DNA of 64,000 nt from NCBI RefSeq assembly GCF_033100135.1, contig NZ_CP136920.1:2289001-2353000 (forward strand), read 5' to 3'. Made by a program: the position numbers and the translations under genes. This DNA comes from Rubellicoccus peritrichatus. GTDB lineage: Bacteria > Verrucomicrobiota > Verrucomicrobiia > Opitutales > Cerasicoccaceae. The first letter of the stretch is position 1. Each line of letters opens with the position of its first letter. The notes beneath the pieces were generated by a model, which worked only from the letters and a program-made list of their open reading frames with translations, searched no databases and was not told the DNA's origin. Shown in pieces: positions 1-64,000 of this stretch.

Positions 1-1
1 C

Positions 2-1027
2 TTAAGCCCAGCCTGGCGTTATCCTTTTGATGCACGAAATCCTGTGCAGTCCAACCCGGTACAATTCCATTCGGCTATTTCTTCTTTCATTCAGAAGTCA
101 GGAGAGAAGCCGTTTTTCATTATGGCTAATGTGGCGGCGCCGCATCGTCCTTATCGCACGCATCTGAAACAGAACCCCGGCCAGGAACTGCCAGCGGCGG
201 ATACGATTGAAGTACCACCTTTCCTGCCTGATTTGCCTGGAGTGCGCCGTGATATGCAGGAGTATTATGCCTGTGTCGAAATCGCTGACGCATGTGCAGG
301 TGCCATTCTCGAAGCGCTTGAAGACTCAGGTGAACTCGATAATACTCTCGTCATCTTTACTTCTGATCAGGGAATGCCCATTCATCACGCCAAGGCCTCA
401 GCTTATCCGGCTGGTATTCAAATTCCTTTGGTTATTGCCGGGCCTGGAGTCAAGGGAGGGCGCGAAGTCGGGCTACCTGTTTCTCAAGTGGATTACGCTC
501 CAACGATACTCAATTACTGCAAAATTTCTGTGCCAGCCAACATGCAGGGACAAAGCCTTATGCCAGTGCTTGATGGAGGCGATTCTCTGCCGGGGCGCGA
601 GTATGTCTTTGCAGAGCACAACTCACATGGACCCGATCCACGCGAGTTTTTCCCTCAACGAGTAGTAACCGACGGCACGTGGTATTACATACTCAATCTT
701 GATCCGAGAAAGCCCCAGCGTTTGCCTGACGATTTGCGTGGGGTTGAGGTTTGGGGTAACTATGCTTATGCGGATATTCTTGCAGCGCAGGATACACATG
801 CTGAGCAAGCCCTGTTCCTGACTCAGTTTGACTCACCTCGTGCCAGGGAGCATCTTTATCGACTTGATCAAGATCCTTGGGGCGTAGACGATTTGGTAGG
901 TGATTCGATGGTTAGCAGTCAGTTGCGTAAGTTGCGCGAAGTTATGGAAAACTGGCGGCGCGAAACCAATGACATCAAACGAAGCCCTTTGGAGATACCA
1001 GAGCATGCGGTTACCGCAACGAATTGA
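2..1027 (+). CDS. Sulfatase, C-terminal part (5' end outside window)
   Basis: The reading frame is open to the left edge, so the start and the N-terminal half with the formylglycine site are not visible. A GTG at 44 is only an internal codon. The visible part has typical sulfatase core elements: a PFFIMANVAAPHRPY strand, then LVIFTSDQG, the second metal-binding strand, followed by a basic segment, and PLVIAGPG. The arrangement resembles the heparan N-sulfatase (SGSH-like) branch of the S1 family, which hydrolyses sulfate esters or sulfamates on glycans. The stop lies 15 bp before the next sulfatase on the same strand, so the two probably form an operon. The family is clear, the substrate is inference. 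Confidence 0.88.
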   Translation, partial: LSPAWRYPFDARNPVQSNPVQFHSAISSFIQKSGEKPFFIMANVAAPHRPYRTHLKQNPGQELPAADTIEVPPFLPDLPGVRRDMQEYYACVEIADACAGAILEALEDSGELDNTLVIFTSDQGMPIHHAKASAYPAGIQIPLVIAGPGVKGGREVGLPVSQVDYAPTILNYCKISVPANMQGQSLMPVLDGGDSLPGREYVFAEHNSHGPDPREFFPQRVVTDGTWYYILNLDPRKPQRLPDDLRGVEVWGNYAYADILAAQDTHAEQALFLTQFDSPRAREHLYRLDQDPWGVDDLVGDSMVSSQLRKLREVMENWRRETNDIKRSPLEIPEHAVTATN

Positions 1028-1042
1028 TGCGGATAAATTGTC

Positions 1043-2935
1043 ATGAGACGTAGCCTGTCCATCGTTATCGCAATTTTTGTTAGCGGTTGTTTTGGACCGG
1101 TTGTTTGGGGCATGGCGGAAGAGCAGCCCAATATCCTGCTCATAATGGCTGACGATTTGGGTTATGCTGATCTGGGTTGTTATGGTGGCGAGATCGACAC
1201 GCCCAATCTTGACCGTTTAGCAGAAAATGGTGTGCGCTTCAGTCACTTTAGGGTAACTCCCATGTGCACGACGACAAGGGTAGCACTCATGGCTGGGATG
1301 TCTTATCAAGCGGCAGGCGAGGGGAGTTATAAACATGCGATACCATTGCCAACCTTGTTGCAGGAAGCAGGTTACCGCACCATGATGACGGGTAAGTGGC
1401 ATGCGGGAAAAGCGGACCCGCGTTCGCCAGAGGTCTTTGATCGCTTTTTTGGTTTTCTCGGAGGGATGACTGATTGCTATGCAGGAGGGAATGATTGGTT
1501 CCTCGGGGAGGAACCATTTAATGACTTTGGTAGTGATTTCGACGCCACGACTGCCATAACCGACGAGGCTATTGTCTTTATGGATGAAGCGATCGATGAC
1601 GAAGAACCTTTCTTTATGTTCGTCTCTTACAATGCGCCTCATCATCCACTTCAGGCCAGGCGTGATACAGTTGAGAAATATCGCGGGCACTATGCCGATG
1701 GATACGAAGCTGTTCGTGAGGCTCGTTATGAACGTCAGCTTGAGATGGGCCTGGTGGATCCTGACTGGACTCCGTCGCCACCCGGTGTTGAAGTTCGTCG
1801 ATGGGATGACCTCCCGGAGGATAGGCGCGAGATTGAAGATTTTCGTATGGCTGCTTATGCAGCCATGGTAGACGAGATGGATGCCGGAATTGGTCGTCTA
1901 TTGGATCTTCTCAAAGAGTCTGGTCAATATGATGATACCCTCGTCATTTTCTTCTCAGACAATGGTGGCGATTATGGCAATGGTTCCATCCTGACTGATG
2001 AGAATCAGGTACCCTGGTTACCACATAACAACCCGACCAGCAGCAATGGTTGGGCCTGGGTTAAGAATACTCCTTTTGCGAATTATAAGCATGCCAGCCA
2101 CGAAGGTGCTTTAGCCGTGCCGATGATTGTACATTGGCCAAAGTATTTGGAGCAACCTGCTGGTGTCATTGAAGATGAGAGAATTGATGTGACGGACATT
2201 TATCCGACTCTGCTTGATGTCACTGGAGTATCTTATCCAGGGAAAGCAGCTGGGTTACGTCCACTCACAGGGTATTCATTTTTGCCAGTGCTGACCGATG
2301 ACGAAACCTTTAATGCACCACCACGCTTTCTGTGGTTTGCTCAATCACGCGCCTGGATTGAAGATGATATGAAAGTTGTGTCGCTTTATGGTGGTCCATG
2401 GCAGCTTTATGATATGAGAGCGGATCGGACTGAGCAGCATGACTTGTCGGATGAGCGTCCGAAGGAGACGGCACGCTTCGCGGATAAGTGGATGAACTAT
2501 GCGAAAAGTATTGGTATGCCGCGAACAAAGCGCTTGCCACCTAAGCCTGGGCAGCATGGTTGGGGTTATCATCGTTTGCGTATGTTCAGCCCTTTCCTTG
2601 TTGATACCTTTCCGGCTAACAGCCAACTGACAGCACCTGGCAGTCAGCGTTTGGAAATGAACTTCAGCAAACCAGTTAGTTTCAGCAAAACATCCGAGAA
2701 CTTTATCCAGCTTTATGAAGTTGGAGATGAAAAATACCCGGTTTGGACTGGTGATAGAAACGATGCAAAATTGAAAAACAAGAATACTGCTTTGGTTTTC
2801 GATGATGTGCCGAAGCTCAAACCGGATACCCAGTATTTTGTCCTCATCAAGCCTGGATCTTTTAAGGTCGGTGGACGTCCTGTTGGTGTTATTAATGATG
2901 GTGCATACTGGTGGCGCTTCCGCACCTCGGATTAG
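1043..2935 (+). CDS. Secreted sulfatase with C-terminal Ig-like domain
   Basis: A 630-residue S1-family sulfatase. Residues 1-24 form an export signal. VSGC at 13-16 also fits a lipobox, so it may be a lipoprotein. The metal-binding strand NILLIMADDLGYADLGCYGG is at about 30-49, and the formylglycine-site cysteine is C75 in CTTTR. The usual proline or alanine two residues after the cysteine is threonine here, while the arginine is kept. A second metal site follows in VIFFSDNGGD. After about residue 515 there is an extra domain of roughly 100 residues (DTFPANSQL...YWWRFRTSD), resembling the SbsA-type Ig-like Big_5 fold seen behind many Opitutae sulfatases. It follows another sulfatase by 15 bp. 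Maturation would need the FGE encoded at 49.9 kb. Confidence 0.95.
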   Translation: MRRSLSIVIAIFVSGCFGPVVWGMAEEQPNILLIMADDLGYADLGCYGGEIDTPNLDRLAENGVRFSHFRVTPMCTTTRVALMAGMSYQAAGEGSYKHAIPLPTLLQEAGYRTMMTGKWHAGKADPRSPEVFDRFFGFLGGMTDCYAGGNDWFLGEEPFNDFGSDFDATTAITDEAIVFMDEAIDDEEPFFMFVSYNAPHHPLQARRDTVEKYRGHYADGYEAVREARYERQLEMGLVDPDWTPSPPGVEVRRWDDLPEDRREIEDFRMAAYAAMVDEMDAGIGRLLDLLKESGQYDDTLVIFFSDNGGDYGNGSILTDENQVPWLPHNNPTSSNGWAWVKNTPFANYKHASHEGALAVPMIVHWPKYLEQPAGVIEDERIDVTDIYPTLLDVTGVSYPGKAAGLRPLTGYSFLPVLTDDETFNAPPRFLWFAQSRAWIEDDMKVVSLYGGPWQLYDMRADRTEQHDLSDERPKETARFADKWMNYAKSIGMPRTKRLPPKPGQHGWGYHRLRMFSPFLVDTFPANSQLTAPGSQRLEMNFSKPVSFSKTSENFIQLYEVGDEKYPVWTGDRNDAKLKNKNTALVFDDVPKLKPDTQYFVLIKPGSFKVGGRPVGVINDGAYWWRFRTSD

Positions 2936-3054
2936 ATTGCATTTACTATGCAGGGAGCGCATGCGAGCTATGTTTGGCGCAGGGGCGTCGAAGCCTTATG
3001 TGGCATTGGTATTTTAAACATCAAATGATGCTTGTTCATAAATTTAGTAAACAA

Positions 3055-3085
3055 AAAGGTCCGACATTTTGCCGGACCTTTATTT
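3055..3085. terminator. Bidirectional intrinsic terminator
   Basis: A 9-bp perfect stem, AAAGGTCCG (3055-3063) with CGGACCTTT (3073-3081), encloses a 9-nt loop. Read on the minus strand it is followed by a T-rich tract (TTTTTGTTT), and on the plus strand by TATTT. It lies between the convergent sulfatase (ends 2935) and PEP-CTERM gene (ends 3108) and probably serves both. Confidence 0.8.
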
Positions 3086-3107
3086 GACAGAGTTGTTATG
3101 AAGGAGA

Positions 3108-3983
3108 TTACTTCTTCCATCGGCGGAAGGCTATGAAGCTGATTGCCAGGACGCTAAGTATGCCAGCGGCGTGAGAAGCTTCCGGCACTACCGTAATCTG
3201 TAAATCATCATAGCGGAAGTCAACAAGTCCACCAGCTGCACCTTGATTGGCTCTAACGCCAAGGAAGCGATTACCAGCATCACCACCTTCGAAATCAATC
3301 GCAAAAGGGGCGAGGGCAAGTTCATTGGAAGTTCCAATATTGAAGGTGGTGGTTGCCGTACCGGCACCCTCATTGACTAAAATATCTACAGTGAAAGCAG
3401 TGTTAACTGCGAAAGGGCTAATGCCTGTAATTGGGTCCGTCGCAGTTGTTGTTGTTCCGGATCCGTCCTGCCATTGAGTGACGTTGTTAGTGTCGCGATC
3501 TCTTAGGAGGATACCGTAATCTACACCCGCTGCATTAGGGCTGGTTGCAGTCGAAGCACCAGCAAGAAAGATTGACATCCAACGGTCTGTACCTGCGCCT
3601 GCTCCTGTGCTCATGTAGCCTGTGAAACTGATATTGTAGGTCAGGTTTTCCAGGGAAGTCCCGAAATTAGCATCCAAGGTTGCGCCTGCATTGCTGGCGG
3701 CCCCACCGTTGGTATTTGTGCGCAGTAACAAAAGGTCCACTGCGCCTAGTGGACCACCGGCTGTGACATTTAGAAGGGCACTGCCATTGTTTCCATTCGT
3801 CGTGTAGTTTGAGATCGTTGTGCCACCGCTCTGACGACCGTCATTGATCTCAAAATTGATGTCACCCGTGCCACTAGTCAGGCTGGTTTCATATGTATCT
3901 TGAAAAACCGTCTGTGCTCCAAGAGTTGGAGCCGTGATCACTACAGTAAGGAAGGCAGGTAGCTGTTTGAGGGATATTTTCAT
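3108..3983 (-). CDS. PEP-CTERM exported protein (paralogue of 4212-5081)
   Basis: A 291-residue protein with an N-terminal signal peptide (MKISLKQLPAFLTVVITAPTLGAQ) and a C-terminal sorting signal. The sorting signal is a variant PEP motif (VVPEAS), then a hydrophobic helix and a basic tail (FRRWKK). Such proteins are exported and handled by an exosortase, which is not in this window. The body has an all-beta, Gly/Thr-rich look with DIN, RQSGGTT and DYGILLRDRD segments that reappear in the divergent neighbour, so the two are paralogues. Role unknown, and a glycan-binding or matrix function is only a guess. A LacI-type operator-like palindrome sits about 25 bp upstream of the start codon. Confidence 0.85.
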   Translation of the reverse strand: MKISLKQLPAFLTVVITAPTLGAQTVFQDTYETSLTSGTGDINFEINDGRQSGGTTISNYTTNGNNGSALLNVTAGGPLGAVDLLLLRTNTNGGAASNAGATLDANFGTSLENLTYNISFTGYMSTGAGAGTDRWMSIFLAGASTATSPNAAGVDYGILLRDRDTNNVTQWQDGSGTTTTATDPITGISPFAVNTAFTVDILVNEGAGTATTTFNIGTSNELALAPFAIDFEGGDAGNRFLGVRANQGAAGGLVDFRYDDLQITVVPEASHAAGILSVLAISFIAFRRWKK

Positions 3984-4005
3984 ATCGATGAAGGGGGTTA
4001 ATTTT

Positions 4006-4019
4006 ATGAATCGATTCTT
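4006..4019. promoter_or_regulatory. LacI-type operator candidate, site 1
   Basis: ATGAATCGATTCTT matches the palindrome AAGAATCGATTCTT at 13 of 14 positions. It lies 23 bp upstream of the start codon of the minus-strand PEP-CTERM gene, where a bound repressor could block transcription. The same word occurs at three other regulatory positions in the first 13 kb, close to a LacI-family gene at 12635. Confidence 0.6.
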
Positions 4020-4162
4020 ATTGAAGCCATAAAATTCTAAATCGTCAATATCAAACTGCCTATTTGGAGCTCAATTTTATAATCTATTTCCTCCGCATCG
4101 GTAAGCTAAATTGTGATTTTTATACAAATTGGAGGTTTTTTTGTTGCTTTTCCTACAAGCTT

Positions 4163-4176
4163 AAGAATCCTTTCTT
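4163..4176. promoter_or_regulatory. LacI-type operator candidate, site 2 (degenerate)
   Basis: AAGAATCCTTTCTT matches the consensus palindrome at 12 of 14 positions, with both outer half-sites (AAGAA, TTCTT) intact. It is 36 bp upstream of the ATG at 4212 of the plus-strand PEP-CTERM gene. With site 1 it would give each divergent paralogue its own operator. Confidence 0.5.
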
Positions 4177-4211
4177 ATAAAGTTCTGAAAATAACTCAAA
4201 CCCCACATCTT

Positions 4212-5081
4212 ATGATTGATAAAAGAAAACTCGGCCTGACTGTTTTACTAGGCCTTAATGCCACACTTCTATCCGCCCAGACCACAGTTTTATATGATCC
4301 CTATGGGGATGGTTCGATTCCAAATAACTCGGATATCAACACGGACTTTGCTACACGACAATCAGGTACGACCACTTCGACTTACACGCATAATGGAGCC
4401 ACTTCCGGTACTCTCATATCAAATAGTGACGGGATTACTTCGAGCAACAACATGGCCAGGTTGCGTAACAATGAGCAGACAGGCGGAGCTTCGAATGGCT
4501 TTCTGAGTCTTGATACCGATTTTTCTGTTTTGGCAGGTTCCACATACACGATTTCTTTCGATTTCTTCTACAACCAACGGGCTACGGAATCTACAGATCA
4601 ATGGGTTTCTTTTGCGTTAGGTGACACTTCTCCTCAAGGAACTCCAGCAGCCGCAGCGGCAGATTTCGGAATACTCATGCGGCCTGATGGCGTAGGGGGC
4701 GCTAACGACAATCTGTCTCGCTTCTACCGGGATGGAGCAGCCATCACAGCTGATGATTTCAGTACGACCCCTTCTTACATTAGTTCTTATGTTACTTTTG
4801 TCGTCACTGTTGATGAAGCTGCAATAGGTGGACCTCTCATCTCTGTGACTGCTGGCGGCATAACAACGGTTGAAGATTTCTCAGTTGGTTTTGATTCAAG
4901 TAGCCGATACATTGCCTTTGGATCCCACTTGGGCCCCAATGCCAACACGCCGGCAACTGATTTTGCTGATCTCTACATTGATAATGTTACTCTTACGGTT
5001 ATACCAGAGCCTTCAGTCTATGCTTCTTTCTTGGGCCTGGGAGCCCTTTTGCTAATCGTAATGAGGCGCTACAGACAATAG
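4212..5081 (+). CDS. PEP-CTERM exported protein (paralogue of 3108-3983)
   Basis: A 289-residue protein. The ATG at 4212 is preferred over an upstream start at 4113 because a normal signal peptide (MIDKRKLGLTVLLGLNATLLSAQ) begins there and the 33 extra residues have no family support. The C terminus carries a canonical PEP-CTERM signal (VIPEPSVYASFLG..., hydrophobic helix, MRRYRQ). Shared segments with the divergent neighbour include DIN, RQSGTTTSTYT, a conserved NG, and DFGILMR, showing duplication followed by inversion. Exosortase substrate by family knowledge, molecular role unknown. Operator-like site 2 lies just upstream, so co-regulation with the LacI regulon is inferred. Confidence 0.86.
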   Translation: MIDKRKLGLTVLLGLNATLLSAQTTVLYDPYGDGSIPNNSDINTDFATRQSGTTTSTYTHNGATSGTLISNSDGITSSNNMARLRNNEQTGGASNGFLSLDTDFSVLAGSTYTISFDFFYNQRATESTDQWVSFALGDTSPQGTPAAAAADFGILMRPDGVGGANDNLSRFYRDGAAITADDFSTTPSYISSYVTFVVTVDEAAIGGPLISVTAGGITTVEDFSVGFDSSSRYIAFGSHLGPNANTPATDFADLYIDNVTLTVIPEPSVYASFLGLGALLLIVMRRYRQ

Positions 5082-5131
5082 GTTTATTGATTATAATAGT
5101 GCTTCTACATTTACTTATGTAGAGCTGTTTC

Positions 5132-5157
5132 AAGGCAGGCTATAGGCCTGCCTTTTT
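5132..5157 (+). terminator. Intrinsic terminator after PEP-CTERM gene
   Basis: A perfect 9-bp stem, AAGGCAGGC (5132-5140) with GCCTGCCTT (5146-5154), has a 5-nt loop and runs into five T residues. It is 50 bp downstream of the stop at 5081. Confidence 0.85.
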
Positions 5158-5345
5158 CATAACTTAATACAAGAGCTTAGCTGAGAGTATGCGAAGCAAA
5201 GTTGCTTTGAAGCTGAAAGATCTCTGCAAATATAGATTATGGGTTATGGCCATTTAGCTAAGTACGTTTTATTTGCATAAGATTCTGTCGGTATACAGTA
5301 GATAGGCATTAAGTCTGCTGATATCTTTAAAAGCTATCAGTGCTT

Positions 5346-5368
5346 CGATAGCACATATTCTGCTATCG
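5346..5368. terminator. Hairpin at the 3' end of sulfatase 3
   Basis: A perfect 8-bp inverted repeat, CGATAGCA (5346-5353) with TGCTATCG (5361-5368), overlaps the stop codon of the minus-strand sulfatase. The T-rich tail is better on the plus side (TTTATTTTTT), so its role as terminator of the sulfatase is uncertain. Confidence 0.4.
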
Positions 5369-6967
5369 TTTATTTTTTAATCTGTCTGGCATTGTAGTGG
5401 GAACATACTCGGCACCTCCTTCACGGTCGTCGCGCATGTCCTTAGTGGCAGTTACACTGCGCTTACTGTTGTAGGATCGCTTGGTTGTTTGCTTCCACCA
5501 GCGATTCCATTCTCGATCAAGGCTATAGGCGATAGCACTATTCTCATGCGATAGATCATTGGTTTCACTTCGATCTTCAGTTAGATTGTATAGCTCCCAC
5601 GGTTTTCCATCAACCGCCACTAACTTCCAATTTTCCGACCGAATCGCTCGATGATCAAAAAGCTGGAAGTAAATGAATTCGTGGGGCTGACGTTCTTCAC
5701 CTGCCAGAATCGGTAGAAGACTATAACCAGGCAATGGGGCAAGATTTTTATCCATTTCGGATAGTTCTGCTTCTTCAATGTTCGCCACTTCCATAAAGGT
5801 TGGTAGCAAATCAATAATGTGTGCTGTTTGTTCTGTGATATCGCCTGGAGACTCAATATTGTCTGACCACCAGACAATGCAGGGTGTCGCTATGCCGCCT
5901 TCGTGCTGGTTGCGTTTGTAGAGGCGAAATGGCGTATTGCTGACATTTGCCCAGGCTGTACCTATTTCCCAGTTTGAACGAGCGTCACCGGGGAGCAGGT
6001 TGCGCGCGAGCATGTTTGCATCAGTGCGGGAGAAAGGCGATCCACCGTTGTCACTCAAAAATACAACAAGTAAATCATTGTCTAAGTGGGCATTTTTTAA
6101 GTAGTCCATAAGACGTCCAATGTTTTGGTCCAAGCGATCGATCATGGCCGCGTATACTGCCATGCGCAGATCTTCAAGGTCTTGCTGCTCGGGGCTTAAA
6201 GAGTCCCAGTCCGGGATGTTATTGGGTTGGGGTGATAGTTTCGTTCCTGGCTTTATAATGCCGAGTTGCAGTAGACGTTCGTAACGTGATTTACGTATTT
6301 CATCCCAGCCTCTTAAGTACTTTCCGCGATACTTTGCAATGTCTTCATCCGGAGCCTGTAAGGGATTGTGTGGGGCATTGTATGCCAAGTATAGAAAGAA
6401 CGGTTTGTCGGGATCCTCTTCCTTAGAATTTTTAATGAACTCTATGGCATAATCGGTGAAAGCGTCGGTAGTATAAAACTCCGCATCGTTTGTGCTGAAC
6501 TTATCCCTGTCTAAATAGAAGGAAGGGTTCAATGGAGGGAAAAACGCACTGGCTCCACTCAAATGGCCGAAATAATGGTCGAAGCCCCGGTCCATTGGAT
6601 GTCCATCGAGATGCCACTTGCCGATAGCAAATGTGGTATAGTCTGCCTCTTGAAGCACCTCTCCGATTGTATGACCATGCTTGAGGCCTAGGCCGGTTTC
6701 CGGCCAGTAGCGCCCGGACATCAATGATGCTCGAGTGGGTTCGCACTTCGAAGCATTATAAAACTGTGTGAAGCGCAAACCTTCTGATGCAAGACGATCG
6801 AGATTCGGTGTCTCTATTTCACCGCCATAGCAACCGAGATCAGAGTAGCCCATATCATCGACTAGTATACAAATGATATCTGGGCGTTTTCCCTCGGTGT
6901 TCGGAGGAGTAGACCAGCAAATAGAAAGGCTGCACAGGAGAGATAACGTATAAAATAGGGGTCTCAT
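5363..6967 (-). CDS. Secreted sulfatase with canonical CxPxR site
   Basis: A 534-residue sulfatase. I start at the ATG at 6967 because a signal peptide begins there (MRPLFYTLSLLCSLSICWS), and a longer frame to 7015 would put a charged stretch before it. The first metal-binding strand (DIICILVDDMGYSDLGCYGG) is at 30-49. The formylglycine-site motif is C75-E-P-T-R79, matching CxPxR exactly, and VVFLSDNGGS is the second metal strand. It resembles the second sulfatase of the window (shared RYERLLQLGI and DLRMAVYAAMIDRLDQNIGRL-type segments) but lacks the C-terminal Ig-like domain. A perfect operator palindrome lies 55 bp upstream, shared with the divergent peptidase gene. Confidence 0.95.
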   Translation of the reverse strand: MRPLFYTLSLLCSLSICWSTPPNTEGKRPDIICILVDDMGYSDLGCYGGEIETPNLDRLASEGLRFTQFYNASKCEPTRASLMSGRYWPETGLGLKHGHTIGEVLQEADYTTFAIGKWHLDGHPMDRGFDHYFGHLSGASAFFPPLNPSFYLDRDKFSTNDAEFYTTDAFTDYAIEFIKNSKEEDPDKPFFLYLAYNAPHNPLQAPDEDIAKYRGKYLRGWDEIRKSRYERLLQLGIIKPGTKLSPQPNNIPDWDSLSPEQQDLEDLRMAVYAAMIDRLDQNIGRLMDYLKNAHLDNDLLVVFLSDNGGSPFSRTDANMLARNLLPGDARSNWEIGTAWANVSNTPFRLYKRNQHEGGIATPCIVWWSDNIESPGDITEQTAHIIDLLPTFMEVANIEEAELSEMDKNLAPLPGYSLLPILAGEERQPHEFIYFQLFDHRAIRSENWKLVAVDGKPWELYNLTEDRSETNDLSHENSAIAYSLDREWNRWWKQTTKRSYNSKRSVTATKDMRDDREGGAEYVPTTMPDRLKNKR

Positions 6968-7022
6968 TGTATCTTTCGAGGAGACTATCTTCCATTTGTC
7001 TTGACCTTTTTGCAATCCTAAA

Positions 7023-7036
7023 AAGAATCGATTCTT
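7023..7036. promoter_or_regulatory. LacI-type operator candidate, site 3 (perfect palindrome)
   Basis: AAGAATCGATTCTT, 14 of 14 symmetric. It sits in the 86-bp space between the divergent starts of sulfatase 3 (6967, minus) and the trypsin-like gene (7054, plus), so one bound dimer could control both. Confidence 0.7.
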
Positions 7037-7053
7037 GTAAGTTCTTGTTTTTC

Positions 7054-10000
7054 ATGTTTCCCCATCATATCTTACTTCATTTTTTTTCGACAATTGCCGT
7101 CGTACTTGTGATGGATTCACCGCTGAATGCTGTTCTTCGACATCCCGACATGTCTGATGGAGAAGCGATCGCATTAGGGGCTTTGCCACAGTTTGACAGT
7201 GGTGCATCGAGTAATGGCTGTAGCGCGGCGATGCTCAACAGCGAGTGGGCCGTAACTGCAGCACATTGCACAAGCCTTGCTGATGAGCAGCGTGTGACGC
7301 TATTCTATTCGAAAAATGGAGTGACTGAGTTTGTCTCTGGCACTGCCTATAGAACCGAGTCCGGAGATGGCGGTTACGATGATGTTGCTTTAATACACTT
7401 GGACACGCCGATTGAAATGGCTACCGCCTGGGTAGCACCCTATGATCGCTTTGATGAGTATGATCAACTCGGCTGGCAAACTGGTCGTGGGACGTCGGGT
7501 GCTCTTGGAGTTTCAGTCATAGGCTCTGACGGAGTCTACAGGGCCATGACGCAACGCATATTTTCTACAAAGCGAGAGTCAGACAATGGAGAGGGGAGTT
7601 CAATTATTCCTCAACATATCTTTTATAATTACAATGGCTCCCCTGAATCTACAAATCCCAACCAGTACACCACTCGATTTGAAGGAGGAACTGGTCCGGG
7701 TGATAGCGGTGGCTCCTTCTATGTTTATTCACGTGGTCGTTTTTTTACGGCTAGTGTCGTTAGTGGCCCAAGTGGAGATTCTAATAGTGACTATCGCAAT
7801 GGTCGATTAAGCACGCATGGCGATGCGATTCTGGCGCGTTCCGGTTTGGAGTTTGCCTATCCTCAAAACCTGGCACCTCGCGCTATCTGGGTGGCGGAGG
7901 ATTTAGTGGCAAGCCAGGCCAATCTCAGTGTGGTAACTTCATGGAGTGACCGTCTTGCAGAACTTTCCTGGTCAAACCAGACCGATGGTGGTGTGGGTGA
8001 ACCATTGCTGGTTCATGATGGGACGCCCACTGGCTTGGCTGCGGTGCGTTTTGATGGAGATGATGCTCTGGGGCTGTCGCTTGCAGAAAATCCATTTGCA
8101 GGCCAAACAGCTATCAGTGTCGCCATGGTGATTCGAACTGATGCGGTCGGCGAAGGTTTTCAAACCGATCCTTTTGGCACGACAGGCATTCTGGATGCCA
8201 GCAATGGGGATAATGCATGGGGACTTTCTTTTTCCCGCAATGGGCGTTACGGTTGGGCGATTGAGGCACAGGATGATTCGGTAACAACTCTATTTCGTCC
8301 AAAACCCGACAGCTCTTCTTATGGCGATGGCGAATGGCATGTTGCGGTAGCGACCTGGGACGGTTCAGAGATTCTAAATGATAATGCGGGGGATGATCGA
8401 AACATGAAACTCTTTGTTGATACGGTCGATAACATTCGAACGGGGCAGGGCGCATATCATTTTAACGTTGGGAGAGCTGCTTTATCTCTCCTGTTAGGCG
8501 ATAGTCAGACCAACACACTTGATGGTTTCAAAGGAGACATCGCCGAGTTACGTTTCTACAGCGGTGAATTGCAGATGCACGAAGTAGATCGTCTTCTTAA
8601 TAGCCTGCGCGCGCGTTATGTGGACGGACAGCTGGGTGTAGTCTTTGAACGTCCTTGGTCTAACCGTATTACTGTGGAAGCAGGACAAGGCCTTCTCACG
8701 CGTGGGCTACTCACTGGTGGAGCCACTAGCATGGAATGGACTGTTACTTCGGGGGCAGGTAACGTTAGCTTTACTGACAGCTTCTCACCTTCAACTGAAA
8801 TCACCTTTGATGCACTCGGCACTTATGTCCTGAATGCTTTATCTTACAGAGAATCGGCGGTAGGCATCACAGAATTAATTGTAGATGTCGTTGTGCCTGG
8901 TGAGGATGCGCCAACAATGACGGCTGAAAGTATTTCCGGTAGTTGGCTCTCGAGTGACATTGGCTCTGTTGGTATGGCTGGAAGTTTTTTTGAAAACAGT
9001 TCTGTTTATACTCTCAGTGCTGCGGGTGAAGGTGTTGGCATTGATGTTGGAGAAACTTACGATGAAGGACAATTTGTCTGGAAAGCATTAACAGGCGATT
9101 TCGACATAGTGGTGCGCCTCGACAGCGTGAATGCTTCCGGTGGTTTGCCTGAGGCAGGTTTGATGATCCGTGGTGGTGCCGGGCCAACTGATGCTGCGGG
9201 ATACATCGGTTATACTTCAGCCGGAACGTTGCGTGCACTTTTCCGAACTGATGGTGGTTACTATGCAGATCTGACGGAAGATACGACCCCAGGATTTACA
9301 CTGCCTGTTTACCTTAAGATTGAGCGGCGTAATGAGCAGGTATCCGTTTATCATTCAGTCGATGGCATAAGCTACAATTTGTTTGCCAGCAATCCAGAGC
9401 TTCGCTTGCCCGGTATTGTTCGGGCCGGAATGTTTGCTGCCAGTGGTGATGACACTGTTTCGGCATCAGCAACCTTTAGCGAAGTATCCCTGGAAGCTGT
9501 AAGTAGTTCGAAACTGAGCAGCCCCGTGTTTGAAGACTTTGATTATTCAACGGCCGAAATTGCGGTAGTTTCAAACTCCACTGGAGCGGATGAGCCTTGG
9601 CTGGATCTTGCTTTGAAATCAGGCCCTGTGAATCTGGATTTTACTGAAACTTATCGTGCTCAAAATGCAGTGCAGTTTGCTATTCCACCAGTGGGCGGTG
9701 ATTATACGCTGCGTTTGCTTGCGGATGATGGTTGTGGTATCAGCTTTTTACAGCGTAGTGCACCCATTCGTTTTAACCAACATTATGAATTCGATACTGA
9801 TGGTGATGCAGAAGGGTGGACTGGTAATAACATCGAAAACCTTACTATTAATGAAGGCATTTTGACTGCAACGGCCTCGACCAACGATCCGCAGATTAAT
9901 ATTAGTGGACTCAGTTTGGCCGGAAGTGGTTATACTCAGCTAGCCGTCCGTTTACGCTCAGCTCATGCTGGGGCGATTCAACTTTTTTGGTCACGTGTCG

Positions 10001-11013
10001 GTGGAAGTGGTTTTACAGTCGCCCGTTCAGTAACGGCTGACTACGCCATTGCTAACGAATTTCAAACTGTTGTTTTTGACCTTAATGAAGTATCCGAATG
10101 GGATGGCGAATCCATCACTGGATTACGCCTGGACCCGCTTAATGGAAGTGTCACGGGTATCGATTTTGAAATCGACTACATCGAAATTTCTGATGGCAAA
10201 GTCCAAAGCGATGACATCTTTCGTTACGATTTTGATGAAGCAGGTAATTTTGAAAATTGGACACGGGTCAAGGACTTTGGGGCGGCCATTGTTCTAGGCG
10301 GTTCGCTACAAGCTCAAAGCACGGGTTCTGATCCGATCCTAACTAATAATCTTGATGACTTCAGCGGAAGTCATGTCGCTGGTGTTCTACTGCGCATGAA
10401 ATCCTCCGTAAGCGGTCGTGTTGACTTATTTTGGACTACGTCCGAGACATCAGGGTTTGCTGCAGCCCGCAAAGTTGAAGCCAATTATAGTGGAGGCGAT
10501 GACTGGCAGTATCTTTATATTTCATTGTCAGAGCATGCTGAATGGGATGGGAAGACGATTACTCAGTTACGTTTGGATCCGACAAATATTAGCGGTGCTG
10601 ACTTCGCCATTGACCTCATTGCATCGAGTGACGGCGATTACGATGGGGATTCACTGCCGGATGTCTATGAAGCCACCAATGGTTTCGATCCGACCTCGGA
10701 TATGGATGCTTTGATGGATGCCGATGGAGATGGTTTCAATAATGTGTATGAATACATCGCGGGAACTGGTCCGCAGTCCGTTTCGGACCGTTTTGATGCA
10801 CGTATTGTTTCATCAGCTGGTAGTGCAATGGCTCTTAGTGTCAATGGTCGGGCCGGTCGTATCTATCGCCTGATGAGGAGTTTTCAATTGGTCGATCCAG
10901 TTTGGGTGGAGGTTGATTCTGTTAGTGCTTTGACCAGCGACATGGTAGTCAACTTATCTGATGATACAATTCATGAAAAGGTATTCTATCAAATCGAAGT
11001 ATCACTTCCTTAG
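7054..11013 (+). CDS. Large secreted trypsin-like multidomain protein
   Basis: About 1319 residues from the ATG at 7054, where an export signal starts (MFPHHILLHFFSTIAVVLVM). The frame continues upstream to 6967, but that would place the operator inside the gene. An S1-type peptidase domain comes first, with the triad H71 (AVTAAHC), D110 (DDVALIHLD) and S218 (GPGDSGGS). Next is a LamG/concanavalin-like domain (about bases 7870-8620), then a DUF1349-like beta-sandwich (about 8900-9490). Two tandem repeats of about 135 residues follow (about 9785-10195 and 10225-10630), both with EWDG-ITxLRLDP. The end holds thrombospondin-type calcium loops (DYDGDSLPD, DADGDGFNN). It is probably extracellular and binds polysaccharide or protein. 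It ends 7 bp before the convergent symporter. The catalytic assignment is strong, the target unknown. Confidence 0.88.
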   Translation: MFPHHILLHFFSTIAVVLVMDSPLNAVLRHPDMSDGEAIALGALPQFDSGASSNGCSAAMLNSEWAVTAAHCTSLADEQRVTLFYSKNGVTEFVSGTAYRTESGDGGYDDVALIHLDTPIEMATAWVAPYDRFDEYDQLGWQTGRGTSGALGVSVIGSDGVYRAMTQRIFSTKRESDNGEGSSIIPQHIFYNYNGSPESTNPNQYTTRFEGGTGPGDSGGSFYVYSRGRFFTASVVSGPSGDSNSDYRNGRLSTHGDAILARSGLEFAYPQNLAPRAIWVAEDLVASQANLSVVTSWSDRLAELSWSNQTDGGVGEPLLVHDGTPTGLAAVRFDGDDALGLSLAENPFAGQTAISVAMVIRTDAVGEGFQTDPFGTTGILDASNGDNAWGLSFSRNGRYGWAIEAQDDSVTTLFRPKPDSSSYGDGEWHVAVATWDGSEILNDNAGDDRNMKLFVDTVDNIRTGQGAYHFNVGRAALSLLLGDSQTNTLDGFKGDIAELRFYSGELQMHEVDRLLNSLRARYVDGQLGVVFERPWSNRITVEAGQGLLTRGLLTGGATSMEWTVTSGAGNVSFTDSFSPSTEITFDALGTYVLNALSYRESAVGITELIVDVVVPGEDAPTMTAESISGSWLSSDIGSVGMAGSFFENSSVYTLSAAGEGVGIDVGETYDEGQFVWKALTGDFDIVVRLDSVNASGGLPEAGLMIRGGAGPTDAAGYIGYTSAGTLRALFRTDGGYYADLTEDTTPGFTLPVYLKIERRNEQVSVYHSVDGISYNLFASNPELRLPGIVRAGMFAASGDDTVSASATFSEVSLEAVSSSKLSSPVFEDFDYSTAEIAVVSNSTGADEPWLDLALKSGPVNLDFTETYRAQNAVQFAIPPVGGDYTLRLLADDGCGISFLQRSAPIRFNQHYEFDTDGDAEGWTGNNIENLTINEGILTATASTNDPQINISGLSLAGSGYTQLAVRLRSAHAGAIQLFWSRVGGSGFTVARSVTADYAIANEFQTVVFDLNEVSEWDGESITGLRLDPLNGSVTGIDFEIDYIEISDGKVQSDDIFRYDFDEAGNFENWTRVKDFGAAIVLGGSLQAQSTGSDPILTNNLDDFSGSHVAGVLLRMKSSVSGRVDLFWTTSETSGFAAARKVEANYSGGDDWQYLYISLSEHAEWDGKTITQLRLDPTNISGADFAIDLIASSDGDYDGDSLPDVYEATNGFDPTSDMDALMDADGDGFNNVYEYIAGTGPQSVSDRFDARIVSSAGSAMALSVNGRAGRIYRLMRSFQLVDPVWVEVDSVSALTSDMVVNLSDDTIHEKVFYQIEVSLP

Positions 11014-11020
11014 AATCTGT

Positions 11021-12448
11021 TTAGTCTGTACTTAAAGCACGTTCTTTCAATCGGCGTTGAGTTTCCTCAGCGCGTTGACGACTGATTGGATACAAGCACA
11101 TCAGGGCAATCGCCAAGAAGAGTCCTAAGGACTGAAAGCCAATCAACATTGCTTTCATTTTGATGGCAACATCCTCATTGAGACCAACCGTGTCGACTGC
11201 ACCTTGATCATAACCAGCGGCCGTTGCCATGTAACCTCCAAGCCCAAAGGTCAGCCCTTGGGCTGCCTTCAGAGCAAAACCTTTCACTGCACTAAACATT
11301 CCTTCACGGCGGCGGCCGGTTGCCAGCTCGTCGTCGTCGCAGACATCTGCAACCATGGAGTCCACCATTAGCCAGCAGCCTTGCATGCCAATAAAAGTAA
11401 TCGCTCCCGCCACATACATGGCCCAGGGCCAGCGCGGATCGATGGCAAAGAAGTTTGCGATGGTACCTGATACAACAAATGTCAGGCCTATGATCATCGC
11501 TATGCGTTTGTTATAACGCGTCGACAGATAGCCGATCAAAAACATACTGCCGTAAGAAAGAGTCACAGCCAGTGTTGTGAATATCCCGGTGAACTGTCCT
11601 ACTGCTTGTTCGCTGCCTTCAAAAACATAATGCAGCATGATTAAGGGAGCGATGCTCTGAGCTGAGAAAAGCGCCACAATAATTGTGACATAAGTAATGA
11701 ATAGGATGACAAATGGTTTGTTCGTCATCGTGTACTTGATTGCGGAAATCAGTTTGATCGGCTCCTGCTCTTCAATTTCCAAATTCTCCCGACAGCCAAT
11801 GGTTGGGATAAGCCCTGAGATGAGCACTACGGCAGAAACACCAATTGTGACCCAAAATGCTCCGACTCCAATGTTTGGGAAATGGTCTGCCGCAGCCAGG
11901 CTGAATAGCCATCCGGCAGCAAGTGAGCCGATCAGGCCGATTAGCATACGCCAGCGTATGACGCGTGTTCGTTCGTCGTAGTCAGGGCTTAGCTCAAAGC
12001 CCAGTGCTGTGTAGGGGACCACGAACAGCGTATAGGCTATCGCGAGCAAACTGCCGATGGTCACAACATAAAAGAACGCGATATTCGTGTGCCATGGATT
12101 GCCGACTGTATCGAGGCCGATTGGTGTCCACAGAAGGGGAAGGAGTAGGGCGCAAAACAGGACACCAATGAACATCAGAGGCCGGCGTCGGCCAAATCGA
12201 GTCTTTAGGTTGTCCGAGACGTTACCAATCCATGGGTCGGTGAAGGCATCAATCAGCCTGGGCATTGCGAGAGCGAGCCCAGCGAGCTCAGGAGTGAACT
12301 TGAAATGGTTCACATAGACAAGCGTTCCCAACGCCGTCAGCGTATTGAACATGAAGTTGTCAGCTAAACCTCCGAATCCCCAGGTGACTTTAGTCCGTAA
12401 TGGGACCTTAACTTGCCCGGGAATTGGGGGAACTGGTGAGTGCGCCAT
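11021..12448 (-). CDS. GPH-family sugar:cation symporter
   Basis: A 475-residue membrane protein of the glycoside-pentoside-hexuronide symporter group (MFS fold). It has about twelve hydrophobic segments and the family loop DPWIGNVSDNLKTRFGRRRP near residues 71-90. GPH proteins import mono- or oligosaccharides and glycosides with Na+ or H+. Here the substrate is probably a sugar released by the neighbouring secreted enzymes, which is inference. It is divergent from the LacI gene across 186 bp, and an operator-like palindrome lies 50 bp upstream of its start. Confidence 0.92.
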   Translation of the reverse strand: MAHSPVPPIPGQVKVPLRTKVTWGFGGLADNFMFNTLTALGTLVYVNHFKFTPELAGLALAMPRLIDAFTDPWIGNVSDNLKTRFGRRRPLMFIGVLFCALLLPLLWTPIGLDTVGNPWHTNIAFFYVVTIGSLLAIAYTLFVVPYTALGFELSPDYDERTRVIRWRMLIGLIGSLAAGWLFSLAAADHFPNIGVGAFWVTIGVSAVVLISGLIPTIGCRENLEIEEQEPIKLISAIKYTMTNKPFVILFITYVTIIVALFSAQSIAPLIMLHYVFEGSEQAVGQFTGIFTTLAVTLSYGSMFLIGYLSTRYNKRIAMIIGLTFVVSGTIANFFAIDPRWPWAMYVAGAITFIGMQGCWLMVDSMVADVCDDDELATGRRREGMFSAVKGFALKAAQGLTFGLGGYMATAAGYDQGAVDTVGLNEDVAIKMKAMLIGFQSLGLFLAIALMCLYPISRQRAEETQRRLKERALSTD

Positions 12449-12497
12449 TATTACCTGACTGGATTTGGTTGGTTTTTAAAGTGAAAACAAATTTTAT

Positions 12498-12511
12498 AAG
12501 AATGGATTCTT
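12498..12511. promoter_or_regulatory. LacI-type operator candidate, site 4
   Basis: AAGAATGGATTCTT, 13 of 14 to the consensus palindrome. It lies 50 bp upstream of the symporter start (minus strand) inside the symporter-lacI intergenic region. Confidence 0.65.
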
Positions 12512-12556
12512 TAACAAAGGCAAGCTTATCCAGTCACTACCAATATTCTCATAGGC

Positions 12557-12580
12557 AAGAATCTATGGGAAACCATTCTT
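12557..12580. promoter_or_regulatory. Widely spaced operator half-sites before lacI-type gene
   Basis: AAGAATC (12557-12563) and its inverted partner CCATTCTT (12573-12580) carry the same outer half-sites as the compact 14-bp operators, but 12 bp separates the AAGAAT and ATTCTT cores. An inner ATGG/CCAT inverted repeat lies between them. The site lies about 55-78 bp upstream of the regulator gene and may serve autoregulation. This is weaker than the compact sites. Confidence 0.4.
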
Positions 12581-12634
12581 TAGGCTTTTACTAGAGATAC
12601 ACTTGTCTCATGATAATGGCTGAAATTACTGATT

Positions 12635-13672
12635 ATGAAAGCTCGTTTGAAAGATGTCGCCGCCAAGGCTGGCGTTGCCCCCAATACCGCCTCAACCATT
12701 CTCAATCGGCGCCCAAATTCCTGGGCTTCCAAGGAAACTGAGGAGCGGGTGTTTAAAGCCGCCGAAGAGCTAGGCTACCGTCCGAGTCGGGCAGCCCTTG
12801 GTTTACGTTTGGGGAGCTTTCGCACAGTTGGTTTACTCATTCCGGATCTTCACAACCCAATCTACACGACATATGCCGACTATTTGGAGTGCCGTTTGCG
12901 TGAGATGGATTACGATCTCATCCTTGAACATTCACGCACGGATTTGGAGTATGAAAAGCACTGTCTGGACTCATTGCTTGAGCGACAGATCGATGCGGTG
13001 AGTTATTTCGTCAGTGACCGCAAAAATCAAGCTGCATTTTTGGAGAAAGCCAAAGCGGCTGGAAAGGAAGTGGTCGTCCTTACTGAAGCCCTTGAGAAGC
13101 CTTTGCCTTACGATACCATCGAGATGGATTTCTCATCAGGCATCAATGCGGCCATTGAGCACCTGCTAGAGCTTGGACATCGGCGTTTTGTCTTCCTGTG
13201 TGCCTTGGCAAAAGGGCAGGAGCCAGGTGAAAGGCCCGATGCTTATCGACGGCTTTTGAGTGAGCGAGGCATCCCTCAGCAAGACTGTAGTTTCATCAGT
13301 TGCGCGCATGAGTTAAGCAGTGCACGAACTGCATTCGGGGAATTTCTCGATGCTAGTAAGCAGGATAGACCAACGGCGTTGATAGCAATGAACGACTTGT
13401 CAGCTTTTGGCGCGATGAGAGCAGCCTGGGATCGTGGCTTGGATGTCCCTGGAGATTTATCTGTGATCGGAGTCGATGACATCCCGCTTGGTGATTGCCT
13501 TTACCGTCGTCTTACCACCATCGGCCAGCCGCTAAAGAAAATGGCGGATACGACTGCCGAAATGTTGCTTTCACGACTGGAAGCTAAATCTGCACCACCC
13601 AAGCCACGTGCAGTTCGATTTGAGGCAAAGCTCTTACTTAAGGAGACGACCGCACCACCTCCTGTATCGTAA
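12635..13672 (+). CDS. LacI-family transcriptional regulator
   Basis: A 345-residue LacI/GalR regulator. The N-terminal helix-turn-helix is at about residues 4-24 (LKDVAAKAGVAPNTASTILNRR), followed by the hinge region and a periplasmic-binding-protein-like effector domain from about residue 62 (RTVGLLIPDLHNPIY ... LSVIGVDDIPLGDCLYRRLTTI). Such proteins bind palindromic operators as dimers and release them, or occasionally gain affinity, on binding a sugar. The divergent symporter and the recurring AAGAATCGATTCTT palindrome make it the natural regulator of the symporter, sulfatase 3, the trypsin-like protein and the PEP-CTERM pair. The effector is unknown. Confidence 0.93.
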   Translation: MKARLKDVAAKAGVAPNTASTILNRRPNSWASKETEERVFKAAEELGYRPSRAALGLRLGSFRTVGLLIPDLHNPIYTTYADYLECRLREMDYDLILEHSRTDLEYEKHCLDSLLERQIDAVSYFVSDRKNQAAFLEKAKAAGKEVVVLTEALEKPLPYDTIEMDFSSGINAAIEHLLELGHRRFVFLCALAKGQEPGERPDAYRRLLSERGIPQQDCSFISCAHELSSARTAFGEFLDASKQDRPTALIAMNDLSAFGAMRAAWDRGLDVPGDLSVIGVDDIPLGDCLYRRLTTIGQPLKKMADTTAEMLLSRLEAKSAPPKPRAVRFEAKLLLKETTAPPPVS

Positions 13673-13739
13673 ATGCAAAATTAAAGAGCTCTTTTTGAAG
13701 TTTTGCTATAAACTGGGTATATGCAAACGGTGCAAATCA

Positions 13740-14126
13740 TTATGGCGTATACTCAATGTAATCAATTTCCTCGAATCCGACGACATTGGGAATCCAAATA
13801 TTTTTGACGAAGTCCACATGGTCGGGGTGGTCGTTGTAGAACGTATAGTCCGCTTGATTATCAAAGACCATGAAAAGGCCATAATCAAAATTGTTCTTGG
13901 GACTGGTTTCTTTAACTATCGCAAAATCTTGCACCGTTGATATATCGCTTAGGGCTTGTGCTCGGCTTAAAAAATAAGCCTCTTCGTTAGAGCCTTCGGG
14001 ATGCTTCAACTTAAAAAAGACTGTATGAGTTATGCTGGATACATTTGTGTCGGATTTAGATGTCTCCAAAGTGGTGCATCCCCCCAGAAGGGCGATCAAT
14101 ATTACAGCGAGAGCTACTGTTTTCAT
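13740..14126 (-). CDS. Lipoprotein with Dabb (dimeric alpha/beta barrel) domain
   Basis: A 128-residue protein. Residues 1-17 form a lipoprotein signal with lipobox LLGGC (C17). From about residue 32 it follows the stress-responsive A/B-barrel (Dabb) pattern: ITHTVFFKLKHPEG, a middle DFAIVKETSPKNNFDYGLFMVFDNQADYxFY segment and HPDHVDFV near the end. Dabb proteins form small dimeric barrels of varied or unknown function. A lipid-anchored copy suggests a periplasmic role. It is convergent with the LacI gene and looks monocistronic. Confidence 0.8.
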   Translation of the reverse strand: MKTVALAVILIALLGGCTTLETSKSDTNVSSITHTVFFKLKHPEGSNEEAYFLSRAQALSDISTVQDFAIVKETSPKNNFDYGLFMVFDNQADYTFYNDHPDHVDFVKNIWIPNVVGFEEIDYIEYTP

Positions 14127-14758
14127 ATTAGTGGTATTATAATTGGTTCAGCTAATGAAGAATTATAGCCTTTACTCGTAATAGGCTTGAAAGCAAGAGG
14201 TAGAGCGTTGCTAAAAAGTGGTCAATGCCTTAGTCGGAGTTTGTAGATCAATCGCTGCCCGCATCGAAAGCAAAAAGCTAGTAAATAAAATCTAAACTCC
14301 CTATTATTATACGGAAAGTATTGATAAATGATGCGCTTGACGCAGGTTTTCAGGGAATGGCAGAGCCTGAAAATGGTAGACACAGTAGGGCTCGAACTTA
14401 AGTTAAAGGACTCGGAAGCAATTGATAAGGTACCTGTGGTCTTGATAGTAAGTCTAGGATTCTCTGATGAACTCTTTTGAGCAGAGATTTTAGTTACTTT
14501 ATATTTCTGCTCTTATGATCAAAAAGCTTGTATTGCTTTTCGGGTGTTCTCGCAAAGGAAAGCTAATCTCTTTTCATCAACAAAAGAATTCGTGCTAGTT
14601 TGGTTTTTAGCCCAAAATTTTAGGGTTATTCCTTATATTTTGTAGAAAATATATTGATATTAGGGCAATATTCTACTTAATGCGAGATTCGATACGTTTG
14701 AAAAGCAATCATAGACGGCTTTTCAGCTAATTTTTAATCCACTACACGAGCACTATCC
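14127..14758. other. Non-coding stretch before small PEP-CTERM gene
   Basis: An AT-rich region with no convincing coding sequence. It contains only the tRNA-Val 3'-end fragment listed separately at 14374-14397. The last part should hold the promoter of the gene at 14759, but no clear box could be assigned. Confidence 0.5.
14374..14397 (-). pseudogene. Fragment of tRNA-Val 3' end
   Basis: 24 nt match the acceptor/T-arm part of the intact tRNA-Val at 15793-15816 at 22 positions, including CCA, and then the similarity stops. The anticodon arm and 5' half are absent. The fragment is in the same orientation as the intact tRNA, 1.4 kb away, so the two form direct repeats around the PEP-CTERM gene at 14759. 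Confidence 0.6.
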
Positions 14759-15337
14759 ATGACAGCGAGAATTACGCTATTATTTACATTTTGTACCGTT
14801 TTTACGAGCTCCTTAGCGAAGGCAGCGATAACGGCATCGTTTTCACAGTTCGACAATACAGCAATTGTCTTTACTCTGAAGGGTGACATTCCAGTAGGGG
14901 CTAATATTGGTGCAGGTGCTCCAAACGTTCTGTTTATCGGTGTTCCCGGTGATACTGATTGGGTTGCCAGCCAGGGGACCGATGATACAACCACTAACAT
15001 GGGATCGCCAAGTCGGCTTGCCAGTTCCAGCGCCTACAACCCAAACGATGCGGGAGACTTCATACAGGTTGTTTACGATGCAAACTTCTCTGTCGGTGAC
15101 ACGGTTGATACCATGGTGACTCTCAATGGAAATAATATCATACCTGCAAATGTGGACCCTAATTCGATGATCGTAAGTGCCGGATTTGATTCTCTAGCAG
15201 TTATTCCAGATCCTACGACTGACGTAGGTAACGCCATTCCAGAGCCTGCGACTTATGCCGCTGTATTGGCAATGATCGCCTTGGGTGTTATTGGCTTCCG
15301 CCACCGCTTCAAAGGCGAAACACGGCCCAGCTCTTAG
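14759..15337 (+). CDS. Small PEP-CTERM exported protein
   Basis: A 192-residue protein with a signal peptide (MTARITLLFTFCTVFTSSLAKA) and a C-terminal PEP-CTERM signal (AIPEPATYAAVLAMIALGVIGFRHR). The mature body of about 140 residues is rich in Asn, Asp and Gly. It shows no catalytic motif and I do not recognise its family beyond the sorting signal. It is flanked by a tRNA-Val fragment upstream and the intact tRNA-Val downstream, so a past small insertion is possible. An intrinsic terminator follows. Confidence 0.82.
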   Translation: MTARITLLFTFCTVFTSSLAKAAITASFSQFDNTAIVFTLKGDIPVGANIGAGAPNVLFIGVPGDTDWVASQGTDDTTTNMGSPSRLASSSAYNPNDAGDFIQVVYDANFSVGDTVDTMVTLNGNNIIPANVDPNSMIVSAGFDSLAVIPDPTTDVGNAIPEPATYAAVLAMIALGVIGFRHRFKGETRPSS

Positions 15338-15363
15338 GCGCGTTTTACACAATCACTTCTTTC

Positions 15364-15394
15364 AAAACCGTCTTCTTTGGGAGGGCGGTTTTTT
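15364..15394 (+). terminator. Intrinsic terminator after small PEP-CTERM gene
   Basis: AAAACCG (15364-15370) pairs with CGGTTTT (15386-15392), extended by a G-U and a C-G pair. The descending arm runs into six T residues. Confidence 0.8.
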
Positions 15395-15792
15395 GTTGTA
15401 GGGTATAATGATTGATAAGAGAGGTATTTTTAAACACTCGGCATAAGTCTCAAGCAACTCATAAGAAGGTGCCTTTTTGCCACCTTCATTGCCCGTAATG
15501 GTATCCCTCGGAGATATGCACAAGAGCTATGCGTCACAGTGATTCAACCTTGCTGACGATGTATATACGGATGTTGAGCAGTTGCAGGATACCTCTAGTT
15601 TAGAGAAGCTTCCACGCTTTGATAGTGGTGAAACGTTGCTACGTATATTGCCACAGAAAACAGACGCTCAAGGGCAATCGCGGTCACAAACTGGCATGAA
15701 TGGTCATTTATCTGGTATTTCAGAAAGCTCTGCCAATCAGCGTCTTAGTCTCATCGAGTCACGTCTAGACTTGATCATTTACGCTTTAGAAA
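15395..15792. other. Region between terminator and tRNA-Val, no supported gene
   Basis: A plus-strand open frame spans 15582-15836, but its last 15 codons are the complement of the tRNA and end in the familiar artefactual VGLEPTTYSV peptide. The part before the tRNA has no recognisable domain or ribosome-binding site. I treat it as non-coding. It could be the remnant of a gene truncated by integration at the tRNA. Confidence 0.5.
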
Positions 15793-15869
15793 TGGTAGAC
15801 GCTGTAGGGCTCGAACCTACGACCTACTCGGTGTAAACGAGTTGCTCTAGCCAACTGAGCTAAGCGTCC
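15793..15869 (-). tRNA. tRNA-Val (anticodon TAC)
   Basis: A full cloverleaf on the minus strand: acceptor GGACGCT pairs with AGCGTCT (first pair G-U), D-arm GCTCAGTTGG, anticodon loop with TAC, T-loop GTTCGAGCC, and a genomically encoded CCA (complement of 15793-15795). It lies 103 bp upstream of ilvN on the opposite strand. Confidence 0.95.
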
Positions 15870-15972
15870 ATATTGAAGAAGTGCGGAATAATGGTGTTTG
15901 TTCTATCACTTGCAAGCGATTTTTTTCTTTTGATTTCGAATTTTATCTGACATTCTCCGCCGCTTTCCAAAA

Positions 15973-16467
15973 ATGCGTCACACAATATCAGCTCTAGTAG
16001 AAAACAAGTTCGGTGTCCTCGCGCGCATCGCTGGCATGTTCAGCGGCCGCGGGTTTAATATCGATACGCTGAATGTGGGACCGACCCACGACAAGCTCTA
16101 CTCACGCATTACGATCACGGTGCTGGCCGAGGATGAAACCCATCTGGACCAGGCGATTAAGCAGCTTGACAAACTGATCAACGTCATCGAGGTGACCCAC
16201 TTTGACGACCGCGCGACCTTCGTTGCGAGAGAGCTTGTCATGCTGAAAATCAAAGCCGATGCCGGTAATCGTTCTAACATTATCGAGATTGCCGATATTT
16301 TCCGGGCCAAGATAGTCGATGTTGCTCCGGATTCGATCATTATCGAAATGACGGGGAATGAGAACAAGATTCGTGCTTTCTTCGAGTTGATAACGCCATT
16401 TGGCATACTCGAAATGGCACGCACTGGAATGGTCGCACTACCACGTGGTTACAAGGCGGAACGTTAA
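15973..16467 (+). CDS. ilvN: Acetolactate synthase small (regulatory) subunit
   Basis: A 164-residue protein with the N-terminal ACT domain typical of IlvN/IlvH (TISALVENKFGVLARIAGMFSGRGFNID) and a C-terminal domain with the conserved ELVMLKI and the GxxE(M/I)TG region. It binds the catalytic subunit IlvB and gives valine feedback inhibition in the first common step of branched-chain amino acid synthesis. ilvC follows 48 bp downstream on the same strand. No ilvB is present in the window, although it usually precedes ilvN. The ATG at 15973 gives the normal family length. Confidence 0.96.
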   Translation: MRHTISALVENKFGVLARIAGMFSGRGFNIDTLNVGPTHDKLYSRITITVLAEDETHLDQAIKQLDKLINVIEVTHFDDRATFVARELVMLKIKADAGNRSNIIEIADIFRAKIVDVAPDSIIIEMTGNENKIRAFFELITPFGILEMARTGMVALPRGYKAER

Positions 16468-16515
16468 TCGTTTGACTGCCACGGATTTCTTTTAACTCAA
16501 AACAAGAACACCAAA

Positions 16516-17550
16516 ATGCCCGCAAAAGTCTACACGGACAAAGACGCTGATTTACGCGTCATTAAGAAAAAAACCCTGGCCGTTATCGGATACGGTTCAC
16601 AGGGGCACGCCCACGCCCTCAATTTGAAGGACAGTGGCTGCAAAGTTATCATCGGCCTCTACGCAAAGAGCAAGTCGATCGCAACGGCTGAAGAGCAAGG
16701 TTTCGAGGTATACTCGACTGCTGAAGCCGTCCAAAAGGCAGACGTGATCATGGTCGCGTTGCCGGATATGGTGCAGGCTAAGGTGTATGAAGAAGACATC
16801 CTGCCTAACCTTACCGAAGGCAAAACCCTGCTTTTCAGTCACGGTCTCGCCATTCATTATGGCTTGATCAAGCCACCTGCTGGTGTTGACGTCATCATGG
16901 TTGCTCCTAAGGGACCAGGCCATGTTGTCCGCACGCAGTATCTTGAAGGCAAGGGTGTTCCTGCGCTGATCGCGGTCCTGGAAGGTTCTTCCAAGAACGC
17001 CAAGAAGATTGCTTTGGCATGGGCCAAGGGCGTTGGCGGTACCCGCGCTGGTGTTCTCCAGACTTCTTTCAAGGAAGAAACCGAAACCGACTTGTTCGGT
17101 GAGCAGGCAGTCCTTTGCGGTGGTGCCAGTGCATTGGTTCAGGCTGGTTTTGAAACACTCGTTGAGGCTGGTTATCAGCCTGAGATGGCTTACTTTGAAT
17201 GTCTCCATGAGCTCAAGCTGATCGTTGACTTGATGATCGAATCCGGTGTCAGCGGCATGCGCTTTTCGATCTCGGATACAGCCGAGTATGGTGATGTGAC
17301 TCGCGGCCCACGCGTTGTGAATGCGTCTTCAAAGAAAGCCATGAAGGCGATCTTGAAGGAAATCCAGTCCGGTAAGTTCACCAAGGAATGGGTTAAAGAG
17401 CACCAGAGCGGTAACAAGAACTTTAACAAGCTCCGTAAGGAAGGCGAAAAGCACCCGATCGAAAAGACCGGCAAACGCCTGCGTAACCTGATGCCATGGA
17501 TTCCTAAGAAGAATCTGAAGGGCACCCAGGCTTCTTACTCATCGAAGTAA
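16516..17550 (+). CDS. ilvC: Ketol-acid reductoisomerase
   Basis: A 344-residue class I enzyme. The Rossmann nucleotide-binding motif [17 protein letters not shown] is at about residues 26-42. The C-terminal knotted helical domain has the metal-binding acidic residues in the [12 protein letters not shown] and [13 protein letters not shown] segments. It converts acetolactate and acetohydroxybutyrate to dihydroxy acids with NADPH and Mg2+ in valine, leucine and isoleucine synthesis. It is co-directional with ilvN, 48 bp apart, and is closed by a long terminator hairpin before hemC. Confidence 0.97.
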
Positions 17551-17562
17551 TTTAAAACGAAT

Positions 17563-17602
17563 GGCTTCCGCTTCTCTTTAACGAGAGGCGGAAGCCTGTT
17601 TC
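17563..17602 (+). terminator. Long hairpin terminator after ilvC
   Basis: GGCTTCCGC (17563-17571) pairs perfectly with GCGGAAGCC (17588-17596), and five further pairs (one G-U) close a short loop, giving a 14-bp stem. The tail is only moderately T-rich (TGTTTCG), so termination may be partial before hemC. Confidence 0.7.
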
Positions 17603-17613
17603 GTCTTTAGACA

Positions 17614-18468
17614 GTGGATCCAATCATACTCGCAACCCGGGGAAGTCCGCTTGCACTAAAGCAAGCAGAGTTGACTCGGGCGCATTTGGCCAAGGTGATG
17701 CCTGGTCGTCCAGTCGAGATCCTCAAGATCAAGACAACCGGTGACAAGCGAACCCAATGGTCGCTCGAAAAGCAGGGTGGCAAGGGTCTCTTTACCAAGG
17801 AATTGGAAGAGGCGTTGCTTAACGGTCAGGCCCATATTGCTGTTCACTCGGCCAAAGACCTGCCAACGGAGATGCCGGCAGGGCTTGAGCTTGCCGCTTT
17901 CCTCCCACGTGAGAATCCGCATGATGTCCTTGTCGTTCAGGAAGGTGTGGCCAAGCCAAAGTTTATCGCGACTAGCAGTCCGCGTCGTCGTGCTCAGCTC
18001 AAGCGTTGTTTTCCATGCACGGTCTGGAGTGAAATCCGTGGTAATGTCGACACACGTTTGAAGAAGGTGGCCAATGGCCACGAGGCACAGGCAACCATTC
18101 TCGCCGCCGCCGGATTAAAACGGCTTGGCATCGATAACTGGCCAGGTCTGGTATTCAAGCCACTGGATTTCAGGCAAATGGTTCCTGCAGTGGGGCAGGG
18201 CGCAGTCGCGCTTCAAACCACAACCGAATTGGTGTCAGAGTTTGCAATTGCCGACGACAAGGATACGAGCCGTTCGGTTCGCTTGGAACGTCGATTCCTT
18301 GCGGCCATGGGTGGTGGCTGCCATGTGGCAACCGCCGGTTTCGTCTGCGGCTCGAAAATGCTGACTTTCCACGAAGATCATGGTTTCAATGAAATCACTT
18401 TGCCAAAGGGTGAAGAAGAGAAAACGGTGGACGATTTTGCGGCGTCGCTAATCAAAACTTCAGACTAA
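17614..18468 (+). CDS. hemC: Hydroxymethylbilane synthase (porphobilinogen deaminase)
   Basis: 284 residues from a GTG start, the only start that places ILATRGSPLALKQAE at the N terminus as in the family. Substrate-binding segments are visible (HSAKDLPTEMP, SSPRRRAQL, IRGNVDTRLKK, VGQGA). The cysteine that carries the dipyrromethane cofactor is present in MGGGCHVATAGF. It polymerises four porphobilinogen units to hydroxymethylbilane. The protein is somewhat shorter at the C terminus than the usual 305-315 residues. It is followed, after a repeat-like spacer, by the cobA-hemD fusion that performs the next steps. Confidence 0.95.
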   Translation: MDPIILATRGSPLALKQAELTRAHLAKVMPGRPVEILKIKTTGDKRTQWSLEKQGGKGLFTKELEEALLNGQAHIAVHSAKDLPTEMPAGLELAAFLPRENPHDVLVVQEGVAKPKFIATSSPRRRAQLKRCFPCTVWSEIRGNVDTRLKKVANGHEAQATILAAAGLKRLGIDNWPGLVFKPLDFRQMVPAVGQGAVALQTTTELVSEFAIADDKDTSRSVRLERRFLAAMGGGCHVATAGFVCGSKMLTFHEDHGFNEITLPKGEEEKTVDDFAASLIKTSD

Positions 18469-18483
18469 GTTTTGCTATAGAGG

Positions 18484-18593
18484 CACAGAGGCCACAGAGT
18501 TTTAAGCTGCGAAGGTCACAAAGATCGCGTAAGGAGTATGAAGCATTCTCAATTTAAGTTATTTCACACGCAGTGTTCTCTGTTGCTCTGTGG
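18484..18593. repeat. REP-like element with CACAGAG terminal inverted repeats
   Basis: The left end (18484-18499) contains CACAGAG-GCC-ACAGAG. The right end (18577-18593) is nearly its reverse complement (CTCTG-TTG-CTCTGTGG). About 77 bp lie between. The element fills the spacer between hemC and cobA-hemD and looks like a short interspersed, non-coding palindromic repeat. No transposase is present. Confidence 0.5.
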
Positions 18594-18617
18594 TAAATAA
18601 CTGCATCGCACAATCTT

Positions 18618-20156
18618 ATGAATAAAGCTGGGAAAGTATTTCTTGTTGGAGCGGGGCCGGGTGATCTTGGACTCGTAACCGTTCGCGCGAAGGAGTTGAT
18701 CGAGACCTGCGATGTGCTGGTTTATGATTACCTCGCGAATCCGGCTTTGACTGAGTGGACCCGCTCGGGCTGTGAACTGATCTATGTTGGCAAACGCCCT
18801 AATCTGCATGCCATTCCTCAGGATGAGATTGAAGATTTTCTGGTCGATCGAGCCAAGGCAGGTAAGAACGTTGTCCGGCTCAAGGGGGGCGATCCTTTTG
18901 TCTTTGGTCGGGGTGGTGAAGAAGCTCAACGCCTGCGCAGTGATGGATTGACCTACGAGATCGTTCCAGGTGTCACCGCTGCTTTGGGGTCGGCCGCATA
19001 TACTGGCATTCCACTGACCCACCGTGAGAATGCCTCTTCTGTTTGCTTTCTAACCGGTCACGAGGACCCGGTTAAGCACGAGATGCGGGTCGATTTCAAG
19101 AAGTTCGCCACTTGTGCGGATACGCTTTGCATCTACATGGGGATGGGAAAGCTGGACTACATCACCGGCGAGTTGGTGGCTGGCGGCCTGCCGGGAAACA
19201 CTCCGGTCGCTGTCATCCAATGGGCGACCTTGCCCAGACAGCGGAGCTTGATCTCTACGTTGGAAAAGGTGGCCACCGAGAAGGAAAAGGCCGGTATGCG
19301 CCCGCCTTCCGTTGTCATTGTTGGTGAGGCTGTGAAGCATGCCAAGGACCTGGCGTGGTTTGAGGAGCGCCCGCTCTTTGGCCGCCGGATTGTTGTGACA
19401 CGTAACCGTGAGCGCGCCGGTGATCTGTCGAACCGCCTCTTATCGCTTGGTGCTGAGGTGCTGGAGATGCCTTTGATCGAAGTAGCGGAAGCAGCAGACA
19501 ATGACGAAATCAAAGACATCCTGACTACACTGCACAGCTACCAGTGGATTGTTTTTACGAGCGCAAATGGTGTCCGCTATTTCTTCGAAAAGTTCTTCCG
19601 CCGTTTCAAGGATCTGAGGGATTTCGGAGGCATGCGCATCGCCTGTGTCGGGGCATCAACCGCCAAGGAAGTCGAGCGCCTGCACTTGACCGTCGATTAT
19701 GTGCCTGAGAAGGCCGTTGCCAGTGACCTGGCCAAGGGCTTGCTCGAATTTGAATCCCTTGAGCACCAGAACGTTCTGGTAGTGACCGGGAACCGCAATC
19801 GCAAGGAGCTGGTCAAAACCCTCGAAGGTGGACTGGCGATTGTTGATACCATGCCGGTTTACACGACCGAGCTCAAGGATTTGAGCGACTGGCCGGCAGC
19901 CGAGAGCTTCCGCACGCAAGGGGCCGATGCCATAACCTTTTCCAGCGCCAGTACGGTTGACGGGTTTGCCGCTCAGGCGGCCAAGTTGCAGCTCGCCGAG
20001 GGTACAAAGCGCCCTAAAACCGTCAGCATCGGGCCAATCACCAGTGCCCGAATGAAGGAAAAGGGCATGCCAGTCGATGCAGAAGCCCAAAAGCATAACC
20101 TGGATGGCCTGATCGCCGCTCTCATTGCCTTGGACAGCGATTCGAAGATGATTTGA
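18618..20156 (+). CDS. cobA-hemD: Uroporphyrinogen-III C-methyltransferase / uroporphyrinogen-III synthase fusion
   Basis: A 512-residue two-domain protein. Residues 1 to about 245 are a SUMT/CobA methyltransferase (VFLVGAGPGDLGLVTVRA near 7-24, VVRLKGGDPFVFGRGGEE, PGVTAALGSAAYTGIPLTHR, YMGM). From about residue 250 the HemD domain starts (PLFGRRIVVTRNRERAGDL ... WIVFTSANGVRYFF ... DAITFSSASTVDGF ... TVSIGPITSARMKEKGM). The fusion closes hydroxymethylbilane to uroporphyrinogen III and methylates part of it to precorrin-2 for sirohaem or cobalamin. It is co-directional with hemC. Both domains look intact. Confidence 0.96.
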   Translation: MNKAGKVFLVGAGPGDLGLVTVRAKELIETCDVLVYDYLANPALTEWTRSGCELIYVGKRPNLHAIPQDEIEDFLVDRAKAGKNVVRLKGGDPFVFGRGGEEAQRLRSDGLTYEIVPGVTAALGSAAYTGIPLTHRENASSVCFLTGHEDPVKHEMRVDFKKFATCADTLCIYMGMGKLDYITGELVAGGLPGNTPVAVIQWATLPRQRSLISTLEKVATEKEKAGMRPPSVVIVGEAVKHAKDLAWFEERPLFGRRIVVTRNRERAGDLSNRLLSLGAEVLEMPLIEVAEAADNDEIKDILTTLHSYQWIVFTSANGVRYFFEKFFRRFKDLRDFGGMRIACVGASTAKEVERLHLTVDYVPEKAVASDLAKGLLEFESLEHQNVLVVTGNRNRKELVKTLEGGLAIVDTMPVYTTELKDLSDWPAAESFRTQGADAITFSSASTVDGFAAQAAKLQLAEGTKRPKTVSIGPITSARMKEKGMPVDAEAQKHNLDGLIAALIALDSDSKMI

Positions 20157-20507
20157 GAGGTCTACATTGCGCCTTCGATTGCATCTGGCAAAGATTTGGT
20201 GACTCGCATTCAGAGCGATTGCGGCAAGGGAGCGATCCCACCTGGCAGCAAGAGTAAAGTCCATCGTCAGTTTTGTTGTTTCTATCAATCGGGATGTGAA
20301 TAAAAAGTACATCAAATGCTTTTTACGCATTTGACGGAAACGCCTCTAAAGTACTTTACTGCATGATACCCAACCACCACACTGGTTGTCTTTAATGTAA
20401 ATGCTATCTGATATTATTACTGCAATGCCTTACTCTTTTGTATCCTGTATCTGAAATCTGTTAAACGACTAAAACGTCTCTTAAAAAACTACTGTTGGGC
20501 AAAGAAA
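20157..20507. other. Intergenic region with a short inverted repeat
   Basis: No gene supported. A perfect 8-bp inverted repeat, TCAAATGC (20312-20319) with GCATTTGA (20327-20334), lies in it. It has a 7-nt loop and no T tract, so it is a weak terminator or operator candidate. The remainder is AT-rich. Confidence 0.45.
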
Positions 20508-20954
20508 ATGAACATTCCCTTCTTCAAACCAAAGCCATTTGAACCAAGCTTCCCGATTATACCTCTTTTAGAAAGGGAAGAGGACGTGTTGCAGATTCTT
20601 GAAGCCCACGGAGAAACAAAAAGAAAAGAACCTGACAATAGCGACCGAACCATCTCGCAAGAGACAATCACTTCAGAGTCCGAACACACTCGAATCTCAG
20701 TGGGAATCTTCAACGGAAAAGTTCGATACACAAGCTATCTGACTGAGCATTACGACGAATCTGAAAAGAAAAGAGGAGCGAAATTAGCATATTTCTTGCA
20801 GCTTCACGGAGGTATAGAAGAATTCGAAGAACCTTGGGATAATGGCTACACCATATTCTGGAGGAACAAAAAGAAGAAGATACTGATAGTCTTTGGTCTA
20901 CATTGTGGACCTGTTCGTATCATTGATGAGAACCCCGAGAATTGGAAGGTATAA
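20508..20954 (+). CDS. Hypothetical protein
   Basis: 148 residues, not recognised. It has no signal peptide or membrane segment, so it is probably cytoplasmic. The N-terminal part is proline-rich (FFKPKPFEPSFPIIPLL), the middle is highly charged, and the C-terminal half (TSYLTEHYDESEKKRGAKLAYFLQLHGGIEEF ... TIFWRNKKKKILIVFGLHCGPVRIID) has the alternating pattern of a small alpha/beta domain. It stands alone, downstream of cobA-hemD and upstream of an AraC-type gene, with more than 190 bp on either side. Frame and codon use look genuine. Confidence 0.6.
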   Translation: MNIPFFKPKPFEPSFPIIPLLEREEDVLQILEAHGETKRKEPDNSDRTISQETITSESEHTRISVGIFNGKVRYTSYLTEHYDESEKKRGAKLAYFLQLHGGIEEFEEPWDNGYTIFWRNKKKKILIVFGLHCGPVRIIDENPENWKV

Positions 20955-21145
20955 CCAGGCGGTGATATGAATTCCGTTCGCTGTATTCACTAAATTGATA
21001 GACCTTAACACTATATAAAAAACTTCCAGATCAAGAATTTACCGAGTGAGAAAAAGGCCATTCACGACTGCACACTACACAGCATAAAAAGGTGAGAAAA
21101 TGCGATGCGCATTTAGTAATATCTATGCCGAACTAAAGGTAAGAA

Positions 21146-22021
21146 GTGAATTGGTCTGATAGAATGAACTCAGCTATAGATTACATCGAGAATAACCTCG
21201 ATGGCTCTGTGAGCGTGACTGAAGCGGCAAAAGAAGCATTTTGTTCTTCCTTTCATTTCCAACGAATGTTCTTCGCTATTATTGGCGTCACACCGGCTGA
21301 GTATATCAGGCGACGACGGCTAACACTGGCGGCATCCGAGTTGGCTGTTGGAAATACAAAGGTAATCGATGTTGCTATGAAGTATGGATACGATTCGCCT
21401 AACGCATTTACACGGGCATTCCGTAATGTGCATGGCATCAGTCCTCGAGAGGCACGCAATTCAGGCGTTAAGCTATCGGCATATGATCGCATCTTCTTTC
21501 GCGTAGAAATTAGAGGGGGCAATGAAATGGATTATAAAATTATAGAGAAACCAGCGTTTGAAATTATCGGTAAATGTAAGCATTTTACCAACGAGAATTT
21601 TTTCAAAGAGGCTCCTGCTTTTTGGAAAAAGTATGTAACAACAGAAGAATACCAGGCGCTCTGGAGTCTGACTAATGGAAAATGGGGGCAAGTGGCCGAG
21701 GCTCCATTAATGTCGGTCTATGTTCCCGATGAGGTTGGGTCCCGAGATTCCTTCAAGGATATCTTAGGTGTGGAAAAACCGGCTAAAACCAAAGCCGGGA
21801 AATTCAAAGTCCTTAAGGTTCCGGCTGCAACCTATGCAGAATTCAATTGTAGTTACCACACAGCGGTCAAAATGCATAAATACATTTATGGGGAGTGGTT
21901 TCCATCTACCAACTACGAGCGAGATGAAAGCAAGCCGGATATCGCAGCCTATTTTCCTGTCGCATTCCTGCCCACCAGAGGCATGGGCGTTCGCTGGTGG
22001 ATACCGGTAATTAATAAATGA
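21146..22021 (+). CDS. AraC-family regulator with GyrI-like effector domain
   Basis: 291 residues from a GTG start with a fair ribosome-binding site (AAAGGT) 7 bp upstream. Residues 1-105 hold two helix-turn-helix units of the AraC type (IDYIENNLDGSVSVTEAAKEAFCSSFHFQRMF, and VIDVAMKYGYDSPNAFTRAFRNVHGISPREAR). From about residue 130 a GyrI-like/SOUL-type ligand domain follows (MDYKIIEKPAFEIIGKCKHF ... EFNCSYHTAVKMHKYIYGEWFPSTNYE). Architecture as in Rob/SoxS-related sensors of small hydrophobic compounds. The ligand and target genes are unknown. The next gene, a Uma2-like protein, is co-directional but 153 bp away. Confidence 0.9.
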   Translation: MNWSDRMNSAIDYIENNLDGSVSVTEAAKEAFCSSFHFQRMFFAIIGVTPAEYIRRRRLTLAASELAVGNTKVIDVAMKYGYDSPNAFTRAFRNVHGISPREARNSGVKLSAYDRIFFRVEIRGGNEMDYKIIEKPAFEIIGKCKHFTNENFFKEAPAFWKKYVTTEEYQALWSLTNGKWGQVAEAPLMSVYVPDEVGSRDSFKDILGVEKPAKTKAGKFKVLKVPAATYAEFNCSYHTAVKMHKYIYGEWFPSTNYERDESKPDIAAYFPVAFLPTRGMGVRWWIPVINK

Positions 22022-22174
22022 TGAACGTATCCAATAAGTCGATGCATACACCACTTAGGCCGACCGCTTGTTTTGTTCGTCGCGAGTAGCGTCCCAACCA
22101 GACGTATGCGATTGACTTAATTCTGATAAATTAAAATTTTAGCAAACTAAGTCAACTGATACGCCGCACACGTT

Positions 22175-22744
22175 ATGAAAGAAATACTTGAATACGATAT
22201 CAGACAGTCGGCCCTGCTGGCGGATATGACGACATGCCTCAACCACTATCGTCTCTCCACGCCCGGACTCTATGTCTGCGTTCATCCACAGGTTCAAATC
22301 ACCGAAGAAATCAAAGTGACCCCCAGCCTGATCGCTCAGGTGAACTCTGGTTTGAACAAACAATGTCATACTGGGGAAGAGAAGGGGCCTTATGATCGTT
22401 TTTTCGGTCCACCAAATTTTGTTTTTGATGTCTTCAGAAAAGACCAAAAGGAAATCTACGAATCACGAAGATCTCTTTTTGAGCAATGCGGTGTGATTGA
22501 GTATGTGGCGTGGTTCACATTAGAGACGAAACTCCATTGGAACAGATTACATGAAGGCAGCTACATTGTTGTGGACGAAGATGAGAAGAATCTGATTCAA
22601 AGTAGTGCTCTGCCTGGATTATGGTTCCCTATCGATGCAGTGGCTCAACACGACATGTTTGCTATTCTGGCGAAAATCTCTCAAGGCATAACACGACGGG
22701 AGCACCATGATTTCATGAACACTGTCTGGAAAAAGAAATCATAA
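22175..22744 (+). CDS. Uma2-like (DUF820) PD-(D/E)XK-fold protein, degenerate
   Basis: A 189-residue protein. The middle and end match the Uma2/DUF820 layout: GPPNFVFDVFRKDQ in place of the usual PDLVVEVLS strand, ESRRSLFEQCGVIEYVAWF in place of the K...Y...GVxEYWIVD segment, and a final beta part ending LPGLWFPIDAVA. In the family this is a nuclease-like fold of unclear role. Here the usual Asp of the first strand is Asn and the second acidic residue is Asp rather than Glu, so activity is doubtful. The assignment is by pattern only and moderate. Confidence 0.5.
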   Translation: MKEILEYDIRQSALLADMTTCLNHYRLSTPGLYVCVHPQVQITEEIKVTPSLIAQVNSGLNKQCHTGEEKGPYDRFFGPPNFVFDVFRKDQKEIYESRRSLFEQCGVIEYVAWFTLETKLHWNRLHEGSYIVVDEDEKNLIQSSALPGLWFPIDAVAQHDMFAILAKISQGITRREHHDFMNTVWKKKS

Positions 22745-22818
22745 CCGGTCCAAGAGAAGTGACCAAATCTCCACCGTTTCGCGGCTCCAATCCATCACAT
22801 CTTTCACGTTCGACGAAG

Positions 22819-23847
22819 ATGAAGATATTGCTTTTGCTTGCAACAACACTCATTTTTACGGTGGCTGGTGCGATGTCCGACGAAACCCCCAAGTCCCTCG
22901 GATTTACTTTCCCGGATGAATGGGGGGAGCATAGGGGAACTATGATGATATTTCCCGCGGAACACAGCTACGGCCGAAAAACAAAGGAGCTGCGCAAAGA
23001 GTTTGTGAACATTGCCGAAGCCATTGCAAAAAATGAAGCTGTGGAGGTTTTCTGCTTTGAAACGGAGACTGATGCGTGTCGAAAATTATTGGGCGATAAT
23101 CCTAACATCAGGATTCATTCTGGTGATTATTCAATCGACTGGGCGAGAGACAACGCACCTATGGTGCTTCGAGACAAAGATGGGAGATTGGCCTCGGCTG
23201 GTTTTCGCTTCAATGGTTGGGGCGAAAAATATCGAGGCTGGGAGAATGACATTGAAACTCGAGATAATATTTCACGTGAAATAGGATGGCCCATTTTTCA
23301 CTCTGATTTGGTATTAGAGGGAGGTGCGATCGAGATCGGAGGCAAGGTTGGCATTGTGACTGAATCCTGCGTTCTCAATCCAAATCGCACCAACTGGTCG
23401 AAAGAGAAAGTTGAAGAAGAACTTAAAAATATGCTTGGACTGGAGAAGATTATCTGGATCAAAAGCGGGTTAATGCCTGACCAGATTACGGACGGTCACG
23501 TAGATGGACTTTTAAAGTTTGTTGCCAAGGATACGGTTTTGCTTCACACCACCGATCTTGAATCGGATATCAATTATCGTATTTGTCAGGATGCCAAACG
23601 TGTACTCTTGGCTAATGGCCTCAAGGTTGTTGAGTTACCCCTCATGGATGATATTGTTCATATGAATTTCTACATCGGAAGCAATGGCGATGTTGCCTAC
23701 GTTCCCATATGTGGTGATCCTGAACAGGACGAGCCTGCATTGAAGGTTATTCGAACACTCTACAAGAAAGTGATTCCGATCATGTCAGTAAACATGGCGG
23801 AAGAGGGCGGTGGTATCCATTGCTTCACGCAGCAGATTCCACGTTGA
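22819..23847 (+). CDS. Exported agmatine deiminase / peptidyl-arginine deiminase-like enzyme
   Basis: 342 residues from the ATG at 22819, which begins a clear signal peptide (MKILLLLATTLIFTVAGAMS). An upstream GTG at 22759 would add 20 polar residues in front of it. The guanidino-modifying fold shows SIDWARDNAPM, LEGGAIE, TDGHVDG and the catalytic cysteine C335 in GGGIHCFTQQIP at the C terminus. The family removes the guanidino nitrogen of agmatine or arginine as ammonia. Cytoplasmic AguA lacks a signal peptide, so this copy probably works in the periplasm or outside. Substrate choice between agmatine and peptidyl-arginine cannot be fixed here. Confidence 0.88.
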   Translation: MKILLLLATTLIFTVAGAMSDETPKSLGFTFPDEWGEHRGTMMIFPAEHSYGRKTKELRKEFVNIAEAIAKNEAVEVFCFETETDACRKLLGDNPNIRIHSGDYSIDWARDNAPMVLRDKDGRLASAGFRFNGWGEKYRGWENDIETRDNISREIGWPIFHSDLVLEGGAIEIGGKVGIVTESCVLNPNRTNWSKEKVEEELKNMLGLEKIIWIKSGLMPDQITDGHVDGLLKFVAKDTVLLHTTDLESDINYRICQDAKRVLLANGLKVVELPLMDDIVHMNFYIGSNGDVAYVPICGDPEQDEPALKVIRTLYKKVIPIMSVNMAEEGGGIHCFTQQIPR

Positions 23848-24023
23848 GTCACTTGAAGAGCGGGAGTTACCGAGAGTGGCCAGAATCCGGTTAAGGTGCT
23901 CTGGTATTGAGCATTTATTCTGGACTCCTGAAAGAATATGAAGAAGATTATTTTTTCTTCAACTCGTCTACTCAAGCCTCGATAGAATGATTCATCGTCT
24001 GGTCATTTAAAATCGCTATCACT

Positions 24024-24824
24024 ATGAGCAAAGGAAAACTACGCTCCCTTAACTTTATGCTGCTTACATTCCTGGTATTTTCGAGTATCAGTTATTCGCA
24101 AAGTGCTCTAATCACTGATTCGACAGAGCTCGAGCCCGGCTGGTATGAATCGGATTGGCTATGGGCCTTTTATGTGGAATCCTTTCCCTTGATCTACAGT
24201 GCCGATCTCGATTGGGTGCTTGTTGAGAATGATGATGGGGTCGAAAAGTTCTGGTTTTACCTTATGACTCCGGATACCTGGGCTTACACCACTCCCGAAT
24301 TATATCCCTGGATGTATTTCGACAGTACGCAGAGTTGGGTTTATCTATTCCTGGATACTGATCCACTGCTGCTCTACGACACCGCGACCGAGACTGTTCG
24401 TGCCTACACTGGCGAAAGCATGCCAACTATTGTTACGGTAGCATTTTATGTGCTGAACACTGAGGGTGAAGAACCTTTTTTAGAGCCATTGATCGACCCC
24501 TTCACCGAGAGGTGGGGAATGATCGCGTTCGACATGAGTGAGGATGTATTCTACTGGTCACGCATGGCTGAGCCTGACAATACTTGTGACGAGGAATGTT
24601 CGCCGGGTGGGCATCCGCATTATAATGCAGCAGCGGATATGTTTTATCGTGATGGTGTCTTCAGTTGGGTGGAATACGGGCCAGAGCATAGCGAGGATGA
24701 TATCCGCGACTTAGTTGCGGCTGGGACCGCGGGTACTCGCAAGGCAGTAACTGAAGGCACTGATGCTTCCCGCTTTTACCTCGACCATAGCGGATTGTAC
24801 CTGCAAATTTTTGAGACTGAATAG
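24024..24824 (+). CDS. Secreted protein with Trp/Tyr-rich domain shared with the giant protein
   Basis: A 266-residue protein with a signal peptide (MSKGKLRSLNFMLLTFLVFSSISYSQS). Residues about 40-132 form a strikingly aromatic domain (SDWLWAFYVESFPLIY, TWAYTTPELYPWMYFD, SWVYLF, LLLYDTATETVRAY). It aligns segment by segment with the last 88 residues of the 4996-residue protein ending at 49222. The rest (about 135-266) contains a CDEEC pair and no recognised family. It is probably a cell-surface or extracellular protein. The aromatic domain looks like a stand-alone anchoring or binding module, which is inference. Monocistronic. Confidence 0.72.
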   Translation: MSKGKLRSLNFMLLTFLVFSSISYSQSALITDSTELEPGWYESDWLWAFYVESFPLIYSADLDWVLVENDDGVEKFWFYLMTPDTWAYTTPELYPWMYFDSTQSWVYLFLDTDPLLLYDTATETVRAYTGESMPTIVTVAFYVLNTEGEEPFLEPLIDPFTERWGMIAFDMSEDVFYWSRMAEPDNTCDEECSPGGHPHYNAAADMFYRDGVFSWVEYGPEHSEDDIRDLVAAGTAGTRKAVTEGTDASRFYLDHSGLYLQIFETE

Positions 24825-24978
24825 CGTAAACTGCACAGTGGCTCTTAGTGGATATGGAGCTCTAAGGGAGTGTCTAAGATCGTAGCAAACTCTTGCTCTT
24901 AGAAAGTATGGATTAGGAGACCAAGATATTACCTCTTGTTAGCTCCGTAATTGTTTCGCTTAGCTTTTAAATAAAATT

Positions 24979-25764
24979 ATGAATACCGTTTCCTACAATC
25001 GCGATGCGTGGAATAAACAGTCGAGATCGGGTAGTCGATGGAGTCAGCCCGTGGACTCCAGTGTCATCGCATCGGCTAAAGCTGGTGAGTGGGAGGTTAT
25101 TCTGACTCCCAATAAAAGCGTTCCTCAGGGTTGGTTTGGTAATTTGAGTGGAAAGAAAGTCCTTTGCCTTGCCTCTGGTGGAGGACAGCAGGCACCAATC
25201 CTTGCTGCTGCCGGTGCCCGTGTACATAGCTTTGATAACTCGGATGAGCAGTTGGCAAAAGATTTGATGGTCGCGGAGCGCGATCAACTGGATCTAAAGA
25301 CCTGCCAGGGAGACATGGCTGATCTATCTGCATTTGCTGATGAGAGCTTTGACCTGATCTTTCATCCTGTATCCAATGTGTTTTCTGAAAGTATTCGCCC
25401 AGTATGGCAGGAGTGTTTTCGAGTTCTTAAAAGAGGAGGGCGACTGCTTTCGGGATTCATGAACCCCATGTTCTTTCTCTTCGATCACGAAGAGGCTGAG
25501 GAGACAGGAACCCTGGAGGTGCAATATGCTTTGCCATTTTCTGATTTAAAGAGCCTTCCGAAAGAGAAATTGGACAGAATCATTCAGGAGGGCCTGGCTT
25601 TTGAATTTGGCCACACGCTTGATGATCAAATCGGTGGTCAGATTGAGGCAGGTTTCGCTATCTGTGGTTTTTATGAAGATGATTGGGATGATCAAGCCAC
25701 GCCGTTGAACAAATTTGCGTCTGCCTATATTGCAACGCTCGCAAGAAAAATTGAGTTTGAGTAA
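24979..25764 (+). CDS. Class I SAM-dependent methyltransferase
   Basis: A 261-residue cytoplasmic protein. The SAM-binding motif I is KKVLCLASGGGQQAPILAAAGA (near residues 55-76), the acidic end of strand two is HSFDNSDEQL, motif II is CQGDMADLSAFADESFDLIFHPVS, and motif III is CFRVLKRGGRLLSGFMNP. This fits the Methyltransf_11 group with an unknown small-molecule substrate. The N-terminal YNRDAWNKQSRSGSRWSQPV is typical of a subgroup of these enzymes. It is followed after 57 bp by an ASCH-domain gene on the same strand. Confidence 0.9.
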   Translation: MNTVSYNRDAWNKQSRSGSRWSQPVDSSVIASAKAGEWEVILTPNKSVPQGWFGNLSGKKVLCLASGGGQQAPILAAAGARVHSFDNSDEQLAKDLMVAERDQLDLKTCQGDMADLSAFADESFDLIFHPVSNVFSESIRPVWQECFRVLKRGGRLLSGFMNPMFFLFDHEEAEETGTLEVQYALPFSDLKSLPKEKLDRIIQEGLAFEFGHTLDDQIGGQIEAGFAICGFYEDDWDDQATPLNKFASAYIATLARKIEFE

Positions 25765-25821
25765 ATCGCTTTGGGCAAGGCAGATTAGTTGTGTAACCGA
25801 GTTCCAGTAGTATAGAGAATT

Positions 25822-26184
25822 ATGGCAAAAAAACATCGAATGACTTTTACCTTTGATCGCCTTATTGACCAGATCATTGAAGGGCGTAAGACGGCCACTG
25901 TTGAATCGATCGAAGACCAGGGGTATTTGGATGAATGGGATACTGAATTGGGTATCGGTTATGTATATACGGTTCATGATTCCAAGCGCAGACCCAGGTG
26001 TAGAATAAAAGTAGTGAAGCTTGAGCTTTGTCGATGGGAAGCGATTCCGGAATGGTTATGGCGAGGTGAAACGAACAGCAATGCTGATGAATTTAGGGAA
26101 GATCACCTGGATTACTTTGATAATCCTAGGAAGGGATTCGAATTCGTTGGAGTGGAATTCGAATTGGTTGAAGTGCTAACCTAA
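25822..26184 (+). CDS. ASCH-domain protein
   Basis: 120 residues, the length of a single ASCH domain. It has the expected order: GRKTATVES near the start, a GYVYTVHD strand, RCRIKVVKLELCRWEAI, and a C-terminal helix with NADEFREDHLDYF. ASCH domains have a PUA-like fold and are proposed to bind RNA or modified nucleosides. The YqfB-type members hydrolyse N4-acetylcytidine, but that activity cannot be claimed here. The gene follows the methyltransferase by 57 bp and may be co-transcribed. Confidence 0.72.
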   Translation: MAKKHRMTFTFDRLIDQIIEGRKTATVESIEDQGYLDEWDTELGIGYVYTVHDSKRRPRCRIKVVKLELCRWEAIPEWLWRGETNSNADEFREDHLDYFDNPRKGFEFVGVEFELVEVLT

Positions 26185-26299
26185 GTCGAATCAGGAAGTG
26201 TTGTATCCAGAGAGCAGAATAACACATAACAGGATGGTTCATTTGGAAGAAAATGAACAAATCCGTTTGCTGGGTGTCATGACTTGAAACCAAAACTAT

Positions 26300-27001
26300 A
26301 TGAAAGCCAGAATTGTTAGGTTCTTGAAAAATCAGTGGAGAGAATGGCGAGGTACTATCCTCTTTGTTGTATTCATTCTAGTTCCTGTGAAGTCGAGCCT
26401 TGCTGACTGGAATTGGGTGCCTACAGGTTCCATGAACCCAACCATTGTTGAAGGTGATCTGGTCTATGTGAATAAGCTGGCCTACGATTTACGTATACCA
26501 TTGACGCTTCAAAGTGTGAAACGCTGGTCGGACCCTGAAAGAGGGGATATTTCTGTGTTATTCTCACCGGTAGACGACATGCGTCTGGTAAAGCGAGTGA
26601 TTGGTGTGCCTGGTGATCAGATTGCCATGAAGAATAACATGCTCTATATCAATGGTGAGCGATTGGGATATTCTGAGCTTTCAGCAGAGCATACTAGAGA
26701 TCTGGAGGAAGCACTCAGGCGGCATTCACTATTTGCAGAGGAGGATATAGACGGTCGTAAGCATGCGGTTATGAGTGTGCCGGCTGTACGGACAGATAAG
26801 CGAAGTTTTGAAAGCGTGACTGTGCCGGAAGGCCACTATTTTGTCATGGGGGACAATCGGGACCTAAGTAAGGATTCTCGTTCCTTCGGTTTTGTTGGGC
26901 GTAAATTGTTCATCGGTGAGGCAACAAACGTGATCGTTTCGTTTAATATGCTGGATATGTATCAGCCGCGTTTTAATCGATTCTTCACTTCGTTGAACTA
27001 G
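26300..27001 (+). CDS. lepB: Signal peptidase I
   Basis: A 233-residue membrane serine/lysine peptidase. One N-terminal membrane segment (about 19-36) precedes box B with the catalytic serine S44 (PTGSMNPTI). The general base is K98 (DMRLVKRVIGVPGD), and the C-terminal box is MGDNRDLSKDSRSFG. It cleaves signal peptides of exported proteins, many of which are encoded nearby. The insert between K98 and the last box (EHTRDLEEALRRHSL...) is longer than in short Gram-positive forms. The gene stands alone. Confidence 0.93.
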   Translation: MKARIVRFLKNQWREWRGTILFVVFILVPVKSSLADWNWVPTGSMNPTIVEGDLVYVNKLAYDLRIPLTLQSVKRWSDPERGDISVLFSPVDDMRLVKRVIGVPGDQIAMKNNMLYINGERLGYSELSAEHTRDLEEALRRHSLFAEEDIDGRKHAVMSVPAVRTDKRSFESVTVPEGHYFVMGDNRDLSKDSRSFGFVGRKLFIGEATNVIVSFNMLDMYQPRFNRFFTSLN

Positions 27002-27344
27002 TTTGGTTGATTCGACTAGCCAGTAGAAAAAAGTCAGGTTACATAAATGGATTTTGCCTTGGTTCTTTCTAGGACCAGCGGACATTTAGATTGTGTTTTC
27101 TTGTCCCAATGCCCAGGCCTGAAAAGCTGACGCATGAACGTATGCATTCCTTCCATTGCGTCACCCCTCCAGGACTCCTGCCTTTTATGATAACTGTGAC
27201 CCAGGGCTTCGTTCGTTCCTCACTCCACCCTAGGCTCTTTTGCCGCGGCCTTTCAGGCCTTCAAAGTAAACGGGTCTGAACGTCCGTTGCCCCTGGGACT
27301 CTTACATGGGTCGCAGTCTTCAATTTTAGAGAACTTAACATGTG
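27002..27344. repeat. Non-coding, repeat-like region after lepB
   Basis: No gene supported. The part from about 27100 to 27310 is GC-richer than its surroundings and holds small palindromes: GGCCT/AGGCC at 27247-27259, and ACCCAGGG (27199-27206) with CCCTGGGAC (27291-27299). The phrase around ACCCAGGGCTTCGTTCG resembles degenerate interspersed repeats common in Verrucomicrobiota and Planctomycetota genomes. No transposase seen. Confidence 0.4.
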
Positions 27345-27378
27345 ATTCATGTTCTATTCATGTTTTGTGTGGTATAAT
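27345..27378 (+). promoter_or_regulatory. Promoter region with tandem 11-bp repeat
   Basis: ATTCATGTTCT (27345-27355) and ATTCATGTTTT (27356-27366) are tandem copies one helical turn apart. A consensus TATAAT (27373-27378) with an upstream TG follows. No good -35 box is seen, which would fit activation by a protein bound to the repeat. The gene start is at 27415. Confidence 0.4.
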
Positions 27379-27414
27379 ATGTATATTTAACTATAATATT
27401 TAAGAAATACCACC

Positions 27415-28356
27415 GTGAAGACTCTATTCTATTTTATATTTTTCTACTGCACGCTTGTTTTCGCATTAAAAGCTGAGAATGACCTCGATATCAATTACAT
27501 AGAAATTAACGGCTACACTATAGTCTATGTTTATGGTGGCATCAATACGGATGCCCTGAAACTCAAGGAAACAAGCCAGAGTGCCTCGGAGTTTTATCTT
27601 AAAACAGCCGATGCTCAATTTTCATTCAATGGCGACCTGGATGGTAGTGGAACTTACGATGCCGGCGTAATCAGCTACTATGAAAAGACACTGTCGACGA
27701 TTCTGTCAGCTGGGAATGCTGATGATTCTTTTGGAGTAGGCAGTGAGGTTCGGTTCTCCGATTCACCTGGTGCCCATTACGTTTCTTCTTACGATGGTGA
27801 AGTCAGATCCTATGGTAGCGATAGCGCCATAACTCAGCTCCACCTTACTCCCCTGGTTCAGGATGATGAAACTGTAGAGTGGGAGCTTGGTATCGATGAA
27901 GGTTACGGTGGAGAGTTTATTAGCATGCTAATCGTTCTGGATCATAGCCTTTCTGATATTGGGCTTTCCGATGGTGACTATGTTCATATTGATTTTGAGA
28001 ATACCTTTGATTCGACACAAATATGGCAAAAAGCTCATTACATAGACAGCGAAAGTAGTGATCTATATGCAGCTTTGCTTGATTCAATTTCAAATAACCT
28101 GCCTGATTATTATGATGAGATCGTAGATAATGTCCTTAATCCTATTTGGGATGGAAACTATGACAATGGACTCAGTCGGGAGGACCTTAAAAACATGTGG
28201 AGCTATATTTATGCAATCGGTGAGACTGATATGACTACCATGTATATCCACGACTATGGAACCTGGGCAGTTTTATACGAAACAGATGGTGACGATTCTG
28301 AACTCTATTTGTATACTTTTAAAAAGGTAAGGGGGCGCCATTTTCATCGTCTTTGA
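27415..28356 (+). CDS. Unknown secreted protein, tandem paralogue 1
   Basis: 313 residues from a GTG start that begins a signal peptide (MKTLFYFIFFYCTLVFALKAE). I do not recognise the family. An Asp-rich calcium-loop-like segment (NGDLDGSGTYDAG) resembles dockerin or thrombospondin-3 loops. Segments shared with the next gene are DSFGVGSEV, YVSSYDGE, YGSDSAITQ, DIGLSDGD and PDYYDEIVDNVLNPIWDGNYD. Beyond that point this copy has about 55 further residues missing from its neighbour. It is probably exported and acidic. The neighbour starts 38 bp downstream. Confidence 0.7.
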   Translation: MKTLFYFIFFYCTLVFALKAENDLDINYIEINGYTIVYVYGGINTDALKLKETSQSASEFYLKTADAQFSFNGDLDGSGTYDAGVISYYEKTLSTILSAGNADDSFGVGSEVRFSDSPGAHYVSSYDGEVRSYGSDSAITQLHLTPLVQDDETVEWELGIDEGYGGEFISMLIVLDHSLSDIGLSDGDYVHIDFENTFDSTQIWQKAHYIDSESSDLYAALLDSISNNLPDYYDEIVDNVLNPIWDGNYDNGLSREDLKNMWSYIYAIGETDMTTMYIHDYGTWAVLYETDGDDSELYLYTFKKVRGRHFHRL

Positions 28357-28394
28357 TACCTTTAAAACTTTTTGATTTTTAATCTAAATAGCAC

Positions 28395-29147
28395 ATGAAA
28401 TATTTACTAATAGCATTATTTTTTGCAGCCAGTTCTGGCTTAATGGCAACTACAGACGACGATCTATACGTTTACTATTTGGAAACCAATGGTTATACTT
28501 GTATCTATACAAAAGGATCTATCGATAAAGATGATCTTGAAAAAATAAAATCTGAACATCAGAGCCCTGAGATATATGTGAAATCAAAGGATGCACGACT
28601 TTCACTGAACGGTGATCTCGATGGTGATGGCGACTATGACAAGGTAAAAGTCAATCATTATCATGGTGAAGAATACGGCTATGGTGAAGATTCATTTGGT
28701 GTCGGCAGTGAGGTTGGGATTTCCGACCCGCCTGATGCTTTTTACGTATCTTCCTACGATGATGGAGACATTAAGTATGGATCCGATAGCGAAGTAACTC
28801 AATTTTATGTTGAGCCTTGGCTGCAATCCGATGGAACTTCAGGGTCTCAAAGGATTCATATCGATGATAATTACAGTAGCGGAGTGACAATCTGTTTTTT
28901 CACAGTTATTGACAAAGATTTTTCCGATCTTGGGCTTGCTGATGGTGAAAAATTTGTGGCCTTTTTTGCAAATGGTGCATTTTCGTCTGATTATACCAAA
29001 GTCACGCAAAAGGCTGTTCTAGTAGACAGTACCTCAGTCGAATATGAGCTGATGCTCACGAGGCTTAATAAGTACATGCCTGATTATTACGATGAGATCG
29101 TAAATGACGTCCTTGATCCTATATGGGATGGAACATATGGTGATTAA
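28395..29147 (+). CDS. Unknown secreted protein, tandem paralogue 2
   Basis: 250 residues with a signal peptide (MKYLLIALFFAASSGLMAT). It is homologous to the preceding gene over almost its whole length: YYLETNGYTCIYTKG, NGDLDGDGDYDK, DSFGVGSEVGISD, YVSSYDDG, and the near-identical end PDYYDEIVNDVLDPIWDGTYGD, where it stops. The C-terminal extension of the first copy is absent. The two lie 38 bp apart on one strand and probably form one transcript. Function unknown. The calcium-loop motif suggests an extracellular setting. Confidence 0.7.
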   Translation: MKYLLIALFFAASSGLMATTDDDLYVYYLETNGYTCIYTKGSIDKDDLEKIKSEHQSPEIYVKSKDARLSLNGDLDGDGDYDKVKVNHYHGEEYGYGEDSFGVGSEVGISDPPDAFYVSSYDDGDIKYGSDSEVTQFYVEPWLQSDGTSGSQRIHIDDNYSSGVTICFFTVIDKDFSDLGLADGEKFVAFFANGAFSSDYTKVTQKAVLVDSTSVEYELMLTRLNKYMPDYYDEIVNDVLDPIWDGTYGD

Positions 29148-29383
29148 CGTTTTGGGAATGAACGATAATACACGGCTTAGCACATTATCAAATGGGCGTT
29201 TAGGGCTACTGGATGCGTAGAGATAAGGCTGCTGGTTTCGATTGTGTGGATATCCGTGGCAATTGGCTTCCCAGCGAATAGCACTTTGGCTTTGAATCGA
29301 TAGTCTTATCTCCAAGTAGACTGATGTTGCGTGGTTAAGCTTCGGTTTGCTTTTGGCCGAAGATGGTCCATTCTGATGGAATC

Positions 29384-29845
29384 ATGAATGCAGAGAAAAG
29401 ACTTCAGGATTTGAAAATCCATCTGCCATCAGCGCCCAAGCCAGCCGGGAACTACGTTCCTTATGTAGTTACAGGAAACCTGATTTTTCTTGCTGGAACC
29501 ATTTGTATGATTGAAGGCAAGATGTCTCATACTGGCGCGACCGGAGAGGCGCATACGGTGAACAGTGCTTATGAGGCTGCGCGGGTTTGTGCCTTAAATT
29601 CACTGGCTCTGTTGAAAGAGGCAGCGGGCGACCTCGACCGGATCAAGCGAATCGTCTCGGTGAGCGGTTTCGTCAATGCTGTCCCCGGCTTTACGGAGAG
29701 TCCGCAAGTCATCAATGGTGCCTCCGATCTTTTTGCTGATGTCTTTGGTGAAGCTGGAAAGCACGCCCGGGCTGCGGTTGCTGTTGGTGGTCTGCCTTTG
29801 AATTCGACTGTAGAAATTCAGGTCGTTGCTGAGCTCGATGAGTGA
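29384..29845 (+). CDS. RidA/YjgF-family protein
   Basis: 153 residues from the ATG at 29384, which gives the usual N terminus (MNAEKRLQDLKIHLPSAPKPAGNYVPYV). A start at 29363 would add seven residues. It belongs to the YjgF-like branch often annotated as endoribonuclease or chorismate-mutase-like, related to RidA enamine/imine deaminases: TGNLIFLAGT, a central VCALNSLALLKEAAGDLDRIKRIV, and the end HARAAVAVGGLPLNSTVEIQVVAEL. It forms trimers in the family. The next gene starts inside its last codons (ATG at 29838), so the two are translationally coupled. Confidence 0.88.
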   Translation: MNAEKRLQDLKIHLPSAPKPAGNYVPYVVTGNLIFLAGTICMIEGKMSHTGATGEAHTVNSAYEAARVCALNSLALLKEAAGDLDRIKRIVSVSGFVNAVPGFTESPQVINGASDLFADVFGEAGKHARAAVAVGGLPLNSTVEIQVVAELDE

Positions 29846-30899
29846 AGCTGCCGCCAATAGCCCGGCGACAGATCGGCCTCTACCGCTTTTGCTTGGGAAG
29901 GGCTGGAAGCAGATTGCGCCCAGGGATATCGGCAAGAAGCTGATCTGGGAGAGTGATGGCCAGTTATTGAGTGCGAAGACGGATTTTTCGGATATTTGCA
30001 CTCTGGGTAAAGTTGGGCGGATCGACTGCCCGATTGCAATCGATCCAGTGCGGCGCATTGCGATTCGTTATGCGTGCCAGGACTCGGGAGGACGTGACTT
30101 TAGTGAGCTGCGGAGTTATCATCTCGATCAAGGAACCCAATCCCGGATCTTTCGCCTTGGTTTGAATCAGTGGATTCTATGGATGCTGAAACATTCACCA
30201 AAGGAGGATGTTGTTTTGGCTCTGGTTGCCACGCATATGCCAGGGGAGGGGATTCGAATTCAGCATCAGTTGGGGCTTTATGATTTGGCCCGCTCGAAGA
30301 GTCTGTTGATTCCCTTGCCTCGTGATGCTTTTTGCCCAACAGATGTAAATTTGACCAATCAGGAAGTCCTCTTTCATGGTGTCGAGGGTTGGCAGATTAT
30401 TGATTACTATGGGCGTCGTTGTGCTCACCTCAGAACCCGTTCTCTACCCTTGGGGCGAGGTGGTTCCTTTCATCCGGAGCGGCCGCTTGTTGCCTTGGGT
30501 GGGGGAGGAATTGCTGTCTGGAATCGTGATCATGGGGCCATTCAGAATATCCACAAACAAGGGCAGAATCCTGTATGGTCACCTGATGGAGAGAAACTCT
30601 GGTTCAGTGAGAGCAGCTCGGATTTATTCGTTCATTATCTTACCAAGGGGACCACAGAACGCATTCTGGCTGTGGCTGGGAATCGTCATGCTGAGATTTC
30701 GATGTCGCGTCCTCCAGTGCTGACAACAGATGGAACCTTCATCGCATTGCCAATAAGCCGCAAGGTGAAGCGTGATGATGAGTCAGGCCCTCGATTTGCT
30801 TTCTATCAGAGTCTTATTGTGCTGGATATCGAAGCTCGTGAACTCTGGCAATTTCCCGGTAAAGCAACCAATATGGCCTGGTACGAGTTGAGCGGTTAA
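29838..30899 (+). CDS. Predicted beta-propeller protein of unknown function
   Basis: 353 residues from the ATG at 29838, which overlaps the end of the RidA gene by 8 bp. No signal peptide, so cytoplasmic. The sequence shows repeated beta-strand units with WD40/TolB-like phrases (NPVWSPDGEKLWFSES, HPERPLVALGGGGIAVW, PPVLTTDGTFIALPI), which points to a propeller fold without a catalytic signature. It ends 4 bp inside the convergent ketopantoate reductase gene. Coupling with RidA suggests a shared job, but none is known to me. Confidence 0.65.
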   Translation: MSEAAANSPATDRPLPLLLGKGWKQIAPRDIGKKLIWESDGQLLSAKTDFSDICTLGKVGRIDCPIAIDPVRRIAIRYACQDSGGRDFSELRSYHLDQGTQSRIFRLGLNQWILWMLKHSPKEDVVLALVATHMPGEGIRIQHQLGLYDLARSKSLLIPLPRDAFCPTDVNLTNQEVLFHGVEGWQIIDYYGRRCAHLRTRSLPLGRGGSFHPERPLVALGGGGIAVWNRDHGAIQNIHKQGQNPVWSPDGEKLWFSESSSDLFVHYLTKGTTERILAVAGNRHAEISMSRPPVLTTDGTFIALPISRKVKRDDESGPRFAFYQSLIVLDIEARELWQFPGKATNMAWYELSG

Positions 30900-31828
30900 G
30901 CTTGCTGGCGTGAGGCGACCAAGCCTTTCAGGAGCAAATAGAGTGATTCCAGGTGTGGCATATTGATGCCTTTTTCGGTGCCACGCCTGAGCGGTTCGCC
31001 AAATATTGCCTCGATTTCGACATCCCGACCGGCGAGATAGTCGATCAGGCTGGATGGTTTGTAATCAGCCATGCCTTCTGTGACAGTGAATTGCTGTTCA
31101 AGAAAGTCATCGGTGATACTATGACCATAAGCGGTTGCCGCAGCCCGCACTTCCTCCATCAGAAGCCTGGCGAGCTTGCGAAATGAATCGTCATTGATGA
31201 TTTCCTGGGTTGTCACCCCGCCAGCCGCGATGGTCAGTCCATTAAAGGGGATGTTCCAGCAGAGCTTTTTCCAGAGAGTGGCATCGAGGGATTTGGAGAA
31301 ATAGCATTCAATGCCTGCTTCTTCAAATGTTGTAACCAGATCAATGGTTCGTTGGCGATAGCTGCCCATAAACTCGCCGATGTAAACACGACCACTCAGA
31401 TAGTTTTCAATAACTCCAGGCGAAACCCGGTTGATGCAAACGAAGCAGAGCCCTCCGAGGATCTGAACGGCGGGTATATGCTCGGCCATGGTCTCAACGT
31501 TACCCATGCCGTTTTGCATGATCAGGACCAGGGTTTTGGTTTCAACCAATGGCGTGATTAATTCCTTGTAGTGGCTGTTCGCAGTTGCTTTCAGGGCGAC
31601 AATCACCAAGTCGACGACGCCTATTTTGTGTGGGTTACTGTAGACTTGAGCTGGCTTTATCTGGAAGGTCTCATTGGTGCTTCTGATCTCGTATCCGTGT
31701 TCACGGACATACTCAAGATCACTTCTGGCCACGAAATGAACATCGTGTCCTGCGCGGGCTAACATGCACCCATAGTAGCCTCCGATGGCTCCGGCACCAA
31801 TAACTGCGACTCGCAACGGCTTATTCAT
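30896..31828 (-). CDS. panE: 2-dehydropantoate 2-reductase (ketopantoate reductase)
   Basis: A 310-residue NADPH-dependent enzyme. The Rossmann motif VIGAGAIGGYYGCMLARAGHDV is at about 9-30, followed by VARSD, DLVIVALKA with the conserved lysine, and MQNGMGN. The C-terminal helical domain has the catalytic lysine segment (ATLWKKLCWNIPFNGLT) and KPSSLIDYLAGRDVEIEAIFGEPLRRG. It reduces ketopantoate to pantoate in coenzyme A synthesis. Related reductases with other substrates share this pattern, so the symbol is probable rather than certain. Convergent, 4-bp overlap with the propeller gene. Confidence 0.88.
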   Translation of the reverse strand: MNKPLRVAVIGAGAIGGYYGCMLARAGHDVHFVARSDLEYVREHGYEIRSTNETFQIKPAQVYSNPHKIGVVDLVIVALKATANSHYKELITPLVETKTLVLIMQNGMGNVETMAEHIPAVQILGGLCFVCINRVSPGVIENYLSGRVYIGEFMGSYRQRTIDLVTTFEEAGIECYFSKSLDATLWKKLCWNIPFNGLTIAAGGVTTQEIINDDSFRKLARLLMEEVRAAATAYGHSITDDFLEQQFTVTEGMADYKPSSLIDYLAGRDVEIEAIFGEPLRRGTEKGINMPHLESLYLLLKGLVASRQQA

Positions 31829-31926
31829 CTTTGGAACAGCGTAGTCACTTTATTGTCTGGAGAAAGTTAAATCTTTGCCACAAAACGTTTTGGGTAAAAT
31901 ATCAGGAGAATCTAAGGGCTGAATTT

Positions 31927-32577
31927 ATGGTAGGTGTCGTTATACCGAGTTATTATGAGGCGAAGTTGTTTTTCAAGCGACTTGAAAACCGCATTTCGTT
32001 TTGCCTTGGGAAGCCATGTGGCTACAAGGGTAAGATCGATGATGCGGATGTCATCGGCTGCCTGATTCGCATTGGGATGCCGATTGCGGCAGAGTCGACC
32101 CAGCAACTGATTGATGAATTCAAAATCGATAAATTGATTCTAGCGGGTTTTGCAGGAGGCCTGGATCCGTCCCTGAAGCGTGGCGATCTTTTGCATGTGC
32201 CTTCGGATGAAATTAGCACGGCAATCTACACAGGTGCTGAAGTCGTTGCCACTGTCGCTGACAAAAAGGCACTTTGGGAGCAGACTGGCTGTCGTATTGT
32301 TGATATGGAGTCTGGCCCTGTGGCGGAGGTTGCATCGTCCAATGATATTCCGTTCTCTGTCATTAGGGTTGTCAGCGATGACGCCAATGAAGCAGTCCCT
32401 GTTGATATTCTGGACTATGGTTATAACCGCGAAAAGGGTAGGGAGACACCTGTCCGCATGGGATTGCGGTTGGCGACACACCCAAAAGAAATATTCGAAG
32501 TCAAGCGGTTCCTCGAAAAAACTGGCCCTTGCCGATCAATCTTGGCCGATGCAATCGAAGCGGTGATATCTGGCTGA
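31927..32577 (+). CDS. Nucleoside phosphorylase-superfamily protein
   Basis: 216 residues from the ATG at 31927. An open frame from 31831 would add 32 residues without family support. It belongs to the purine phosphorylase/MTA-SAH nucleosidase fold: the start MVGVVIPSYYEAKLFF, IRIGMP, ILAGFAGGLDPSLKRGDLLHV, and the ligand-site signature CRIVDMESGPVAEVA. It lacks features tying it to one substrate and could be an adenosylhomocysteine nucleosidase relative or the hopanoid-associated (HpnG-like) phosphorylase. It is divergent from panE. Confidence 0.78.
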   Translation: MVGVVIPSYYEAKLFFKRLENRISFCLGKPCGYKGKIDDADVIGCLIRIGMPIAAESTQQLIDEFKIDKLILAGFAGGLDPSLKRGDLLHVPSDEISTAIYTGAEVVATVADKKALWEQTGCRIVDMESGPVAEVASSNDIPFSVIRVVSDDANEAVPVDILDYGYNREKGRETPVRMGLRLATHPKEIFEVKRFLEKTGPCRSILADAIEAVISG

Positions 32578-32647
32578 TGCCCTCTGGTGAGTTCGGTTTG
32601 CTCAGAATGGCATCAATCCATTTAAGTGAGATCACAATCTAATCCTT

Positions 32648-32724
32648 TGGTAGGCCGGGAGGGACTCGAACCCTCAACCAATGGCTTAAAAGGCCACTGC
32701 TCTAACCAATTGAGCTACCAACCC
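32648..32724 (-). tRNA. tRNA-Lys (anticodon TTT)
   Basis: A complete cloverleaf on the minus strand: acceptor GGGTTGG pairs with CCGGCCT (three G-U pairs), D-arm GCTCAATTGG, anticodon stem GTGGC/GCCAT around CTTTTAA, T-loop GTTCGAGTC, encoded CCA. Confidence 0.95.
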
Positions 32725-32854
32725 CCGCAAAGACTTTTTTATCAAAAAGCTTGATTGAAGCGCAGGAGAAAACCGATCATAGGCATGGATGGCAAGCAAA
32801 ATTCTACAGTCAGAAAATATTGCATCCTGCCGTCGCTGAGTTCAGGCTAGAACA

Positions 32855-33160
32855 ATGATTCGTCTCATTCAGTGTTCGATTATTTTTACAATTTCGGCTG
32901 TTTTTTTAGTAATAAATTCAGGTTGTTCCCGACCATTGTCGGATAGTATTGCTTTGAGCGGTCAGGAGACGAAGCGTGCTTTAGTTGGTTATGACGAGAC
33001 CACCTATGTTTATCCGGTCCGTGTCCCTGGCTCAAGGCAGACAGTCAGGATCGTTACGGATAAACCACTGTCGTATGAGCCTGACTATGAAGACTTTCTG
33101 GTTTGGCACGCAACAGGCAAAGTGCCTGATAGGGATGCCACGGTTGCCAGCGAAAAGTAG
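32855..33160 (+). CDS. Small lipoprotein of unknown function
   Basis: 101 residues with a lipoprotein signal: hydrophobic MIRLIQCSIIFTISAVFLVI, then lipobox NSGC (C24). The remaining 77 residues (TYVYPVRVPGSRQTVRIVTDKPLSYEPDYEDFLVWHATGKVP) have no recognised domain. It is probably anchored in the outer or inner membrane. It sits between tRNA-Lys and acpS, and the gap of 117 bp to acpS allows either a shared or a separate transcript. Confidence 0.65.
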   Translation: MIRLIQCSIIFTISAVFLVINSGCSRPLSDSIALSGQETKRALVGYDETTYVYPVRVPGSRQTVRIVTDKPLSYEPDYEDFLVWHATGKVPDRDATVASEK

Positions 33161-33277
33161 TTTTCTGAGTTATTGCTGGCTTTCGCTTTTGCAATTCAAC
33201 TCAATGCGAGACTCTTATCTTAGGAATAAAATGAGTGAGGCGGCTTGCCTTTCGCGTTCGGGCTAATTTGAAATTTT

Positions 33278-33682
33278 ATGGTATTATCTTCTGAAATGGC
33301 TGCTGTTGCTTTGGGCTTGGGTACGGATATTGTTGATATCGAGAGAATTCAACATGCACATGAGCGTCATGGTAATCGCTTTCTCAAGCGAATATACACT
33401 GAAGAAGAGCAGGCATATTGTCTTGGAATGAAGAACCCTTATCCACATTTGGCTGCCAGGTTTGCCGCCAAGGAGGCTGTTTCCAAGTGCTTTGGTACTG
33501 GGATTTGTGGGGAGTTTGGCTGGACTTCGGTTAGTATCTGCAAGGGTTCACGTGATGAGCCCTATGCCAAGTTGGACGAAAAAGGGCAGACTTTGCTTGA
33601 TGCTATGGGGGGAACCAGAGTGTTGGTCTCACTCTCGCACACATCATCACTTGGGCATGCGGTTGCGCTTGTTGTGAAGTGA
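33278..33682 (+). CDS. acpS: Holo-[acyl-carrier-protein] synthase
   Basis: 134 residues, normal length. The metal-binding aspartate lies in GLGTDIVDIERI and the catalytic segment is PHLAARFAAKEAVSKCFGTG. The C terminus holds VLVSLSHTSSLGHAVALV. It transfers the 4'-phosphopantetheine arm from coenzyme A to acyl carrier protein. A second start at 33296 would shorten it by six residues. tRNA-Thr lies 19 bp downstream on the other strand. Confidence 0.95.
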   Translation: MVLSSEMAAVALGLGTDIVDIERIQHAHERHGNRFLKRIYTEEEQAYCLGMKNPYPHLAARFAAKEAVSKCFGTGICGEFGWTSVSICKGSRDEPYAKLDEKGQTLLDAMGGTRVLVSLSHTSSLGHAVALVVK

Positions 33683-33701
33683 TTTTTTGCGCAATCCATA
33701 A

Positions 33702-33777
33702 TGGAGCCAGCTGTCGGGTTCGAACCGACGACCGTTCGCTTACAAGGCGAGTGCTCTACCAACTGAGCTAAGCTGGC
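33702..33777 (-). tRNA. tRNA-Thr (anticodon TGT)
   Basis: A complete cloverleaf on the minus strand: acceptor GCCAGCT pairs perfectly with AGCTGGC, D-arm GCTCAGTTGG, anticodon loop CTTGTAA, T-loop GTTCGAACC, discriminator T, encoded CCA. Confidence 0.95.
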
Positions 33778-34231
33778 CAAAATGGAAATGCAGAGCATGT
33801 TTCGTAGTTCTCAGTTGCCAACAAAAAAGTGCATTTTTTCTCAAAGATCTCAAAAATTACTCCATTTACTCCTTCAGATGCCCAAGAAAATACACGGTGC
33901 GGAATTGAATTCCAGTGTCATTGATGGAAAAATCCTAATGGCATAGGGAGGATACTTCTTGAATCCAAATACTGGCTTCCGATGAGCCTCATCCTTTTTA
34001 CAAGCTCTTAACGGAAAAGCGCATACGTCTGGTGGAAAGGATTGACTCATGGTGCCTCAAATTCCATTTTAAGCGCCATTATTGGTATGTTCAGTAGTAT
34101 CTCGATTTTGCAAGTAAGCTATGTGTCTTCCCTTGGCGACTGGACGTTTCTGAATCTCTTAGGGCTCCCCAATGCCCATTGCTAATCTATCATTCATCTT
34201 ATCTTTGAAATTAATTTTTCCTCAAATTGTT
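33778..34231. other. Leader region of the giant gene
   Basis: 454 bp without a supported gene between tRNA-Thr and the giant gene. It must hold the giant gene's promoter. I see no strong hairpin, riboswitch-like pattern or LacI-type palindrome. The last 60 bp are open in the giant's frame, with an alternative start at 34172. Confidence 0.45.
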
Positions 34232-37200
34232 ATGAATCGACTCGAATTCCTCACTCGTAATCCCTTGTTACGAACTCTGCGTGCCGTAGCCTTGTTTGTG
34301 CCACTTTTTTTTACGGCTCATCAGATGAGTGCATTTACTCTGGAAATCATAGGGACACCAGATGATGAGACAGAAGCGATTCCTGGTTTTTTGATTACAG
34401 ATACAGTTCGTGTCGGTATTGATTTGTCTGATATAGTTGTAACGGTTCCTGTCGATTTGACGCTTACTTCTGGCGGGGGAATCTTTGATTTTAATTCAAC
34501 CACTCCTTCGTTGACTGAGACTCTCACCTTTCTTGGTTCAACTGAGGCGATCAATGCGATAAACAACAATAGCACGGGGATTGTCACCGTTGAAGGTGTG
34601 GATGCTGTTAATGCCACGGACTCAGTTCAGTTTTTTTATGGACTTGGCCAAACTTTAACTTTCGATGCCATTGAGAATGTCACTTTCACTCAATCAACGA
34701 CAAATGCTGGAAAAACCATCGTAGCATTAAATGCCAGCGTGGCTGAAGATGCACTTAATGCGACAATAACATTTACAGTGGAATCGTCCCCTCCGGGGGC
34801 TGGGGTCATCACTGATGCGAGTGGCAACCCAGATCCTTCTGGTGCCTTTGTGCGCATTGATAGTATTGGGACTATCGAAGTGACTGCAACATCCGCGAGG
34901 ACAGACGATTATTTATCTACGACAAGAACACAGACATTTGAAGTGGAGCCAGCTCCACAGTTCGTCGAATTTGTTCCAGTCGATGCAGTCAAATATGGAG
35001 AATATCCATTCACAGTTAAGGCTCGTGGTATTCAAACCAAAACCGGTATACCTGTCCCCACAGGTTCATCAGTCGTTCTTTCGATAACGAGTGGATCAGG
35101 CATCCTGGGGCCTCAGACAGTTGGTATCGATGGTTTCACGACCGCGGAAGTCACCGTGACTGGAGCGGGAGCCATATCGATTCAAGCATTGGCATCTGCT
35201 AACGGTAATTTTTCCAGCGCATCAGACGTTCAGACTGTTTCAGTTGAGGCAACAGAGACGTCAACTGGAGCATTGATTTTAGATCAGTGGGCATGGCGAA
35301 ATCCACAACCAACGCCCGATACCAACAGTTTCAATGATTTTGTTTTTGCTGATGATCTTTTTGTTGCAGTGGGAGATTCAGATGGAACTGATGCGAGTAT
35401 CCTGACTTCCAGCGATGGAGTCGTTTGGACTGATAGATCCGGACTTGTGAATCAGGACCTGCTCTCTGTTACCTATGGTGCAGGTACATTTGTCGCTGTT
35501 GGTAGTTCAGGAACAGTATTAAGCTCACTTGATGGTCTCACTTGGTCTACCGAAACATCAGGGACGGCAGAGGATTTGAATGGAGTTACCTATAATGCGT
35601 TCTCAAATACATTTGTTGCGGTTGGTGCCTCAAATACCATTATTACATCTCCTGACGGAATGACATGGAATTCTGCAACATCTGTTCCTGCTGCAATCGG
35701 AACCCTCAACGCAGTTGTTGCAAATGCCTCGGGTCGCTTAACTGCGGTTGGTGAGGATTCTGTCATTATATCAGACGACAATGGAGACACTTGGTCGATT
35801 CGACTGTTTGGCCTTTCGGTTGCTTTGAACGATGTCATTGTTGATAGCACATCAGGAGCATTTGTAGCAGTTGGAGATTTGAGTACTATACTCATTTCCG
35901 AATTGGGGAATACTTGGGGACTGGAATTTACTGGATCTAATTTCTCGCTGACCGGGATTTCAGAAGGCAACGGCTATTTTGTGGCGGTAGGCTCTGAGGG
36001 GAAACTGGTCACTTCTCCTGATCTTGAGACATGGACTCAGAGGACTTCTCGGTTCGAGATTGGATTTCAAGGAGTAGGTTTTGGCGGTGGTTCATTTGTA
36101 GCAGTTGGAGACGGCTTTACCGTTTTCTCATCCCCGATCGGAGAAGGGTGGACGCTGCGAGATTCTGGATTTGAAGATACGCTTGAGGATATCGCTTTCG
36201 GTAATAACCTATATGTTGCTGTTGGAACAGATGCCAAAATTCTGACATCTACGGATGGTATTGTATGGGAAGATAATGCTACATTGCCTGGTGGTTTTAG
36301 TGATGATCTGTATGGCGTTACCTTTGGTGGTGGCACCTTCGTCGCTGTTGGCTCAAGTGGGAGCATCTTGACATCTGCAGACGGACTCACCTGGGTGGAA
36401 GCACTGGACTCAGGCCTTGCTGCAGGCAGTGTATTACGGGATATAGTATTTAGTGATAACTTGTTTGTCGCAGTAGGTAGTGATTTTTCAATCCTTTCAT
36501 CGAGTGACGGTGATGATTGGGATGTGGTAACCTCAGGTGCTGGTAACAATTTCAATGCGGTAGCCGCGCAAAACGGCAGATTTGTGGCTGTTGGTGATGA
36601 TGGGGTAATTTATATTTCTGACGATGGAGCATCGTGGGGATTTCGCTTTTCTGGCACGAATAAGGATTTAGAAGGTGTTACATCTGATGGAGTCAGCTTT
36701 GTTGCCGTTGGCGATGAAGGGACTGTCTTGTTTTCCGGTTCAGGTGATTTGTGGACAGGGACGAATTCTGGTGTTGAAGTCGATATGATTGCTGTTGTCG
36801 CTTCACCCTCAGGTGTCTTTGCCGCAGTGGGAGAAGATTTCTCTATATTGACCTCGCGTAATGGTGTTGATTGGAGCTCACAGATTACCGGTTCCTTGAA
36901 TTCGCTTCGCGGTGTTGGTTTTGGCAATGATCTTTTCGTGGCAGTAGGAGATTTTGAGTCGATTCTCACTTCCTCGGATATAATCAGTTCAGGCCTTGAC
37001 AGTTGGTCGTTTGCAAACCCGGTTATAGATGGAACTACAGTTAACGATATGCTCTTCGCAGGTGGGCGTTTTGTTGCTGTTGGTGATGGTGGGTTGCTCC
37101 TTACGTCTGAAGATGGCCAAGTGTGGGCTGAAGTAGATTCGGGAACGACCAATAATTTGAATGCTGTTAGCTATGGTTCGAACACCTACATTGTCGTTGG

Positions 37201-40200
37201 TGAGAATGTTATTTTACGCTCAAATGATGGCGCCGAGAATTGGACAACTAATATCAATTGGCTTGTTGATTTTCAAGATGTGGAGTTTTCGGATGGTCGG
37301 TTTGTTACTGTTGGTCTTGGAGGAACCGGTCTTGTCAGTAGCAATTTAGGGTTGAACTGGAGTATCTTAGGTCTGGACATTCAGGATGCAGATATGTTTG
37401 GGCTGACTGTCGGTGGCGGATATTGGATCGCAGTTGGGGGGCCTTATGTTAACCCTCAAACTGGGAATATCGGCGTTATTTCAGAATCGGCTAGCATGTC
37501 TGCAATTACTATTTCAAAAGATGGTATTAATTGGACTAGGCGACTTTCTCCTTTAATTGTTTCAGGTGGGGTCAATTATTATGATAATATACTAAGAGAT
37601 GTTCAGTATGGGAACGGTATATTTTTGGCAGCTGGAGACAATCTAATCCTCAAGACTACGCCTGCAGAGCTCGATATGGCAGAGCCTATCGATACAATTG
37701 AATTTGATCCAATCTCTGGAGACGTTACACTTCTTATTCTGGGATCGAGATGGACTACGGAAGTTGTCGGCTTTTCAAGTTGGCAGTCTATTGCTTATGG
37801 TGAGCCCAGTGGCTCTCCAACTTTCGTGCTTGTTAACGATGTCGGAGGAGCATTTACCACCGAATCTGGCGATGACTATGTTGTGAGTTTTCCTGGAATT
37901 TCTGAAGGATTTACAGGGGTTGCTTTTGGTGATGGTGAGTTTATCGCCAGTGCCCAAAATGGCAGGATCTTATCGTCACCTGATGGAGATCGATGGACAG
38001 TTCGATCAACTGCCTTCCTGCAGCCCCTTAATGCTGTCAGCTCAACAGGTCCCGAATCTGTCGCCGTCGGTGACAATGGAATCATTTTTGTTTCAAATAC
38101 ACCAGGTACATGGACTGCTGCAACTGACTCAGAAGTATATCCTGTCAGCTTAAATGCCACAGTATATGGTAATGGGCGTCATGTTGCCGTTGGTGATAAT
38201 GGATGGTTGATGACATCCTCAGACGGTAATTCCTGGACGCCAAGGATATCGAATCTTTCAGATGATTTGCACGGCGTGACCTTTGGAGAAGGCACTCTAA
38301 CTAATGGAGGGGCGATAATTGAACGTTACGTGGCTGTTGGTGCCAATGGAGCTGTTGCTTTTTCCGCTGATGGTACTACATGGAATACTGTTACTGAAAG
38401 TGAAGAATTCAATGCCATTGCGAATGGCAATGGCACGTATGTCGCCGTTGGTGAAAATGCTTCGATACTAACGACCACTGATGGTGCCGTTTGGGCAGAT
38501 CCTGCGACTATACCAAGCAGTATCCAAGGAGCCCTCAATGGAGTCTCTTTTGGCAATGGGACTTTTGTTGCAGTGGGACAAGCTGGACAGATTACCTACT
38601 CTAATAACAATGGAGTAGATTGGAATGTGGCCGACTCGGGTCTCGTTAATGATCTTCAAGGCATTGTTTTTGGTGATGGTTTCTTTGTTGCGGTGGGCTT
38701 TGACGGATCAATTGTTACCTCGGCAGATGGTGTTGATTGGAGGCTTCGTCCTTCTGGTTCCAATAATTTGCTAAACGGCGTTGGTTTCAGAGAAGATACA
38801 TTCACTTCGGTTGGAACGTTCAGTACGATATTGGAGTCACAATTTGCCAATCGCTTAGAACAGGTAATCTCATTCAATCCAATCCCCAATCAGTCATTAG
38901 GGACAGGGCCCATTCCACTCTCTGCTGTTGCTTCCAGCGGATTGCCGATAACTTATTTTGTGGTAGCTGGCTCAGCATCGATTCAGAATGGAAACCAGCT
39001 TGTCTTGAGTGATTCTGCTACGATTCCTTTTAATGTAACGGTTCGTGCAACGCAGTCAGGTGATGATGAATTTGCCTCAGCGACCCCGGTTGATCAGACT
39101 TTTTCTGTTGTTAACCGACTACAGACAATCGACTTTCCTGCAATTAGCGATGTTACATTCCAAGATGTGACTGAGCTGTCTCTTGTTGCTGTTTCGCGGG
39201 ATGTACTAACCCTTCTTACGACAGGCCTTCCAATTACTTATGAGGTGTTGGTAGGGCCAGCAACTTTGTCGGATGCTGGTAATACCTTGATTATTACAGG
39301 AGCAGGTGAAGTCACTGTTCGTGCTTCTCAAGCTGGTGACGATATCTATGCTACTGCGGAATCAGTTAATCAGACTTTCACAATTGAAAAAGCAAATCAA
39401 GCTATAGCATTTCCTGAAATACCTGATCGTGGGGTGAATCAATTTCCATTTCTCCCGACAGCAACATCCTTCTTTGAAGAGCCAGGTGGCGGTATCACTG
39501 ACCAAGAGACTGGTTTGGATGTTGTATATTCGATTACTTCTGGAGCAGCAAAGATTGAAAATAACAGGGTCGTTTTAGACGGGGCAACTTCTGGCCAAAC
39601 AATTACGATTCAGGCAGATCAACCAGGGAGTAACAATTACAATGCTGCAACTTCTCAAACGCAGACGGTTATGCTGGTTGCTCAGACCCAAACCGTGTCA
39701 TGGACTAACGGTGATGTTGTAGAAATTGGATTGGTTGCTGGTACGGTTGAAGTTCCTGCCACTTCATCAGAGGGCACAGCGATTACATATTCCGTTGATC
39801 CATCAAGTGCTGCTTTTGCTGAGTTTGACGATCCGACTGATCCCACATTAACTTTGCTAGCAATTGGTTCTGCGCGGATTACGGCAACGGCGGCTGCTTC
39901 TGGTGGCGGTGCTCCTGAAGCTTCTGTCTCACAAACGATTGTTATTACTGGCGAGGCACAGACAATCACTTTTCCGGATATTTCTGATAAATTCATCACT
40001 GATCCAAAATTTATCCTGACTGCGTCTGCATCCAGTGGCCTTGATGTCGTCTATACGGTGACTGGCGGTTCAGATATCGTTTCAGTCAGTGGGAATGAAG
40101 TGACTATTTTGGGCACAGGTACTGGACGTGTTTCTATCGAAGCCTCTCAACCAGGTAATTCGCAATTCAATGCCGCGGTCCCAGTTACCCAGACTTTTGA

Positions 40201-43200
40201 AGTAGTCGATGCCGACCTTGGTGATTCATGGACGGAACAGAATACACCAGTCACTACTAACCTGACTCACAGTGGCTTTATCAATGAGTTGTTCTTCGCT
40301 GCCGGTGATGGCTCAACAATTTTGACGGCGACTGATGCCGTTGCTTGGACATCTCGTTCTGGCGGAAATAGTGCACTTCTTGACATTGCGGCTGGAGGAA
40401 CTCCTACTGTCTATGTTGCTGTTGGTGCCGATGGAATCCCCTTGAAATCAGCTGACGGAGTCAATTGGCAACTCATTACATCACCGATAGGCACTGCTCT
40501 AAATGCTGTTGTGTTTGCGGCGGGTAGATTTGTTGCCGTGGGTGAAGACGGCTTTATTGCAGTTTCTTTTGATGGAAGTGTATGGACCACAATTACAACC
40601 AACTTTACCGCAGATCTACGCGACATCATTTTTGTTGATGATCGTTTAATTGCGGTGGGCGAAAATACTGCCGCTGTCTCCAATGACTTTGGTCAATCCT
40701 GGTCATCAACGGTATTGTCATCATCTGAAGATTTCCAATTGAATTCCGTTACGGCGGGTGGCGGTTTGTTAATGGCTGTTGGCAATGGTTTCACTGTCAT
40801 AGTATCTTCTGATAACGGTGATAGCTGGTTGGGCCGATCAGGACCATCAGATGTTACAAATGATTTGAATGGGGTGGCATTTGGTGCTAATCGTTTTGTC
40901 GTTGTTGGCTCGGATGGAGCAATATACACGACGGATGATACTCTTTCCTGGGACGAACGCGCCTCTGGAACAACGCAGAACCTGAATGATGTTAACTTTG
41001 TCAGTGATATATTTGTTGCTGTGGGTAATGAAGGCACGATTTTGACCTCAGGTGGCCTCACTATTAGAGATACACAGAGGATTGAGTTTGATGAAATTAT
41101 TGCACCAGTCGATGGCTCTAGCACGACAACGCTGCATGCTCGCTCTATTGCTGGCTCAGGTGGCTTGAGTGGACTTGAGGTGCGTTTTGACATCATTGAA
41201 GGCGACGCAGTTATAAGTAACACTCAGTTGACAGCAGGAGATGAGACTACAGCAGTTTTGACGCTCGGCGATACACGGGGTGTCGTGGTTATCAGGGCGA
41301 GCCAGGCTGGCAATGACGATTTTTATGCCGCAGCAAACCAGGATCAGAGTATAACAATAATTGGAAGGGCTGAGTCTCCAGCCAACGCAATACTCACTGG
41401 TCCCGGGTTTATGGATTTGTGGACATGGAGAAATCCTTCGGAATCAACAACTGATTTTCTTAACGACATTGCAATTGGGCCAGCGAATGATCAAGTCGTT
41501 GCTGTTGGAACTCTGGGTAAGTTGATCTATTCGCCTGACGGTTCAGCGTGGACTGATGTCGACCTTAGCGGATTAACCACAGAAGACCTCAATGGCGTTA
41601 CGAGTAGCTCAACTACTTACGTTGCTGTTGGTGACTCGCAGACGATCATTTTATCTTCTGATGGAATCAATTGGGATGATACGGGCGTTGATGTTTCTTC
41701 AATACCCAACCTAAGTGACCTTCATTCGGTTGCGTATGGTTCAGGAAGTTTCATTGCCGTTGGAATTGATACAAGTGACAATGGTATCGCAATCACATCG
41801 CCAGATGGTTTGGTTTGGACCGAAGCGACTGCTTTCCCTACTACACCTCCATTAAACCGCATTACCTACAATGAATCGCTTGGCAAGTTTACAGTGGTCG
41901 GAGATATGGCGACATTGGTTAACTACGATGTTGGCTTAGATGTCTGGTCCTTGATTAGGACCGGTACAGGATTTATCGACTACAATGGGGTTGTCGCACT
42001 TGTTGATGGAACTTCCTATGTCGTTGGCGATAATGGAACCATCCTGGTCTCAACTGATTCAGATCTTCAAGTATGGACGAGCTTGTTCTCCGGGACTGAT
42101 TACGAATTAAGACAGATCGTAAACGGTAATGGAATGCTTGTTGCCGTTGGTGAAGATGGACGCGTCTTAACCGCACTGGAAAATGGCAATGAATTTTGGA
42201 CAGAGAGCGTTACCAGATTCCCGCTGGATATGTCAGGACTTGTTCTTTATGCCGATGGCTTCATTGCAGTTGGACAGAACTATTCAGTTCTTACGGGAAC
42301 ATCCGGACTTGACTGGACGATGGACTTTTCCTCGCAAAGGGGAGATCTCGAAGAGGTTGCCGGTAACGATGATGCCATTGTTTCGGTTGGTGAAGACGGG
42401 CGTATATTGCGTTCAACTGACAGTGGCGAAACGTGGGTCGTAACTACTTCGACGACAGCTGAAGACCTTAACGGCCTTGCAGTTAATGGGACTCAATTCA
42501 TTGCTGTTGGCGATAATGGTATTATCTTGTCATCTATTGATAGCGGTGCAACTTGGGCTGCCGTAAGTGTGACTGCACCTTTCTCTCCGGGTGGTTTTGA
42601 TTCAAATCTAAACGATATCATTTACGATAGTATTAATGGAGTATTTATTGCTGTAGGTGACGATTATTCGATCTTGGTGTCAAATGCCTCAGGGACTTCA
42701 TTTACTCAAACTTCCATCGGTGCGAACGATCTTAACGGTATTGGCTATTCTTCCACCAGCTATGTCATTGCTGGTGACGATGGCATTCTATTGACTTCTA
42801 CGAATGGGGTAGACTGGTTGGAGAAGACTTCTGGGACTGATAATGATCTTTATGATGTCGCATTTGGCGAAGGCCTGTATGTTGTTGTCGGTGATAACGG
42901 TAGGATTCTTACCTCCGAAACTGGAAATATCTGGGAAATCGAAATATCTTCTTTCACTGGAGACATTCGTGGCGTGACCCATGCAGATGGCGTCTTTGTT
43001 GCCGTCGGTCAGCAATTCACTTTCCTTGCCTCAGAGAATGGCAAAGACTGGCAATCTCAAGTCTCTGGAACTCTCAATTTCCTAAATGGGGTAGCAGAAG
43101 TTAATGGTCTTTTTGTTGCAGTTGGCGATTTCGATACAATTCTCACAGCTAATACAGTCATTCCAACGGGGCTGGATTTATGGAGCTTAAGAAATCCTGT

Positions 43201-46200
43201 TGCTGATGGTGATACAATAAATGATGTCGTTTATGGTAATGATTCATTTGTTGCGGTTGGAGATAATGGTAAGATTTTAACATCAACAGATGGGGAAAAT
43301 TGGATTTCTCGGGAGGTTATCGAGCTTAATGGAGATCCGTTGACTGAAAACCTCCAGGGGGTCGCCTATGGCAATGGCATTTACTTAGCGGTTGGTGGCC
43401 AGAAGCTTGTCTCTTCGAGTAATGCTATAAATTGGAATGTCATTACGACGTGGACTGTCCCCGTAAACAGTGTAACCTTTGGAGAAGGTCTGTTTGTCGT
43501 AACAGGCGATGAATCAAGTATCTTCTATTCATCTAATGGCCTCGATTGGGCCGGAGGTAGCGTTAATGGAGTTCATAATGCGGCACCATTGAATGATGCG
43601 GTTTATGATCCAGACATAGCAGTATGGGTTGTTGTCGGTGATGCGGCAGATTTTTTCATTTCTCCGGATGATCAGCCACTCATGTCACAACTGTTTGTTT
43701 CGTTTAACGGTTTTGATTGGACCCGAGTTCGCTCACCATTTTTAGAAGATGGATACTATGAAGGTAGTATGAATACCGTCTCAGTTGGTAATGGAGTATT
43801 TCGTGCTTATGGTGATGGTGGTCTTTTCTCGGCGAATGGTCTGAATTGGGCAGTCAGTTTCCGAGGTGGATTCAACGCCTTTGCTTCGCTTTATACTGTG
43901 GGTAACGGTCAGCCAGGTTTTATCTACGCAGGTGAAGCTGGCGCAATTGCTGGCCAGGATCCGAATTATATCAGTTATCCTGGCATATCCGATGCAATTA
44001 ATGGTCTCGCTTTTGGTGAAGGGACTTATGTTGCTGTTGGTGCTAATGGCCGAATTCTTAATTCAAATGATGGACGAAACTGGAGTGTCCGTTCGGCTCA
44101 GAATCTCAGTGCTCTGAATGGTCTTACTGTGAATTCCTCAGGCTTCTACGTCGCTGTAGGTGATGGTGGAACCGTCTACAGCAGTCCAGATTCCATTGCA
44201 TGGACAATCTCAACCGTTCCTGATGATAAACAGAACACGGCGTTTTTTGATGTCACATCAACTCCAACTCAGTTTGTTGCAGTTGGCGAAAATGGAAGTA
44301 TTATCACTTCTGTAGATGGTGATATCTGGGGTTCAACCACTGCGCCTGTCTTCGATGATCTTCTCGGAGTCACATATGGTCCAGCTGTACCAGATGATTT
44401 ATTGGTTGCAGTTGGGCGTAATGGTGCCGTGATACTCTCACTTGATGGGAGTTCATGGATCCGGCAAACCTCAGGTACGACTGAAGACCTTTATGATATT
44501 TCATTAGCCAATGATCTCTTTGTTGCTGTTGGTACAAATGGAACCGTAATAACCAGCCCCGATGGTGAGACATGGACTGATGTAAGTATCAGTGGTATCG
44601 GGCAAACCCTTATGGGAGTTGGTTATGGGCAAATTGATGGCATTGGTATATGGCTTGTTGCAGGTTCTGATGGTGTATTGTACGCTACAGATGATATTAC
44701 AAGTTCTGCCGCTTGGCAGCCTCTTGTATCAGGAACAATAAGCCCCTTGTTCGATGTTACATATGGTTCGGGTAATTTCTTTGTCTCGGGCGGTGATGGT
44801 ACTGTCATAACATCTAATGACCTTGATGATTGGTTTAGTCGTCCAACTAATACCGACTATAGTTTGAATGCGGTGGCATTCTTTAATGATATTTTCACCG
44901 TTGTCGGAGACTTTGGAACCATCATCACATCTGGAGATATTCCGATTAGAAGTGATCAATCCATCATATTCCTTCCAATTCCAGATCAAATAATCAGTAC
45001 TACCACAGTAATTGCAGAAGCTGCTGCAACCAGCGACTTGCCTGTCACATTTAGCATTATTGATGGTCCAGCCACGGTTTCTGGAAACGTAATTACGCTT
45101 CAAAACACGGTTGGAATTGTAACAGTCCAGGCAAGCCAAGCAGGTAGCATTCGTTTTAATCCAGCTGTTCCGCAATTGCGAACATTTGAGATCCGAGAAA
45201 ACGAACAGACTATAACCTTTTTGGGTGAGACTGGTTCGACGCCTCCAGGTAGCATTGATGAGAAAACATTTGGAGATGACCCATTTGAAGTTCGTGCAGT
45301 CACATCAGATACAAATCTCTTCCCGATTATTACAGTCGTCTCGGGACCTGCATCCATCAATAATCTTACAGAAGATCCTAATAATGGTGGCGTTGTAACT
45401 GCGGAAGTGACATTAATTGGTGCCGGGGAAGTGGTTCTTCAGGCCAGCCAGCCTGGTGATTCCACGACTAATCCCGCTGAACCTGTTCAAAGGTCTTTTG
45501 ATGTCGAAAAAGGCGCGCAGACGATTACTTTCCCTGGTGGTGGTCCTTACAGTGTGGGAGATCCTGCTGTTACGCTGGAGGCATCTTCTACTAGTGGTCT
45601 GACGATTTCTTATGAAGTCATAAGTGGTCCTGGTGATATCGTGAATGGTGATCAACTGGAATTCACTGCAAGCGGCCAGATTGTGGTTCAGGCAACACAG
45701 CCTGGTGATGATGATTATAATCCTGCTCAGCCCATAAGCCAGACATTCATTATTAATCCTGAACTGGTTGGTAATAACTGGACCGCTCAGTCAAGTGGTA
45801 CAACTGCAGCATTAAATGGAGTTAATATTGCGATTGATCGTTTCATTGCGAGTGGTGATGCCTCAACTTTGATATCTTCGTTGAGTGCAAATACCTGGAC
45901 CGTCCTGACTGGAGGAACGGGTGCCTTAAGGGGGCTTGCTGCTGGTGGTGATCCAACAATATATGTTGCAGTCGGAGATGATGGTGTTCCACTGACCTCA
46001 TCCAATGGGTTGGACTGGCAATCGATCGTGTCACCAGTTTCTGGTGTCTTGAATGACATTATTTTTGCTGATGGCCGTTTTATTGGGGTTGGTAATTCTG
46101 GTTTGGTCACAATTTCATTCGATGGACTTGAATGGAGCACAATTAGATCGGATGTGACGTCAGATTTGACGGGCATTGCATATAATGATGGAATTTTAGT

Positions 46201-49200
46201 GGCGGTTGGTGGAAACCAAATAGCTATTTCGGATGACTCGGGAGCAAATTGGACTGTTCGTACATTTAGCGATCAGGTTGAACTCAACTCTGTTGGCTAT
46301 GGCAACGGTATGTTTGTTGCTGTTGGTGATGCATTCCAGGTGTTAACTTCCTCTGATAGTGGTGTCAGTTGGAGTGTGCGCCCTGCCGCTGCCTCGAATG
46401 ACTTGAGAGATATTACCTTCGGAGCTAACCGCTTTATTGCCGTGGGCTCTCTCGGTGGAGTCTTCACATCATCAAATGCCATTGAGTGGATTGTTCGGGA
46501 TTCTGGCACGACCGATAACTTGAATGGCATCGCATTTATTGAAAATGTGTTCGTTATTGTGGGTGATTCCGGAACGGTTCTGAGTTCTGGTTTACCAACC
46601 ACTAAGAGTGGTCAGACAATTGATTTTGATACGATAAGTGATCCTGTGAATAATGTGACGACTCTCACTGCTACAGCGATTAGTGATGATACTAGTTCAC
46701 CAAGCCTGCAACCAGTGAGCTTTAACATCATCGAGGGACAGGGCACCATCACGAACGTTACGATGGATGCTTCAGGTGTTACGACTGGAACATTAACAGT
46801 ATCTGGTACGCCAGGCAATATCACTGTAAGAGCATCTCAAATGGGAGGTGAAAACTTCTATGTTGCTCTTAATGCTGACCAAACACTCTCAATTTCGGGT
46901 GATACTCAAAGCGTGGCAGATCTTTTGCCAGCAGAGGGAGAATTAGTATTCTCGACAGCTCCATACATTCTGTCTGCGAGCTCAGTCGATTCCTCAACGG
47001 ATCAACCGACCGGACTCGATGTGGATTTTGAGCTCGTTTCCGGTAGTGCTACTGTCAGCGACAACGTCTTAACACTCAATGCTGACTCTGTTGGAACTAA
47101 TGTTGTAGTTCGAGCATTTAACAGTGGAAACAGTACTTATGAGCCTCTTTCTCAAACAATTACTTACAACATTGTTGAAGAAACAGGGACCATCATCTTT
47201 GAGAAGATTGATAACAAACTCCTGACTGATGATGATTTCTTTATTATTGCCCGAACTTCCAACGGAGAGGATGTCAATATAAGGATTATAGAAGGTTCGG
47301 ATCTAATTTCTCTCAGAACCTTTGTTGAAGTCGATCTTGCAGGTAATCAAACTCTTCGTCATCAGGTTGGAATTAAGGGAACCGATGGAGCGACTGGTCT
47401 GGTCAGACTTGAGGCATTCACGACCTCAGCAAATTCTATCTCTGCGACACCAGTGACTGAGTCGTTTTTCATATCCCGGTTTACTCAGAACATTACATTT
47501 GGGGATGTCGGAACCAAGACCTTTGGAGATGGCGACTTTGATATAAATGCCACTGCTGACGGTGGTGGAGTTGTTACATTGGCCATCGCTGATACCACGG
47601 TAGCCACGCTTGATGGAACCACAGTGAGTATTCAGGCTGCAGGGGTTATAACCATCACAGCAACCGCTGCGGCATCATCGAATGGTGAGTATGGCCCTGC
47701 TGAAGCAGAGCTAATGATCACTGTAGCCAAAGCACCACAGGAACTTCAATTTGAGGCAATCGAAGACCAATTTGCTGTAGCTGGCACAATCGTTAATTTA
47801 CAGGCGCAAACATTCATCAATGGCGATGAGCAACCAGCCAGCCCGACTGAATTTCCAATTGTTTTCAGCATCGTTGTCGGTCAGGAACGTGCTACTATAT
47901 CCGGCAGTGTATTGACCTTAAATGGCACTCCCGGGACAGTCACAGTCCAGGCATTACAGGCAGGCAACGGTAATGTTGATACCGCTACTGCGATTCAGCG
48001 GACTTTTGCCGTTTCGACATTTGGCAAAGTGGAACTGAATCTCACAACCAGTATGAATGGTTCTGCCTTCGGTAATAATCGCCATGTTGCCGTCGGGCAA
48101 CAAGGTGCCGTCGCCCGTTCAATTATCAGCACGGATGATCCAACGCGCTGGCAGTTTGTTGCTAGCCCAACTTCAAATGACCTGACAGATGTCGCATTCG
48201 GAAATGACCGTTTTGTTGCGGTAGGTGGATTTGGAACAGCGCTGACATCCTCTGACGGAGCTGATTGGTCATCGTTCTCAGTTGGCCAACCGAACTTATT
48301 GAATGCGGTCGCATTTGGTGATGGTCAGTTTGTCACAGTCACTGCAGGAGGAATTGGTTTCAATTCAACGACCGGGCAGACATGGTCTCAATTTTCGATC
48401 CCAACACTGAATCCACTTAACGACGTTGCGTTTGGCCAGAGCAATGATGGTGGACCACAGTTTGTTGCGGTTGGTCCAACAGGGACAATTGTGACATCCA
48501 GCGATGGTAGCAATTGGACCTTACGAGATACTGGAACGCAGTTGACGCTCAATGGCGTGACCTATGGAGACGGCTTATTCGTTGTTGTTGCGGACAGCCG
48601 CACCTACTTGTTCTCGCAAAATGGAGGCGTTACCTGGCAGCGACGTGTGGTTCCACTTCAATTGATCAACGATGGTGTGGACTTGAATTCGATTAGCTTT
48701 GGGATTTCAACCTTCAGAGTTGTTGGGGCCGATGGTTTGGTACTAACCGCAACCACCGAAGCTATAATACAACCAACAAATCTAAACACTGGAGCGAGTA
48801 ACTGGGTGAAAGGCGTCTCACTGGGGACTGACGAACTACTCGATATCTCCTTTGGTGGTAACCGGTTTGTTACCGTTGGGGATGCCGGAACTATTCTTAT
48901 TTCGTTACCAGAGCTGTCGACAATCTTCTCAGCTGCATCCTCAGCGGGAGGCACGGTTATGTGGAGCGACTGGTTCGGCTTCTTTGACGAAGGCGTGGCT
49001 CCATGGATCTACCATTACTACATGGGATGGTTGTATGTTCTGGGAACGGAGAATAATATGTGGAGCTATTCGCCTACCTTTGGGTGGATATGGACTGCAG
49101 AAGGGACTTATCCTTGGTTTGTTCAAGGCGATACCGGAACTTGGTACTTGTATGCCGAAGATTCCGTCAATCCATCCCTGTTCTACAATTCGACAACACA

Positions 49201-49222
49201 GGAGTGGGAAGCATACAACTAA
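34232..49222 (+). CDS. Giant secreted protein: 77 propeller blades, Ig-like arrays, aromatic C-terminal domain
   Basis: About 4996 residues from the ATG at 34232, which starts a basic then hydrophobic export signal (NRLEFLTRNPLLRTLRAVALFVPLFF). A start at 34172 would add 20 residues. Most of the protein is a repeat of about 40 residues, FVAVGxxGxIxTSxDGxxW, the phrase of YCF48/BNR-type beta-propellers. By eye I count blades in groups of 14 (residues 350-923), 14 (924-1540), 7 (1996-2276), 14 (2393-2977), 14 (2978-3570), 7 (3848-4119) and 7 (4603-4891). Between them lie about 14 Ig-like MBG-type repeats opening QTITF and closing with QASQPGxxxFNPA. Residues 4909-4996 are a Trp/Tyr-rich domain. 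A surface or matrix adhesin is a guess. No catalytic motif is seen. Confidence 0.9.
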   Translation: MNRLEFLTRNPLLRTLRAVALFVPLFFTAHQMSAFTLEIIGTPDDETEAIPGFLITDTVRVGIDLSDIVVTVPVDLTLTSGGGIFDFNSTTPSLTETLTFLGSTEAINAINNNSTGIVTVEGVDAVNATDSVQFFYGLGQTLTFDAIENVTFTQSTTNAGKTIVALNASVAEDALNATITFTVESSPPGAGVITDASGNPDPSGAFVRIDSIGTIEVTATSARTDDYLSTTRTQTFEVEPAPQFVEFVPVDAVKYGEYPFTVKARGIQTKTGIPVPTGSSVVLSITSGSGILGPQTVGIDGFTTAEVTVTGAGAISIQALASANGNFSSASDVQTVSVEATETSTGALILDQWAWRNPQPTPDTNSFNDFVFADDLFVAVGDSDGTDASILTSSDGVVWTDRSGLVNQDLLSVTYGAGTFVAVGSSGTVLSSLDGLTWSTETSGTAEDLNGVTYNAFSNTFVAVGASNTIITSPDGMTWNSATSVPAAIGTLNAVVANASGRLTAVGEDSVIISDDNGDTWSIRLFGLSVALNDVIVDSTSGAFVAVGDLSTILISELGNTWGLEFTGSNFSLTGISEGNGYFVAVGSEGKLVTSPDLETWTQRTSRFEIGFQGVGFGGGSFVAVGDGFTVFSSPIGEGWTLRDSGFEDTLEDIAFGNNLYVAVGTDAKILTSTDGIVWEDNATLPGGFSDDLYGVTFGGGTFVAVGSSGSILTSADGLTWVEALDSGLAAGSVLRDIVFSDNLFVAVGSDFSILSSSDGDDWDVVTSGAGNNFNAVAAQNGRFVAVGDDGVIYISDDGASWGFRFSGTNKDLEGVTSDGVSFVAVGDEGTVLFSGSGDLWTGTNSGVEVDMIAVVASPSGVFAAVGEDFSILTSRNGVDWSSQITGSLNSLRGVGFGNDLFVAVGDFESILTSSDIISSGLDSWSFANPVIDGTTVNDMLFAGGRFVAVGDGGLLLTSEDGQVWAEVDSGTTNNLNAVSYGSNTYIVVGENVILRSNDGAENWTTNINWLVDFQDVEFSDGRFVTVGLGGTGLVSSNLGLNWSILGLDIQDADMFGLTVGGGYWIAVGGPYVNPQTGNIGVISESASMSAITISKDGINWTRRLSPLIVSGGVNYYDNILRDVQYGNGIFLAAGDNLILKTTPAELDMAEPIDTIEFDPISGDVTLLILGSRWTTEVVGFSSWQSIAYGEPSGSPTFVLVNDVGGAFTTESGDDYVVSFPGISEGFTGVAFGDGEFIASAQNGRILSSPDGDRWTVRSTAFLQPLNAVSSTGPESVAVGDNGIIFVSNTPGTWTAATDSEVYPVSLNATVYGNGRHVAVGDNGWLMTSSDGNSWTPRISNLSDDLHGVTFGEGTLTNGGAIIERYVAVGANGAVAFSADGTTWNTVTESEEFNAIANGNGTYVAVGENASILTTTDGAVWADPATIPSSIQGALNGVSFGNGTFVAVGQAGQITYSNNNGVDWNVADSGLVNDLQGIVFGDGFFVAVGFDGSIVTSADGVDWRLRPSGSNNLLNGVGFREDTFTSVGTFSTILESQFANRLEQVISFNPIPNQSLGTGPIPLSAVASSGLPITYFVVAGSASIQNGNQLVLSDSATIPFNVTVRATQSGDDEFASATPVDQTFSVVNRLQTIDFPAISDVTFQDVTELSLVAVSRDVLTLLTTGLPITYEVLVGPATLSDAGNTLIITGAGEVTVRASQAGDDIYATAESVNQTFTIEKANQAIAFPEIPDRGVNQFPFLPTATSFFEEPGGGITDQETGLDVVYSITSGAAKIENNRVVLDGATSGQTITIQADQPGSNNYNAATSQTQTVMLVAQTQTVSWTNGDVVEIGLVAGTVEVPATSSEGTAITYSVDPSSAAFAEFDDPTDPTLTLLAIGSARITATAAASGGGAPEASVSQTIVITGEAQTITFPDISDKFITDPKFILTASASSGLDVVYTVTGGSDIVSVSGNEVTILGTGTGRVSIEASQPGNSQFNAAVPVTQTFEVVDADLGDSWTEQNTPVTTNLTHSGFINELFFAAGDGSTILTATDAVAWTSRSGGNSALLDIAAGGTPTVYVAVGADGIPLKSADGVNWQLITSPIGTALNAVVFAAGRFVAVGEDGFIAVSFDGSVWTTITTNFTADLRDIIFVDDRLIAVGENTAAVSNDFGQSWSSTVLSSSEDFQLNSVTAGGGLLMAVGNGFTVIVSSDNGDSWLGRSGPSDVTNDLNGVAFGANRFVVVGSDGAIYTTDDTLSWDERASGTTQNLNDVNFVSDIFVAVGNEGTILTSGGLTIRDTQRIEFDEIIAPVDGSSTTTLHARSIAGSGGLSGLEVRFDIIEGDAVISNTQLTAGDETTAVLTLGDTRGVVVIRASQAGNDDFYAAANQDQSITIIGRAESPANAILTGPGFMDLWTWRNPSESTTDFLNDIAIGPANDQVVAVGTLGKLIYSPDGSAWTDVDLSGLTTEDLNGVTSSSTTYVAVGDSQTIILSSDGINWDDTGVDVSSIPNLSDLHSVAYGSGSFIAVGIDTSDNGIAITSPDGLVWTEATAFPTTPPLNRITYNESLGKFTVVGDMATLVNYDVGLDVWSLIRTGTGFIDYNGVVALVDGTSYVVGDNGTILVSTDSDLQVWTSLFSGTDYELRQIVNGNGMLVAVGEDGRVLTALENGNEFWTESVTRFPLDMSGLVLYADGFIAVGQNYSVLTGTSGLDWTMDFSSQRGDLEEVAGNDDAIVSVGEDGRILRSTDSGETWVVTTSTTAEDLNGLAVNGTQFIAVGDNGIILSSIDSGATWAAVSVTAPFSPGGFDSNLNDIIYDSINGVFIAVGDDYSILVSNASGTSFTQTSIGANDLNGIGYSSTSYVIAGDDGILLTSTNGVDWLEKTSGTDNDLYDVAFGEGLYVVVGDNGRILTSETGNIWEIEISSFTGDIRGVTHADGVFVAVGQQFTFLASENGKDWQSQVSGTLNFLNGVAEVNGLFVAVGDFDTILTANTVIPTGLDLWSLRNPVADGDTINDVVYGNDSFVAVGDNGKILTSTDGENWISREVIELNGDPLTENLQGVAYGNGIYLAVGGQKLVSSSNAINWNVITTWTVPVNSVTFGEGLFVVTGDESSIFYSSNGLDWAGGSVNGVHNAAPLNDAVYDPDIAVWVVVGDAADFFISPDDQPLMSQLFVSFNGFDWTRVRSPFLEDGYYEGSMNTVSVGNGVFRAYGDGGLFSANGLNWAVSFRGGFNAFASLYTVGNGQPGFIYAGEAGAIAGQDPNYISYPGISDAINGLAFGEGTYVAVGANGRILNSNDGRNWSVRSAQNLSALNGLTVNSSGFYVAVGDGGTVYSSPDSIAWTISTVPDDKQNTAFFDVTSTPTQFVAVGENGSIITSVDGDIWGSTTAPVFDDLLGVTYGPAVPDDLLVAVGRNGAVILSLDGSSWIRQTSGTTEDLYDISLANDLFVAVGTNGTVITSPDGETWTDVSISGIGQTLMGVGYGQIDGIGIWLVAGSDGVLYATDDITSSAAWQPLVSGTISPLFDVTYGSGNFFVSGGDGTVITSNDLDDWFSRPTNTDYSLNAVAFFNDIFTVVGDFGTIITSGDIPIRSDQSIIFLPIPDQIISTTTVIAEAAATSDLPVTFSIIDGPATVSGNVITLQNTVGIVTVQASQAGSIRFNPAVPQLRTFEIRENEQTITFLGETGSTPPGSIDEKTFGDDPFEVRAVTSDTNLFPIITVVSGPASINNLTEDPNNGGVVTAEVTLIGAGEVVLQASQPGDSTTNPAEPVQRSFDVEKGAQTITFPGGGPYSVGDPAVTLEASSTSGLTISYEVISGPGDIVNGDQLEFTASGQIVVQATQPGDDDYNPAQPISQTFIINPELVGNNWTAQSSGTTAALNGVNIAIDRFIASGDASTLISSLSANTWTVLTGGTGALRGLAAGGDPTIYVAVGDDGVPLTSSNGLDWQSIVSPVSGVLNDIIFADGRFIGVGNSGLVTISFDGLEWSTIRSDVTSDLTGIAYNDGILVAVGGNQIAISDDSGANWTVRTFSDQVELNSVGYGNGMFVAVGDAFQVLTSSDSGVSWSVRPAAASNDLRDITFGANRFIAVGSLGGVFTSSNAIEWIVRDSGTTDNLNGIAFIENVFVIVGDSGTVLSSGLPTTKSGQTIDFDTISDPVNNVTTLTATAISDDTSSPSLQPVSFNIIEGQGTITNVTMDASGVTTGTLTVSGTPGNITVRASQMGGENFYVALNADQTLSISGDTQSVADLLPAEGELVFSTAPYILSASSVDSSTDQPTGLDVDFELVSGSATVSDNVLTLNADSVGTNVVVRAFNSGNSTYEPLSQTITYNIVEETGTIIFEKIDNKLLTDDDFFIIARTSNGEDVNIRIIEGSDLISLRTFVEVDLAGNQTLRHQVGIKGTDGATGLVRLEAFTTSANSISATPVTESFFISRFTQNITFGDVGTKTFGDGDFDINATADGGGVVTLAIADTTVATLDGTTVSIQAAGVITITATAAASSNGEYGPAEAELMITVAKAPQELQFEAIEDQFAVAGTIVNLQAQTFINGDEQPASPTEFPIVFSIVVGQERATISGSVLTLNGTPGTVTVQALQAGNGNVDTATAIQRTFAVSTFGKVELNLTTSMNGSAFGNNRHVAVGQQGAVARSIISTDDPTRWQFVASPTSNDLTDVAFGNDRFVAVGGFGTALTSSDGADWSSFSVGQPNLLNAVAFGDGQFVTVTAGGIGFNSTTGQTWSQFSIPTLNPLNDVAFGQSNDGGPQFVAVGPTGTIVTSSDGSNWTLRDTGTQLTLNGVTYGDGLFVVVADSRTYLFSQNGGVTWQRRVVPLQLINDGVDLNSISFGISTFRVVGADGLVLTATTEAIIQPTNLNTGASNWVKGVSLGTDELLDISFGGNRFVTVGDAGTILISLPELSTIFSAASSAGGTVMWSDWFGFFDEGVAPWIYHYYMGWLYVLGTENNMWSYSPTFGWIWTAEGTYPWFVQGDTGTWYLYAEDSVNPSLFYNSTTQEWEAYN
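35281..41390 (+). repeat. Giant gene, duplicated unit 1
   Basis: Order: propeller pair A1 (14 blades, opens DQWAWRNP), pair A2 (14, opens DSWSFANPV), five Ig-like repeats (38860-40210), propeller B (7 blades, from 40219), one Ig-like repeat (41075-41370). The same order recurs in unit 2, and blades correspond one to one. For example, blade 14 of A1 (FVAVGDFESI) matches blade 14 of C1 (FVAVGDFDTI). Confidence 0.75.
41410..46905 (+). repeat. Giant gene, duplicated unit 2
   Basis: Order: C1 (14 blades, opens DLWTWRNP), C2 (14, opens DLWSLRNPV at 43166), three Ig-like repeats (44950-45765), propeller D (7 blades, from 45775), one Ig-like repeat corresponding to that after B. The odd sixth blade of A2 (SFPGISEGFTGVAFGDG) has its counterpart in the sixth blade of C2 (SYPGISDAINGLAFGEG), which fixes the register. 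The unit has fewer Ig-like repeats than unit 1. Confidence 0.75.
48040..48905 (+). repeat. Giant gene, final single propeller (E)
   Basis: Seven blades, from HVAVGQQGAVARS to FVTVGDAGTILIS, preceded by four additional Ig-like repeats (about 46910-48020). This propeller has no partner in the duplicated units and connects directly to the aromatic C-terminal domain. Confidence 0.7.
48958..49219 (+). other. Aromatic C-terminal domain of giant protein
   Basis: About 88 codons rich in Trp and Tyr: SDWFGFFDEGVAPWIYHYY, GWLYVLG, FGWIWTAEGTYPWF, TWYLYAED, LFYNSTTQEWEAY. It matches the domain at residues 40-132 of the secreted protein encoded at 24024-24824 in order and spacing of aromatic residues. 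Its position at the extreme C terminus suggests a sorting or anchoring role. Confidence 0.7.
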
Positions 49223-49243
49223 GCTCTTCCTAAGCGATTTGAT

Positions 49244-49281
49244 AAAGCGGCACATCCAGTCCTTGTATGTGCCGCTTTTTT
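49244..49281 (+). terminator. Strong intrinsic terminator after the giant gene
   Basis: A perfect 12-bp stem, AAAGCGGCACAT (49244-49255) with ATGTGCCGCTTT (49267-49278), has an 11-nt loop and runs into T residues. Confidence 0.92.
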
Positions 49282-49335
49282 ATTCGTTATTTTCAATTGA
49301 GGATGACGATGACATTCTCCTATATTTGACACTAT

Positions 49336-49869
49336 ATGAGAGAAGTGAATGCCAGTGCCTACCCATCGTCTGTTGCTAAATGGGTTGAAGAGAGCCATCC
49401 TGTGGATCTGAATCGTGGTCAGGAAAATCCAGTCTATCGCGATGAGTTGCTTGGAATGAGTGCAGAGAGTGCCTTTGATGATTTGCCGATTAAAGACTCA
49501 TTCATGGCACAGGCTTGCCTGTCAGGACTTCTTTTGAAGTTTGATTTCCTTGATGAAAGTCATCGCATCAGCCAGGGCATTGATAACCCAACGGGCAGCT
49601 TTTGGCATGGAATAATGCACCGCCGTGAGCCTGACTATGGGAATGCCGCTTATTGGTTCCGCAATGTCGGCCAGCATCCGGTGTTGCAAGAGCTGGCGAT
49701 AGATGCAGCTGAGCTTGGAATGCAGGATTATGATCCGTTTGCATTTATTGATCGAGTTTCCGAAGTTTATGGTCGAGGTGATTCCGACGAGGCACTTTGT
49801 AAATCGATTCAAGAGCGTGAGTGGCAGCTCCTCTTTGAGTATTCTTTTAAGAAGGCAATTGGCCAATGA
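49336..49869 (+). CDS. Unknown protein coupled to formylglycine-generating enzyme
   Basis: 177 residues, no signal peptide or membrane segment. I do not recognise a family with a known function. The centre is strongly patterned and probably conserved (FWHGIMHRREPDYGNAAYWFRNVGQHPVL), with several His, Arg, Asp and Tyr residues that could form a metal or ligand site. The C terminus is helical. The gene ends with a 4-bp ATGA overlap with the FGE gene, so the two are translated together. A role in sulfatase maturation or in the same physiology is inferred from this coupling only. Confidence 0.72.
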   Translation: MREVNASAYPSSVAKWVEESHPVDLNRGQENPVYRDELLGMSAESAFDDLPIKDSFMAQACLSGLLLKFDFLDESHRISQGIDNPTGSFWHGIMHRREPDYGNAAYWFRNVGQHPVLQELAIDAAELGMQDYDPFAFIDRVSEVYGRGDSDEALCKSIQEREWQLLFEYSFKKAIGQ

Positions 49870-50876
49870 GTGATCAGAAAAAAGATGGTACCTGTTGTGC
49901 TCCATCAACCACGACAGCGCCCCCTGAAAATTGCCAGAAAGGTATCCTTCCACAGACTGCTGGTTCGTTGCCAGTTCCAGAGGCTATCCGTGAAGCCAAA
50001 ACGGGCTCTAACGAGGGAATGGTTCAGCTGGATGGTGGAACCTTTTTAATGGGAACCGAGGATGATGACCAGTGGGTGGGAGATGGCGAAGGTCCCATTC
50101 GCGAGGTGAAGGTCAATCCTTTCTGGATAGACCGAACGACTGTGACCAATGCTCAGTTTGCTGCTTTCATTGAGGCGACTTCCTATAAGACAGAGGCTGA
50201 ACGTTTTGGATGGAGTTATGTCTTTCTTGGGCAGTTACCAAAGTCGAAGCAACGCAAGATGAAGGCGTCTACCGTTCGGAATCTGGAGTGGTGGTATGCT
50301 GTTAATGAGGCCTATTGGCGCAAACCTGAGGGGCCTGGTTCAAATATCAAAAAACGAATGGATCACCCGGTTGTCCATGTTTCCTGGAGTGATGCCATGG
50401 CTTATTGTCAATGGGCTGGCAAACGCCTTCCGACAGAAGCAGAATGGGAGTTTGCGGCCCGGGGTGGGCTTATTCAAAAAAAGTATTGCTGGGGGGATGA
50501 ATTAACACCCGGTGGGAAACATCGTTGTAATATTTGGCAGGGGACATTTCCTCACATAAATACGGAAGACGATGGCTATGCATGGACGGCGCCTGCGAAG
50601 TCATTCAAGGCCAACGATTTTGGGCTTTATAATATGGCGGGCAATGTTTGGGAATGGTGTTCCGAATGGTTCAGTGATGATTGGCATAAGCCCGCAAGTC
50701 CATTGACTCGTGATAATCCTCGGGGCCCAGATACAGGCCAGAACAAGGTCATGCGTGGTGGTTCTTTTCTTTGCCACATCAGTTATTGTAACCGTTATCG
50801 CGTTGCCGCCAGAACGGCCAATACGCCGGACTCGTCTACGACAAACTGTGGCTTTCGAACTGTACTCGATGTGTGA
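49866..50876 (+). CDS. Formylglycine-generating enzyme (sulfatase-modifying factor)
   Basis: A 336-residue SUMF1/FGE-family protein. Unlike the many EgtB- or PvdO-type relatives, it keeps the two active-site cysteines of true FGE: C303 and C308 in FLCHISYCNRYRVAARTANTPDSS, which closely matches the human SUMF1 active-site segment. Other family marks are MVQLDGGTFLMGTEDDD, HPVVHVSWSDAMAYCQWAGKRLPTEAEWEFAARGG and NMAGNVWEWCSEW. It oxidises the cysteine of CxPxR in unfolded sulfatases to formylglycine, using copper and oxygen. The window encodes three sulfatases, at least two with visible cysteine sites. A cysteine-rich N terminus (GTCCAPS) lies before the catalytic domain. No export signal. Confidence 0.93.
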   Translation: MSDQKKDGTCCAPSTTTAPPENCQKGILPQTAGSLPVPEAIREAKTGSNEGMVQLDGGTFLMGTEDDDQWVGDGEGPIREVKVNPFWIDRTTVTNAQFAAFIEATSYKTEAERFGWSYVFLGQLPKSKQRKMKASTVRNLEWWYAVNEAYWRKPEGPGSNIKKRMDHPVVHVSWSDAMAYCQWAGKRLPTEAEWEFAARGGLIQKKYCWGDELTPGGKHRCNIWQGTFPHINTEDDGYAWTAPAKSFKANDFGLYNMAGNVWEWCSEWFSDDWHKPASPLTRDNPRGPDTGQNKVMRGGSFLCHISYCNRYRVAARTANTPDSSTTNCGFRTVLDV

Positions 50877-50882
50877 TACAGA

Positions 50883-50908
50883 ATGGAGTGCCGCGGCTGG
50901 CACTCCAT
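50883..50908. terminator. Hairpin between convergent genes
   Basis: A perfect 10-bp stem, ATGGAGTGCC (50883-50892) with GGCACTCCAT (50899-50908), and a 6-nt loop lie between the FGE stop and the end of the DoxX gene. There is no strong T tract on either side. It may terminate both transcripts. Confidence 0.55.
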
Positions 50909-50931
50909 CTCAGAGAAAGTCTGGCTGAAGT

Positions 50932-51354
50932 TTATGATTTCTTCAGGAAGGGGATCTGCTTGAAACGCAGTGCAAGGACCACGATACAGCTAATCAAAGT
51001 CACAACAGCCATACCGAAAAGAGTTCCTCCATCGCTTTGCCCATCGACAACGATTTCGATACCGAGCGGCCCCAGGTGAGCACCGATGGCTCCAAGCATC
51101 ACTCCGATGCCAAGCCCAGCTCCAGCCCAGCTGAAGCGCGGCCAGAGTAATAGGACTCCGGCAATCAGTTCGGCCACTGCCGAACCATATCGGCCTACGG
51201 GTTCTGCTCCTATAGTTGTGAATATGTAAATGCTCTCAGGTGCTCCAGTTAGTTTGAAGAAAAGCGTTTGCAGCATTATGACGGCTGCAATCACCTGGAA
51301 GATCCAACTGACAATAGTAGCTGGAGTGGATAGTTTGGCAGATTGTTGATTCAT
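50932..51354 (-). CDS. DoxX-family membrane protein
   Basis: A 140-residue protein with four hydrophobic segments. It follows the DoxX pattern: IFQVIAAVIMLQTLFFKLTGAPESIYIFTTIG near the N terminus, GRYGSAVAELIAGVLLLWPR in the second helix, GIGVMLGAIGAHLGPLGIE in the third. The family is a loose group of quinol-oxidase-subunit-like integral membrane proteins with unclear roles, some linked to redox stress. The C-terminal tail is basic (RFKQIPFLKKS). It is divergent from the YHS-domain gene. Confidence 0.85.
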   Translation of the reverse strand: MNQQSAKLSTPATIVSWIFQVIAAVIMLQTLFFKLTGAPESIYIFTTIGAEPVGRYGSAVAELIAGVLLLWPRFSWAGAGLGIGVMLGAIGAHLGPLGIEIVVDGQSDGGTLFGMAVVTLISCIVVLALRFKQIPFLKKS

Positions 51355-51513
51355 AACAGTTTTATGAGACGATATTATGGTTACATCCTTTCAGGTTTTA
51401 TTGTACTTCAAAGCTGAAGACTTTATTTCACAAAGTTGATGAAAGGAAAGTCTCGATTCGACGTCTTATTTAACGCCGGCAACATCAAAATAAACATCAA
51501 CAATTCTCTGACT

Positions 51514-52011
51514 ATGAAGACGAAAAACATTATCATCATCGCAATCGCATCGTTACTGATTCCTTTGTTTGGGGCTCAGGCATCGGCAGCAACAGAAGCT
51601 CAACGTAAAGCTGACTTTAGTATCAGTAAGAAGGGACTGGCCCTAGAGGGGTATGATCCGGTCTCATACTTTGAAGGTGGGCCGAAGGAGGGCTCTAAAA
51701 ACATCTCTTCGACGGTAAAAGGAATTACTTACTATTTCACAAGCGAAGCCAACAAGGCCAAGTTTGATAAAGACCCATCGAAGTATGAGCCTGCATATGG
51801 CGGCTGGTGTGCCTGGGCCATGGCTGAGGATGGAAGTAAGACAGAAGTTGACCCTGAAACCTACAAAATCGTCGATGGTCGACTTTTCGTTTACTACAAC
51901 GGATTTTTTGCCAACACCTTGAAGCTTTGGAATGAAAAAGCCGAAAAATCCGGTGAAGCCGGTTTGGTCAAAAATGCCGACAAAAACTGGGATAAGATCC
52001 TCGGCAGTTAG
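51514..52011 (+). CDS. Exported YHS-domain protein
   Basis: 165 residues from the ATG at 51514, which begins a signal peptide (MKTKNIIIIAIASLLIPLFGAQASA). An open frame reaches back to 51436 but adds only polar residues. The mature part follows the YHS-domain pattern: KKGLALEGYDPVSYFEGG, GITYYFTSEANKAKFDKDPSKYEPAYGGWCAWAMA. The YHS domain is a small fold often linked to metal handling. One cysteine is in GGWCAWA. It is probably periplasmic, function unknown, and is closed by an intrinsic terminator. Confidence 0.85.
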   Translation: MKTKNIIIIAIASLLIPLFGAQASAATEAQRKADFSISKKGLALEGYDPVSYFEGGPKEGSKNISSTVKGITYYFTSEANKAKFDKDPSKYEPAYGGWCAWAMAEDGSKTEVDPETYKIVDGRLFVYYNGFFANTLKLWNEKAEKSGEAGLVKNADKNWDKILGS

Positions 52012-52048
52012 CATTTTCCCATTTATCTGAGAACATATATGAACTTTC

Positions 52049-52081
52049 AGCGGGTCAGGTTATTTCTGGCCCGCTTTTTTT
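52049..52081 (+). terminator. Intrinsic terminator after YHS gene
   Basis: AGCGGGTCAG (52049-52058) pairs with CTGGCCCGCT (52066-52075), 9 Watson-Crick pairs and one G-U. It is followed by seven T residues. Confidence 0.9.
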
Positions 52082-52213
52082 ACATTAGAGCTTAAACTCT
52101 ACTGAGTTGCTGTTCAGGAACAAATCGACTGTGCCTTCCGATGCATCGGAAGGCCTTATCTATGCGCAGGAAAGGCTGGTCTGTGGATCCCAGGAGCTTA
52201 TCTGGAAAAAGGG

Positions 52214-54139
52214 TTGAATTCCCCCCTTGGACTAGGCTTTAATCAAAAACGCCTACCCCTGCGAAAGGCAAGAACCGGATTGAAGACTACGCGACTTAAA
52301 AACTTTGCTGCTGAGCTCGCTCGCCGCAACCAACTTGATTTATTTCCACTCGGAAAGCACCTTCGATGCTACTCGGCCGAAGCTTTCCAGGGTGATGCAC
52401 GAGCTGGATTCAATGTGGCGTTGCTGGCATTCCCACAAGGGATGGCTTATGCCCTTATCGCCGGACTGCCGATTGAATATGGGATTTTTGGTTCGGCTGT
52501 AGCGGCCATCGTCGCGGCATTCTTCGCCGGATCGCGTTTTATTACGCTGGGGCCGACCAATGCGACCTCGGTCATGCTTTACAGTTCCTTTGCTTCGATT
52601 GGTATCACGACGTCCGCAGATGCAGTCGGCTATATGCCAATTCTACTCCTAATGATTGGACTGTTTCTGGTTGTTGGTGCATACCTTCGAGTTGCCAATC
52701 TCATACAGTATATTTCACAAAGCGTGGTCACGGGTTATATTACGGCTGCTGCTCTGTTGATTATTTCCGGTCAAATCAAGAATGTGATCGGCGTTAGTTT
52801 CTCGGAGGGAGAGAAGGCGATTACTTTTGTGGACAAGATTGTTCTGACAATTAAGCACATGCCTGAGTTTCATCATGAGTCCGTTGTACTCAGTATTCTT
52901 ACTTTTGTCATTTTTTACATCCTGAAGAAAAAGTGGTCCACCTTGCCGAATGTGGCCATTACGCTCGTCATCGTTTCCGGCATTGCGGCTGGCCTCTCAG
53001 AACTCAGCACCGCGCTATCAAGTCGTTGGGATTTGAAGGACTTTTGGACTGGAGATGAAATCCGCTGGTTGGGAGAAGTCAATGCTGCTGCCTGGCCAGT
53101 CACGCTCCCGTCGATGAATTTTGATGCCATCAGCCAGATGGCCAACATTGCACTGGCGATTGCATTGCTCTGTGTGCTTGAGGGGACTTCGATCGGCAAG
53201 TCATTGGCAGCGCGTTCCGGTGAGCGGCTTGATGCAAACCAGGAAATGCTCGCCATCGGAACTGCAAATATCGGATGTGCGTTTTTTGCGGGAATGCCGG
53301 CGAGTGGCTCTTTAACCCGCTCGCAACTCAGCTGGAGTAGTGGAGGGCGCACTCCGCTTGCCAGCCTTCTAAATGGTCTCATTGTGGCAGGTGGTGCCTT
53401 CTTGATTGGCCCATTGATTCGTTATGTTCCTCAGAGCGTATTGGCGGTTCTCGTTATTACGATTGGCATTTCGCTGATTAATAAGCGTGCGATCAAGGTG
53501 GTGACAAAATCGACCCGTAGTGATGCTGCGACGTTTTTCGCCACTTTCATCGCAGGGCTCTTATTTCCATTGGATACAGCGATTTACATGGGCGTTGGCC
53601 TTAGCATCATGCTCTTTTTGAGGAAGGCTGCCACTCCTGAGTTGGTTGAATACGGCTTTACCGATGAGGGAGAGCTGGCAGAGCTTGAGGAGAAAAAGAA
53701 ACGGGCAGTTCAGGAGGTCTCCATCGTCCACGTCGAGGGTGATTTGTTCTTTGGCGCGGCAGAGATCTTTCGAGACCAGATGCGACGTGCCAGTGAAGAT
53801 GAAAACCTGAAGATCGTCATCGTGAAGATGCGTAATGCCCGTCATTTGGATGCCACTGCGGTCATGGCGATTGAAGAGCTGGTCAAGCATATGAACGAAC
53901 GGGATCGCTTCCTACTACTTAGCGAGTGTAAGAAGGATGTCATTCGGGTGCTTAAGAACTCGGAAATGCTTAATGTTCTGAATCGCAAGAATGTCTTTCC
54001 TGACAATCCTCAGAATCCAACTCTCTCGACGGCAAAGGCTTTGAAACGTGCGCAGGAAATTCTCGGTGATGCCGAGGTGGATATCAAAATTTACGTTAAT
54101 GCCAACAAGAAGAAGAAAAAGTCTGAAGGTCTGGAATAG
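52214..54139 (+). CDS. SulP-family anion (sulfate) transporter with STAS domain
   Basis: Up to 641 residues. The frame opens at a TTG (52214), and a second TTG at 52280 is also possible, so the start is uncertain. No ATG precedes the conserved part. The SulP signature is clear (FNVALLAFPQGMAYALIAGLPIEYGIFGSAV, then GPTNATSVML), with about ten to twelve membrane segments. A C-terminal STAS domain (from about residue 510) contains VSIVHVEGDLFFGAAE and IVKMRNARHLDATAVMAIEEL. SulP proteins carry sulfate, bicarbonate or other anions. With sulfatases in the same window, uptake of released sulfate is attractive but unproven. It ends in a lysine-rich tail. Confidence 0.92.
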   Translation: MNSPLGLGFNQKRLPLRKARTGLKTTRLKNFAAELARRNQLDLFPLGKHLRCYSAEAFQGDARAGFNVALLAFPQGMAYALIAGLPIEYGIFGSAVAAIVAAFFAGSRFITLGPTNATSVMLYSSFASIGITTSADAVGYMPILLLMIGLFLVVGAYLRVANLIQYISQSVVTGYITAAALLIISGQIKNVIGVSFSEGEKAITFVDKIVLTIKHMPEFHHESVVLSILTFVIFYILKKKWSTLPNVAITLVIVSGIAAGLSELSTALSSRWDLKDFWTGDEIRWLGEVNAAAWPVTLPSMNFDAISQMANIALAIALLCVLEGTSIGKSLAARSGERLDANQEMLAIGTANIGCAFFAGMPASGSLTRSQLSWSSGGRTPLASLLNGLIVAGGAFLIGPLIRYVPQSVLAVLVITIGISLINKRAIKVVTKSTRSDAATFFATFIAGLLFPLDTAIYMGVGLSIMLFLRKAATPELVEYGFTDEGELAELEEKKKRAVQEVSIVHVEGDLFFGAAEIFRDQMRRASEDENLKIVIVKMRNARHLDATAVMAIEELVKHMNERDRFLLLSECKKDVIRVLKNSEMLNVLNRKNVFPDNPQNPTLSTAKALKRAQEILGDAEVDIKIYVNANKKKKKSEGLE

Positions 54140-54333
54140 GCTAATCCTGTGGACCCATTGGCTGCTTAATGTTTCTAGTGGAATCAGCCTATAATGTACC
54201 CGATGCAGTCCTGCCTTGAATGAGGCATACTGTTTATTTGCGTACTAATTACTGTAAAAAAAGATACGGGCGCTTAATTCGTTTGAGGCAGGCTTGTTAA
54301 TGTCTCATTCATCTTCTCAACAGAAGATAAATC

Positions 54334-55449
54334 GTGAAACCGTCTATTGTAGTTGCCGACGAAAACCCCACCGACCTGGAGTATACCGCATCCATCCTTG
54401 AAATGGATGGTTACACTGTTTTTCGTGCTCAGAATGGACAGGAAGCACTTGATTTGATAGAGCGACATGAGCCCACTGTCATCTGCTGTGACCTTGTTGG
54501 ATCTGAAACAGACAGCATGGTGATCAGTCAGCGACTTCGATCCAAGGATGAAACTCAAAGTGTCCCAATCGTTATTGTTACCGGAGAAGTGAACCGTAAC
54601 CAATTACCTGGGCTGCTCGAAGCAGGAGCATCTGATTTTATGACGAAGCCGGTTTCAAGCGTGGAGCTGAGGGCTCGTGTGCGCACTAAGGCGAGGATTC
54701 ACCGGCAATACCAGGAGGTCGCCGCGGCGCATCGTATGCGCGAGGATCTCAGTCATATGTTGACTCACGATTTACGTGGGAATTTGAGTATTGTGCAAAT
54801 GGCGACCGAGTTTCTCCGTCGTGACGACTCCAGAGAAGTGGCCAAGCCACTCCTGAATCATTTGGAGCAGGTGACTAAAAGCATGTCAGATCTTCTCAAT
54901 GAGCTTTTAGTTGAAGTAAAACTGCAAGGAGGTGTCTTGCGACCGCGCTTCAGGCGACATGATTTTTTGCCCATACTTAGAGATGCGGTTGCAAAATACG
55001 AGCTGCCAGCAGCCGCTCAAGGTGTCATGATCACGGAACATTTTGCCGATGTTGAACAGTGTGAGATCTCAGCCGACCCTGACTTGTTGTCTCGTGTTTT
55101 GGATAATCTGCTTTCGAATGCGATCCGTTATGCTCCCGAGCGTTCGGTTGTCAAAGTGAGCCTTGAGCTAGAGGATGAGGATGTCTTGATCTCTGTCTGT
55201 GATGAAGGAGCTGGAATCCCGGATGGCGAAAAACCGCTTGTTTTCAAAAAATTCTTCAGTGGACGGAGTGGCAGTCGTTCGGGAACCGGGCTTGGCCTTG
55301 CCTTCTGCCGTTTGGTCATCGAAGCCCACAATGGAAAGATTGAAGTGCTGGATAACGCTCCAAGAGGGGCCCGCGTCGCGATTCGACTAAACCGTCCGGC
55401 GGCGCTCACAGAGACGAGACGTGACACCCCATTGGTTATAATGACCTAG
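54334..55449 (+). CDS. Response regulator-histidine kinase hybrid
   Basis: 371 residues from a GTG start. The N-terminal receiver domain (1-120) has the phospho-acceptor D53 (TVICCDL), the acidic pair in ADENPTD, and K105 in FMTKPVS. A short linker leads to a HisKA domain with H145 (SHMLTHDLRGNLS), then a HATPase domain with N box DNLLSNAIRYAP, G1 CDEGAGIPD and G2 GTGLGLAFCRLV. It has no membrane segment or sensor domain, so it is a soluble kinase, probably controlled by phosphorylation of its own receiver. No partner regulator is adjacent, so its output is unknown. Confidence 0.92.
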   Translation: MKPSIVVADENPTDLEYTASILEMDGYTVFRAQNGQEALDLIERHEPTVICCDLVGSETDSMVISQRLRSKDETQSVPIVIVTGEVNRNQLPGLLEAGASDFMTKPVSSVELRARVRTKARIHRQYQEVAAAHRMREDLSHMLTHDLRGNLSIVQMATEFLRRDDSREVAKPLLNHLEQVTKSMSDLLNELLVEVKLQGGVLRPRFRRHDFLPILRDAVAKYELPAAAQGVMITEHFADVEQCEISADPDLLSRVLDNLLSNAIRYAPERSVVKVSLELEDEDVLISVCDEGAGIPDGEKPLVFKKFFSGRSGSRSGTGLGLAFCRLVIEAHNGKIEVLDNAPRGARVAIRLNRPAALTETRRDTPLVIMT

Positions 55450-55528
55450 GTTCGAAGCCTGAATTTTGGACTCAAAAATCGACTTCGACTTCTCGTTCCG
55501 AGGTTTGAAAACAGGCTCTAGGCGCAAG

Positions 55529-56167
55529 CTAGCCGGTGAACGCATCGACTTCAGACGCGATCTCTAAACAAAGGTCGGCAATGACTTCAACGTGTGCGCG
55601 TTCGTTGTCCTCCCGAGGGAGACCAAGCTCTTCATAGGCGAGGGTTCGGTCTCGAAGGGAAAGAAACCCGGACTCTGCTGACCATTCGCAGACAATACGC
55701 TTTCTAAGCTCCTCTCCAAACAATGCTTTGGCCGCTCCCGGATTGTTACTGCGCAGTGAAAACGCATTATCGAAGTCTGCGTCGCCTGTTTCGCATGGCT
55801 TCAGGCGAGCAGTCTGGCCGAGCTTGGCGAGTGCGTTTCTCTTGGCAAAAGTGAAAGCAAAGTCCTTGGGTGCCTTGGTCATCAAACGAATAGCGATATC
55901 GGTTTGCCGAGTGTTATCCATGCCATAGCCACGTGGATAAATCGACATTTCCCGGCCTTCATAATCACCATAGAGGGTAGGGTTGCGTTGATAGAGTCCA
56001 CCCATTGTTCGCTTGGGGATGGTGATTTCGAGTCCGTAGTGGTTGCCCAGCTTTTTGAACTGCTCAATCACTTTCTGACTAAGCTTTAAATTGAAAATGA
56101 TTGCCCCAACACCTGTTCCCAGCAGCAGCACCAGCATTATTCCAAGTAGTATCCAAGCATCTGTCAT
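55529..56167 (-). CDS. Membrane-anchored protein of unknown function
   Basis: 212 residues. One N-terminal membrane segment (about 5-26, WILLGIMLVLLLGTGVGAIIF) is followed by a soluble alpha/beta domain with GLEITIPKRTMGGLYQRNPTLYGDYEGREMSIYPRGYG and later DADFDNAFSLRSNNPGAAKALFG. The layout resembles a group of uncharacterised single-pass proteins that present a domain to the cytoplasm or periplasm. I cannot name the family. Monocistronic, convergent with the kinase gene and divergent from the export pair. Confidence 0.65.
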   Translation of the reverse strand: MTDAWILLGIMLVLLLGTGVGAIIFNLKLSQKVIEQFKKLGNHYGLEITIPKRTMGGLYQRNPTLYGDYEGREMSIYPRGYGMDNTRQTDIAIRLMTKAPKDFAFTFAKRNALAKLGQTARLKPCETGDADFDNAFSLRSNNPGAAKALFGEELRKRIVCEWSAESGFLSLRDRTLAYEELGLPREDNERAHVEVIADLCLEIASEVDAFTG

Positions 56168-56442
56168 GTTGTTAAGCTGCCTGCGAGAAATTACTTTGGC
56201 AATGGAGAAGGTAGAAAGTAAAGAGACTGAAAATGCTTATATACTGAACTTTCTGAGCCCATCTTTATAAAATTTCTTCTGCCTATCACTATAAAAAATA
56301 CAATCATCGCTTTACATTATCTAAAAGACACCGCTTACTGGAAAGTGAAGTTCAGTCACCAACCTTGGCAACGAACTCACGTCCAATCCCGGGTGTGGTT
56401 TGCGAATCACCAAATTTTGCCTTGGTATTTCTGAACTTCCTG

Positions 56443-57594
56443 ATGGAAAACCGTAAACTTCATCACATTCCAAAGTCCTCTGAGGAATACACAAAATCAT
56501 CTACGATTAATAAAATCGTTGGGTTACTGGGCTTCATCCTGCTGGGAGCTGGGCTTGCGTTGCTCCAGACCGAATTTGAAATTGAAGTCTTTGGGACAGT
56601 TAGTCGAGAGGACGATTACTCGGTTTTGGCTCCGGATGGAGGCATTGTGGAATCAGTTCATATCAAGGAAGGTGATGCCGTCGAAGCCGGACAGGTTATT
56701 ATTAAACTGGACCCAGTGCCGCTTGATTTGAGCATCCTGGCAAAGCAAAGGGAACTTGCAGCGATGGAGTCGCAGCTGCGCATTAACGATCTCGCAGCTC
56801 GAGAATTCACGGTCAAGCCGGGCTCTGTCGAATTAATCGTTTCCCAGGAGAAGCACGAGTTGCTTGGTAAGATATCTGAAATCCAGAAGGATTTGATTCA
56901 TCGTTTGGAGCAACTGGAGCGCAATAAGGACATTACCACAGTTGAGCTTCAGGAGGAACGGATCAAACAGCTGCGCCTCGAATTGGAGCGTCTCGAGACA
57001 GAAGTCCGAGCGGATTGGTTGGCTGGCGGTGCACAGGACCTTGATTTGGAGCGGTTACAACTTGATAAGCAAAGGCTTCAAAGTGGTGTTGATTTGTTGA
57101 AGAAGGAAATTGCCTTGTTGGAAAAACAGCGCAGCCGTCTGACGATTAGATCCCCCATTAGTGGAACCATTACGCGCCTGGATTTTCGTTATTCTGGATT
57201 GATTGCGCAAAAAGGGGATTTGCTTTTTGATGTGACCGATCCAAACAGTGCTTACATTGTTGAGCTACTGGTGCCTGAGCGGAATGTGGATCTCATCAAG
57301 CCAGGGGTTCCTGCCAGAATGGAAAGCGAGGTTTTTGATTCTACAATCGAAGGCTACATAACTGGAACCGTCCAGACGATATCGATGGATTCAGAACCTC
57401 ATGGGGCCAGCTCGAAGGGGCCTGCGCTTTTTGAAGTCGAAGTCCTTGTTGATGAAACACCGTTACCACTGGTTTTAGGCTCACGTTTGAAGACGAGTAT
57501 TATTCTCGGACAGCGTTCGATCTGGGAAGTGTTTTTCCAGCCGCGCGGGGCATCTTCATCCAATCGTCAATCGGAAGGAGAAGCTGTTCTATGA
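56443..57594 (+). CDS. HlyD-family membrane fusion protein
   Basis: 383 residues from the ATG at 56443. The open frame extends to a TTG at 56365, which I consider less likely. One membrane segment (about residues 22-42, IVGLLGFILLGAGLALL) precedes a lipoyl/barrel-sandwich half (SVLAPDGGIVESVHIKEGDAVEAGQVIIKLD). A long coiled-coil hairpin rich in Glu, Leu, Lys and Arg (about 90-230) follows, then the second lipoyl half (LTIRSPISGTITRLD) and a beta-barrel. It is the periplasmic adaptor of a type I-like export system. Its stop overlaps the ABC transporter ATG by 4 bp, so the two are coupled. No outer-membrane factor is adjacent. Confidence 0.9.
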   Translation: MENRKLHHIPKSSEEYTKSSTINKIVGLLGFILLGAGLALLQTEFEIEVFGTVSREDDYSVLAPDGGIVESVHIKEGDAVEAGQVIIKLDPVPLDLSILAKQRELAAMESQLRINDLAAREFTVKPGSVELIVSQEKHELLGKISEIQKDLIHRLEQLERNKDITTVELQEERIKQLRLELERLETEVRADWLAGGAQDLDLERLQLDKQRLQSGVDLLKKEIALLEKQRSRLTIRSPISGTITRLDFRYSGLIAQKGDLLFDVTDPNSAYIVELLVPERNVDLIKPGVPARMESEVFDSTIEGYITGTVQTISMDSEPHGASSKGPALFEVEVLVDETPLPLVLGSRLKTSIILGQRSIWEVFFQPRGASSSNRQSEGEAVL

Positions 57595-59324
57595 ATCATC
57601 AGTCTGAAGTCGTTGAATCGCCGGATCTCAGACATTTTATCTGGGACAAAAAGCAGCAACTTTGGAAAGGGGTTGCTTATGCGGTCATGCGCAATGTGGC
57701 GCTGCTTCCTTTTCCTTTTTTCTTTCAAGTCATCATTGATGAGTACGTTAAGACTGGAAATGTCGCTGGTATCGGCAGCATCGCGATGATGTTTATTGGT
57801 CTGTTACTGATCCACTATTACTTTACGATTGAGGGGACCAAGATATTAGCTTCCGAGGTTTCAACTGTTATCTCAGAGTTACGCAGTCGTGTTTTTCAGA
57901 AGCTGCAGTTTCTTCATTTTGGTTATCTGGATAAGCAGCGAGCGGGGCGTTTATTGTCTAAATATGCTTTTGATACGCAAAAGGTTGAAATGTCATTGAT
58001 GCCTCTTTTGAACCAGATGGTTCCAAATATCAGTCACTCGATATTACTGGCCTTTTTACTAGCCTTTCTTGATTGGCGCCTGACTCTAACCGTTTTGTTG
58101 ATTTTACCGTTCTATGCGGTTTCCCGCTATTTATTCTTCTTTCGTATTCAACGGAAGAATCGTGCTGCCCGGGTGGCACAGGAGCACCTGACTGGTAGAG
58201 CCAACGAATTCATTTCGGCTATTCGTTTGATCCGTGGCTACGGTCAGGAGCAACGCGCGACTGGTTCACTTGAGGAATCAAGTGAAACTTATACCCGAAG
58301 CCGTATCGAGCAGATGGTGATGAATAGCCATTTTGGGACTTTCTCCACCGTGAGCACAAACATGCTCTCCCTTGCCGTTGTCGCGGGTGGTGCCTTGTTG
58401 GTCGTTGGGGGAAATCTATCGCTAGGGACCTTGTTTGCCTTTCTCGCAGCACTACCGGTTATCGTATCACCGATTCAGGCTTTCACCCAAATCAGTCAGC
58501 AGTATTTTCAGGGTAAGGAAGCGTTTGTCAGCATCCGTGAGTTGCTTGACAGTCGTTATGTCGAGCACTGGGCCGGTCAACGCAAGATCCCTGATCTGAA
58601 AGGCGATGTTGAATTTGAGAAAGTTGTTTTTGCCTACGAGGGTCAGACCGAGCCGGCTTTGAATGAAATCAGTTTAAAGATACCGGCTGGCCAGCATGTC
58701 GCACTGGTTGGGCCTTCCGGCTCTGGTAAAAGTACGGTCGCAAACCTTATCCTTGGACTTTATAACCCGTCCGCAGGGCATATCCGCGTCGATGGGCAAT
58801 CTCAGGAGATCATTGATATGCGATGGTTGCGGCGACGTTGTGCGATCGTGATGCAGGAGAGCTTGTTGCTTTCAGGATCGATTTGGGATAATCTGTGTTT
58901 CGCTCGTCCGGGTGCCACTGAGGAAGAGATTGTAGAAGCTGCGCGGCTTGCAAATGCGGAGTCTTTCATCATGGACCTGCCGAAGGGGTTTGAGACTATT
59001 GTTGGCGAAAGGGGCGTCTCATTGTCAGGAGGTCAACGCCAACGGATCTCTATTGCACGTGCTTTGTTGCGTGATCCTCGCATTCTGATTCTGGATGAGG
59101 CGACTTCCGCGCTTGATTACGAGAGTGAGCGCCTGATCCAGGACGCACTTGATAATCTGGCACGTGGCCGAACGGTCATTACGATTGCTCACCGTTTGAG
59201 TACCGTGAAGAAGGCTGACCGTATAGTGGTATTGGAAAAGGGAAAAATTGTGGAGCAGGGAAGCTTTGATGAACTTTCAGATTCTGATGGATACTTCTCC
59301 GCATTACTTGCTGCTCAAGGATGA
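57591..59324 (+). CDS. ABC exporter (fused permease and ATPase)
   Basis: A 577-residue half-transporter. Six membrane helices in the first about 315 residues are followed by a nucleotide-binding domain with Walker A GPSGSGKST (about 376), signature LSGGQRQRISIARAL, Walker B ILILDEATSALD and H-loop TIAHRLSTVKKADRIV. There is no N-terminal peptidase domain, so double-glycine cleavage is not expected. Together with the coupled HlyD protein it should export a peptide, protein or other large molecule through the envelope. The giant protein has a normal Sec-type signal, so it is not an obvious substrate. It ends 10 bp before the convergent hydrolase. Confidence 0.93.
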   Translation: MNHQSEVVESPDLRHFIWDKKQQLWKGVAYAVMRNVALLPFPFFFQVIIDEYVKTGNVAGIGSIAMMFIGLLLIHYYFTIEGTKILASEVSTVISELRSRVFQKLQFLHFGYLDKQRAGRLLSKYAFDTQKVEMSLMPLLNQMVPNISHSILLAFLLAFLDWRLTLTVLLILPFYAVSRYLFFFRIQRKNRAARVAQEHLTGRANEFISAIRLIRGYGQEQRATGSLEESSETYTRSRIEQMVMNSHFGTFSTVSTNMLSLAVVAGGALLVVGGNLSLGTLFAFLAALPVIVSPIQAFTQISQQYFQGKEAFVSIRELLDSRYVEHWAGQRKIPDLKGDVEFEKVVFAYEGQTEPALNEISLKIPAGQHVALVGPSGSGKSTVANLILGLYNPSAGHIRVDGQSQEIIDMRWLRRRCAIVMQESLLLSGSIWDNLCFARPGATEEEIVEAARLANAESFIMDLPKGFETIVGERGVSLSGGQRQRISIARALLRDPRILILDEATSALDYESERLIQDALDNLARGRTVITIAHRLSTVKKADRIVVLEKGKIVEQGSFDELSDSDGYFSALLAAQG

Positions 59325-59334
59325 GGAATATTCG

Positions 59335-60186
59335 TTAACTCGCCAAAAACTTCGCAAGTGCTTGATTAAACTTTTCCTTGCCTTCGATGAACATGAAATG
59401 GCTTCCCCCTTCGTTTTCTTCGAAAAGCACAAGCTCCGAGTTGGCTATTTGTTCGTGAACCCAAACCTGTGATTTCCATGGGACCGTGCTGGCTTTTCCG
59501 GAAAAAACCAGAGTCGGAATATTGATCCGGGGAATGACGTCACGCCAATCCATCACCTGGTTGTTATAAATGAGCGTGGCGGCGTGTTCGCGGGGGAAGA
59601 GGAGGTTGCGCTCAATGATCCATGCCCGCTGCGCTTCAGGCATGTTAGTGGTGAACATATTGTTGAGCATGTCAGCACTGGCTGCTTCGGCATCAGCATG
59701 CCGGAAAAGATTTGCACAATCCATCACCTTGGCGGCGTCCGATTGTGCGCCTGCCGCCTCAATTGTTTTCTCGTCCCATTCCGGGTTGAGCGTCATGCAG
59801 GGAGCCTGATCAACCAGTATGAGTTTGCTGAGGCGATCCGACTGATACAGGTCCCAATAACCCCAGAGAACACCGCAGCCCAGGGAGTGGCCGAGCAGGG
59901 CTACGTTTTCCAGATCAAGTCCGACCAAAAACTCACGCACATCTTGTGATAACCTTTGGATCCGGTAGCCGTAATTGACTTTATCAGACTCGCCATGTCC
60001 ACGCATGTCGATGGCGATGCAACGCCAACGATCACTTAGCGCTTCGATTTGAAACTTATATTGCTCAGCCGTTTGAGACCAACCAGGGATCATGACAAGC
60101 GGTGGTCCGGAGCCGGCCTCAAGGTAATGAAGCCGGGCACCATCGCTTGTTTCAAAGTATTTGGATTTTGCTGTGCTGTTTGCCAA
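59335..60186 (-). CDS. Alpha/beta-hydrolase fold protein
   Basis: A 283-residue protein of the alpha/beta hydrolase superfamily. The oxyanion segment is MIPGWSQTAEQY, the nucleophile serine is in the elbow LLGHSLGCGV (near residue 101), and a histidine near the C terminus (GGSHFMFIE, near 265) completes the expected triad. DMRGHGESD is typical of esterase/haloperoxidase-like members. There is no signal peptide and the substrate cannot be predicted. It lies 92 bp downstream of the PEP-CTERM gene on the same strand and may be transcribed from that operon. Confidence 0.88.
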   Translation of the reverse strand: MANSTAKSKYFETSDGARLHYLEAGSGPPLVMIPGWSQTAEQYKFQIEALSDRWRCIAIDMRGHGESDKVNYGYRIQRLSQDVREFLVGLDLENVALLGHSLGCGVLWGYWDLYQSDRLSKLILVDQAPCMTLNPEWDEKTIEAAGAQSDAAKVMDCANLFRHADAEAASADMLNNMFTTNMPEAQRAWIIERNLLFPREHAATLIYNNQVMDWRDVIPRINIPTLVFSGKASTVPWKSQVWVHEQIANSELVLFEENEGGSHFMFIEGKEKFNQALAKFLAS

Positions 60187-60278
60187 GAATTGATCGAATT
60201 AAGCTAGCTTCAGAACTTACCTTTCGACGAGACCGGCATCAACTACGTTTTCCGCAAAGCTTATCTCAGACCTATAAA

Positions 60279-60887
60279 CTATCGACGTGATTCAATTCGC
60301 CGTTGAATAACCAGACATGTGCCAGCTACGCCTAGCAGTAAGGCATAGGTGGATGGTTCGGGGATTTGTGAGAGTGAGACATCAAAAAGAAAACCGCTGG
60401 AGCTTGGAGTCAGTCCTGGGAGTTGCACATTGTCGAAAAGGACGACAGGGCGGACAAATGTGGTGTTGGCTGGAGCTGTCGCACTGATGCTCCCTCCTGG
60501 CACCCCAAAGTCACCAAGGATGCCACTGACGTCGAGGACGGATGAGGCTTCACTGATCAAGGTTGAATCGTCTCCCTCGTAGAATTCGATTTTGATTGTG
60601 AGGTCGGCATCCCAGTTCGATTCAATAAATACAGAATCAAGACTGAACTCATAGCTGTTACCGGCAGTGCCATTTATGCCTTGTTGAAATACGCCACCGG
60701 TATTGCCTGGTTGATCGGCAAACAGGCTGGCGTCACTCTGTCCAAAGAATGCATTGAAACCAGTAGCGCCGAAATTACCCCAGTCCTGGCCACTGTTACT
60801 AAATGTTGGATTGCTGATGAGATTCTGCCCCATGAGGAATGGAAGCGGTAGGGCAGTCATGAGGAATGCAAGGAGTACTTTTTTCAT
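60279..60887 (-). CDS. PEP-CTERM protein with carbohydrate-binding-like domain
   Basis: A 202-residue protein with signal peptide (MKKVLLAFLMTALPLPFLMGQ) and C-terminal PEP-CTERM signal (SQIPEPSTYALLLGVAGTCLVIQRR). The mature part begins NLISNPTFSNSGQDWGNFGATG, the phrase of CBM_4_9-like beta-sandwich domains that bind polysaccharides, and keeps the strand order to about residue 170. It follows the small secreted protein by 19 bp, at the end of the pseudopilin-GH5 operon, so glycan binding in the service of the GH5 enzyme is plausible. Confidence 0.83.
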   Translation of the reverse strand: MKKVLLAFLMTALPLPFLMGQNLISNPTFSNSGQDWGNFGATGFNAFFGQSDASLFADQPGNTGGVFQQGINGTAGNSYEFSLDSVFIESNWDADLTIKIEFYEGDDSTLISEASSVLDVSGILGDFGVPGGSISATAPANTTFVRPVVLFDNVQLPGLTPSSSGFLFDVSLSQIPEPSTYALLLGVAGTCLVIQRRIESRR

Positions 60888-60906
60888 TTTTATTTAGGGT
60901 TTAAGA

Positions 60907-61467
60907 TTACTTTTTACTGATTTGAGCTTTATCTATTTTGAGGGCTCCGCCTTTGTTGTCATCGATTGAAGGATGGAAAATGATCAATGCTCTGAGCTTT
61001 TCATTTGAGGCCATGCTTTCTATTGATAAACGTGTCCAGCCATCACCAATGAGATCGCGAACTTCGAATTCTCGAGTGGCGAGGTGGACTTGTTTGCTGT
61101 CCAGAGTTGTTTCAAGTCTCAGTTCAATTTTTTCGGGATGCATGCCCCAGTCGGGATTATCCGCGTTGACATAAACGGAGAACTCATAGGTCTCACCTGT
61201 TTCAATACCTTGCGTGTCCTGAAAGATACCTGATGTTTCGGATGTGCCGAAAGGGATTTCCCAATGCTTATAACCAATCATGGCCATGCCATCGGCAGTT
61301 GGTTCCCAGTCGACGACGCGGACCAAGGCTGGCCCCCAGACTCCCCAGTGCTCTGCCTTCTCAGACACAATGTCCATATCCTCAAAACTGGTGTTCAGGA
61401 GATGCTTCCCGGCGTTCAATGAGAAAGTTGAGACTAGTGAGAGGCAGACGAGTAAGGTTTTGTTCAT
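60907..61467 (-). CDS. Small secreted protein, CBM-like
   Basis: 186 residues with a signal peptide (MNKTLLVCLSLVSTFSLNA). The mature part opens LLNTSFEDMDIVSEKAEHWGVWGPAL and contains SGIFQDTQGIETGETYEFSVYVNADN, a pattern of beta-sandwich carbohydrate-binding modules similar to that in the neighbouring PEP-CTERM protein, but without a sorting signal. Its ATG overlaps the stop of the GH5 gene by 4 bp, so translation is coupled to the glycosidase. A helper binding module for the same substrate is inferred. Confidence 0.8.
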   Translation of the reverse strand: MNKTLLVCLSLVSTFSLNAGKHLLNTSFEDMDIVSEKAEHWGVWGPALVRVVDWEPTADGMAMIGYKHWEIPFGTSETSGIFQDTQGIETGETYEFSVYVNADNPDWGMHPEKIELRLETTLDSKQVHLATREFEVRDLIGDGWTRLSIESMASNEKLRALIIFHPSIDDNKGGALKIDKAQISKK

Positions 61468-63365
61468 AGTGATTTGTCTGCTGAGTTAAGAGATGAAAGT
61501 CGAAAATTCGCTACTTGGGCGGTAGCGATTTGATTGAGGTCGCCACTCACTGAGGCGATACCAGCAGTGTTTGCTTCAACGGATACTGGGCTGAGTTGAT
61601 GCCATGACTCGTTGGATTGTTTGAAGGAGGGAGTGGCGACTCCGTCCTGGTAATCAATACGCAATTGAATCGGCCAACCCTTGGCTTCGAATTTGGTTTC
61701 GCTGGCAAATTGTCCCTTGGCTTTGCGGTAACACAATGCAATGGAGCCATCTTTGAACGCATTGAAGAAAAGCATGGGCGAGTCGGCATTATTGCTTTTG
61801 CGAAGCATCAATCCCGCTTTTGCAAAGCGCTCGGTTGCTTCAAGTGAAGTGAACTCTGCTTCGATAGCAAACGACTTACTAACCGGTTGCCAAAGGTAAC
61901 CGCAGGAATCGAATTTCCCAAAGATATCATCGCCTCCTGCGTAGAGTTTGAATGCACCATCACTTTTCAATTCCAGCCCACTGCTAGGCGTTGCATCGGC
62001 CAGGTTATTTAGCTGCCAGCCTTTGAGAACGTCTTGCTTTGGTGCCGTTCGCAGTGGATTGGGAAAATCTGGTAATTCAAAGCGAGGTGGTTTGAGGGTG
62101 TTAAGCTTCTCAAGAAGCTGCTCATCAGCGGAAAGCTTCATTGTGCCAAGTGATTTAAAGAACGCCTCGATTGTCTCAATCGAAGCAGTTCTTATGTCAG
62201 GAATGTCTATCGGATTTTTGTTTGTGACGATATACCAGTTATCGTCCTCAACTCCTGGTTTATCTTTGATCAGTTTGTAACTCCACATGGTTGCTGCCCA
62301 GCCGTAGGATTCATAAAGATCCCAGTAGTGACGCATCATACGGTCTCCACCAGTGTGATTGAAAACGACATTGAATTCACCGACCAGAAAAGGAGCTTTC
62401 CAGGTTTGGAGGAGCTCATGGCGCCCTGTCAGATGATCACTGATGAAGCGAGCATGTCCTTCGATACTGGGTTCTGCGTGGAAGATGCCCGGGTAGAAAT
62501 GTTCAGTGAATCCGAGATTGTGGGCATTCATCTCAGTTGGTGAATCATAGAAGAAGATGCCTTCCTGAGTTCCCGGGAAAAGGATGACATGTTCGTCGCC
62601 AGTTGCTCTGATTGTGTGATAGATACGTTCACAGAGATTTTTTAGGATATCTTCGATGCCGGATCGTGGTCCTTCGCCATAGGGCTCGTTAAGAATGTCA
62701 TAAGCAGCAATCGCCGGTTCGTCCATGTAGCGAAGGGCGAGCTCTTCCCAGATGTTGACCGTCATATCCTGATATTTGGCGGAGTCCCATAATTCATTGC
62801 TGTCGATTTTTCCCGTTGGTTGATCAACACTTTGTCCACCAGGGGCTCCATGTAGATCCAGAATAACATAGAGATTGTTGGCCCTGGCCAGTGAGATGGC
62901 GTGATCGAGCCAGGCAAACCCATTCTCCCGGTATGATTCCGGCTCCGTTTTATCGATCAGCATTGAATAGTGAAAAGGCAGACGGACGGTGTTCATACCG
63001 AACCCTTGAATGAGTTTAAAGTCGCGGGCGGTAATCCAGTTGCTGCGATACAGATTAATGAGTTCCTCCCGTTTTTCCGCTCCGAAACGCACATCCAAAA
63101 TGCTGAAGAATGTATGCTGATCCGGGATGTCTCCAATCCCAAGCATCCAGCTCTCTATGAGAAACCAGTTACCCAGATTAACGCCGCGCAGGTTTACTTT
63201 CTCACCTGAAGCGTTAACAAACGATGAGCCCTCTGCCGAAATCGATGACAGAGGTTCTGTTGCTATTTCAAGTGGCTCGCCATTGCCCTGGACTGCTAGT
63301 TGGCTGGTCATTGTGGCTATCAGGATACAGATTGAGTGGGAAGTTTTCATGCATTTAGTGCTCAT
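61464..63365 (-). CDS. Secreted glycoside hydrolase family 5 enzyme
   Basis: 633 residues from the ATG at 63365, which overlaps the stop of the pseudopilin gene in a TGATG. Starts at 63377 and 63350 are alternatives, and the export signal lies at SICILIATMTSQLAVQG. The GH5 (exo-glucanase-like) barrel runs from about residue 50 to 385: LRGVNLGNWFLIESWM, RLPFHYSM, ILDLHGAPGGQ, the acid/base E227 in AYDILNEPYG and the nucleophile E330 in FLVGEFNVV. A C-terminal DUF1349-like or LamG-like beta-sandwich follows (about 450-630). It hydrolyses beta-linked glucans or mannans by retention. Coupled upstream to the pseudopilin gene and downstream to a CBM-like protein. Confidence 0.93.
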   Translation of the reverse strand: MSTKCMKTSHSICILIATMTSQLAVQGNGEPLEIATEPLSSISAEGSSFVNASGEKVNLRGVNLGNWFLIESWMLGIGDIPDQHTFFSILDVRFGAEKREELINLYRSNWITARDFKLIQGFGMNTVRLPFHYSMLIDKTEPESYRENGFAWLDHAISLARANNLYVILDLHGAPGGQSVDQPTGKIDSNELWDSAKYQDMTVNIWEELALRYMDEPAIAAYDILNEPYGEGPRSGIEDILKNLCERIYHTIRATGDEHVILFPGTQEGIFFYDSPTEMNAHNLGFTEHFYPGIFHAEPSIEGHARFISDHLTGRHELLQTWKAPFLVGEFNVVFNHTGGDRMMRHYWDLYESYGWAATMWSYKLIKDKPGVEDDNWYIVTNKNPIDIPDIRTASIETIEAFFKSLGTMKLSADEQLLEKLNTLKPPRFELPDFPNPLRTAPKQDVLKGWQLNNLADATPSSGLELKSDGAFKLYAGGDDIFGKFDSCGYLWQPVSKSFAIEAEFTSLEATERFAKAGLMLRKSNNADSPMLFFNAFKDGSIALCYRKAKGQFASETKFEAKGWPIQLRIDYQDGVATPSFKQSNESWHQLSPVSVEANTAGIASVSGDLNQIATAQVANFRLSSLNSADKSL

Positions 63366-64000
63366 CAAGGCGCCCAACCGTTGGTGAAGAAAGGGCTATC
63401 AACTGATTCACCATCGTTGTGAAGTGCGATGTATTCATCGTAGGTCAGTGGACTTACCGTCCCACTGCCCAAAACGACATTCATGTAGGCCTCGCCACCA
63501 TCCTGATAAGGGAAATCAGTTGAAGGCCAGTCGGGCCAGGCGACATCAAATACGACGATGGCTTTGTTGTCATCGACCATGTAGTTGCCTGGCGCGGTCA
63601 TGACGTTGTATCGGAAATGCGTATGCCCCGGCTCATGCAGCCAGGCGGGAGTTTCGTTTGATTCTACAATGGGATTGCGGAAAATTTCCTGAATCTCCGA
63701 CGCGTTTGTTTGGTAAAGGTTGAGGTATGGCGCGAGTTTTTCCTGCATGTAGGGATAATTGGCGGCAACCAGATCACCGGCAGGATTAACCGGGCCATCC
63801 CAGTCGTAGTTTTTCATCAGGGGGAAGCGACCATGTTCATCTATCTGGCTCAACATGATAGCCTGATGGATGGAGCGCATACGTGTCGTTGCTTCGACTT
63901 TCCATGCCTTTGACCTGACACTGGAGGTAATGGGGATGAGGATCGCCGCCAGAAGTAGCACGATACTGAGAGTCACCAGGATTTCGACTAGTGTGAATCC
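63365..64000 (-). CDS. Type II/IV pseudopilin-like protein (start outside window)
   Basis: The frame is open to the right edge. The first visible codons read GFTLVEILVTLS, the prepilin peptidase cleavage site and methylated Phe-type N terminus of type IV pilins and type II secretion pseudopilins, so only the short leader is missing. After the hydrophobic helix the soluble part of about 185 residues has the layout of G/H-type pseudopilins common in Verrucomicrobiota (MRSIHQAIMLSQIDEHGRFPL ... GHTHFRYNVMT ... IVVFDVAWPDWP). It is the first visible gene of the operon with GH5. A role in secretion or surface display of the glycosidase is possible. Confidence 0.88.
   Translation of the reverse strand, partial: GFTLVEILVTLSIVLLLAAILIPITSSVRSKAWKVEATTRMRSIHQAIMLSQIDEHGRFPLMKNYDWDGPVNPAGDLVAANYPYMQEKLAPYLNLYQTNASEIQEIFRNPIVESNETPAWLHEPGHTHFRYNVMTAPGNYMVDDNKAIVVFDVAWPDWPSTDFPYQDGGEAYMNVVLGSGTVSPLTYDEYIALHNDGESVDSPFFTNGWAP

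Follow-up and report, generated by a model that had tools for sequence, protein, structure and literature searches.

A 77-blade protein of Rubellicoccus peritrichatus and the recurring order of its propeller blocks: a putative surface fibre

A single gene of the verrucomicrobial bacterium Rubellicoccus peritrichatus raises the question of how a chain with dozens of propeller blades is organized, how it arose, and what it may do. The gene lies in a stretch of 64,000 nucleotides (contig NZ_CP136920.1, positions 2,289,001 to 2,353,000), referred to here as the window, and occupies one uninterrupted frame of 5016 codons on the forward strand (34172-49222). Translation likely begins at the ATG at 34232, which is in frame with 34172, opens a signal peptide recognized by eye, and is also the start given in the preliminary description; a start at the ATG at 34172 would add 20 residues ahead of the plainer signal peptide. 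The product from 34232 has 4996 residues (519 kDa, pI 4.05), of which 0.62 percent are lysine and none is cysteine. Within the gene, no tandem repeat with a period of 500 or less was found in the DNA, and the blades are thus not a recent expansion; recent tandem expansion was rejected on this ground, and because the two copies of a 28-blade block (blocks 1-2 and 4-5 in Table 1) are 39 percent identical. An assembly artefact is also unlikely, given the lack of such repeats and a genome assembled as one contig of 5.8 Mb.

The blades were counted with an iterated profile built from the protein's own blades, which recovered 79 stretches, of which three were removed as non-blades (one at residue 1593 in a spacer array, and the header strands at residues 2015 and 3867), leaving 76. 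This profile scores the blade at residue 1207 only very weakly (E 0.41) and does not recover the one at residue 3238 at all; the latter was placed by an alignment to block 2 and two other genomes, in which it falls on the position of the blade at 1207. The profile and homology together give blocks of 14, 14, 7, 14, 14, 7, and 7 blades, or 77 in total, and a second profile with a count rule recovered 75 of the 77, missing just the two degenerate blades. The count of 77 made previously by eye, in the same seven groups, thus agrees with that of the profile as long as the two homologous weak blades are included, and on the same terms the number of blades in every block is divisible by seven. The earlier count had invoked a single degenerate blade, where there are in fact two (starting at 37784 and 43883), in homologous places in blocks 2 and 5. 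The proposed alternation of propellers and Ig-like arrays applies only in part, given that blocks 1 and 2, and blocks 4 and 5, join directly, with spacers lying elsewhere, while the aromatic domain described at the end of the protein was found as a C-terminal module. The Ig-like label of the spacers was assigned by eye, from the look of their sequence, and the best that Pfam offers for this label (Big_3_5, E 0.15) is below the cut-off. The hairpin motif of the Asp-box propellers, given as SxDxGxxW in the portion of PMC9218822 used here, is present in its full 8-letter form in 7 of the 77 blades, in the one-letter-shorter form SxDGxxW in 26, and in a looser 7-letter form in 47.

Table 1. Features of the giant gene and its 3' flank, in window coordinates.
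Feature	Position	Strand	Basis and remarks
Signal peptide	34232..34333	+	By eye: basic residues at the start, then a hydrophobic core, ending in M-S-A (MNRLEFLT...FFTAHQMSA)
N-terminal region, about three Ig-like domains	34334..35269	+	Motifs, by eye; no Pfam family at E 1
Block 1: header strand DQWAWRNP and 14 blades	35288..37006	+	Profile; predicted two seven-bladed rings
Block 2: header LDSWSFANP and 14 blades, with irregular blades 4-6	36998..38851	+	Profile, alignment
Degenerate blade 6 of block 2 (counted in the preliminary description)	37784..37909	+	E 0.41; aligns with 43883-43996
Spacer array, about five Ig-like domains	38852..40216	+	Four motif matches and one by eye; in Pfam only DUF6252, E 0.085, below cut-off
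Block 3: header DSWTEQN and 7 blades	40223..41071	+	Profile
One Ig-like domain	41072..41407	+	Motif, by eye
Block 4: header DLWTWRNP and 14 blades, counterpart of block 1	41414..43183	+	Profile, register
Block 5: header DLWSLRNP and 14 blades, counterpart of block 2	43175..44956	+	Profile, register
Degenerate blade 6 of block 5	43883..43996	+	Missed by profile, placed by homology
Spacer array, about three Ig-like domains	44957..45766	+	Motif; Big_3_5 E 0.15, below cut-off
Block 6: header NNWTAQS and 7 blades, counterpart of block 3	45773..46600	+	Profile, register
Spacer array, about five Ig-like domains	46607..48010	+	Motif, by eye; no Pfam family at E 1
Block 7: header FGKVELN (without W) and 7 blades	48011..48931	+	AlphaFold: one closed ring
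Aromatic C-terminal module	48962..49219	+	Also present in dozens of further frames of this genome
Terminator-like inverted repeat and T run	49244..49281	+	By eye; directly 3' of the giant gene

Two of the seven blocks were folded with AlphaFold, and for both of these, blocks 1 and 7, closed rings of four-stranded blades are predicted (AlphaFold, VIA), which supports the previous reading of the blades as seven-bladed propellers, with two rings in block 1 and one in block 7; by extension, blocks 2-6 would close in the same way. The model of block 1 (597 residues, from a 17-row alignment) has a mean pLDDT of 85.0 and a pTM of 0.69, and single-ring structures fit about 265-285 of its residues at 2.2-3.3 A in VIA. 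The ranges of these fits, which VIA gives as first and last residue only, are of two kinds. The chain 7bie_A covers model residues 20..302 (277 aligned, 2.7 A), the sole range of this type in 50 listed rows, while 2z2o_C covers 6..575 (276 aligned, 2.2 A), and most of the other single-ring ranges in these rows likewise start at 4-9 and end at 563-588. The simplest fit to both ranges places blades 1-7 in ring 1, and the header strand with blades 8-14 in ring 2. The blocks open with a W-bearing strand (in block 7, with F in its place), and a W of this kind is missing from the last blade, so that the block looks like two rings locked by its first strand. The 14-blade units therefore appear to be interlocked in the predicted model, as read from the ranges and not from coordinates, with a strand lying ahead of ring 1 closing ring 2. 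This W-bearing header is found in 15 of the 17 aligned 14-blade units, including seven of the nine from standalone proteins of other bacteria. In block 7, one ring extends from the header to the last blade, with 2z2o_C fitted to model residues 78..382 (276 aligned, 2.6 A, Z 31.8). The best whole-length Foldseek matches of block 1 include the double propellers 2ymu, GH74, OXG-RCBH, and AIP1. These whole-length matches have TM-scores of 0.26-0.45 and an rmsd of 15.8-26.8 A, which indicates that the rings match, but their mutual placement does not.

The order of the blades within the blocks provides a record of internal duplication. The register between the blocks was evaluated by comparing the mean pairwise blade scores in register with those of 20000 random orders. 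Blocks 1 and 4 score 68.3 in register (permuted mean 50.1; reached in 1 of 20000), blocks 2 and 5 score 58.5 (random 38.2; reached in 0 of 20000), and blocks 3 and 6 score 92.9 (random 49.0; reached in 2 of 20000). Blocks 6 and 7 are also in register (reached in 132 of 20000), and blocks 3 and 7 only weakly so (1043 of 20000). The two halves of block 1 match at an offset of seven (71.5; random 58.6; reached in 296 of 20000), and no sevenfold match was found between the halves of blocks 2, 4, or 5 (16364, 6787, and 18492 of 20000, respectively). Given these scores, the gene contains, twice over, a unit in which 28 blades and then 7 blades are each followed by a spacer, and block 1 retains the trace of an origin from two sevens. 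Pairing of individual blades between the two super-units is poor, with the positional counterpart being the best match in 11 of 35 and 12 of 35 cases, and only the block means are clear. The two copies of the 28-spacer-7 unit in the gene are long diverged.

The blades are not restricted to this gene. Strong blade matches are present in three other frames of the same genome (665, 702, and 1599 residues), and marginal ones, at E 1e-4, in a further two, of 563 and 893 residues. Blade matches at E 1e-20 were found in 10 of 36 near genomes, and at E 1e-40 in 28 of 372 genomes sampled in the order, the present genome being included in both counts. The loci were read from 15 of the 27 other genomes matching at E 1e-40, plus G001, G009, G011, and G022. 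The preliminary description had suggested a search for the same block order in other Opitutae, and among the loci read, the core order (28-blade block, spacer array, 7-blade block) does recur in six other genomes of the order. The block sizes of these relatives are profile matches completed by span and homology, and not one match per blade. On this basis, the giants of G002 (3109 residues), G030 (2875), and G076 (2868) are read as 28-7-7, with 42 blades each (profile totals of 37, 39, and 39), that of G029 (3271) as 28-7-7-7, with 49 (profile total 48), that of G011 (2053) as 28 plus about 7, with about 35 (profile total 30), and that of G061 (4675) as 28-28-7-7-7. The giant of G061 thus seems to reach 77 blades as well, in a different order and with 71 profile matches behind the count. 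Groups of apparently eight blades in the relatives were rejected, as they contained header strands. Two of the giants are in named records, JAUIHT010000001.1 (Verrucomicrobiia bacterium Co_bin.226; taken as G002) and DGMY01000085.1 (Opitutia bacterium UBA4506; taken as G030). The statement that no protein with this arrangement had been described still stands for the literature searched, in which no title or abstract among the matches listed refers to the architecture or the tail, and is qualified by the presence of the core order in six other genomes. The other large frames of the order (G032, G063, G077, and G348) contain only one to three groups of 7 or 14 blades. The frames L129 (G348:C13) and L126-L128 (G063, G077), of 3268 to 5520 residues, have one block of 13-14 blades amid other sequence.

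The pairwise identity of the 28-blade blocks is 31-48 percent among six sequences, and block 5 is 52 percent identical to G002 and 50 percent to G030. In the tree, copy B of the present genome groups with G002 (92/93), and then with G030 and G076, while the copy G061b groups with G029 (94/96), and copy A of the present genome with G011 on long branches (1.01 and 1.79). This last grouping implies either an old split between copies A and B, or a rapid change in copy A. A duplication of the 28-blade block private to the genus was not supported, given that the two copies group with different genomes, and the groupings indicate that the blocks were probably copied more than once. The final 7-blade block of the present genome, G002, G030, and G076 forms a separate class, and the branching of blocks 3 and 6 and of G002 in the 7-block tree is not settled. 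The neighbours of the gene in the window had no match in the flanks of G002, G030, G061, and G076, and the flanks of G029, G011, and G032 had one, two, and two matches, respectively, a weak or partial resemblance that includes a match at 59 percent in the flank of G011 to a small ORF near 50932-51354. Downstream of the giant gene, positions 49866-50876 (+) encode a formylglycine-generating-enzyme-like protein (FGE-sulfatase, E 3.4e-85), which had no counterpart beside the seven other giants compared.

Outside the order, the 14-blade unit is found on its own. A first scan of named genomes found nothing, and a second, with a 3-row alignment, recovered 23 loci, nine of which have a lone run of 12-14 blades (two cut by the contig end), in hosts including Cohnella, Delta- and Gammaproteobacteria, and Micrococcales MAGs, among others. 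The Cohnella protein ends in three SLH stretches (E 1.2e-36), SLH being a known wall anchor, and that of a Fibrobacterota MAG has a sub-threshold T9SS tail at its far end. Two of the lone proteins of 13-14 blades have further regions after the blades, which resemble a PETase/dienelactone hydrolase in L093 (JABTUJ010000003.1), and a peptidase C13 in L097 (JADGAU010000175.1). These standalone proteins resemble the giant in the run of 12-14 blades, mostly with a W..NP header, but have one unit with other tails or partners, whereas the giant combines four units with single rings. The 14-blade unit is an old and widespread module of bacteria, of which the giants are strings.

Among the known families, the best Pfam match to the blades is DUF6242 (PF19755), with E-values of 7.2e-19 and 5.4e-21 (68.9 and 75.9 bits, against a gathering cut-off of 29). 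This is a 217-position model of unknown function, of which the best blade stretches match only the last 60-odd positions, and its name was not found in the literature searched. The only PDB sequences reached by the blade profile are four Ycf48-like chains (5ojp, 2xbg, 5oj5, and 5ojr; best E 1.3e-15), and neither half of the giant matched a PSII_BNR or Ycf48 model (Pfam E 0.01, NCBIfam E 0.05). Ycf48/HCF136 (PSII_BNR, PF14870) has the same type of blade, but only one ring per protein, and acts in the assembly of photosystem II, whereas the giant has eleven rings, spacer arrays, and a terminal module; its blades would be relatives, rather than members, of the Ycf48 family. The proteins AIP1, GH74/OXG-RCBH, and 2ymu share with block 1 the two seven-bladed rings per chain, but they have only these two rings, with 12-14 percent identity, a different mutual placement (TM about 0.4), and other functions. 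Strings of propellers with spacers on the cell surface are also known in LRP1/LRP2, which have eight six-bladed YWTD rings, and in the archaeal propeller-PKD surface proteins, with YVTN rings; LRP2 is among the fold matches of block 1.

The aromatic module at the end of the giant, of about 85 residues, is a more widespread element. The last 92 residues of the giant have 41 matches in the genome as a single sequence, and 56 as a profile. In 30 carriers that were fetched, the module is C-terminal in 23, within about 60 residues of the start in six, and about 50 residues before the end in one. One carrier is a multicopper oxidase, another a cyclophilin, and a third a DUF4465 protein. In a crude signal-peptide test, 18 of 22 carriers passed, as did 12 of 25 control ORFs. 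The module is present in 11 of the 36 near genomes, seven of them with 12 to 56 matches. A phylum-wide sample of 387 genomes (E 1e-15, with no more than 13 candidates scored in each) yielded 5 with the module, every one of them from this order. The 28-blade giants of the present genome, G002, G011, G029, and G061, where the genome has 12-56 matches, carry the tail, and those of G030 and G076, where it has none, do not. A rule by which the tail occurs where the genome holds at least 12 copies fits all seven giants, of which only the first five are informative. Given that G010, G027, and G035 have many tails and no blade match at E 1e-20, the tail and the giant are separable. The copy in the window matched no Pfam family at E 1 and no NCBIfam family, and over 28 members of the tail family, no Pfam model fitted, the best being OCRE (E 0.0051, in 3 of 28). 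No known anchor domain was thus found in the tail by Pfam or, for the window copy, NCBIfam, and the best PDB sequence match (E 0.088) was disregarded. The module is not confidently folded, with a pLDDT under 50 over residues 380-452 of the block 7 model, and is read here as a module by which the cell addresses or anchors proteins, rather than a part of the propeller function. The giants and paralogues without the tail (L078, L079, L081, L083, and L125) appear by eye to have in common a C-terminal pattern of the SxDLxxW ... FxR type, which is perhaps an alternative terminal module.

Taken together, the gene would probably encode a single exported surface fibre, with propeller heads, Ig-like spacers, and a lineage-specific tail anchor, and this bead chain is the best of the readings considered, although we infer its export, surface location, and binding role, as well as the anchoring role of its tail. 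The signal peptide would export a single fibre of about 519 kDa, in which eleven seven-bladed propellers would act as binding heads, arranged in four interlocked pairs (blocks 1, 2, 4, and 5) and three single rings (blocks 3, 6, and 7). About seventeen Ig-like domains would serve as spacers, holding the propellers off the cell, while the aromatic module would either attach the chain to the cell surface or hand it to the export or anchoring route of the lineage. The propellers may then grip a polymer, a surface, or another cell through many weak contacts. The evidence counted for the fibre is the number and register of the blades, the fold of block 1, the W-bearing headers, the conservation of the 28-blade block and of block 5, the SLH domains in Cohnella, the mostly C-terminal position of the tail in its carriers, the tail rule, and a composition with no cysteine, little lysine, and an acidic pI. 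Counted against it are the low whole-length fold scores, the low confidence of the fold of the aromatic module, the rate at which control ORFs passed the signal-peptide test, the scarcity of neighbouring genes in common with the other giants, and the separability of tail and giant. No export partner for a protein of this size across the outer membrane was found, SprA (PF14349) being the sole candidate looked for; it had no match in the 36 genomes, but the control genomes gave none either. In six sequences of the 28-blade block, with gap cells left out, ring 3 is the most conserved (46.3 percent, against 35.9, 41.4, and 43.8 percent in the others), but gapped columns are also most numerous there (79 of 369), and its irregular blades 18 and 19 are poorly conserved (34.5 and 31.2 percent). 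The conservation of ring 3 may suggest a specific site, a weak argument from sequence, and this ring would be the first candidate place for a binding site.

The same modular repetition and spacer arrays would also suit a matrix or coat polymer, a sheath or S-layer-like cover in which the propellers pack against each other with no foreign target. The SLH domains of a distant 14-blade relative, and the amplification of blocks in G061 (28-28-7-7-7), as in a building material tuned in length, point in the same direction. This alternative is nevertheless rather unlikely, given that a lattice would favour near-identical rings, whereas these have diverged to 39 percent identity between the copies of the 28-blade block, and that the conservation of ring 3, for what this weak argument is worth, points to a specific site instead.

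A protein that works on polysaccharides, with one or more of its rings acting as GH74- or sialidase-type hydrolases, or as carbohydrate-binding domains in the degradation of polymers, seems improbable. Over the whole length, the top fold matches do include the double seven-bladed GH74 and OXG-RCBH, but also non-enzymes, the WD-repeat proteins and AIP1; the NCBIfam model "F510_1955 family glycosylhydrolase" reaches 89.4 bits, where its cut-off is 175, and no invariant acidic pair was seen by eye outside the blade motif in the six 28-blade blocks. A periplasmic assembly factor or chaperone acting on envelope proteins, in the manner of Ycf48 or the BamI of the Bacteroidota, is very improbable: no PDB sequences other than the Ycf48-like chains were reached by the profile, and BamI_Bacteroidota scores 55.5 bits, but the cut-off of this model is 370 bits, and the size, spacer arrays, and exchangeable tail of the giant are unlike a compact chaperone.

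The surface fibre may also belong, more tentatively, to a class of modular giants, in which interlocked double propellers form an interchangeable kit of 28- and 7-blade blocks, shuffled and amplified separately in several lineages (28-7-28-7-7 in the window gene, and 28-28-7-7-7 in G061, for example), and addressed to the surface by an undescribed, clade-restricted aromatic module common to dozens of exported proteins. A giant protein with carbohydrate-binding domains is described in the PVC group, in the available portion of PMC12057145, where the word "propeller" does not appear.

The 77 blades are the largest count in one chain in the literature searched. The highest in the portion of PMC9218822 used here is 47, in a NACHT protein of Penicillium camemberti, from a set chosen for near-identical blades only, with no reliable model; the giant likewise has many blades, but these are diverged, and arranged in sevens. 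Given that its blades have diverged enough to be aligned block by block, the boundaries of the rings are unusually clear, and it becomes testable how long the rings of a propeller chain stay in register as the chain undergoes duplication, and what makes blocks of 7 and 28 the recurring units. The tail, which matches no Pfam family and is found dozens of times in a genome, is a candidate signal for addressing proteins to the surface in one group of Verrucomicrobiota, and the family may deserve a study of its own.

Other carriers of the aromatic module have it in different positions. A second protein of the window (24024-24824, +) has the module right behind its signal peptide (C1:2313150-2313401, E 1.5e-12). 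Elsewhere in the genome, three adjoining frames of 527-538 residues (G000:C1 839669-843214, L034, with a match at 841309, L031) also contain it, and the two of these frames that were fetched have the module at the N-terminus, with a haem-like CxxCH motif close to the C-terminal end.
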